Shown here piece after piece: positions 1 through 33,639 of a DNA stretch of 33,639 nucleotides (position 1 is its first letter; the number at the start of each line of letters is the position of its first letter). Below the pieces are notes generated by a model. That model was given only the letters and a program-made list of their open reading frames with translations. It was not told where the DNA came from and searched no databases. Position numbers and translations under genes: made by a program. The DNA is from Acidihalobacter prosperus (GTDB lineage: Bacteria > Pseudomonadota > Gammaproteobacteria > DSM-5130 > Acidihalobacteraceae): the NCBI RefSeq assembly GCF_000754095.2, contig NZ_JQSG02000003.1, positions 713,402 to 747,040 on the forward strand, given 5' to 3'.

Positions 1-321
1 GTCGAATTCTATATCGCAGACGATGCGGACGAGCATACCCGCATCAAGACAGCAACCTGGGCGCATTACCGCGAGCAGCAAAACCACCGGCTGCGCGAAG
101 AAGAATTCGGCCGGGCCTGGGCGGTGACGCGCGCCTGCGCGCCGGTTATGCATGGCTATGCCATGACCGCGCATAAATCTCAGGGCAGCACATTCTATTG
201 TTCGATTGTCGATGTCCGCGATCTGTATGGCATGGTCCGCAAGTCCGGCGCCGAAGATTATCATCGCGCTCTCTATGTCGCCGTGACTCGGGCGAGTGAT
301 TATGTCTGGCTTTGTATTTGA
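1..321 (+). CDS. Helicase C-terminal fragment (UvrD/RecD-like), cut by window start
   Basis: The reading frame is open from base 1 to a TGA at 319-321, so the N-terminal part lies outside the window; an internal GTG at 124 is not needed as a start. Visible motifs are GYAMTAHKSQGSTF (about 150-195), which fits SF1 helicase motif V, and LYVAVTRASDYVWL (about 270-315), which fits motif VI with its arginine finger. This is the UvrD_C_2-type ending seen in RecD-like and other AAA/SF1 helicases. The protein stops very soon after motif VI. Substrate and pathway cannot be told from this piece. It converges with the large helicase at 1260-4514 but belongs to another subfamily. Confidence 0.75.
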   Translation, partial: VEFYIADDADEHTRIKTATWAHYREQQNHRLREEEFGRAWAVTRACAPVMHGYAMTAHKSQGSTFYCSIVDVRDLYGMVRKSGAEDYHRALYVAVTRASDYVWLCI

Positions 322-1042
322 CATCCGAGCCGCCTTGCCCGGAATCCGCCACCTCGTCGAGCAGGTCGTGGCCGATATGACGGCAACCGGCGAGCCGGTG
401 CCGCAGCCTTGGGATTCAAAAACCATGCGGCGCTGCGTGCAGCCCTTGCCGGCCGCGCAACCGCAGAGGCGCAGAAGCCGAGTAATGCCCGGCTGGTGCA
501 GCGCCTGCGGCAATTCGGCTACGCCGCACCCGACGACCTGCGGCTGCCGAAGTTCAAGCGCTCCTATTCGCCGTTCAAGACCTTCCCGCTGCGAACGCAG
601 CGCAGCGCGCGCTGGTGGGTCTGGCGAAATCTGATGGTGTCGGCTTGTCAACGCTGACCTCGAACAGCGCCTGTTCGGGCTGTCGGAAGGCGAGAACTGG
701 TGGCCCGGTGGTGCCGAAGACAGTCATCACTGCGAGCGCAGCCCCCATCGCTTCGTGTTCGATGGAGATCTGCCGGCGGTCGCCAGTGTGGATACGATCA
801 GCGGCGGCGAGCTTTCCATCAATGTTGTTCTCAAGCCTCGGAAAGCTGACATTCAGCCGGAGTGGGATTGCGATTTGAGCAGTGGGGACGCGGTGGCTTC
901 TGGTAGGGTGGAGCGGCACTTGGGTGCCTGGCTTCAGGATGGTGGCGAGGATGTTCACTGCAAGCGTGCGTTGCAGTCGCGCATTGCGGATGTTGGGATC
1001 GAGCCTGCGGGTTACTCCGATCAGGGCAGCTTCTTCATGTAG
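302..1042 (+). pseudogene. Possible decayed gene, multiply frameshifted, unrecognised
   Basis: No single intact frame spans this stretch, but protein-like composition passes from frame to frame on the plus strand. Frame 2 runs from about 302 (MSGFVFDIRAALPG), frame 1 from about 409 to 540 (NHAALRAALAGRATAEAQ), frame 3 from about 540 to 650 (VQALLFAVQDLPAANAAQR), and frame 2 again from 656 to a TAG at 1040-1042 (SPHRFVFDGDLPAVASVDT). This is what three or more indels in one gene would leave. I do not recognise the family. A minus-strand frame at 575-958 is also open but looks like a shadow. Low confidence: it may simply be non-coding junction DNA. Confidence 0.3.
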
Positions 1043-1259
1043 TTGACCTGCGGCGTAATAGCAGTCTCGGAGCCGGGGTGTGTCGGCGCGACGCGCCGCC
1101 GGGCTTTCGGACTGCGCCCCATGCCGTCTTTGCCGTCACAACCATTCGGCTTCAATCCCTCACGCCTTCGTGCCTATGGCGCTGCGGCTTCGCTTGCCTC
1201 CAGCGGATCGATGCAAGACCCGCACGCGCATCGCTCCCAGCCCAGCACGATTACTAAGG
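1043..1259. other. Intergenic, convergent gene ends
   Basis: GC-rich spacer between the end of the decayed plus-strand gene and the stop of the minus-strand helicase. I see no convincing gene, no clear stem followed by a T tract on either strand, and no tRNA-like or attachment-site-like sequence. Confidence 0.4.
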
Positions 1260-4200
1260 TTAGGGCGCCACTATCGTTTCGCGCTCGGGAAGGCACTGGA
1301 GCGGCAAGAGATCCATGACATCGCGAAACAGCGACCGGTTCTGCCAGTCGTTCCGGTCCCCGATAACATAAAAACGTCGCTTGGCCCGCGTCGCTGCCAC
1401 ATTCAGCAGGTTGGGCTCTGAGACCGCCCAATCTCGTGCGCCGGAACCTTCGGTATTGCCGCCCAGCACCATGATAACGACTGGAGCCTCCTTGCCCTGC
1501 ATGGTGTGGATGGTTCCGGAAACCATCGAGTCACCGAGCAGGCGTTTGAGGTTTTCCTGAACAGCCTTGAAGGGCGTGATCACCGAAATTTCGGCCGCAT
1601 CCACGCCATCCACGCGCAACAGGGCGAGCAGCGCCCGCAAGGCCTCTCCTTCGGCCGGCACCCAGTTCCCGTCGGATGCTCCGCTGGCGTGAATCCATCC
1701 CGTCGGCAGGCGGGCGCGCGTCTCTTTGTCGGCGCGCGGTGCGAGGGTGCCATACACCATGGCACCGTCGTAGGCGATACGGTTGGCCAGCCTGTACATC
1801 GGCTTGTCGCAGCGCCGATGCACGACCAATGGCAACCCCACCCACATCTTGCTGTCGGCTGGCCCCGCCAGGCGGCCCCATGTCGTGGCCTGATCCGCCA
1901 AGGTCTGCGCGGACTGTCTGTTGGGGAGCCAATGCGCATCGACGCGATAGCGTGTGCGCATGTGTTCCAGCACAGCGTCGGACACGGTGACGATGGGCTT
2001 GAGTTGCAGGGGATCGCCCACCAGCAGCGCGCGTCGGGAGCGCCACAGCGCACCCACCGCCGCTTGCGGGAGGGCCTGTCCGGCCTCATCCACCAGCAGC
2101 CAGCCGATCTCCCCCGGCCCCAATGTGCGGAAAGAGCTTGCGAACGAGGCAAAGGTGCTGCTGAGTACCGGCACGACCATGAACAACGAGGCCCAAACCG
2201 AGCGAATCGCCTCGCGCGAGAATCCCTGCAGGTGCGCGCCGGTCAACATCGCGTTGATCAGAAACAGGTTGGAGCGCATCCGTGCCGCCTCCAGCTCGAA
2301 GAATGTCCGATGTAGCTTCAGTGCCTGAATGAAGACACGCGCTCGGGCCTGTCGCCAGCCCTCGATGTGCCAGGGTTCGGCCAGTTCGATGGCGTCGCCA
2401 CGACCGATCACGCCGCCGCGCAACCATGCCAGCAGATGGTCGGCTCGACAAGCGCTAGCCAAATCGCTGGCCTGTTGCGTCAGGGATTGATCTTCCGCCC
2501 GCATTTTTTTCAACGCCTGCTGCGCATTGGCGATCTGCCTATCCAGTTGCTGCCTGGAGTCCTCGAATTGCTTGGCAAGCCGTGCGATGCGGTCGAACTC
2601 AGCCTTGGCGAGGCCATGCCGGTCTTGCAGCAGTTTCAGCGCAGTGTTCCAGGTGCGTGACGCTCCCCACAGACTGCATAGGTTCGCCCAGAACCCTGGT
2701 TTGCTGGCCTGGTGTTGGGCAAGCGCCTCCAGCGCATGTTTGAACGCCGCATTGGCGGGACGACCTTCATCGGCATCCAGGCGTGCCTGTTGTTCCGCCG
2801 TGTGCGCCAAGCGCTTTTCAAGCGCCTGCACGGTGGCAGTCATTTCGGTGATCTTCTTCCTGGTCGTTTCCAGCGTCTGGATCAGAGCGCGGATGCGGGA
2901 GGCTTCGGCGCATACCAAGCGAACCTGCGCCTTGGCCTTCTCGTACTCGGCGACCGCCTGCTGCCACAGGGCTTGGCGTTCTTCCGGCCTGCGCTCCTTG
3001 TTGCGCTGGCTGTGCTCGCCCAACCATGCCATCAGGCCTTGCGGCGCTTTCTTCAGCGGTTGCTGAGATGCTTGCTGATCATTGGTCTCGGCAGCGGTGG
3101 CCGGGCCGGCAAACAGGGTCTTGGCGACATTCTCATCGTCGATTTCGTCGCTGGCTTCCTCGTTGTTGTCCACCTTGTCTTGGCCGGCCGCTGGACTCTG
3201 CCCATAGAAGTAGCGGTCTACGAACGTCTTGCGCCGCGCCTTGCTGCCCAGCGCACCAGAGATCAATCCCCAGGCCGGCTTGCCGGTGATCAGCTCGCCC
3301 AGGTCGGCGAAGTGCTCGGCCTCGGGCAGCCAGTTCTCGTCGATCTTGTCGCGCTGGGGCAGTTCAAGGGTGACGTTCTCCACGGCGCCGTTGTTGGACG
3401 AAGCGACCACGATCTCGAAGCCGTACAGCGAAGGATTGAGCTTGAAGGCAGCCCGCTCCTTACCGCCATCGTTGCCGGTTTCGCGCGCGTTGCTGGCAAA
3501 ACCGTCGGATGCGCGGCGCAGCGTGGCAAGCACGTCCGCCCGGCTGGTGATGATGGCGGCTATCAAATCGCGCAGCAGGGTCGTTTTGCCCGTGCCCGGC
3601 GGGCCATTGACTCCTAGAAGTCCCTGTCCGTCAGCGAGCTTGGACAGAACGGTGTTCACGGCCAGTTGCTGGGAATGCACAAGCCCCAGGTGCCGTTCGG
3701 AGGGCCAGCAGCTATCGGCATGGGCCTGCGGCATAAGCCGCTCGATCAGCGATGGGGAGGCGTCGTCGCTGTCGATATGCAGCCGCAGTTGCGGATCGTG
3801 GCGGCGCAGGTATTGGTTCAACGCTTCGCTCGCCACGCCCTTGCTGAGGCTGTCAGCAACGGTGGCCAGATCGTCGAGCAGGAAGCTGTTGAGCGGATCG
3901 TCCTCCGATGCGGGCTTGTCGGGTTTGACAGGTTGGGAACGAAATCGCAGTGGCGGGCGCTCAATAGTCGCAAAGAAATCCGCCACGCCGAGAAACTGCA
4001 GCACCCACCGGGTGAAGTCCCGCAGCGCATCGCCGGAGACCTGGCCTTGTAGCTGCGTTCGCGCCTGCTCGGCGGCGGCCCGCTGATCGTCCTCGAATCC
4101 GCGTGTCCAGTCCTTTCTCGCCAGCGCCCGTCCGAGGAACCAGGCCTCGCTGGAGAGCACGAAACTATCTTCCACCAGTTGCCCGCGCATGGTGAACTTC

Positions 4201-4514
4201 GCGGCGAACATCGCAGACTCTCGGTGCTGTGGTTCGCGGTAGCCCTGGTCGGCGCCGTACAGTTTCTGGAGCGCGGCGGCGACGAGCCGGCTGTCGTACA
4301 GGTGTGCATAGAGCCTATGGCTCCATTCGCGCTTCTCGGGAAGCGCCTGCTTGCTAACGATGCTCTGGGGTGCCCAAGGAGGGATAGGGCGCGTGCAGGG
4401 CGTATCGTGAAGGAATGCACCATAGGCGCTGCTGCGTTCTTTGATCTTGGGGGCCGATTGCGGCTGCAGCAACTCGACTGCATGCCAGTACCGAACGATG
4501 TTCTCGGACTCCAT
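1260..4514 (-). CDS. Large UPF1-like SF1 helicase / AAA_11-AAA_12 ATPase
   Basis: A protein of about 1084 residues with a complete SF1B helicase core. Walker A is GVNGPPGTGKTTLLRD (about residue 300). After it come VASSNNGAVENVTLELP (motif Ia-like), VDEAGQALPQAAVG (Walker B, about 806), LLVGDPLQLKPI (motif III), SVITPFKAVQENLKRLL (motif IV), GTIHTMQGKEAPVVIMVLGG (motif V) and LLNVAATRAKRRFYVIGD (motif VI, about 1040). A Glu/Lys/Arg-rich coiled coil (about residues 540-700) interrupts the core. The frame is open up to a GTG at 4716-4718, but I chose the ATG at 4512-4514. It has a GGGAG ribosome site 6 nt upstream, and its product opens with MESENIVRYWHAVELLQPQ, typical of this family. Such large stand-alone helicases are common in islands and sometimes in defence loci. 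No nuclease or partner is visible, so the role is open. Confidence 0.85.
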   Translation of the reverse strand: MESENIVRYWHAVELLQPQSAPKIKERSSAYGAFLHDTPCTRPIPPWAPQSIVSKQALPEKREWSHRLYAHLYDSRLVAAALQKLYGADQGYREPQHRESAMFAAKFTMRGQLVEDSFVLSSEAWFLGRALARKDWTRGFEDDQRAAAEQARTQLQGQVSGDALRDFTRWVLQFLGVADFFATIERPPLRFRSQPVKPDKPASEDDPLNSFLLDDLATVADSLSKGVASEALNQYLRRHDPQLRLHIDSDDASPSLIERLMPQAHADSCWPSERHLGLVHSQQLAVNTVLSKLADGQGLLGVNGPPGTGKTTLLRDLIAAIITSRADVLATLRRASDGFASNARETGNDGGKERAAFKLNPSLYGFEIVVASSNNGAVENVTLELPQRDKIDENWLPEAEHFADLGELITGKPAWGLISGALGSKARRKTFVDRYFYGQSPAAGQDKVDNNEEASDEIDDENVAKTLFAGPATAAETNDQQASQQPLKKAPQGLMAWLGEHSQRNKERRPEERQALWQQAVAEYEKAKAQVRLVCAEASRIRALIQTLETTRKKITEMTATVQALEKRLAHTAEQQARLDADEGRPANAAFKHALEALAQHQASKPGFWANLCSLWGASRTWNTALKLLQDRHGLAKAEFDRIARLAKQFEDSRQQLDRQIANAQQALKKMRAEDQSLTQQASDLASACRADHLLAWLRGGVIGRGDAIELAEPWHIEGWRQARARVFIQALKLHRTFFELEAARMRSNLFLINAMLTGAHLQGFSREAIRSVWASLFMVVPVLSSTFASFASSFRTLGPGEIGWLLVDEAGQALPQAAVGALWRSRRALLVGDPLQLKPIVTVSDAVLEHMRTRYRVDAHWLPNRQSAQTLADQATTWGRLAGPADSKMWVGLPLVVHRRCDKPMYRLANRIAYDGAMVYGTLAPRADKETRARLPTGWIHASGASDGNWVPAEGEALRALLALLRVDGVDAAEISVITPFKAVQENLKRLLGDSMVSGTIHTMQGKEAPVVIMVLGGNTEGSGARDWAVSEPNLLNVAATRAKRRFYVIGDRNDWQNRSLFRDVMDLLPLQCLPERETIVAP

Positions 4515-4722
4515 GAAGTCTCCCACCGCTAAATCCCCGAAGGGTTTGTAGCGGGGGTTTCCTGGGTCAACGACCAGAGCGCACGGGTGGTGCCAGTTCG
4601 TGTACCGATAATTCGTTTCCACCCAGCAACGCATACACCAGCACCCAGCGTCGTTCGGTGAGCCGTCCTCTCCGTCCTGAACAGTGGAGCTTGCCGCGCA
4701 CAGAGTCGCCCACGCCACTAGA
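4515..4722. other. Upstream region of the large helicase
   Basis: Spacer between the preferred helicase start and the toxin-antitoxin operator. The helicase frame stays open on the minus strand through 4718 (GTG), so an extended N-terminus of 68 residues is formally possible. That extension is rich in Cys and Trp and does not look like the family start. No promoter stands out. Confidence 0.35.
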
Positions 4723-4749
4723 CAATGTACGCTTCTTGTACCAACATTG
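4723..4749. promoter_or_regulatory. Imperfect palindrome, probable TA autoregulatory operator
   Basis: CAATGTAC at 4723-4730 is mirrored by GTAC at 4738-4741 and ACATTG at 4744-4749, giving an interrupted dyad with a two-base slip in the right arm. It lies 31 bp before the antitoxin start, where ribbon-helix-helix antitoxins bind to repress their own operon. The dyad is seen; operator function is inferred. Confidence 0.55.
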
Positions 4750-4780
4750 CGGCAATTGATCTAACACGAGAGGTGCTGTC

Positions 4781-5074
4781 ATGACTGCCGGGGCATCGTC
4801 GACTTCCGCTCGCTCTGCCCGACTTGGGCTGCGCGCCACCCCCGAACAGGAGGCGATGCTGCGCCGTGCCGCCGAGGTGGCCCACAAGTCGCTGACCGAC
4901 TTCATTCTCGACAGCGCTTGCCTGGCTGCCGAGCAGACCCTGCTCGATCAGCGATTGTTCATGGTTTCCGGGAGCCAATACCAAGCCCTGATGGATCTGC
5001 TGGATCAGCCCGAACAGGCCAATGAAGGTTTGCGTAACCTGTTTGCCCACAAGGCGCCCTGGGACACGAGGTGA
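4781..5074 (+). CDS. DUF1778 ribbon-helix-helix antitoxin (TacA-like)
   Basis: A 97-residue protein. The ribbon-helix-helix DNA-binding part is LGLRATPEQEAMLRRAAEVA followed by HKSLTDFILDSACLAAEQ (about residues 15-55). After it comes the toxin-wrapping tail typical of DUF1778 (FMVSGSQYQALMDLLDQP, and LRNLFAHKAPWD near the end). In TacA/AtaR antitoxins the RHH dimer binds the operon operator while the C-terminal segment lies across the acetyl-CoA site of the GNAT toxin. The start is the ATG at 4781, preceded by GAGAGG about 9 nt upstream. Its stop overlaps the GTG start of the toxin by 4 bp (GTGA), so the pair is translationally coupled. A palindromic operator lies just upstream. Confidence 0.88.
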   Translation: MTAGASSTSARSARLGLRATPEQEAMLRRAAEVAHKSLTDFILDSACLAAEQTLLDQRLFMVSGSQYQALMDLLDQPEQANEGLRNLFAHKAPWDTR

Positions 5075-5571
5075 CCTTGCGCGCACCGGAACCTCTCGCC
5101 GCGCAGCATCGGCTAGAGGGTTTCGATTGCGGCAAGCCCGCGCTGAATGACTGGCTTTTGCGCCACGCCCGTCAGGCGCAGGGCAGCGGCTCGGCCAAGA
5201 CCTTTGTGGTTGCCGAGGATGAGGACCGCGTCGCAGGCTACTTCAGCCTAACCGTTGGACAGGTCGATACACTGCAAGCTCCGGAGCGCATTCGCAAGGG
5301 AATGGGGCAGTACCCGTTACCGGTGGTGATTCTGGCGAGGCTGGCTGTTTCGGTGGCGGATCAGAGGCGAGGCATAGGCTTTGGCCTGCTGCAAGACGCG
5401 ATTCGTCGCACGATGCTGATTGCCGAACAAGCCGGCATCAGGGCCATGTTGACCCATCCCATCGATCAAGAAGCGGCACAGTTCTACACCCGGTTCGGGT
5501 TCATCGCCTCGCCGTTGCGAGAGCAGCAATTGCTGCTGCTCTTGAAGGACGCCCGTCGCTGGGTACGCTGA
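5071..5571 (+). CDS. GNAT acetyltransferase toxin (TacT-like)
   Basis: A 166-residue GNAT-fold protein of the TacT/AtaT/ItaT toxin type, which acetylates the amino group of charged tRNAs and halts translation. The N-terminus has the family pattern of PLAAQHRLEGFDCGKPALNDWL followed by RHARQAQGSGSAKTFV (about residues 8-48). The acetyl-CoA pyrophosphate loop is QRRGIGFGLLQDAIRR (about 99-113). FYTRFGF (about 140) supplies the Tyr that corresponds to the catalytic Tyr of TacT. The start is a GTG at 5071 that overlaps the antitoxin stop; no ATG fits. No disruption is visible, so the module is probably functional. Target tRNA specificity cannot be read from the sequence. Confidence 0.88.
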   Translation: MTLRAPEPLAAQHRLEGFDCGKPALNDWLLRHARQAQGSGSAKTFVVAEDEDRVAGYFSLTVGQVDTLQAPERIRKGMGQYPLPVVILARLAVSVADQRRGIGFGLLQDAIRRTMLIAEQAGIRAMLTHPIDQEAAQFYTRFGFIASPLREQQLLLLLKDARRWVR

Positions 5572-6075
5572 ATCATGATGCAGCTCTGAACGGGCAGCGA
5601 CCCGTCCGTTGTACGATCCTCGAACGGGCGCACTGAGTGGTCGCCTCTACCCTGAACCAGATGCGGTACCGAATTACATTGACAGGCCAATAAGCCACAA
5701 TAATAATGTTGCAACTCGGATGCCCGAATCAGGGGATACCACGAAACTAATAGCGACTCATCCTTTGTGCAGCGAGATAGAATTCGGGGGAAGGGTTCAT
5801 CCGCTTGGTGCTGGCGCAGCAGGCATCCATTTTGCACACTTGCGCATGCTGATATCAGCGCATCCGTCAATCATCGCCCCCCCCAAAACCGACTGCCAGG
5901 TACCTAGAATGTCAACGCCGGGCGAATGGATGGGCTCTTTAAATTGAGTTCAAGAAATTCATATCAAAAGACACTCATGAATAAAGCAATCTTCTAGTCA
6001 GATAGCATACAATTGCGGCCCAGCTACCGCATTCCTGACGCGGAATATGAAACTCAACGTCTTCTGGGCATAATC
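5572..6075. other. Long intergenic region, AT-richer
   Basis: About 500 bases between the toxin and the chemoreceptor. Open frames here (5609-5947 plus, 5484-5870 minus) have no recognisable similarity or ribosome sites. The only clear signal is a consensus-like promoter at 5679-5707. A TACAAT at 6008-6013 could be the -10 of the chemoreceptor promoter, but no good -35 precedes it. No riboswitch or tRNA was recognised. Confidence 0.4.
5679..5707 (+). promoter_or_regulatory. Sigma70-type promoter without an adjacent gene
   Basis: TTGACA at 5679-5684, a 17-bp spacer, then AATAAT at 5702-5707 (perfect -35, five of six at -10). The nearest plus-strand gene begins about 370 bp downstream, so the product would be a long leader or a small RNA. 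Confidence 0.5.
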
Positions 6076-7725
6076 ATGAAGAAAAACTTCCCCATCTCTC
6101 AGAAAGAACACCCTATTGACGAGAAAGATTTGTTGATTTCATCGACTGACGTGGCTGGAGTCATCACGTACAGCAACGAAAATTTTGCTGAAATCTCTGG
6201 TTTCACGGTTGATGAACTCATTGGCAAGAGTCACAACATCGTTCGCCATCCTCATATGCCTCAGGCAGCATTTGCCGATCTATGGAAAACGCTCAAGGAA
6301 AACCGACCATGGATGGGAATTGTTCAAAATCGCAGCAAGGATGGCGGCTCGTACTGGGTGGATGCCTATGTCACCCCTGTTTACAACGGAGGACTTTGCG
6401 TCGGCTATGAATCCGTCCGCGTAAAACCCCGCCCCGAAGACCGCAAACGTGCCGAACGACTGTACAAAGCACTCGGTCCTGCAACCAGCCAGGACGATCG
6501 GGGAGTCGCATCCGAGCGTGCGTCAAGGCTGGCTGAAAAATTAGGAAAGCCCCATCTTTTGGATAACCTGACGAACCGAGTCATTTTCAGTATTCTTGTC
6601 GTATTTTCACTCATCACGATAATGACGATGACCTCGCTACCTCGGGATGCCATTACCGCCTGCACTGCAACCCTGGCTGCTCTCGGAATTTTCGGGACCT
6701 GGTTGATGTTTCGCCCTCTAAGGGAGCTCGATGCCTCCGTGCGTCGCGAGATCGTGGACAACCCGCTCATGCAGGCCGTGTATAGCGGAAAACGTGGGGA
6801 GCCGGGCCGTCTTGAATTGGCAATCCGCCTACTCCAATCAGGCCAAAGAACTATTCTGGGACGGCTTGGGGAAGAATCCAAAAAGCTCCATCAGGCGGCA
6901 GATACTTCAGCAACTGAACTGATGCGAGTCATCGAGCAAATCGAGCTTCAGCATACTCAAACTGATCTTGTGGCCACGGCGATGAATGAAATGGCATCCA
7001 CTGTACAGGAGGTTGCACGGAACACCACTTTTGCAGCCGAGGCGGCTCAAAATTCACACCTGGAAACCGAAAATGGCAATCGGATCGCAAAAGATTTTTC
7101 GATGTATATACGACAGGCGGCCGATCAAACCGCTCTTGCAACCCATGCCATGGAAAAACTCTTGAATGACAGCGAGGAAATTTACAAAGTAACTGACCTG
7201 ATCACCCAGATTGCCGAACAAACCAACCTGCTGGCATTGAATGCTTCGATAGAGGCTGCGAGAGCAGGTGAGCATGGAAGGGGTTTTGCCGTAGTAGCAA
7301 GCGAAGTCAGCGCATTATCAAAGAAAACGCAGAATGCAACAACGAACATTCGCACTCAACTCGAAGAGTTCAAAAAAGTTATCAACGAGAGCGCAGAAAA
7401 CATGCGGTCAAGTCAATCCATATCCAGTCAAGGCGTGGCTCGCATTGCGGATGTAAATAATGCCTTAACGGCCATATCCAACGCTGTGGACATCATCAAT
7501 AACATGAACACCCAGATCGCCACCTCCGCCGAGGAACAAAATTCTGTCGCGGAGGAAATCAACCAGAACGTGGTCAATATACGAGATGGCGCCGAACAGA
7601 TAACCGATTCAGCCACCCGATCAAAAAACCTGTCGGATGGATTGATCTCACTTTCCGCTGAACTAGATTCACTGGTTGCCAGATTCCAATCCATTTCAAG
7701 AAAAAACATGGGATTTAGGCGCTAA
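6076..7725 (+). CDS. Aer-like PAS-domain methyl-accepting chemotaxis protein
   Basis: A 549-residue chemoreceptor without a periplasmic domain. The N-terminus ([18 protein letters not shown]) and the PAS domain at about residues 20-125 ([20 protein letters not shown], then [18 protein letters not shown], then [20 protein letters not shown]) match the Aer family, which senses redox or energy state through a PAS-bound cofactor. Two close hydrophobic segments (about 168-190 and 195-212) form a membrane hairpin. The cytoplasmic signalling tip is [20 protein letters not shown] followed by [19 protein letters not shown] (about 375-413), flanked by long coiled coils. A TTG at 6013 would add 21 residues, but the ATG at 6076 gives the canonical family start. 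No che genes are nearby; stand-alone receptors are common. Confidence 0.9.
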
Positions 7726-7788
7726 CAAACCTGTAGGCGCAAGTAATTTTGCGTGGTGAGTCATGGCAGCGATCTGAAAAGGACCCCC

Positions 7789-8165
7789 ATGGCACAACGC
7801 ACCCAGTCGAGCATTGATAACGCACTGATCGACCAGATGCTGGAGGGCCACCAGACAAGCGCGGCGTTGCTGAGCAACGACTGACTGATCGGCGAATTCA
7901 AGAAACATCTGGCCGAACGCTTGTTGTCGACCGCGCTGGACGCGCACCTGGAAGCCGCCACCCGGCAGACAGCCAATAACCACCGAAATCGCTATTTGCA
8001 GAAATCAGACACCCTAGCCGATGTGCATGTGGTGCTGGATATCTCGCGCGACCGCCACGGACGCGCGATCCACTGCTGACTCCCAAGCACCCGCCCTCCT
8101 TCCTCTGGCTTTGACGAGAAATCCATCGCGCTGTATGCGCGCGGTATAAGCGCCCTTGGCAACCA
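7789..8165 (+). pseudogene. IS256-family transposase remnant (N-terminal part)
   Basis: From the ATG at 7789 the frame reads ALIDQMLEGHQTSAALL, a TGA at 7882-7884, then LIGEFKKHLAERLLSTALDA and NNHRNRY. It continues with VVLDISRDRHGR before another stop near 8080, and in a different frame GFDEKSIALYARGISAL (8107-8160). Order and spacing match the start of IS256/Mutator transposases, which typically carry NRRNGY, LDIPRDRxG and GFDEKIIxMYARGMS. At least one nonsense mutation, one frameshift or deletion, and loss of everything downstream are visible, so it is dead. The DDE catalytic region is missing. No terminal inverted repeat could be paired. Confidence 0.8.
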
Positions 8166-8169
8166 CATA

Positions 8170-8294
8170 CATGTAGGCGCACTCTACAGAGTGAGACATG
8201 GGTAGCTCGCCTGGAATACAAATTCTTCTGACCGATGCCTACACTGATGCAAAATAGTTTCCGCGATCCCTGGGGTGGCTGTTCACTTAGAGCA
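8170..8294. other. Spacer after cysB and the IS256 remnant
   Basis: Short region beyond the cysB stop and the IS256 wreck. It has no ORF of note and no clear terminator stem on the cysB strand. Confidence 0.3.
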
Positions 8295-9278
8295 TTATTC
8301 CCTTAACGTCAAATAAGGTATGTGCGCAAGATATAATTGCGTTTCCTTATGGCGGTCGTGCGCGAGCACCATCATGTCGACTGCAATGCGGTCCAGATGT
8401 GGCGCAAATCTGTGGATGAAGTCGTACATGTAGTCCCGCAACACCAGGCCCCGGCGCAGGCCGATGCTAGTGACCTCGTGCGGGAACAGGTGGCGCACAT
8501 CCAGACAGACCAGATCGCCGTCCCGCTCGGGCTCGTAAGCCATTCTGGCGAGCAGGCCCACGCCCAAGCCCGTACGCACGTAGGTCTTAATAACGTCGGC
8601 ATCGACGGCGGTCAGCACGAGATTGGGCCGCAACCGCTTTTTGGCGAAGGTCGCGGACATTTCCGAGTGATCGGCAAAACCGAAAACGTACGTTACCAGC
8701 GGAAATTTCGCGAGATCCTCCAGGCTCAGGCGTTTTACGAGCTCTAGAGGATGCCCGCGCGGCACCAACGCCGCTCGATTCCACTTGTAACAAGGCAGCA
8801 GCACCAGATCCTCGAAGTGATTGAGACCTTCGGTGGCAATGGCGAAATCGACTTTTCCGTTTACAGCCATCTCGGCTATCTGTTCCGGTGTGCCCTGGTG
8901 GAGGTTGAGTGCCACACCGGGATAGCGCGCACGAAACTCGGCGACGATGGGCGGCAGCATGTAGCGCGCCTGTGTGTGCGTCGTGGCGATGGACAGCGTA
9001 CCCGCAGCCGGTGACGCAAGCTCGGTGGCTCGGCGCCGCACGTTTTCCGTTTCGGCCTGAATGCGTTCCAGGTAGGGCATGATCACGCGCCCGAATTCGG
9101 TCAGCCGGGTAAACGATTTTCCGCTGCGCTCGAAGATCGGCGAGCCCAACTCGTCTTCCAGCATCCTGATCTGCTTGCTCACCCCAGGCTGCGAGGTATA
9201 CAGAGCCTCGGCCGCGGCGGAGACGCTGAACCCCTGCTGCACCACGGCGCAGACGTACTGAATCTGTCGGAGCTTCAT
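8295..9278 (-). CDS. cysB: CysB-type LysR-family transcriptional regulator
   Basis: A 327-residue LysR regulator. The winged-helix N-terminus starts MKLRQIQYVCAVVQQGFSVS and continues AAAEALYTSQPGVSKQIRML, the near-invariant CysB/Cbl signature. The periplasmic-binding-like effector domain (about 90-300) has TTHTQARYMLP, EQIAEMAVNGKVDFAIATEG and the late DADVIKTYVRTGLGVGLLA, as in CysB, where N-acetylserine binds as inducer and sulfide or thiosulfate antagonise. The frame extends 11 codons upstream to 9311, but the ATG at 9276-9278 gives the canonical family start. It is divergent from the TauE-cysH-cysJI operon, so it very probably activates that operon through the 9279-9430 region. Confidence 0.92.
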   Translation of the reverse strand: MKLRQIQYVCAVVQQGFSVSAAAEALYTSQPGVSKQIRMLEDELGSPIFERSGKSFTRLTEFGRVIMPYLERIQAETENVRRRATELASPAAGTLSIATTHTQARYMLPPIVAEFRARYPGVALNLHQGTPEQIAEMAVNGKVDFAIATEGLNHFEDLVLLPCYKWNRAALVPRGHPLELVKRLSLEDLAKFPLVTYVFGFADHSEMSATFAKKRLRPNLVLTAVDADVIKTYVRTGLGVGLLARMAYEPERDGDLVCLDVRHLFPHEVTSIGLRRGLVLRDYMYDFIHRFAPHLDRIAVDMMVLAHDRHKETQLYLAHIPYLTLRE

Positions 9279-9307
9279 CTGGCCACCCGGCTGCCGAAAC
9301 CGCTTGA

Positions 9308-9389
9308 ACAAGCATCCAGCCTACTGCCGGCCGCATATTCCGTCCAGGCATAAGCATGTAATAAATCGATCTTTGTTTGGAATAAGCAT
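9308..9389. promoter_or_regulatory. Candidate CysB-binding direct repeats
   Basis: In the divergent cysB/tauE spacer, ACAAGCAT (9308-9315), ATAAGCAT (9350-9357) and ATAAGCAT (9382-9389) occur in the same orientation. Starts are 42 and 32 bp apart, close to four and three helical turns. Phased repeats of this kind suit a LysR-type tetramer. The repeats are seen; assignment to CysB is inferred from position. Confidence 0.45.
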
Positions 9390-9430
9390 CGTCGGTAGTG
9401 TCTGCAGCGTACTTCACCGCAGGCACGGAC

Positions 9431-10180
9431 ATGGACTGGACGCTCGTCACCACCGGATTGCTGATCGCCGCCCTGATTGCCGTCACCGGCATCGGCGGCG
9501 GCTCGCTGATGACGCCCGCACTGATCCTCGGCTGCGGCCTTGCGCCCACCACCGCGGTGGGCACCGACCTGCTGTATGCGACGTTCACCAAGAGCGGTGC
9601 CCTACTGGCCTATGCGCGTGATAGGCGCGTCGACTGGGCGACGGTCGGCTGGCTGCTGGCCGGCGGTGTGCCGGGCGTGGCCGCCGCGCATTTGTTTCTG
9701 AGTTCGTTTCACGACGCCGCGCTGCAGGACCGCCTGGTCGGCACCGCGGTCGCTTGCGTGCTCGCCCTGAGCGCGCTCGGGCTGTTGCTGCCGCGTCGAC
9801 GCGGTCATGTCGCTAGGCCACCCGCCGCCATTCGACGCTGGCTGATCGCCAGCGGCGCCACCGTGGCCGTGCTGGTCACGCTGTCGTCCATCGGCGCGGG
9901 CACGCTGACCGGCGCCCTGCTAACGCTCCTTTATCCCGAACGCCCGCTGGCCGAGATCGTCGGCACCGAACTGGCCATGGCCGTGCCGCTGGCCGCGCTG
10001 GCCGCGGGCGCGCACTTCCTTTCGGGACAGGTCGACTGGCGCGCCGCCGTCGATCTGTCCATCGGCTCGCTGCCCGGCATCTGGCTTGGGCGGCAGCTGA
10101 TGCACCGCCTCCCCGATCGATGGCTGCGCCTTGCCACGGCCGCGTTGCTGGCCGGCGCTTCGATCACGCTCATCGCCTGA
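9431..10180 (+). CDS. TauE/SafE-family membrane permease
   Basis: A hydrophobic protein of 249 residues with about seven or eight membrane segments. The first repeat has LIAALIAVTGIGGGSLMTPA and LAPTTAVGTDLLYATFTKSG (about residues 8-55). The second has SSIGAGTLTGALLTLLYPER and EIVGTELAMAVPLAALAAG (about 143-190), the two-fold internal repeat of the TauE/SafE/YfcA family. Members move small sulfur or organic anions such as sulfite or sulfoacetate. As first gene of the sulfate-assimilation operon it may export surplus sulfite or take up a sulfur anion; direction is not shown by sequence. A GTG at 9398 in the same frame lacks a ribosome site; ATG 9431 also has only a weak one. Confidence 0.85.
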   Translation: MDWTLVTTGLLIAALIAVTGIGGGSLMTPALILGCGLAPTTAVGTDLLYATFTKSGALLAYARDRRVDWATVGWLLAGGVPGVAAAHLFLSSFHDAALQDRLVGTAVACVLALSALGLLLPRRRGHVARPPAAIRRWLIASGATVAVLVTLSSIGAGTLTGALLTLLYPERPLAEIVGTELAMAVPLAALAAGAHFLSGQVDWRAAVDLSIGSLPGIWLGRQLMHRLPDRWLRLATAALLAGASITLIA

Positions 10181-10199
10181 CCGACCACGAGGACCGCTC

Positions 10200-10913
10200 A
10201 TGTCTGCGCTACCCCATAACCTGCACAACCGGATCGCCCACAGCGTCGAGATTCTGCGTCTCGCCGCAACCGCGGACGCACCCGCGACCTTTGCCAACAG
10301 CCTCGGCGCGGAGGACATCGTGCTGACGGATCTGATCTACCGCCAGGTGCCCGAGATCGACGATTTCATGCTCGATACCGGACGCCTGCCGGCGGAGACC
10401 TACGCGCTGCTGGAACAGGTGCGCGCGCGCTACGGCCGCGCCCCGCGTATCTACTGCCCGGACACCGAGGCGCTCGAAACCTTCGTCAACGCGTTCGGCG
10501 CGAATGCGTTCTACGACAGCGTGGCGCTGCGCAAGCGCTGCTGCGCGATCCGCAAGATCGAGCCGCTGCGCCGCGCCCTGCATGGATACAAGTCCTGGGT
10601 GACGGGCCTGCGCCGCGAACAGTCGGTGACCCGGCTCGCCCTGGACGTGCGCGAATGGGACGAGGGCAACGGCCTGTTCAAGTTCAATCCGCTGGCCGAC
10701 TGGAGCGAGGCGGAAATCTGGGGATACATCCGCAGCCGCGATCTGCCCTACAACACGCTGCACGACCGGCATTACCCCAGCATCGGCTGCGCACCCTGCA
10801 CGCGCGCCATCGCGCAGGGCGAGGACGTGCGCGCGGGACGCTGGTGGTGGGAGCAGCCCGAATCCAAGGAATGCGGCCTGCACCGCTACGTCGACGGGAA
10901 CGCGAGCGCATGA
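10200..10913 (+). CDS. cysH: Assimilatory APS reductase (4Fe-4S type)
   Basis: A 237-residue phosphoadenylyl/adenylyl-sulfate reductase-family enzyme. The P-loop-like nucleotide site includes FANSLGAEDIVLTDLI, and DTGRLPAETY follows (about 32-70). Two cysteine pairs, RKRCCAI (Cys114/115) and GCAPC (Cys197/200), ligate the 4Fe-4S cluster. They mark the APS-using form (EC 1.8.4.10), because E. coli-type PAPS reductases lack them. The catalytic Cys is in KECGLH (Cys225). It reduces APS to sulfite with thioredoxin or similar. ATG 10200 follows GAGGA at about 8 nt. The stop overlaps the cysJ start (ATGA). APS specificity agrees with the absence of cysC (APS kinase) from the operon. Confidence 0.93.
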   Translation: MSALPHNLHNRIAHSVEILRLAATADAPATFANSLGAEDIVLTDLIYRQVPEIDDFMLDTGRLPAETYALLEQVRARYGRAPRIYCPDTEALETFVNAFGANAFYDSVALRKRCCAIRKIEPLRRALHGYKSWVTGLRREQSVTRLALDVREWDEGNGLFKFNPLADWSEAEIWGYIRSRDLPYNTLHDRHYPSIGCAPCTRAIAQGEDVRAGRWWWEQPESKECGLHRYVDGNASA

Positions 10914-12700
10914 GCACGGTTGTCGAAATGCCTCAGCGGATTTCCGCGCCACTGCTCGACGAGCGTCAGTTTCAGGATCTGCGGCGCTTCGCTGGGGCCC
11001 TGAACCCCGAGCAGCTGCTGTGGGCCAGCGGCTATCTCGCCGGGCTGCAGGGCTCGACGTCCGCGCTGCCGGCCACGCAGCCCGCGGCCGAAAACGTGCG
11101 CCTCGCGGTGCTCTACGGCTCGCAGACCGGGACCGCCGCGGCCCTGGCCGAACGCGTGGCGCGCCGCGCCAGCGCGCTCGGCTTTGCGGCCGAGGCCCTA
11201 GACATGCGGAGCTACCGACGCGCGCGGCTGCGCGAGGACCGCAACCTGCTGGTCGTCGTCAGCACCCAGGGCGACGGCGAGCCGCCGGACGGCGCGCAGG
11301 AGCTGCACGCGCTGCTGACCGGACCGCGCGTGCCGGACCTGACCGGCACGCGCTACGCCGTGCTCGCCCTGGGAGACGCGAGTTACCCGCGTTTCTGCCA
11401 GACGGGCCGGGAATTCGATGAGGCGTTGGTCGCCGCCGGCGCCACGCGCCTCGCCGAACGCGTCGATTGCGATGTGGACTACGAGGACGACGCGCAGGCC
11501 TGGGCCGAACGCGTCCTGGGCTTGTTCGACGGGCCGCGAAGCGAGGCGTCGACGGTATCCGTCGTGTCCGCGGCCACTGAACAGGTCTCGTGGACGCGGC
11601 ACAGGCCCTTCGCCGCGCCGCTACTCGAACGCCTGCCGCTGACCGCCGAGGGCTCGACCCGTCGCGTGTGGCACCTGGAGCTGGATCTGGCCGGCTCGGG
11701 CATCGAGTTCGCCGCCGGCGACTGCCTCTCCATCGTGCCGTCGAACCCGCCCGAACTGGTGGACTCGCTGGTGACCCGGCTGGGTCTGAACGGCGACGCC
11801 ACGATCGCAACCCGGCATGGCGAGTGCACGCTGGCCGAGGCGCTCGCCTCGCGCTACGAAATCTCGCGGCTGACGCGCCCCCTGGTGGAACGCTACGCCG
11901 AGCTCGCCGACTCGAACGCATTGCGCGGACTGGCGCGCGACGATAAAGCGCTGACCGCATGGATGACCGGGCGCGACGTGCTCGATCTGATCCAGGAGCA
12001 TCCGGCGCGCGACCTGTCCGCGCAGGATTTCGGCGATCTGCTGCGTGTGCTGCCCGCGCGGCGCTACTCCATCGCCTCCAGCCCGCTCACCTATCCCGAC
12101 GAGGCCCACCTGGCCGTGGCGCCGGTGCGTTGGGAGAGCCGCGGCCGGGTGCGCCTGGGGGTGGCCTCGACCCTGCTGGTCGAACGTCTGGCCGAAGGCG
12201 GGGAGGTGCCGGTGTTCATCGAAGGACACGCAGCCTTCCGCCTGCCGGAAGACCCGGCGCACCCGATCATCCTGATCGGCGCCGGCACCGGCGTCGCGCC
12301 CTATCGCGCCTTCCTGCAGGAGCGCGAGGCGCTGGGCGCGCAGGGGCGCAACTGGCTGTTTTTCGGCGACCGCAATCGTCGCACCGACTTCCTCTATCAG
12401 CGCGAATGGCTGCAGTGGCTGGAGGGCGGCCTGCTGACCCGTCTGGACGTGGCCTTCTCGCGCGACCAGCCGCGCAAAGTCTACGTGCAGGACCGCCTGC
12501 GCGAGCGCGGCGCCGAGGTTTATGCCTGGCTTGAAGAGGGCGCGGCGATCTATGTCTGCGGCTCGGAGCGGCTGGGCCATGACGTGCACCAGGCATTGAT
12601 CGATCTGGTCGGCGCGGCCGGCGGGCTGACCGCCGAACGGGCCGAGGGCTACGTCGAGGACCTCAAGCACACCGGGAGATACCACCGCGATGTCTACTGA
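10910..12700 (+). CDS. cysJ: NADPH-sulfite reductase flavoprotein (alpha) subunit
   Basis: A 596-residue diflavin reductase that passes electrons from NADPH through FAD and FMN to CysI. Domains in order: flavodoxin (about 65-200; [45 protein letters not shown]); FAD/connecting domain (about 225-440; [12 protein letters not shown]); NADP-binding domain ([49 protein letters not shown]); and the conserved C-terminus [11 protein letters not shown] chose ATG 10910, which overlaps the cysH stop. A longer in-frame extension to 10655 would lie inside cysH and is not real. Its end overlaps cysI by 11 bp. Length matches E. coli CysJ (599). Confidence 0.95.
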
Positions 12701-14384
12701 AAAACCGCTTTCCGATGTCGAGCGCATCAAGGCCGCGAGCCGCGGCCTGCGCGGCAGTCTGGTCGAGAGTCTGGCGCTGGGCCACACCGGCGCGGTGCAC
12801 GCCGACGACACGCAGGTGATCAAGTTTCACGGCATCTACCAGCAGGACGACCGCGACCTGCGCGCCGAGCGCCAGCGCCGCAAGCTGGAGCCGCAGTATC
12901 AGTTCATGGCTCGCCTGCGTCTGCCCGGCGGCGTGCTGAGCAGCGCGCAATGGCTGGCATTGGGGCGCATCGCCCGCGAAAACGGCAACGGCAGCCTGCG
13001 CATCACCAGCCGCCAGAGCATCCAGTTCCACGGCCTGTTCAAGCAGGACCTCAAGCCGGCCGTGCAGGCACTGGACCGCGTGCTGCTGGACACCATCAGC
13101 ACCTGCGGCGACATCAACCGCAACGTCATCGCCTGCGCCAATCCGAACCGCTCGAACCTGCACGGCGCGGTGTACGGCTGGGCATGCCGCATCGCCGAAC
13201 GCCTGCTGCCCGGATCGCGCGCCTATCACGAGATCTGGCTGGAGGGCGAGCCGGTGGTGCAGTCGGAGCCCGAACCGCTGTACGGACCGACCTACCTGCC
13301 GCGCAAGTTCAAGATCGCCCTGGCCATCCCGCCGTCCAACGACGTGGACGTGTTCGCCCACGACCTGGGTTTCATCGCCATCGAGGAGCACGGCCGCCTC
13401 GCCGGGTTCAACGTCACCGTCGGCGGCGGGCTGGGGCGCAGCCACACCAACGCGGAGACCTATCCGCGCGTGGCTGACGTAATCGGCTTCTGCACGCCGG
13501 AGCAGGTGCTCGCCGTGACCGAGGCGGTGGTCGCCGCGCAGCGCGATCACGGCAACCGCAGCGACCGCGCCCAGGCCCGTCTCAAGTACACCATCGACCG
13601 CATGGGGCTGGACGCCTTCGTCGCGGACGTGACGCGCCGCTGCGGCTTCGCGCTGGCGCCCGCACGGCCAGCCCGTTTCGACACCTCCGGCGATGAGTTC
13701 GGCTGGGTCGAACATGCCGACGGCACGGCCAGCCTCACGCTTTACGTGCCGGGCGGACGCATCGTGGACGACCGCCCGGAATACCTGCCGCTGAGCGATC
13801 TGGACGAACTCGTCGAAGCCCACGGCGGCGAACTGCGCCTGACCTGCAACCAGAATCTGGTGCTGGTCGGCGTCACGCCCGAGGCGCGCCCTCGCATCGA
13901 AACGCTGCTCGCCCGTCGCGCGCTGGATCTGGCGCCGCGGCGCACATCGCTGGAGACCGGCGCCATGGCCTGCGTCGCCCTGCCCACCTGCCCGCTGGCG
14001 ATGGCCGAAAGCGAGCGCTACCTGCCGCAACTGACCCGCCGACTCAACGGGCTGCTGGACGAGTTCGGCCTGGCGCGCGAGGACCTGTCGCTGCGCATGA
14101 CCGGCTGCCCCAATGGCTGCGCCCGGCCGTACCTGGCCGAGATCGGCCTGGTCGGCAAGGCACCGGGGCTCTACGACCTGTATCTGGGCAGCGACCGCGC
14201 CGGCACCCGGCTCAACACGCGGGTGCGCGAGGCCGTGGACGAGGCCGCGCTGATCGACACCCTGCGTCCGCTGTTCGCGCGCTTTGCCGAGGAACGCGCC
14301 GCGGACGAAGGCTTCGGCGATTTTCTGCACCGCCTCGAACTGATCGAGGCCACTTCAACCACTTCACGAGGAACCCGCGCATGA
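12690..14384 (+). CDS. cysI: Sulfite reductase hemoprotein (beta) subunit
   Basis: A 564-residue siroheme enzyme that carries out the six-electron reduction of sulfite to sulfide with CysJ. The N-terminal half has [20 protein letters not shown], then [12 protein letters not shown], and the siroheme/substrate loop [12 protein letters not shown]. The cluster-ligating cysteines are in [16 protein letters not shown] (Cys428, Cys434) and [11 protein letters not shown] (Cys473, Cys477); the last also bridges to siroheme. [12 protein letters not shown], the other conserved ferredoxin-nitrite/sulfite reductase motif, is intact. The start overlaps cysJ by 11 bp and the stop overlaps the peroxiredoxin start (ATGA). 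Length matches E. coli CysI (570). Confidence 0.95.
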
Positions 14385-15013
14385 CCCTGCAGCTCAATCA
14401 GACCGTCCCCGACTTCAGCGTCGCGACCACCGAAGGCCCCATCGACTTCCACGACTGGATCGGCGACCAGTGGGCGATCCTGTTCTCGCACCCGGCCGAC
14501 TACACGCCGGTATGCACCACCGAGCTGGGCGAGGCCTCGCGCCTGCAGCCGGAATTCGCGGCGCGCGGCGTGAAGCTGATCGGCCTGTCCGTCGACCCGC
14601 TAGACGATCACCTCGGCTGGGCCGACGACATCCGCGATACCCAGGGCCATGCGCTGAATTTCCCGCTGATCGCCGACCAGGATCGCATCGTGTCGACGGC
14701 CTACGGCATGGTGCACCCCGAGGCGGACCCCAAGGTGACGGTGCGCGCCGTGTTCGTGATCGACCCGCAGAAGCGCCTGCGCCTGAGCCTCACCTACCCG
14801 CCTTCGGTGGGACGCAATTTCGACGAGATCCTGCGCGTGGTCGACGCCCTGCAGACCAGCGACCGCGCGACGGTGGCCACCCCGGTGAACTGGCGCCCGG
14901 GCGAGCGCGTGATCATTCCGCCGGCGGTCTCCGACGAGCGTGCGCGCGAGCTGTTCCCGCAGGGCTGGGAAGCGCCGCGCCCGTATCTGCGCTACACGCT
15001 GCTGCCGAGCTGA
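14381..15013 (+). CDS. 1-Cys peroxiredoxin (Prx6 subfamily)
   Basis: A 210-residue thiol peroxidase. The peroxidatic cysteine is Cys45 in [14 protein letters not shown], with the supporting Thr and later Arg of the peroxiredoxin fold. The long C-terminal part ([17 protein letters not shown], then [15 protein letters not shown]) is characteristic of the Prx6/AhpC-TSA 1-Cys group, and no resolving cysteine is seen. It reduces hydrogen peroxide and alkyl hydroperoxides in the cytoplasm. Its ATG overlaps the cysI stop by 4 bp, so it is a true member of the operon. It may protect the oxygen-sensitive Fe-S and siroheme enzymes or deal with peroxide from the diflavin reductase; that link is inferred. 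No disruption is visible. Confidence 0.92.
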
Positions 15014-15015
15014 CC

Positions 15016-16440
15016 ATGCACTGGTATCCCGTGTTCTGGAATCTGCGTGGTCGCTCCGTGCTCGTGGTCGGCGGCGGCAAGGTGGCCGCGCGCAAGGTCA
15101 GGGCGCTGCTCCGTTCAGGCGCATCGGTGTGCGTCGCGGCCGAGCGCCTCGGCGCGGAGCTGCGCGACGATCTGGAGGCGGGACGCATTGCGCACGTCGC
15201 CGGCCGCTATGCCGGCGACGTGCTGCGCGGACGGCATCTGGCGATCGCCGCCACCGACGACCCCGAGACCAACCGCCGTGTCGCCGTCGATGCGCGCGCG
15301 GCGGGCGTTCCGGTCAATGTGGTGGACGATCCGCAGCACTGCGACTTCATCCTGCCGGCCATCGTGGACCGTTCGCCGCTGCTCGTGGCGATCTCGTCCG
15401 GCGGGCAGGCGCCGATGCTGGCGCGCCACGTCAAGACCTGGATCGAGGCGCGACTGCCGTACTCGCTGTCGTCCGCAGCCGAACTGATGGGTGGGCTGCG
15501 CGAGCGGGTCAAGGCGCGCTTCTCCACGCTGCCCGCGCGGCGCACGTGCTGGGAACGCGTGCTGGGCGGCCCCGAGCTGACACTGATCGACGCGCACCGG
15601 GTACGCGACGCCTGGCATGAACTGGAGCAGGACGCCGAAGCTGCGCCCCCGCCGGTCGCGCTGGTCGGCGCCGGACCCGGCGACCCGCAATTGCTCACGC
15701 TCAGGGCATTGCAACTGATTCAGGGCTGCGACGTGGTGCTGTACGACGCCCTGGTATCCGCGCCGATTATGGAGCTGGTACGCCCGGAGGCCGAGCGCGT
15801 GTTCGTCGGCAAGCGCGCCGGCGGCGTGCATACCCCGCAGCATGAGATCCAACGGCAGATGATCGATTACGCCCGCCAGGGACTGCGCTTGGTCCGCCTG
15901 AAGGGCGGCGATCCGATGGTCTTCGGCCGCGGCGGCGAGGAGGCCGAGGCCCTGGCGCGCGCGGGCATCGCCTTCGAGGTCGTGCCCGGCATCAGCGCCG
16001 CAAACGGCTGCGCCGCCTATGCGGGCATACCGCTGACCCACCGCGAACTTGCGCACACCGTGGTAATCACCTCCGGATACGCCCATCCGGACGGCAGCGA
16101 ACACGACTGGGGCGCACTGGCCAAGCGTCAGCACACCCTGGTGTTCTACATGCCGCTGCACGAACTAGATTTGATCTGCACCCAGCTCACCGCGTACGGC
16201 CTGCCGCCCGACTGGCCGGCAGCGCTGGTCGCCGAAGGGACACAGACCGGGCAGCAGGTACTGCTCGGCACGCTGAGCACGCTGCCGCGACTGGCGGAGC
16301 AGCGCGAGATCCCCGCACCGGCCCTGCTGATGGTCGGCAAGACCACCGCGCTCGCGGAAAGACTGCATTGGTACGGCACTCCGCCGGTTATCGCGCGCCC
16401 GCAACGCGAACGGCGCGAAGCCGTATACGCCCTGCTTTGA
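15016..16440 (+). CDS. cysG: Siroheme synthase (trifunctional CysG)
   Basis: A 474-residue fusion. Residues about 1-205 are the precorrin-2 dehydrogenase/sirohydrochlorin ferrochelatase module: SVLVVGGGKVAARKVRALL is the NAD site, and NVVDDPQHCDFILPAIV and AISSGGQAPMLARHVK are CysG-B motifs. Residues about 213-455 are uroporphyrinogen-III C-methyltransferase: VALVGAGPGDPQLLTLRAL, LVRLKGGDPMVFGRGGEEAE, EVVPGISAANGCAAYAGIPL and VITSGYAHPDG. Together they turn uroporphyrinogen III into siroheme, the cofactor of CysI two genes upstream. ATG 15016 lies 2 nt after the peroxiredoxin stop, so coupling is likely. An apparent upstream extension in frame lies inside the previous gene. Confidence 0.94.
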   Translation: MHWYPVFWNLRGRSVLVVGGGKVAARKVRALLRSGASVCVAAERLGAELRDDLEAGRIAHVAGRYAGDVLRGRHLAIAATDDPETNRRVAVDARAAGVPVNVVDDPQHCDFILPAIVDRSPLLVAISSGGQAPMLARHVKTWIEARLPYSLSSAAELMGGLRERVKARFSTLPARRTCWERVLGGPELTLIDAHRVRDAWHELEQDAEAAPPPVALVGAGPGDPQLLTLRALQLIQGCDVVLYDALVSAPIMELVRPEAERVFVGKRAGGVHTPQHEIQRQMIDYARQGLRLVRLKGGDPMVFGRGGEEAEALARAGIAFEVVPGISAANGCAAYAGIPLTHRELAHTVVITSGYAHPDGSEHDWGALAKRQHTLVFYMPLHELDLICTQLTAYGLPPDWPAALVAEGTQTGQQVLLGTLSTLPRLAEQREIPAPALLMVGKTTALAERLHWYGTPPVIARPQRERREAVYALL

Positions 16441-16468
16441 TCCTCAACCCGCGACCCAGGAAATCCGC

Positions 16469-17644
16469 ATGAATACGCTCGACACCTCCGCACTCATTGC
16501 GCCTCACGGCGGGCAACTGATCGACCTCGTCGTTCCGCCTGAAGAACGCGAAGCCACGCTGCGCCGCGCCGCCACCCTGCCCAGGCTGGTGCTGAGCGCA
16601 CGCCAGCTAGCCGACCTGGAATGCCTCGCCACCGGCGTGTACTCGCCGCTGGAGGGCTTCATGTGCGAAGGAGACTATCGGCGGGTTCTGCGCGAGATGC
16701 GTCTGGCGGACGGTACGTTGTGGCCGATCCCGGTGATCTTCGACACCGATGCATCGACGCTGGCTGAAATCGGCGATGCCGCGGAAATCGCCCTGAGCTG
16801 GAACGGCCGCGTGGTCGCCACGCTGGAGATCGCCGAATCCTACCGCGCCGACAAGGCGCTGGAAGCGCTCGCGGTCTACGGCGTGGACGACGCCGAGCAC
16901 CCCGGCGTGACCGCCGTGCGCGCCCTCGGAGAGTTCTACCTCGCCGGTCGTGTGCGCCTGATCGACCCCGAGCTGCATGGCGACTTCGCGGCCTACCGCT
17001 ACACGCCGGCGCAAAGCCGCGAGGCATTCGCTCGGCGCGGCTGGCGCAGGATAGCGGCCTTCCAGACCCGCAACCCGATCCATCGCGCGCACGAATACCT
17101 GCAGAAGGTCGCGCTCGAAGGCGTGGACGGGCTGTTCGTGCATCCGCTGGTGGGCCAGACCAAGTCCGACGACATCCCCGCCGACCTGCGTATCCGCACC
17201 TACGAGGTGGTCCTGGAGCGCTACTACCCACAGGACCGCATCCTGCTCGGCGTGTTCCCGGCGGCCATGCGCTATGCCGGTCCGAGAGAGGCAATCAAAC
17301 ATGCCATCGCCCGCCAGAACTACGGCTGCAGCCACTTCATCGTCGGTCGCGATCACGCTGGCGTCGGCAGTTACTACGGAACCTACGATGCGCAGCGCAT
17401 CTTCGAGACGCTCGATCCGCAAGATCTACGCATCACGCCCCTGCCCTTCGAAAACGCCGCCTACTGCACCGAGTGCGCGCAGATGGCAACGCGCAAAACC
17501 TGCCCGCATCCGGAAGAAACCTGGCTGCAACTCTCCGGCTCACGCGTCCGCGACATGCTCCACCGCGGCATCCGCCCACCCGAGGAGTTCACCCGCCCGG
17601 AAGTCGCCGAGCTGCTTATACAAGGCACAACAATCCGCCCTTGA
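16469..17644 (+). CDS. sat: ATP sulfurylase (homo-oligomeric, Sat type)
   Basis: A 391-residue sulfate adenylyltransferase (EC 2.7.7.4) that makes APS from sulfate and ATP; in dissimilatory metabolism the same enzyme runs in reverse. Motifs are QTRNPIHRAHEYLQKVAL (nucleotide site with the HxxH-like motif), GLFVHPLVGQTKSDDIP, LLGVFPAAMRYAGPREAIKH and FIVGRDHAGVGSYYGTYDAQ. Near the C-terminus, YCTECAQMATRKTCPH supplies a probable Zn-binding Cys/His set. There is no APS-kinase fusion. AGGA precedes ATG 16469. It ends the operon. Its presence instead of cysDN, with an Fe-S APS reductase, defines a short sulfate-to-APS-to-sulfite route. Confidence 0.94.
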   Translation: MNTLDTSALIAPHGGQLIDLVVPPEEREATLRRAATLPRLVLSARQLADLECLATGVYSPLEGFMCEGDYRRVLREMRLADGTLWPIPVIFDTDASTLAEIGDAAEIALSWNGRVVATLEIAESYRADKALEALAVYGVDDAEHPGVTAVRALGEFYLAGRVRLIDPELHGDFAAYRYTPAQSREAFARRGWRRIAAFQTRNPIHRAHEYLQKVALEGVDGLFVHPLVGQTKSDDIPADLRIRTYEVVLERYYPQDRILLGVFPAAMRYAGPREAIKHAIARQNYGCSHFIVGRDHAGVGSYYGTYDAQRIFETLDPQDLRITPLPFENAAYCTECAQMATRKTCPHPEETWLQLSGSRVRDMLHRGIRPPEEFTRPEVAELLIQGTTIRP

Positions 17645-17690
17645 TAGCAGTCTGGAAGATAGCGTCTGATCGGCCCATAGTCCATTTTCT

Positions 17691-17805
17691 TGACATCCTC
17701 ACCACGGCTAAAGCCGGGGGCTCCTCCTGCGAGACGCTGATGCCCCAGCGCGAGAATGTTCCGGGTCACGTTGATGTCGCGGTCGTGGACTGCACCACAG
17801 TCCAC
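17691..17805 (-). pseudogene. TnpB (IS200/IS605 OrfB) C-terminal remnant with right end
   Basis: On the minus strand the frame reads CGAVHDRDINVTRNILALGH, the zinc-ribbon/RuvC-III end of TnpB nucleases (typical pattern CxxCG..HDRDxNAAxNI). It is cut at 17805 by the IS3-family end, so only about the last 35 residues survive. Downstream, the minus strand has GGAGCCCCCGGCTTTAGCC, with the CGGCT/AGCCG stem typical of IS605 right ends, and then a terminal-looking GATGTCAAG (about 17691). In intact elements this region is also the 3' scaffold of the TnpB guide RNA. Neither transposition nor nuclease activity is possible from this piece. Confidence 0.75.
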
Positions 17806-17842
17806 GGTAATCCCCCCATTTTTAGCTGTGTTCAGAAGTGGA
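17806..17842 (+). repeat. Left terminal inverted repeat of the IS3-family element
   Basis: GGTAATCCCCCCA at 17806-17818 and GTTCAGAAGTGGA at 17830-17842. The same two blocks occur inverted at the right end. Confidence 0.8.
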
Positions 17843-18205
17843 GGGGTTAAGCCAGCAAGGCTAGTTTCTGTTTCGGGGTGATGCCTCCAAGGGCCATGTT
17901 CGGCCGTTCGTGGTTGTAGGTCCAGAGCCAGCGCGTGGCGAAGTTCTGGACCTCGTGGATCGATTCGAACAGGTATTGCCCCAACCAGTCATAGCGTACC
18001 GTGCGGTTATAGCGTTCGATGTAGGCGTTCTGCTGCGGCTTGCCGGGCTGGATGAAGTTGAGCGCGATCTGGTGTCTGTCGGCCCACGCGGCTAACGTGG
18101 TACTGACGTATTCGGGGCCATAGTACATATCGAAGCATGAGCCGTTGGGCAGCCATCATCGAGAAGAGCATCCTGAGGGTTCTCACACACCACAGGAGAT
18201 TCGCG

Positions 18206-19475
18206 ATGATGACTACCCGCAATGATGCTACGCCAGCGACCACCTGGGTGGCGATCGATATTGCCAAGCGCACCCATGCCGTTCTCATCGAAACGCCTGA
18301 TGGCAAGCATCGGCGCTTCCGGATGAACAGCTTGCAGGAAGACCATCAGCGGTTGGTCGATCTGCTGCATTTGTGCCCTGCTCCGGTTCGTATCGCCTTT
18401 GAACCGACCGGGGATTGCCACCGGACACTGGCGTACCGTTTGCTCAAGGAGGGTTTCGATGTCTGCCTGGTTTCCTCGATCGCTGGCGCTCGTTACCGCG
18501 AGGCGCTGTTCAACTCGTGGGATAAGAACGACCCGAAGGATGCCGCAGTGATCCTCGCCCTGCTCAAGCAGGGCGTTACTCAGCGCTATGCCGATCCGCT
18601 AATCGCCGGCCACCATGGGCTGCGGGAGCTGTCCAAAACCCACTACCAGATCAGTCTGGCCCGAACGCGGCTCCAGCACAACCTGATGACACACTATTTG
18701 CCGCTGTATTTCCCGGAGAGCGAACGCTACTTCCGCTCCACGCTGGCGGAGTGGTTTGCACGCTTCCTGATCCGTTTCCCGACGGCGGCCTCAGTGCGTG
18801 CGTTGTCCTTTGAGGCGTTCGAGCGCGAGGCCTGGGACGTGGTTGGGCGCAAGGTCAACAAACGCTCCTGGATTCGGGAACTGTACGATACGGCGTGTGC
18901 CAGCATTGGCTTGCCGATCGCTGGCGACGATGTGGCCATCGAGACGTTTCGGCTCCAACTGCGCCGTTATCAGCAACTGATCGAACAACGCGAGGCCCTG
19001 GCCGAGACCGCGCATCGCCTGCTGCGGGGACGCCCCGATTACGAGTCGTTGCGATCCATTCCCGGTATAGGGCCTGTGCTCGCCCTCACTATCTTGGCCG
19101 AGGCAGGCGATTTGCGCCCACCGGCAGTTTCTCAAGTACTGCGGCCTGGATTTGTCCAAGTCGCAATCAGGCCAGTTCCGTGGCCAGGAGAAGTTGTCCA
19201 AGCGCGGCAACGCCAGACTGCGCTTCGCCTTCTGGTTCGCCGCGACCATCGCCGTGCGCATGCGTGAGAACAGCTTCCGGCAAAAGTACGAGCGTTATGT
19301 GCAACCCGACCCGCTCAACGCCGATCGCAAACGCAAAGCGTTGACGGCGGTCGCGGCCAAGATGGCGCGGGTCGCTTACAGCCTGGTCAAGCATCGAACC
19401 ACGTACCACTGTTATTTCGAAACGAGTTTGCCCCGTGGATCGACCCCTCTCTGTAGGGCCGTTGGGACCGATTAG
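18206..19475 (+). pseudogene. IS110-family recombinase/transposase, frameshifted
   Basis: ATG 18206 follows AGGAG at 7 nt. The N-terminal RuvC-like DEDD domain is clear: TTWVAIDIAKRTHAV (first Asp), IAFEPTGDCHRTLAYRLL (Glu) and NSWDKNDPKDAAVI (two Asp). The C-terminal Transposase_20 domain starts at SLRSIPGIGPVLALTILAEA. Near 19114-19122, after GDLR, the frame is lost: the natural continuation QFLKYCGLDLSKSQSGQFRG, with the serine-containing catalytic region, is in another frame running to 19475. The expected linker between DLR and QFLKYCG is several residues longer in the family, so a small deletion is the likely lesion. Confidence 0.85.
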
Positions 19476-19703
19476 GATCCCGTAGATAATGTTCGGGCCT
19501 TCCACGGGACCCCATGCTGTTTTAAGCACGGTCGAGGCCGCTTGGCGGACCTCGTGTTCACTATGGGTTAGATCAGGGGATATTTTCGATCGTGGAAGCC
19601 CACGGGCATCGTTCGATAGCGGCGGATACAGCCATTCAAGGACGTCCAGCACGGCCTAGGCTGCTTTCGCCTGTACCTCAGCGCTTGACTCTACAGTTAG
19701 CAC
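19476..19703 (+). ncRNA. Candidate guide (bridge) RNA region at the IS110-family right end
   Basis: A non-coding stretch of 228 bp with visible pairing. CGAGGCCGC (19533-19541) pairs with GCGG plus CCTCG (19545-19554). CGTGG and CCACG form a small hairpin around 19585-19600. CTTCCACG near 19500 can pair with CGTGGAAG in the same later stretch. IS110/IS1111 elements encode a structured RNA in a non-coding end that pairs with donor and target DNA. The stems are seen; the RNA itself is inferred from family and position. Confidence 0.35.
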
Positions 19704-20251
19704 GTTGTCGCAGCGGATGGCCTGCGGCGCACCGCGCCATTCGATGAGCTGATCCAGCGCGCGCACAACCCGCTCGGCGGGCAGCGAGAAGTCGACCTCG
19801 ATGCACAGTCCTTCGCGGTTGTAGTCGTCGATGACGTTGAACAACCGATATGTGCGCCCGTCCTGTAGGCTGTCGTGCATGAAGTCCATCGACCAGTTCT
19901 GGTTGATCGCCTCAGGCACGGCCAGCGGTTCGGGCCTCTCGCGCACGATCCGCCGTTTGGGCTTGATCCGCAGATTGAGCTCCAGCTCCCGGTAGATGCG
20001 GTACACGCGCTTGTGGTTCCAACCAAAGCCCTTGACGTTGCGCAAGTGCAGGAAGCACAGCCCAAAGCCCCAGTTGCGCTGGTTGTGCGTGAGCCGAACC
20101 AGCCAGTCGGCGATCCGTGCGTTCTCTTGCGACAGCTTCGCCTGGTACCGATAACACGTCTGGCTGATGCCAAACGCCCGGCAGGCCTGAGCGATGCTGA
20201 TACCCCGTTGCGCCACACAGGCTCGGGCCCTCTCCCGGCGCGAAGAGGGCC

Positions 20252-20518
20252 TTACCATTTTCCCTCGAGCGCTTCCTTGCGAACCCCCGAGATCAGCCGT
20301 TCCTCGGCGTACATCTTCTTCAACCGCCGGTTCTCATCCTCAAGTTCCTTGAGTCGGGCCATCAGTGAGGCATCCATGCCACCGTACTTGGCCCGCCACT
20401 TGTAGAACGCGGCGCTACTCATGCCGTGCTCGCGGCACAGCTCAGGCACGGGCGTGCCGGCCTCGGCCTGCTTGAGAATGCCAATGATCTGACTGTCCGT
20501 GTAACGCGATTTCTTCAT
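20252..20518 (-). CDS. IS3-family orfA (helix-turn-helix protein)
   Basis: An 88-residue protein reading [20 protein letters not shown], then [20 protein letters not shown], then [20 protein letters not shown] with a leucine-zipper-like tail ([13 protein letters not shown]). This is the HTH_Tnp_1 pattern of IS407/IS51-like IS3 elements. It binds the element ends and, in intact elements, joins OrfB by a -1 frameshift. It overlaps the start of orfB by 7 bp. It is intact itself, but its partner orfB is split, so the element cannot move without help in trans. Confidence 0.9.
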
Positions 20519-20551
20519 GCAGAATCTCCTTGACCTTGAGTATCGGAAAAT

Positions 20552-20589
20552 TCCACTTCTGAACGCTACTACTTTGTGGGGGGATTACC
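20552..20589 (-). repeat. Right terminal inverted repeat of the IS3-family element
   Basis: On the minus strand, GGTAATCCCCCCA begins at 20589 and GTTCAGAAGTGGA ends at 20552. It mirrors the left end at 17806-17842. Confidence 0.8.
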
Positions 20590-20656
20590 GGGCGGGATAG
20601 CGCATTCTCGATGAATCGGAACGCAGACAGTGATTCAGGGCTTTAATCAACGGCAA

Positions 20657-20887
20657 TCAAATCCACTCATTATCCTGGACCATCATATTCTTAAAATTTT
20701 CCATTTCAGAGGAATCTGTGCGGCCACAAGATTGAGAGCACACGAGTTTTTTATACAATGTGACGCTTAACAAAACATGGGTGGGTTCGCCGCGCGTGGT
20801 GATAAAGACAAGCCCATCATCGGCTATATTTTTGGCTTTCCCAGCGTTACGAGTAAATTTCCTGCTTGCGATTACAGTGACTTTCAT
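20657..20887 (-). CDS. Phd/YefM-like antitoxin, apparently orphan
   Basis: A 76-residue protein from ATG 20885-20887: MKVTVIASRKFTRNAGKAKN, then GLVFITTRGEPTHVLLSVTL and YKKL. This fits the Phd/YefM fold (typical family pattern: SSREFNQDTSRAKKAA, GPVFITDRGRPAHVLL, YQKL). Such antitoxins bind DNA through the N-terminus and neutralise PIN-domain, Doc or RelE toxins with the tail. The tail (SSEMENFKNMMVQDNEWI) is unlike common ones. The frame is open upstream to 21043, but only this start gives the family N-terminus. CACTAT is repeated about 10 bp apart just upstream on this strand, a possible operator. The toxin expected downstream is absent: the IS3 end begins 67 bp after the stop. Confidence 0.72.
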   Translation of the reverse strand: MKVTVIASRKFTRNAGKAKNIADDGLVFITTRGEPTHVLLSVTLYKKLVCSQSCGRTDSSEMENFKNMMVQDNEWI

Positions 20888-20950
20888 AAAGCACCATAGT
20901 GTGAAATCTATAGTGTTGCAAAACTTTCGCATTTTTGCCCGTGTAACGAC

Positions 20951-20984
20951 GCATGCGCGCCTCTTGCCTAAGAGGCGCGCATGC
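20951..20984. terminator. Perfect 15-bp hairpin
   Basis: GCATGCGCGCCTCTT (20951-20965), loop GCCT, and the exact complement at 20970-20984. It lies 16 bp downstream of the lipoprotein stop on the minus strand and before the antitoxin gene, so it probably ends the oxidase operon transcript. No U tract follows on either strand, so it may instead be an mRNA-stabilising stem. Confidence 0.6.
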
Positions 20985-20999
20985 TGATCCATGAAAACT

Positions 21000-21383
21000 T
21001 TATTTTCTATATCGTATAGCGACAGCGTTGAGGATTGGCACACTAACCGGCGGCCTCACCACAGCTTGAGTTCGGTGAGGCATTCTGTATACCTCTCTTC
21101 TAGACATCGCATGGGTGAGTTTCGACACGATAATGGCATCGGCGCCTATATTTTTTGCCTTAGATATCATATCAGCCAACAAAGTCTTATAACTCATGCC
21201 AGGTATACCGGTGGTTTTTAGCTTTGCGATAACCACATAGGGTTTTTGCGGAGGCACTTGCAACACAGAAACTGCTTTAGTTGGCAGAAATTTTTTTCCA
21301 CCATCACCATATATGGCATTTGTCGTGGCGCAGCCACCCAGAAAAATCAAAACAACGAATGATACAAGGTATTTTGAGAGCAT
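21000..21383 (-). CDS. Small lipoprotein of unknown function
   Basis: A 127-residue protein with a lipoprotein signal: MLSKYLVSFVVLIFLGGCA, lipobox LGGC with Cys18. The mature part has VLQVPPQKPYVVIAKLKTTG, then MISKAKNIGADAIIVSKLTH, ending NAVAIRYRK. This alpha/beta pattern with KA..LGADA resembles small envelope proteins such as YbjQ- or DUF4156-like proteins, but I cannot name the family. A strong AGGAG site lies 7 nt before the ATG. It is the last gene of the minus-strand oxidase operon, 37 bp after the DoxX-like gene, and is followed by a perfect hairpin. It probably resides in the outer or inner membrane leaflet facing the periplasm. Confidence 0.75.
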   Translation of the reverse strand: MLSKYLVSFVVLIFLGGCATTNAIYGDGGKKFLPTKAVSVLQVPPQKPYVVIAKLKTTGIPGMSYKTLLADMISKAKNIGADAIIVSKLTHAMSRREVYRMPHRTQAVVRPPVSVPILNAVAIRYRK

Positions 21384-21420
21384 GATGCATCTCCTTTTTA
21401 GTATGATTCCGGATGATGAT

Positions 21421-22404
21421 CTACTTGGATTCGCCAGAGGCTATCAAGGCCTCGGCTTCCATCAAGCCAGCACGCCTTGGCCAGCGATACAAAACCATAA
21501 GCAGAACGAATATGAAAAAATAAATGATCGCATTACCGAACATATTACCCGGCATGCCAGTCACCCCATTTCCATAGGGCCCTCCAAATCTCTCTGCGGT
21601 CGACCACACCATAAGTGAGAATGCTGCTCCAACAGGCAAAAAATACCGCATGAGTCGACCAGATAACAAACTCCAGGCTATGGACGCCTCGGTAAGAGCA
21701 GCAAGGACACCAAACAAAGTGGGATCGATGCCTCTGATCAAGTCGATCCAGACTTGCAGATATGAAACCAGCCATGCAGGCTGATCTTGTTGCGCGTCGA
21801 CCAAATACCCTATGAAATGATTGACGAAATAAGGATGCCATTTAAACAACGCATCCCATGCCCATAAAAACCCGAAAAAATAGCGAGCCGCATGCAGCCA
21901 AAGCAATATGTGATCATGCTTGGTATGCGCATTTGATGATGTGATCGGCTGACTGATTCTCCAAGTTGTATAGACGAGGATCATCGCGATGGTATAGGGA
22001 GGGGCTATTCCAGCATCCGTGCCACCAGTAGCCGGATTGAAATCGCCCAGGTGCTCAACACCCACCCACATTCCGAACATATACACGATACATATCCACA
22101 ATGTGGACCTTAGCCCTCTTCCTAACAACAAGGTCAGCGCGATGTAAAGATCAATCAGTACAATGCCATTTCCGGCGAGATGAACCTGCCACGCAGACAT
22201 CGGCAACCCAATAAAATGCGCCACTGATTCCTTATTGGCTCCAGATGAGGCATTCCAGGTGTTATAAAGCCAGATAATGCCGAAGATCACGCGCAAATAG
22301 GCGAAAATCATGCTCTGTGCTGGAGTCGATACTGGCGGAATATGCTTAGGTGCATGATGATCAAAACCTAGACATCGGAAAATATTCTGCGTTGTGTTTG
22401 ACAT
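21421..22404 (-). CDS. DoxX/DoxD-like integral membrane protein
   Basis: A 327-residue protein with about eight hydrophobic segments, among them FAYLRVIFGIIWLYNTWNA, IDLYIALTLLLGRGLRSTLW, PYTIAMILVYTTWRI, YFFGFLWAWDALFKW, and near the end FGNAIIYFFIFVLLMVLYRW. The RVxxGxxWL beginning, the W-rich second helical bundle and FGGPYGNGVTGMPGNMFGN near the end resemble DoxX/DoxD proteins. DoxD is the large subunit of thiosulfate:quinone oxidoreductase in sulfur-oxidising acidophiles. Its usual partner DoxA is not visible, so enzyme assignment stays open; a plain DoxX-family membrane protein is equally possible. It sits between the barrel and lipoprotein genes in one operon. Confidence 0.6.
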   Translation of the reverse strand: MSNTTQNIFRCLGFDHHAPKHIPPVSTPAQSMIFAYLRVIFGIIWLYNTWNASSGANKESVAHFIGLPMSAWQVHLAGNGIVLIDLYIALTLLLGRGLRSTLWICIVYMFGMWVGVEHLGDFNPATGGTDAGIAPPYTIAMILVYTTWRISQPITSSNAHTKHDHILLWLHAARYFFGFLWAWDALFKWHPYFVNHFIGYLVDAQQDQPAWLVSYLQVWIDLIRGIDPTLFGVLAALTEASIAWSLLSGRLMRYFLPVGAAFSLMVWSTAERFGGPYGNGVTGMPGNMFGNAIIYFFIFVLLMVLYRWPRRAGLMEAEALIASGESK

Positions 22405-22461
22405 ATCACTCCCCTGCTAACCCCTCTCCGGAGAATACCGCCGGAGAGTGGCATGGCTCAG

Positions 22462-23715
22462 TTAAGGCAAATACCCATGCTCGGTATTGAGCAGGCTCGT
22501 TCGATTACCGAAATAGTCGTTCGATGTCGTGCCGAAATCGTATGCCAGACCTACGGTGACCGTGCTGTTACTCTTCAAATCAGCACCTTGTCCGTTAATC
22601 GAATATTGCAGCCCGCCATGATTACGAAGATAAGCGTATTGCGCTATCAGACTGGTGTTGGCACCCAGGCGGTAGGTGATGTTGGGCACGATGCTGTACC
22701 TGCTGGCAGATACACCGTCAAAGCGCTGATAAGCAATCGTGAGCGCTAGTTGCAGACGTGGCACCAAGTATGGAGATCGAACACGACGCAAGGACACAAC
22801 ATAAGCCTGCGATCGCGCCTGAGCCTGTGATTGAACGGTAGAAACCGAGTGGACACCTGCCCCTTGATTGGAGATCGCTTGAAAACGCAGATCCCAGTGG
22901 TCGATAGGGTCTCGATTCAGATTGATCACACCACCGAACACGTAGCTGTATACATGCTGTCTATTCGGGAGATTACGCACATCCTGGTAATACACTTCGG
23001 CGCCCAGCTGCCGAAGCCAACTGGCATAACGATTTCCAGGTGACAACTCGTAATTGACCTGTATGCCGCCACTGTTGAAAGAATATCGATCAAGCAACTG
23101 TCCCGTCGAGCTCGTTTCGAATTGATGCGACGCAAACCCGGTCAACCTTAGGCGGCTATGGAGCCAGTAGTAGCTTCCTTTCAGCACATCCCCGTATTGC
23201 GAATATTCCGAGACAGCAGTATTGATCATCGCATTGGGGACTTGCGTGTACTCAATCAAATCACTGTCCCTCAACGTTGGGAATGCAATTAGGTAATTAG
23301 GGAGTGATGTACGACCTATGCGCATCCCCCAATGCTGGGATTCAAGGAAGACATTGACCTGGTGGTAGAAAACCGGCCCGATACCGGAACCGGCATCAGG
23401 AAAACGCAGACCAAGCAGCATCCCGCCGTGGATACCTGAATAAAGTCGACTGTCAAATTGAGCATCCAGAAACGAATCTGAATAATTGATCATGCTGCCG
23501 GGCTGGCTGCCGCCGACCGTTAAATCAGACGTTGACCCGTCAGCCGTAGCGATGCCTCTTCCCATTATGCTTACGCGTGGCGCGACAGAGGAAGTGCCGA
23601 CCGAGCGCATGAAAGAAGTGTCACCGAACGCAGTTGGAGCATGGACCATCAGAAACGCAGCCACTGCGATGCTGGATCGGCGGATTCCATTCGATAGATA
23701 TTCAATAATTAGCAT
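22462..23715 (-). CDS. Outer-membrane beta-barrel (porin-like) protein
   Basis: A 417-residue exported protein. The signal peptide is RRSSIAVAAFLMVHAPTAFG, with cleavage near residue 31. The mature chain alternates hydrophobic and polar residues in many strands (LYSGIHGGMLLGLRF, LRLTGFASHQFETSS, IQVNYELSPGNRYASW, LQLALTIAYQRF, SLIAQYAYLRN, STVTVGLAYDFG), has no cysteine in the barrel and is rich in Tyr, Ser and Asn, as outer-membrane barrels are. I cannot assign a family. It lacks the terminal Phe; the last strand ends at AYDFG, followed by a 20-residue tail. It begins 15 bp after the oxidase stop, with a GGGGG-rich leader. It may admit metal or a sulfur compound to the oxidase, or be a structural pore. 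Confidence 0.7.
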   Translation of the reverse strand: MLIIEYLSNGIRRSSIAVAAFLMVHAPTAFGDTSFMRSVGTSSVAPRVSIMGRGIATADGSTSDLTVGGSQPGSMINYSDSFLDAQFDSRLYSGIHGGMLLGLRFPDAGSGIGPVFYHQVNVFLESQHWGMRIGRTSLPNYLIAFPTLRDSDLIEYTQVPNAMINTAVSEYSQYGDVLKGSYYWLHSRLRLTGFASHQFETSSTGQLLDRYSFNSGGIQVNYELSPGNRYASWLRQLGAEVYYQDVRNLPNRQHVYSYVFGGVINLNRDPIDHWDLRFQAISNQGAGVHSVSTVQSQAQARSQAYVVSLRRVRSPYLVPRLQLALTIAYQRFDGVSASRYSIVPNITYRLGANTSLIAQYAYLRNHGGLQYSINGQGADLKSNSTVTVGLAYDFGTTSNDYFGNRTSLLNTEHGYLP

Positions 23716-23730
23716 GATTAACTATCCCCC

Positions 23731-25056
23731 TTATTCGTCAATGGCAGTAAGTGGCGCATAGCCGCCGACGAAATCCTCATATTCGAGAGTCGTCAGCATT
23801 CCGCCTGGGTAAACACCATTGTTTGTCACGCGTGTCGTGTCATGATCGTGGAACGTCCAGACACCCGGGTTGTTGCCATAAACGACAATATCGGCAGTTT
23901 TCCCTGGCTTCACAGCGATAGTATTCCCTCGTATCGGCGCCGGTAGCAGCGCGCCATCATTGGCAACCTGATAGAAATCATGCCCATGCAGATGCATGTA
24001 ATGCTCCAAAAAACCACCATTGATCAACCTAATTCGGATCCATTCTCCCGGCTTGATCAACAAGGGACTCGTTGCAGGATAGCTTTTTCCATTTATGCCA
24101 AAAAAATTCCAATTTGGCAGAACGGAACCACCTTGATTCCTGTTTTGACTATACGGAGGAATATATCCCGCCTTTATATGTTTCTTCAGATCGCCATAAT
24201 TACGAAAAACGGCCAGCGTTTCCTTGGAAAGCTTATGCAATTTCATAAGCCTCATCTTTTCCTTCATACGTTCCAGCATTGCATTGAAGCCCTGGCGCGC
24301 GTAATCCAGAGCGAATGCCTCAAGCACCATGGTGTAATCACGGGCGTATGGGAATTGCTTTCGCACCGGATCGTCCTTGGACTCGACGATAAATGCACCA
24401 TGCATACCTTGTGCTTGATGCAACGGAGTCGAGAAGTGGCAGTGATAGAAATGTGTGCCATAGGGTGCTGCTCGAAATTTATAAACGAACTTCTGACCTG
24501 GCATCAGTGGAGGTTGGGTAGTGTATGGAACACCATCCATCTCATACGGCGAGAATAGACCATGCCAATGAATGGTATGCATCAAGCCCGTTTTGTTCGT
24601 GAAAACCACTTTTACCCAATCACCTTCCTGAACGCGTATTTCTGGACCGGGAACTTGCCCATTGAAGGCCAGCGCGTGCATTTTTACGCCGTCTACCAGT
24701 TCATGCTCGGTCAACACCACATCTATATGGAACGTTTTGAACTCAACTTCGCTCTCACTGGGTATATTTTCATACGTGTACAGCGGCGAAATATCCCTCC
24801 CCACCCGCATGGCACCACCAAATCTATTCCTGGGATCGTTGTATCCAGGGCCCCCATCCAGCTTTTTTCCAGGCACTGGTCGAAAAGCACCACCCGGTAT
24901 TGGAATGCCTCCGGGGCGGCCGGCTGGTATCACCGACGTACTGGCTGATGATGAAATATTTGCGTCATTAATGCCTTCTGCCTGAGCCGTGCGCGAACCC
25001 AGGGCACCCAGGGCCAATCCCGCCGCACCGGATTTGATGAAATGTCTACGATCCAT
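23731..25056 (-). CDS. Two-domain multicopper oxidase, type 1 copper in domain 1
   Basis: A 441-residue Tat-exported enzyme (MDRRHFIKSGAAGLALGALG; a longer frame to 25134 would bury the twin arginines). Four HxH motifs for a trinuclear copper site are present: MHTIHWHG (His163, 165), YHCHF (His205, 207), HYMHLHGHDF (His355, 357) and FHDHD (His403, 405). The type 1 set is complete only in domain 1, where YHCHFSTPLHQAQGM supplies Cys206, His213 and Met218. In the C-terminal domain the usual HCHxxxH reads HDHDTTR, so Cys is Asp404. This matches two-domain laccases with the blue site in domain 1 ('type C'). A basic helical insertion (about residues 255-305) is unusual. Substrate unknown: Cu(I), a phenol or another reductant is possible. 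Confidence 0.82.
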   Translation of the reverse strand: MDRRHFIKSGAAGLALGALGSRTAQAEGINDANISSSASTSVIPAGRPGGIPIPGGAFRPVPGKKLDGGPGYNDPRNRFGGAMRVGRDISPLYTYENIPSESEVEFKTFHIDVVLTEHELVDGVKMHALAFNGQVPGPEIRVQEGDWVKVVFTNKTGLMHTIHWHGLFSPYEMDGVPYTTQPPLMPGQKFVYKFRAAPYGTHFYHCHFSTPLHQAQGMHGAFIVESKDDPVRKQFPYARDYTMVLEAFALDYARQGFNAMLERMKEKMRLMKLHKLSKETLAVFRNYGDLKKHIKAGYIPPYSQNRNQGGSVLPNWNFFGINGKSYPATSPLLIKPGEWIRIRLINGGFLEHYMHLHGHDFYQVANDGALLPAPIRGNTIAVKPGKTADIVVYGNNPGVWTFHDHDTTRVTNNGVYPGGMLTTLEYEDFVGGYAPLTAIDE

Positions 25057-25233
25057 TCGATTAATCCTCGCTATGTACGCGTCATTCTGGCCATACAGAG
25101 CCGTACGCCCATGTGACGCACACTTGATTTTCATCAGATAACGGGCAGAACCAGCTTTCGCCGGTTGTACTACGTCGTCACTGAGATTGTGTTTGCTGCG
25201 CGAAGCGCTGGCTTCGCGAGAAATGAGTCAGAC
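25057..25233. other. Spacer inside the oxidase operon
   Basis: About 177 bp between the small exported protein and the oxidase. It holds GAGG before ATG 25056 and no recognisable gene. An extended oxidase frame runs through the first part of it but would lose the Tat signal. Confidence 0.35.
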
Positions 25234-25581
25234 TTAGATCGAGCGAGGAGGTTTGATCGGAGGGGGGTATACGCGTGAATGCAGCGCATTTTTTTCTGCG
25301 ACTGATACCCAGTTGATAGGAGGATAGATGGGGAGAGTGTGTAGTGAAATCAAAGCCGCGCACGATGCCGCATTTCCGGAGCAGCAGCCCCACCCTATTG
25401 GATTGTTGGATGCGTGCCCTGTCGGCGCCGGTGCGGCGGTTTGGGTCATCGTTCTTGCGTAGGCATGACGGGCATTACCGCTGGCAGCATGGCTGGTCAT
25501 TAAAGCGGCGCGCAATGGGCTGCCTGCCATGACTACGACAAGCAACAGGAGTACGCAGCGTTGAAGGTACCTCAATGACAT
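25234..25581 (-). CDS. Small exported Cys/Pro-rich protein
   Basis: A protein of about 115 residues. MSLRYLQRCVLLLLVVVMAG followed by SPLRA is a signal peptide (cleavage near residue 25). The mature part has His- and Met-containing stretches, GWGCCSGNAASCAAL (three cysteines, possible metal site), and ends VYPPPIKPPRSI. Small periplasmic proteins with a Cys cluster and a Pro-rich tail are common next to copper and heavy-metal genes, but I do not recognise the family. Neither the ATG at 25581 nor a TTG at 25647 has a good ribosome site; I chose 25581 because the signal peptide then starts directly. It would be the first gene of the oxidase operon, about 95 bp from a CueR-like promoter. Confidence 0.5.
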   Translation of the reverse strand: MSLRYLQRCVLLLLVVVMAGSPLRAALMTSHAASGNARHAYARTMTQTAAPAPTGHASNNPIGWGCCSGNAASCAALISLHTLPIYPPINWVSVAEKNALHSRVYPPPIKPPRSI

Positions 25582-25675
25582 TTGCGATGTGCTAGTTGCG
25601 CATTTGATGTGATTGCAAAGGTAAAGGTATTGGTATTTGAATCCCAAGCATTAGATGGAGATGAGCCATATTGCT

Positions 25676-25707
25676 ATGATAAACATTGAAGTTAGCTACA
25701 AGGTCAA
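25676..25707 (-). promoter_or_regulatory. CueR/MerR-type promoter for the oxidase operon
   Basis: On the minus strand: TTGACC (25707-25702), a 20-bp spacer, then TATCAT (25681-25676). The overlong spacer is the hallmark of MerR-family activation. It contains the dyad ACATTG-N10-CAAGGT (plus strand 25683-25704), 18 of 22 identical to the copA operator. Confidence 0.65.
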
Positions 25708-25762
25708 TAGGCCTCTCCAGATTTTTCGCTATCTCCATGTCTGCATACTTACGCGACAGCCC

Positions 25763-25794
25763 TTGACATTGAACCTAGCAACAAGGCTTAAACT
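25763..25794 (+). promoter_or_regulatory. CueR/MerR-type promoter for copA
   Basis: TTGACA (25763-25768), a 20-bp spacer, TAAACT (25789-25794). The dyad ACATTG-N10-CAAGGC covers 25766-25787. This is the standard architecture of CueR-controlled copA promoters. The regulator gene is not in the window. Confidence 0.7.
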
Positions 25795-25869
25795 GGTTCT
25801 CACAGCATACAACGCACGAAAACTTTCTCCTGAAAGCTGCAATTTCAATATCCGATACTGAGAGAACCG

Positions 25870-28349
25870 ATGAACTTGAAACTAAAGCCAGAGACGAATT
25901 ATATGTCGCTACAGATCGGCGTGGAAGGCATGACCTGCGCCTCCTGCAGCGCGCGCGTCGAACGGGGATTGCGGAAATTGCCTGGCGTAGCCGAAGCCAA
26001 TGTGAATCTTGCTACTGAGCGCGCGGAAGTGCGTTTCGATCCTCAGCGACTCACTCCGGCTCGGGTCGTGGATGCGATTCACGAGACTGGCTATACGCCA
26101 GTGAGCGGCGAGGTTGATCTGGAAATCGAAGGTATGACCTGCGCCTCCTGCGTAGGACGGGTTGAACGCGCATTGAAGCGAACACGCGGCGTGTTGGATG
26201 CCAGGGTGAACCTCGCCACTGAGCATGCACACGTGCAATACCTGCCTGCCATGATCGATCCTGAGTCGCTTGCCGCAGCCGTGGACGAAGCCGGCTACAC
26301 TGCGCATCCCTTGAATGGGACCGATGTGGCGGATACGAACAAGCGGCGTGCTTCCCTGCGCGCCATGGGGCGAGATGTAGCCATTGCTGCAGGCCTTGCC
26401 GCGATCATCCTGATGCTGTCTATGGGAAGCACCTTCATCCCGGTCTTCAATCGCGCGTTGCAAACGGCAAGTCCATTCCCACATTTCTGGGATTGGGTGC
26501 AGTGGCTATTCGCCACGGTAGTACTATTCGGCCCTGGACTGCGTTTTTTCCGCCCTGGCTGGATTGCCTATCGGCATCTGTCACCAGACATGAATTCGCT
26601 GGTTGCCACCGGCACCGGCGCAGCTTGGGTTTATAGTACGTTGGTGCTACTGGCCCCAACACTCTTCCCAGCGGCAGCACGGCACGTGTACTTTGACTCT
26701 GCGGCAGTAGTGATCGCCGCGGTCTTGTTCGGGAAATATCTGGAAGAATTGGCTAAGGGCCGCACCTCCTCTGCGATCCGCAAGTTGCTAGGCTTACAAG
26801 CCAAAGCTGCGCGTCGACTGGAAGCCGACGGATCTGAAGTTGAGGTACCAATGGCACAACTGCGCATCGGCGACCGCGTGGCAGTGCGTCCGGGTGAGCG
26901 CATTCCGCTGGACGGGCAAGTGGTCGAAGGCCATGCCCATGTGGACGAATCCATGCTCACCGGTGAACCTTTGCCGATTGCCAAGGGCGTGGACGACTAC
27001 GTTGTAGGCGGCACTGTGAACCGGGACGGGCGACTGGTGATCAAGGCCACCTCGGTAGGCCGTGACACCGTACTGGCGCAGATTATCAAACTGGTGGAAA
27101 GCGCGCAGACGGGCAAACTGCCGATCCAAGGGGTAGCCGACCGCGTGGTACGCATATTCTCGCCAGTGGTGATCGCCATCGCGCTCGTCACCTTCAGTGT
27201 ATGGCTGCTACTCGGCGCGAACATCAGCGTGGCACTGGTTTCCGCTGTGGCGGTTTTGGTGGTGGCCTGCCCTTGCGCCATGGGCTTGGCCACGCCAGCG
27301 GCGATCATGGTAGGCACCGGGCGCGCGGCGGAACTGGGTGTGCTGTTTCGCAAGGGCGATGCGCTGGAGACACTCTCGCGCGTCGATACCATTCTGTTCG
27401 ACAAAACCGGTACTCTGACCGAAGGTCGGCCATCGCTGGGCGCTGTCGAAGGGCGGCAGACCGATGAGGCCCTGCGTCTGGCCGCAGCGCTGGAAGCAGC
27501 CTCTGAGCATCCGCTGGCACGGGCCATCGTCGAGGCAGCCAAGGAACGCCAACTCGCCCCCCCTCTGTTGAAGACTTCCAGGCCGTGGCCGGCTATGGCA
27601 TCGAGGGGGTGATCGAAGGTCGGCGCATTCTGGTCGGCGCACGGCGCTTCATGGAACGCGAAGGTGTGGAAACTGGCGCGTTCGTCGCGCGGGCTTCGGA
27701 ACTGGAGGCAGAAGGCAGTACCGTCGTGTTCGTTGCCGCCGACAGTCAGGCGCTGGGAATACTTGCCATTACCGACCGCATTAAACCCGAGGCGCGTGCG
27801 CTGGTAGATGCCTTGCGCCAACGGGGTCTGCGCGTGGCTATGGTCACCGGCGATGCGCGCCGCACCGCTGAGGCGGTGGCCGCCAGACTTGCCATAGAAG
27901 ATGTCCATGCGGAAGTTCTGCCGCAGGACAAGGCCAAGGTGGTCACCGAACTGCAAGAGACCGGCCGACGTATGGCTTTCGTCGGAGATGGGATCAATGA
28001 CGCCCCGGCATTGGCGCAGGCCGACGTCGGCATCGCTCTGGCAAGCGGCACCGACATCGCCATCGAGGCGGCAGATGTGACCCTGACCCGTGGAAAGCTT
28101 GGCGAAGTAGTCACTGCACTGGACGCGGCACGCAAAACCCTGAGCAACATCCGCGGCAATCTGTTCTGGGCTTTTTTCTACAACATTCTACTAATCCCGA
28201 TCGCCGCCGGCGTGGCCACGCCCATCGGTATCCATCTCAACCCCATGCTGGCCGGCGTCGCCATGGGTCTGTCCTCGATCTTCGTGCTCGGCAACAGTCT
28301 ACGCCTGAAGCGCCTACGCGCATGGCGGATCGCGGCGGCAGCCGCATAG
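25870..28349 (+). pseudogene. copA: Copper-exporting P1B-type ATPase, frameshifted
   Basis: It encodes a Cu(I)-ATPase of about 825 residues in two frames. Two N-terminal HMA domains each carry GMTCASC (about residues 20 and 90). Then come the membrane region, the TGE actuator loop (MLTGEPLPI), the intramembrane [14 protein letters not shown], the phosphorylation site [18 protein letters not shown] (nucleotide site), and GDGINDAPALAQADVGIALA. After LAPP the frame breaks at a run of seven C (27557-27563). Adding one C would restore [20 protein letters not shown] and an intact gene ending at 28349. As given, frame 1 stops at 27612. The lesion could be a real inactivation, a slippage switch or a sequencing error. 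ATG 25870 lies about 75 bp after a CueR-type promoter. Confidence 0.88.
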
Positions 28350-28382
28350 TTCAACAATCCATTGCAAAAAGGAGGGGGCACC

Positions 28383-28781
28383 ATGAGCAAAATCGTATTT
28401 TCCGTCACCAGTCCCGAGAATTACGTCACCGCTGTCGAGCACGTCACCGAGGCGCTCAAGAGTGAAGGCTTCGGCGTGCTCACCACCATCGATGTGTCCG
28501 CCACGCTGAAAGCCAAGCTCGGAGTGGAGCACAAGCCTTACGCCATTCTCGGCGCCTGCAATCCGCACTACGCCCACCAGGCACTGGAAGCCGTTCCGGA
28601 CATCGGCGTGCTGCTGCCCTGCAACGTCGTGGTGCGCGAGGAGGAGGACGGCCGCGTGAGCGTGGTGTTCATGGATCCCGAATCGGTGCTGGGCCTGATC
28701 GCCGATCCCGCCGTCGAGAAAGTTGGACATGAAGGGGCCGAGAAGTTGCAGCGCGTGGCCGAAGCCGTGGGCAAGGACTGA
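28383..28781 (+). CDS. DUF302 domain protein
   Basis: A 132-residue protein with the DUF302 core: ALKSEGFGVLTTIDVSATLK, then PYAILGACNPHYAHQALEAV and GVLLPCNVVVREEEDGRVSV, ending with VFMDPESVLGLI. DUF302 proteins are small, soluble and often sit beside metal-resistance or sulfur genes; the conserved Cys residues in LGACNP and LLPCNV suggest redox or metal chemistry, but no function is established that I can name. ATG 28383 is preceded by AGGAGGGGG. It follows copA by 33 bp and precedes copZ by 35 bp, so it belongs to the copper operon. Confidence 0.88.
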   Translation: MSKIVFSVTSPENYVTAVEHVTEALKSEGFGVLTTIDVSATLKAKLGVEHKPYAILGACNPHYAHQALEAVPDIGVLLPCNVVVREEEDGRVSVVFMDPESVLGLIADPAVEKVGHEGAEKLQRVAEAVGKD

Positions 28782-28816
28782 ACCTTTACCTCGTCCAGGA
28801 TACCCAGGAGACGCAC

Positions 28817-29023
28817 ATGAGCACAATCAATCTGAAGATCACCGGTATGACCTGCGAGCACTGCGTGCGCGCCGCCATCAAGGCGCTGGAAGGCGTGCCC
28901 GGCGTGGAAAAGGCCGAGGTCACCCTGACCCCGGGTGGTGCCGTGGTGCATGGCAAGGCCGACCCGCAACAACTGATCGCAGCGGTCAGAGAAGAAGGCT
29001 ACAACGCCGAAATGCGGGGCTAG
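28817..29023 (+). CDS. copZ: CopZ-like copper chaperone (HMA domain)
   Basis: A 68-residue stand-alone heavy-metal-associated domain: INLKITGMTCEHCVRAAIKA, then LEGVPGVEKAEVTLTPGGA. The metal site is MTCEHC; its C-E-H-C form differs from the CASC of the copA domains. CopZ proteins carry Cu(I) in the cytoplasm and deliver it to CopA or to the regulator. AGGAG precedes the ATG. It lies between DUF302 and a glutaredoxin-like gene in the copA operon. Another soft metal is possible, but the context makes copper most likely. Confidence 0.88.
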   Translation: MSTINLKITGMTCEHCVRAAIKALEGVPGVEKAEVTLTPGGAVVHGKADPQQLIAAVREEGYNAEMRG

Positions 29024-29026
29024 ATC

Positions 29027-29266
29027 ATGACCAATGTCCTGCTCTACACCAGCCCGGGCTGCCCGGACTGCGCCGCCGTCAAACGCTATCTCGAAGTGCG
29101 CGGGGTTGCCTTCGAGGAACGCGACGTGACCCTGCCGTGCGTGGCCGAGGAGGCCAAATCCCGCTACGGCGTGCGCGTCGCGCCAATCACTGTGATCGGC
29201 GAGAAAGTGCTATACGGCACCTTCGCCGACCAGAAACCGCGGCTCGATGCCGCACTCGGCGACTGA
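29027..29266 (+). CDS. Glutaredoxin-like protein
   Basis: A 79-residue thioredoxin-fold protein: LLYTSPGCPDCAAVKRYLEV carries the CPDC redox motif, and GVRVAPITVIGEKVLYGTFA has the cis-proline (AP) and the glutathione-side strand. This resembles NrdH/glutaredoxin-family proteins of about 75-80 residues. A third Cys is in TLPCVAEE. It starts 3 nt after copZ, so the two are coupled; a role in keeping copper-ligating cysteines reduced is inferred, not shown. Confidence 0.85.
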   Translation: MTNVLLYTSPGCPDCAAVKRYLEVRGVAFEERDVTLPCVAEEAKSRYGVRVAPITVIGEKVLYGTFADQKPRLDAALGD

Positions 29267-29596
29267 ACGCCGCCTCATCGAGAGGAAAATGGAACTGAAC
29301 AGGAAATTCATTGAACGATTTACGCTGGCCGCCACCTGCGTCGCGCTCGCTGTCCCGCCTGCCTTTGATTAGGGCATGATAGGCTCGGTCAACAACCACC
29401 CCGTGACCCCGAAATGGAGCGGTGCAACCCGGGCATCCCGACACCGCCTTCGAAGTGCGCGGCATCACCAATCCGACTCTGGTGGTGCCGGCCGGCGCGA
29501 CCGCGCATCTCAATCTCGTCAACATGGACTGCGGCAACAACATGGAACACGGCGTTATTATCACCCGGGTACCGCCGCCGTATCAGCGTAACCTCA

Positions 29597-29599
29597 GGA
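29597..29599 (+). repeat. 3-bp target-site duplication (left), GGA
   Basis: GGA directly before the IS3-family end TGTAGTGG; its partner is 30836-30838. Confidence 0.85.
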
Positions 29600-30835
<1,236 letters not shown>

Positions 30836-30838
30836 GGA
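30836..30838 (+). repeat. 3-bp target-site duplication (right), GGA
   Basis: GGA directly after the IS3-family end CCACTACA; partner of 29597-29599. Confidence 0.85.
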
Positions 30839-31062
30839 TGCCGACCGGCACCGGGCTGGCCGGTATCGCGCCACCGATTCCCTGGCGCAGCAAGAAAGAC
30901 CTGAGTCAGTCCCTGTTCGCTGCCTGCCGGCCCCCTTTCACCACGTCAGGGCATGCCGAGAAAGACATGTGCGACAAGTTTGTGGTCATCGGATGAGGAT
31001 ACGAAGATGTTATATGGAAACGGTCTGGAAGGATTTTTTGGCGCAATGTGGGGGTACCGATC

Positions 31063-31266
31063 ATGGGATTTCTGATTATGCTGGCGGTGCTGGCCGCGGT
31101 GGTCTGGGTGGTCGTCGCGGTAGGGCGTTCGGCCTGGAAGGGGCGAGAAGCGCCACCGACGCTGCCGCGCCACGACAGCGCGCTAGAGGCGCTGCGCGAA
31201 CGCTACGCCCGCGGCGAGATCGACCGCGAGACCTTCGATCGTATGCGGCGCGATATTGAGCGCTGA
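31063..31266 (+). CDS. Small membrane-anchored SHOCT-domain protein
   Basis: A 67-residue protein: one membrane helix (MGFLIMLAVLAAVVWVVVAV), a short linker and a SHOCT motif (LEALRERYARGEIDRETFDR, about 43-62). SHOCT segments often end small metal- or stress-related membrane proteins and may mediate oligomerisation; the job here is unknown. GGGGG 8 nt upstream can serve as ribosome site. However, an ATG at 31007 with a better site (GAGGAT) opens MLYGNGLEGFFGAMWG, which would run into this frame if one G were added to the G5 run at 31050-31054. So the present start may be the result of a frameshift. Confidence 0.7.
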   Translation: MGFLIMLAVLAAVVWVVVAVGRSAWKGREAPPTLPRHDSALEALRERYARGEIDRETFDRMRRDIER

Positions 31267-31290
31267 ACCGATACAATGAGATAACCCACC

Positions 31291-31560
31291 GTGCATCCAA
31301 GTATTCTGACATGGATCGCCTGGATCGCACTGGTTTCAGGCGTTGCAACGGCCATCGCCATCATTGCCGCCTTGCTCGTGCTACCCCCGTCGGCACGCCC
31401 CCAAAAAACCTTTGCCCAAGCAGCAAATCACCACACATTGGCAACGCATCGCATCAATTCCGTTACTTCCAAATGGCTAGATGCATCTCGACAAATGGAG
31501 ATAGCAACGATGGTTCAGAGAATATGCGGGTGGGGAAAACCAACAAAGAGAGAGATATAA
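31291..31560 (+). CDS. Small membrane protein, possible truncated DUF4396 remnant
   Basis: Starts at GTG 31291: MHPSILTWIAWIALVSGVAT, then AIAIIAALLV, a membrane helix, after which the chain (ARPQKTFAQAANHHTLATHR) is low-complexity and not protein-family-like. The first 30 residues resemble the N-terminus of DUF4396 membrane proteins, which frequently accompany multicopper oxidases. The conserved MWIMN.VWP region of that family is missing. No ribosome site stands out. It is probably a 5' gene fragment, and the last two thirds may be non-coding leader of the next oxidase. Confidence 0.35.
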   Translation: MHPSILTWIAWIALVSGVATAIAIIAALLVLPPSARPQKTFAQAANHHTLATHRINSVTSKWLDASRQMEIATMVQRICGWGKPTKREI

Positions 31561-31561
31561 C

Positions 31562-33181
31562 ATGACAACGCGCAAAGATATTGATCCTACAAGACGGCGA
31601 TTGCTTCAAGGTCTGGCAGCCGGTGGCGTACTAGCCATCGGGTTGGGATCGCGGTCGACGCGCGCGCAAGGAGGGATGATGGGCGGTTCCATGATGGAGC
31701 ACGCCACGATCAATGATACGACCGTGCCCGGCATCTTCTCGCGCCCGCTGCCGGTGCCGCCCCAACTTCATGGGAAGGCCGACGCGCGGAGCGTGTTGCA
31801 CTATGCGCTGCGCGCGGGCGGCGGTCACAGCAAGCTGGTCGACGGCGTACGCACGCTCACTTGGGGCTACAACGGCGCGCTACTCGGCCCCACCCTGAGA
31901 GTGCCACGCGGCAAACCCTTGCAAATGTGGATCGCCAACGGCCTTGGTGTATCTACAACCTTGCACTGGCACGGTGCCCAGGTGCCAGGAGAAGTGGACG
32001 GCGGGCCGCACAATCTGATCACGCCCGGTGCCGTCTGGACACCGGCCCTCACGCTGGACCAACCGGCCGGCACGCTGTGGTATCACCCCCATCCCGACAC
32101 CTACACCGGCCCGCAGGTGTATGCCGGGCTGGCGGGCTTCCTGCTGATCGATGATGGCGAGGATGAGCGGCTCGGACTGCCGCACACCTACGGCGTGGAC
32201 GACATCCCGCTGGCCATCCAGGATCGGCGATTGGACGGTTCGGGGAGGCTCGTCTACATGAATCGGATGCCGGACATGATGGGCATGAAGGGCGACCGCT
32301 TTCTGGTCAACGGCGTTGAGCAGCCCTATGCGCAAGTCCCGGCCGGCTGGCTGCGACTCCGCCTACTTAACGGTTCGAACGCGCGCATCTACAATTTGGC
32401 CTTCGCCGATGACCGTGAATTCCATGTGATCGCCGGCGACGCCGGACTGTTGGAGCAACCAGTAGCGTTGCGCAGCCTACTGCTGGCCCCGGCTGAGCGG
32501 GCCGAGATATTAGTGGACCTGCGCCTCGAGCAGGGGCGGTCGCTGGTTTTGCGCAGCGATTCCAGTGCAGCGGTACCCGATCTCTACCGCATGCCCATGG
32601 CCGCCGATGCCTACGACCGCGGGCGTTTCGATCTGCTGCAACTGCGCGTGGGCTCGCCATCGGGTCAGACTACCCATCTACCCGCGCGGCTGATCGCCGC
32701 GCCGACCTTGCTTGCGGATGGTCCAAAACACGACTTCACGTTGAACGGCATGATGGGCATGATGGGCATGATGGGCGGAGGTTTCGGTGGTGGCCGCACG
32801 GCGGATGGCCCGGGCGGCATGAGCATGGGCATCGGCGGACGGGATCTGTTTGCCATCGATGGGCACTATATGCGCATGGACGTCATCGACCTGAAAACAC
32901 CGCTCGGGCGCACTGCACATTGGCGCGTGCGCAACAGTAGCACCATGGCGCACCCCTTCCATGTGCATGGTACCTCGTTCCTCATCCGCAGCCGCAACGG
33001 AAACCCACCGTCGGCGCACGAGAGTGGCTGGAAGGATGTGGTACTAGTGCGCCGTGGCGAGACCGTAGAGCTGCTCGCGCCCTTCCATCATCGCGCCGAC
33101 GCCAAGCACCCTTACATGTATCACTGCCATATCCTAGAACACGAGGATAACGGCATGATGGGACAGTTCACGGTAACCTAA
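31562..33181 (+). CDS. CueO-like Met-rich multicopper oxidase
   Basis: A 539-residue three-domain oxidase with a Tat signal (PTRRRLLQGLAAGGVLAIGL). All four copper motifs are intact: TTLHWHGAQVPG, LWYHPHPDTYTGPQ, MAHPFHVHGTSF, and YMYHCHILEHEDNGMM with the type 1 Cys, His and Met. A Met- and Gly-rich insertion before the last domain (NGMMGMMGMMGGGFGGG, around 32740-32790) and the Met-rich start of the mature protein (GGMMGGSMMEH) match CueO/CopA-type periplasmic cuprous oxidases, where such segments bind extra Cu(I). It oxidises Cu(I) to the less toxic Cu(II). GAGAGAG lies 7 nt before ATG 31562. It closes the copper cluster. Unlike the oxidase at 23731-25056, its type 1 site is C-terminal. 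Confidence 0.92.
   Translation: MTTRKDIDPTRRRLLQGLAAGGVLAIGLGSRSTRAQGGMMGGSMMEHATINDTTVPGIFSRPLPVPPQLHGKADARSVLHYALRAGGGHSKLVDGVRTLTWGYNGALLGPTLRVPRGKPLQMWIANGLGVSTTLHWHGAQVPGEVDGGPHNLITPGAVWTPALTLDQPAGTLWYHPHPDTYTGPQVYAGLAGFLLIDDGEDERLGLPHTYGVDDIPLAIQDRRLDGSGRLVYMNRMPDMMGMKGDRFLVNGVEQPYAQVPAGWLRLRLLNGSNARIYNLAFADDREFHVIAGDAGLLEQPVALRSLLLAPAERAEILVDLRLEQGRSLVLRSDSSAAVPDLYRMPMAADAYDRGRFDLLQLRVGSPSGQTTHLPARLIAAPTLLADGPKHDFTLNGMMGMMGMMGGGFGGGRTADGPGGMSMGIGGRDLFAIDGHYMRMDVIDLKTPLGRTAHWRVRNSSTMAHPFHVHGTSFLIRSRNGNPPSAHESGWKDVVLVRRGETVELLAPFHHRADAKHPYMYHCHILEHEDNGMMGQFTVT
32750..32776 (+). repeat. Three tandem 9-bp repeats ATGATGGGC
   Basis: Three exact copies in the oxidase gene encode the MMG triplets of the Met-rich loop. 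Copy number could vary by slippage without breaking the frame. Confidence 0.85.
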
Positions 33182-33210
33182 GCAGCGTGTTTTACAGGCA
33201 TTGGTTATGC

Positions 33211-33228
33211 TAGTGTCTGCTCACACTA
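33211..33228. terminator. Weak inverted repeat after the CueO-like gene
   Basis: TAGTGT (33211-33216), loop CTGCTC, ACACTA (33223-33228), 30 bp past the oxidase stop. The stem is short and no T tract follows, so terminator function is only possible. Confidence 0.3.
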
Positions 33229-33233
33229 ATGAG

Positions 33234-33639
<406 letters not shown>

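Follow-up and report, generated by a model that had tools for sequence, protein, structure and literature searches.

Divergent MerR-type promoters with 20-bp spacers point to copper control of a two-domain multicopper oxidase operon in Acidihalobacter prosperus

The copA operon and the multicopper oxidase operon that diverge from positions 25582-25869 of the window (the whole stretch of Acidihalobacter prosperus DNA analysed, 33,639 nucleotides) are probably both under MerR-type activation, with a regulator encoded on another contig (C6) of the same genome (G000) acting in trans and Cu(I) as the likely signal. More confidence attaches to this reading for the oxidase operon than for the copA operon. 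Sequence evidence in this way places the little-described envelope module headed by the two-domain multicopper oxidase in a copper regulon. The features of both sides are:

21000..21383, minus strand: lipoprotein, 51% identical in the congener G001, whose copy matched YbjQ at E 0.0085, below the cut-off
21421..22404, minus strand: DoxX-like membrane protein, matching DoxX at E 0.2 only, well under the cut-off; 70% identical in G001
22462..23715, minus strand: probable outer-membrane barrel protein, with a Porin_4 match below the cut-off; 76% identical in G001
23731..25056, minus strand: two-domain multicopper oxidase with a twin-arginine signal; likely start MDRRHF, the ORF extending to 25134
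25234..25581, minus strand: small cysteine-rich protein (115 aa, signal-like N-terminus), encoded first in the oxidase operon
25676..25707, minus strand: oxidase-operon promoter, TTGACC (25707-25702), 20-bp spacer, TATCAT (25681-25676), with a 22-bp MerR-type predicted operator inside
25683..25704, minus strand: oxidase-side imperfect dyad of 22 bp, ACCTTGTAGCTAACTTCAATGT (plus-strand letters ACATTGAAGTTAGCTACAAGGT), 8/11 pairs self-complementary
25762..25794, plus strand: copA-operon promoter, TTGACA (25763-25768), 20-bp spacer, TAAACT (25789-25794), with a 22-bp predicted operator inside
25766..25787, plus strand: copA-side imperfect dyad of 22 bp, ACATTGAACCTAGCAACAAGGC, 6/11 pairs self-complementary
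25870..28349, plus strand: copA Cu(I) P-type ATPase in two frames, 25870-27612 and 27585-28349
28362..28781, plus strand: DUF302 protein (1.5e-27)
28817..29023, plus strand: CopZ-like HMA metallochaperone of 68 aa, recognised in translation (GMTCEHC); gene order as in the congener G002
29027..29266, plus strand: glutaredoxin-like protein of 79 aa, labelled by reading its translation and not by family search; gene order as in G002

A sequence-only reading of this DNA had listed the oxidase, barrel, DoxX-like protein and lipoprotein as one operon but had overlooked the cysteine-rich protein encoded first, and it had missed the split of copA into two frames. Proteins encoded at the corresponding position in G001 and G002 are 39% and 33% identical to the cysteine-rich protein, which gave no Pfam match even at E 10 and no NCBIfam family when a 112-aa cut was searched; a suspected likeness to CopL/DUF2946 was dropped after searches of NCBIfam and Pfam gave no confirmation. 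The oxidase matched Cu-oxidase_3 (4e-34) and Cu-oxidase_2 (7e-29) in Pfam, while its TAT signal scored below the cut-off. These matches, at residues 146-254 and 338-434, correspond to two Cu-oxidase domains and no third, so that the protein belongs to the two-domain type, in which it differs from CueO. The nearest solved structures, 3g5w and 2zwn, are likewise two-domain oxidases and share an HCH-x5-H-x4-M type-1 site in the first domain, as judged by reading, but the protein encoded here has a longer N-terminus with a twin-arginine signal, and an outer-membrane barrel gene comes after its own. Just ahead of the copA frame break are seven consecutive C (27557-27563); the frame change (27557-27620) may reflect a genuine lesion, a slippery tract or an error of the draft assembly. 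Another multicopper oxidase, CueO-like and with a Met-rich stretch, was also observed at 31562-33181 (PRK10965 CueO 9e-134, below the cut-off), with no R1 or R2 site (profiles described below) directly ahead of it. Passages of PMC7760498 name copA and oxidase genes of Acidihalobacter and mention neither CueR nor promoters, and no literature on promoters of this oxidase operon was found, which is no proof of absence.

The intergenic stretch 25582-25869 carries both divergent promoters, TTGACC-TTGTAGCTAACTTCAATGTT-TATCAT on the minus strand and TTGACA-TTGAACCTAGCAACAAGGCT-TAAACT on the plus strand, with their -35 boxes facing each other and the starts of these 56 bp apart. Direct reading bore out the 20-bp spacers and -10 boxes claimed for the two promoters by the sequence-only reading, and a script comparison agreed with direct reading on its two 22-bp dyads at 25683-25704 and 25766-25787: compared on one strand these have 18 of 22 letters in common, although the promoters diverge, and only 14 of 22 match if each dyad is read starting at its own -35 box. 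Their half-sites start ACCTTGTAG, ACATTGAAG, ACATTGAAC and GCCTTGTTG. The similarity of the pair is by itself weak evidence and not rare, the window holding two overlapping placements of direct 22-mer pairs with at least 18/22 identity within 150 bp, against a mean of 0.43 (maximum 5) in 100 copies of the window generated by a first-order Markov model. The sites owe their significance to their placement within promoters and to the profile searches described below. In both promoters the dyad lies between -35 and -10 boxes that are 20 bp apart, within the 19-20 bp typical of metal-activated promoters of the MerR family. No promoter-like site with a 16-18-bp spacer was found in 25582-25869 by a consensus scan of 20600-26000, which gave five such sites overall against 7.7 expected by chance, and Rfam gave no match at gathering thresholds in 20000-33639 of the window.

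Activation by untwisting of DNA is established for the MerR family. Each window site would be the operator of a metal-responsive activator of this family, where the 20-bp spacer would hold the -35 and -10 boxes out of register until metal binding allowed the dimer to untwist the DNA and RNA polymerase to start. The back-to-back promoters would thus serve copA-DUF302-copZ-grx on one side and the genes for the cysteine-rich protein, the two-domain oxidase, the barrel, the DoxX-like protein and the lipoprotein on the other, with Cu(I) as the most likely metal.

The window showed no regulator gene of this type, and the 75 bases that separate copA from its -10 box contain none. Pfam MerR matched ten places in the genome, eight of them above the cut-off. 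The likeliest regulator, which would act in trans, is a 136-aa protein at G000:C6:692733-693140, directly followed by a second copA. Its promoter, TTGACC-CTGTAGTTTACTTTAAGGTG-TAGAGT, also has a 20-bp spacer, and the dyad of this promoter is identical to the oxidase-side dyad at 17 of 22 positions. The metal loop reads CPGHGDTAGC, i.e. C-x8-C, with Met at the position of CueR Ser77. NCBIfam scores of 119.5 (MerR), 119 (ZntR) and 117 bits (CueR) were all below the cut-off and do not name the metal; the best-scoring solved relatives were 4ua1 ('Regulatory protein') and the mercury regulator 5crl. Another candidate regulator, L096, was rejected, as it groups in the mercury clade of the tree described below, from which two mercury-type genes on C7 were left out.

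To place the C6 regulator among its relatives, 369 genomes of the class were searched; 51 contained a relative at E<=1e-28, and 26 new loci were taken, making 33 regulator loci together with seven loci of the family. Upstream of these 33 regulators a 20-bp-spacer dyad promoter scored above threshold in 21 (6/7 of the family and 15/26 of the new loci, one of them doubtful), while spacers of 19, 18 and 21 bp were found in 0, 1 and 0 cases, respectively, and shuffles gave 0.0-0.02 per set. The family locus below threshold was L089 (5/11 pairs), the doubtful new locus was L134 (TTCAC), and L148 and L149 are near copies of each other. A stricter scan of whole loci found the 20-bp spacer in 11/33 and none of the others in the set of four lengths tried.

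Two profiles were made from these promoters, with no window site in the training of either. R1 was trained on seven regulator promoters, those of the family loci, from five genomes (G000-G004), and R2 on 13 promoters of other families only, these being the 15 new loci minus the doubtful L134 and one of the near copies L148/L149. Over the five genomes R1 gave at least 14 matches at E<=10. At least four of these were in G000, where 150 of 203 first-look candidates were scored and further sites may exist: its own training site (genome-wide E 1.9e-7), the oxidase-side promoter (21.8 bits, E 8.1e-4), the copA-side promoter (17.7 bits, E 0.0175) and a 19-bp-spacer site ahead of a gene for a SHOCT-domain protein (E 0.0148). 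Untrained sites were also matched in the congeners, i.e. the promoter facing a cus-like operon (1.6e-6), that of a similar SHOCT-type gene (0.044) and the oxidase promoter (0.13) in G001, and the promoter of the cysteine-rich gene in G002 (0.077). With R2 at least 20 matches were obtained over the five genomes, including all seven regulator promoters, the SHOCT sites, the twin sites of G001 and G002 and the oxidase-side site (18.6 bits, genome-wide E 0.008), as well as reverse-strand readings of some of these sites and two partial matches in G003 (E 0.51 and 0.87). The copA-side site scored 10.8 bits with R2 (E 0.023 for the window alone) and was not among the genome-wide matches listed for G000, for which 150 of 543 first-look candidates were scored and further sites may exist; this weakness indicates that the site has diverged. 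Its match to R1 owes partly to the G002 site in the training set. An operator like that of the C6 regulator-copA pair is recognised on the oxidase side by both profiles, and on the copA side by R1 and weakly by R2.

Further copies of the dyad, for which the sequence-only reading had suggested a genome search, were recovered by R1 at the C6 regulator and the SHOCT-domain gene, whereas the bare pattern ACMTTGN10CAAKG was uninformative (7 rows in the genome versus 6 for the reversed control). The SHOCT sites are MerR-type promoters with 19-bp spacers, one before a gene for an 84-aa SHOCT-domain membrane protein (L125:6428-6458, G000:C2) and a counterpart in G001 (L126:6466-6496); the gene probably belongs to the regulon as well, with a spacer of another length.

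Twin operators were also found in two congeners. The gene order in G001 runs copA-cueR, another ORF, genes for a CusA/CzcA-family pump, its adaptor and an outer-membrane protein, a gene for a 129-aa protein, and then the divergent oxidase operon, which comprises the cysteine-rich protein, the oxidase (87% identical), the barrel, the DoxX-like protein and the lipoprotein. Twin promoters with 20-bp spacers separate the cus-like efflux operon (pump above the NCBIfam cut-off, CusB match below it) from the oxidase operon, which lies about 8 kb from cueR-copA. In G002 twin promoters separate the cysteine-rich gene and a cupredoxin-like gene from cueR-copA-DUF302-copZ-grx. The latter gene, at L127:7848-8696, follows the cysteine-rich gene in place of the oxidase and encodes a protein of 282 aa in which a plastocyanin-like domain was matched (PF00127, E 3.4e-4), possibly a different copper-protein partner behind the same type of promoter. 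The proposal of the sequence-only reading that both operons have MerR-type operators in overlong spacers is supported by R1 for both and by R2 for the oxidase side, weakly for the copA side. Its further proposal, that the oxidase operon is probably part of the copper regulon, does not rest on the dyads alone, since the profiles, the promoter of the C6 regulator-copA pair and the twin operators of the congeners support it; the remark that nothing else said so is contradicted by G001, where this operon diverges from a CusA/CzcA-type efflux operon near cueR-copA. Because the switches match and the same type of switch precedes the C6 sensor gene, the little-described oxidase operon most likely takes part in the copper response.

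The promoter corresponding to the copA-side site in G002 drives cueR-copA, and 25 of 32 letters are common to the two, with -35 box, spacer and -10 box kept (16/22 within the dyad). Window copA, in its two frames, compared at 72 and 76% with copA of G002 and at 70 and 66% with the C6 copA of its own genome. We infer that the window locus formerly had a regulator gene of its own, since lost. The copA side may be decaying, copA being in two frames, and an alternative explanation is that only the oxidase-side operator works, the copA-side site and the broken copA being relics of the loss of the adjacent regulator. The 10.8 bits with R2, the split frame and the missing cueR between promoter and copA would fit this, but the promoter retains its boxes, its spacer and most letters of its G002 counterpart, and the frame break adjoins a C run and may be a sequencing error, the assembly being a draft. 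We regard the relic explanation as rather unlikely, although it is the strongest of the alternatives to MerR-type activation of both operons.

It is less likely still that the same MerR-type switches activate both operons in response to a divalent metal (Zn, Cd, Pb or Hg) instead of Cu(I). The 22-bp dyad within a 20-bp spacer is the geometry of ZntR according to passages of PMC1526738, and the C-x8-C loop resembles that of MerR, the best solved relatives being 4ua1 and 5crl. The ZntR consensus given in the same passages is, however, ACTCTGGAGTCGACTCCAGAGT, and there ZntR sites are absent before zntR and the gene is mostly apart from zntA, whereas a common regulator-copA promoter is found here. 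A copA homologue follows the regulator in 7/7 family loci, copA_N matches were obtained in 20/26 of the further loci, and the CPC motif of Cu(I) pumps is present in every copA-bearing family locus checked and in window copA. At the position equivalent to MerR Cys82 and CueR Ser77, 14 of the 33 regulators carry Met, 10 Ala, 3 Cys, 3 Arg and 3 another residue; this leans to a monovalent metal but is no proof. Among the neighbours, a CusA/CzcA-family pump, CopZ and a multicopper oxidase also argue for Cu(I).

The sequence-only reading had called the operators CueR-like and proposed a genome search for a CueR homologue; this yielded no match to E. coli CueR at E<=1e-28, and the C6 MerR-type regulator falls off the CueR branch. 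Likeness to the E. coli CueR regulon (copA, cueO) lies in a MerR-family operator within an overlong spacer and in a Cu(I) ATPase and a multicopper oxidase as targets. The differences are a spacer of 20 instead of 19 bp, a site of 22 instead of 21 bp, half-sites of ACCYTGTAG instead of ACCTTCC, a C-x8-C instead of a C-x7-C loop, Met for Ser77 and a separate place in the tree. Published CueR/HmrR sites have 19-bp spacers and require ACCTTCC...GGAAGGT half-sites, as stated in passages of PMC1526738. In a control with canonical CueR, 9 of the 369 genomes matched, and promoters were detectable in three loci by the strict and in one more by the relaxed scan, all with 19-bp spacers; the control is small, as five of the nine loci had no detectable promoter. 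The nine canonical CueR rows, a MerR-family protein present in three copies (C1, C6 and C7) and its G001 relative split from all other rows at 97/96, while the C6 regulator lies within a 23-row copA-linked clade (96/92). Neither the 33 regulator rows as a whole nor those linked to copA form one clade, mercury MerR and two other rows falling among the 33. The three-copy protein, which has a long branch and scores best as CueR, below the cut-off, was rejected as the regulator because the promoter beside it, TTGACT-19-TATAAG with a TTGGAGTTAACTCCAAG dyad, differs from the window sites. That canonical CueR or this protein controls the window operons is therefore very unlikely, even though a MerR-family regulator adjoins copA, the outer half-site ACCTT/AAGGT is common to CueR sites and the three-copy protein groups with CueR; spacer length, the inner half-site and, for canonical CueR, the lack of a genomic match at the above threshold stand against it. 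Chance similarity with no regulatory role can practically be dismissed, for although Markov copies contain 0.43 comparable pairs per window, the genome-wide E values of 8.1e-4 and 0.0175 (R1) and 0.008 (R2) come from models without window sites, and a similar arrangement occurs in two congeners.

The recognition helix was also compared. Glu is present in the C6 regulator and in 28/33 regulators overall, and Lys (AKM) at the same position in four canonical CueR rows read by motif search. The half-sites, from 22 sites with both window sites counted, lean to ACCYT(G/A)TAG versus the canonical ACCTTCCCA, most of them having G or A followed by T or A where canonical sites carry CC. In passages of PMC5045206 on MerR-family recognition, Glu pairs with GT and Lys with CC, a pairing that the Glu helix and half-site letters would fit. 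The same passages give 22-bp sites as a mark of the MerR and HMRTR subfamilies and 21-bp sites for CueR; both window sites have the HMRTR-type geometry described there, i.e. 22 bp with the centre 8 bp from the -35 box in a 19-20-bp spacer. By site geometry and pairing, Glu-A being listed there too, the regulator appears to resemble the described HMRTR-type regulators; a difference is that Asp-G/C pairs are listed for gammaproteobacterial members, while here the residue is mostly Glu. Spacer length and half-site letters can set copA-linked MerR-type regulators of other kinds apart from canonical CueR; the label CueR-like can therefore mislead for such sites.

We tentatively suggest, with confidence falling a little short of an even balance, that many Gammaproteobacteria run copA through non-CueR MerR-type activators with a C-x8-C loop, mostly Met or Ala at the Ser77 position, a Glu helix, ACCYTGTAG half-sites and 20-bp spacers, and that the regulator of this genus took on an envelope copper module or a cus-like pump through back-to-back operators, here without a neighbouring regulator gene. 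As copA-linked non-CueR regulators with 20-bp spacers overlap the described HMRTR group, this would be a modest refinement. Among 41 oxidase loci including that of G001 (L044 and L085 being the same contig, and some loci short contigs), a barrel match was present in 36, copA in 12 and an efflux-pump gene (cusA, B or C) in 5. No operator was found in the 40 distant loci without G001 (two on the same contig), either with R1 or R2 at default filters or by a strict dyad scan (TTGAC-TAnnnT) covering as much as 1.2 kb of upstream sequence; the link between operator and oxidase is therefore lineage-bound.

Some further features of these loci were observed. A near-palindrome (CCAAACCTTACAATTGACTTCAAGGTTTGG, minus strand) lies upstream of the cueR promoter of G001 at L083:2549-2578. 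Transposase-like ORFs, which we take to be IS110-like (18137-20518) and IS3-like (29640-30827), are present on both flanks of the copper genes of the window, and the end of the contig is also a transposase-like ORF. The sulfate-assimilation genes at 8294-14275 show 95% DNA identity to G002, where they are also located near the copper locus, with the relative orientation inverted.
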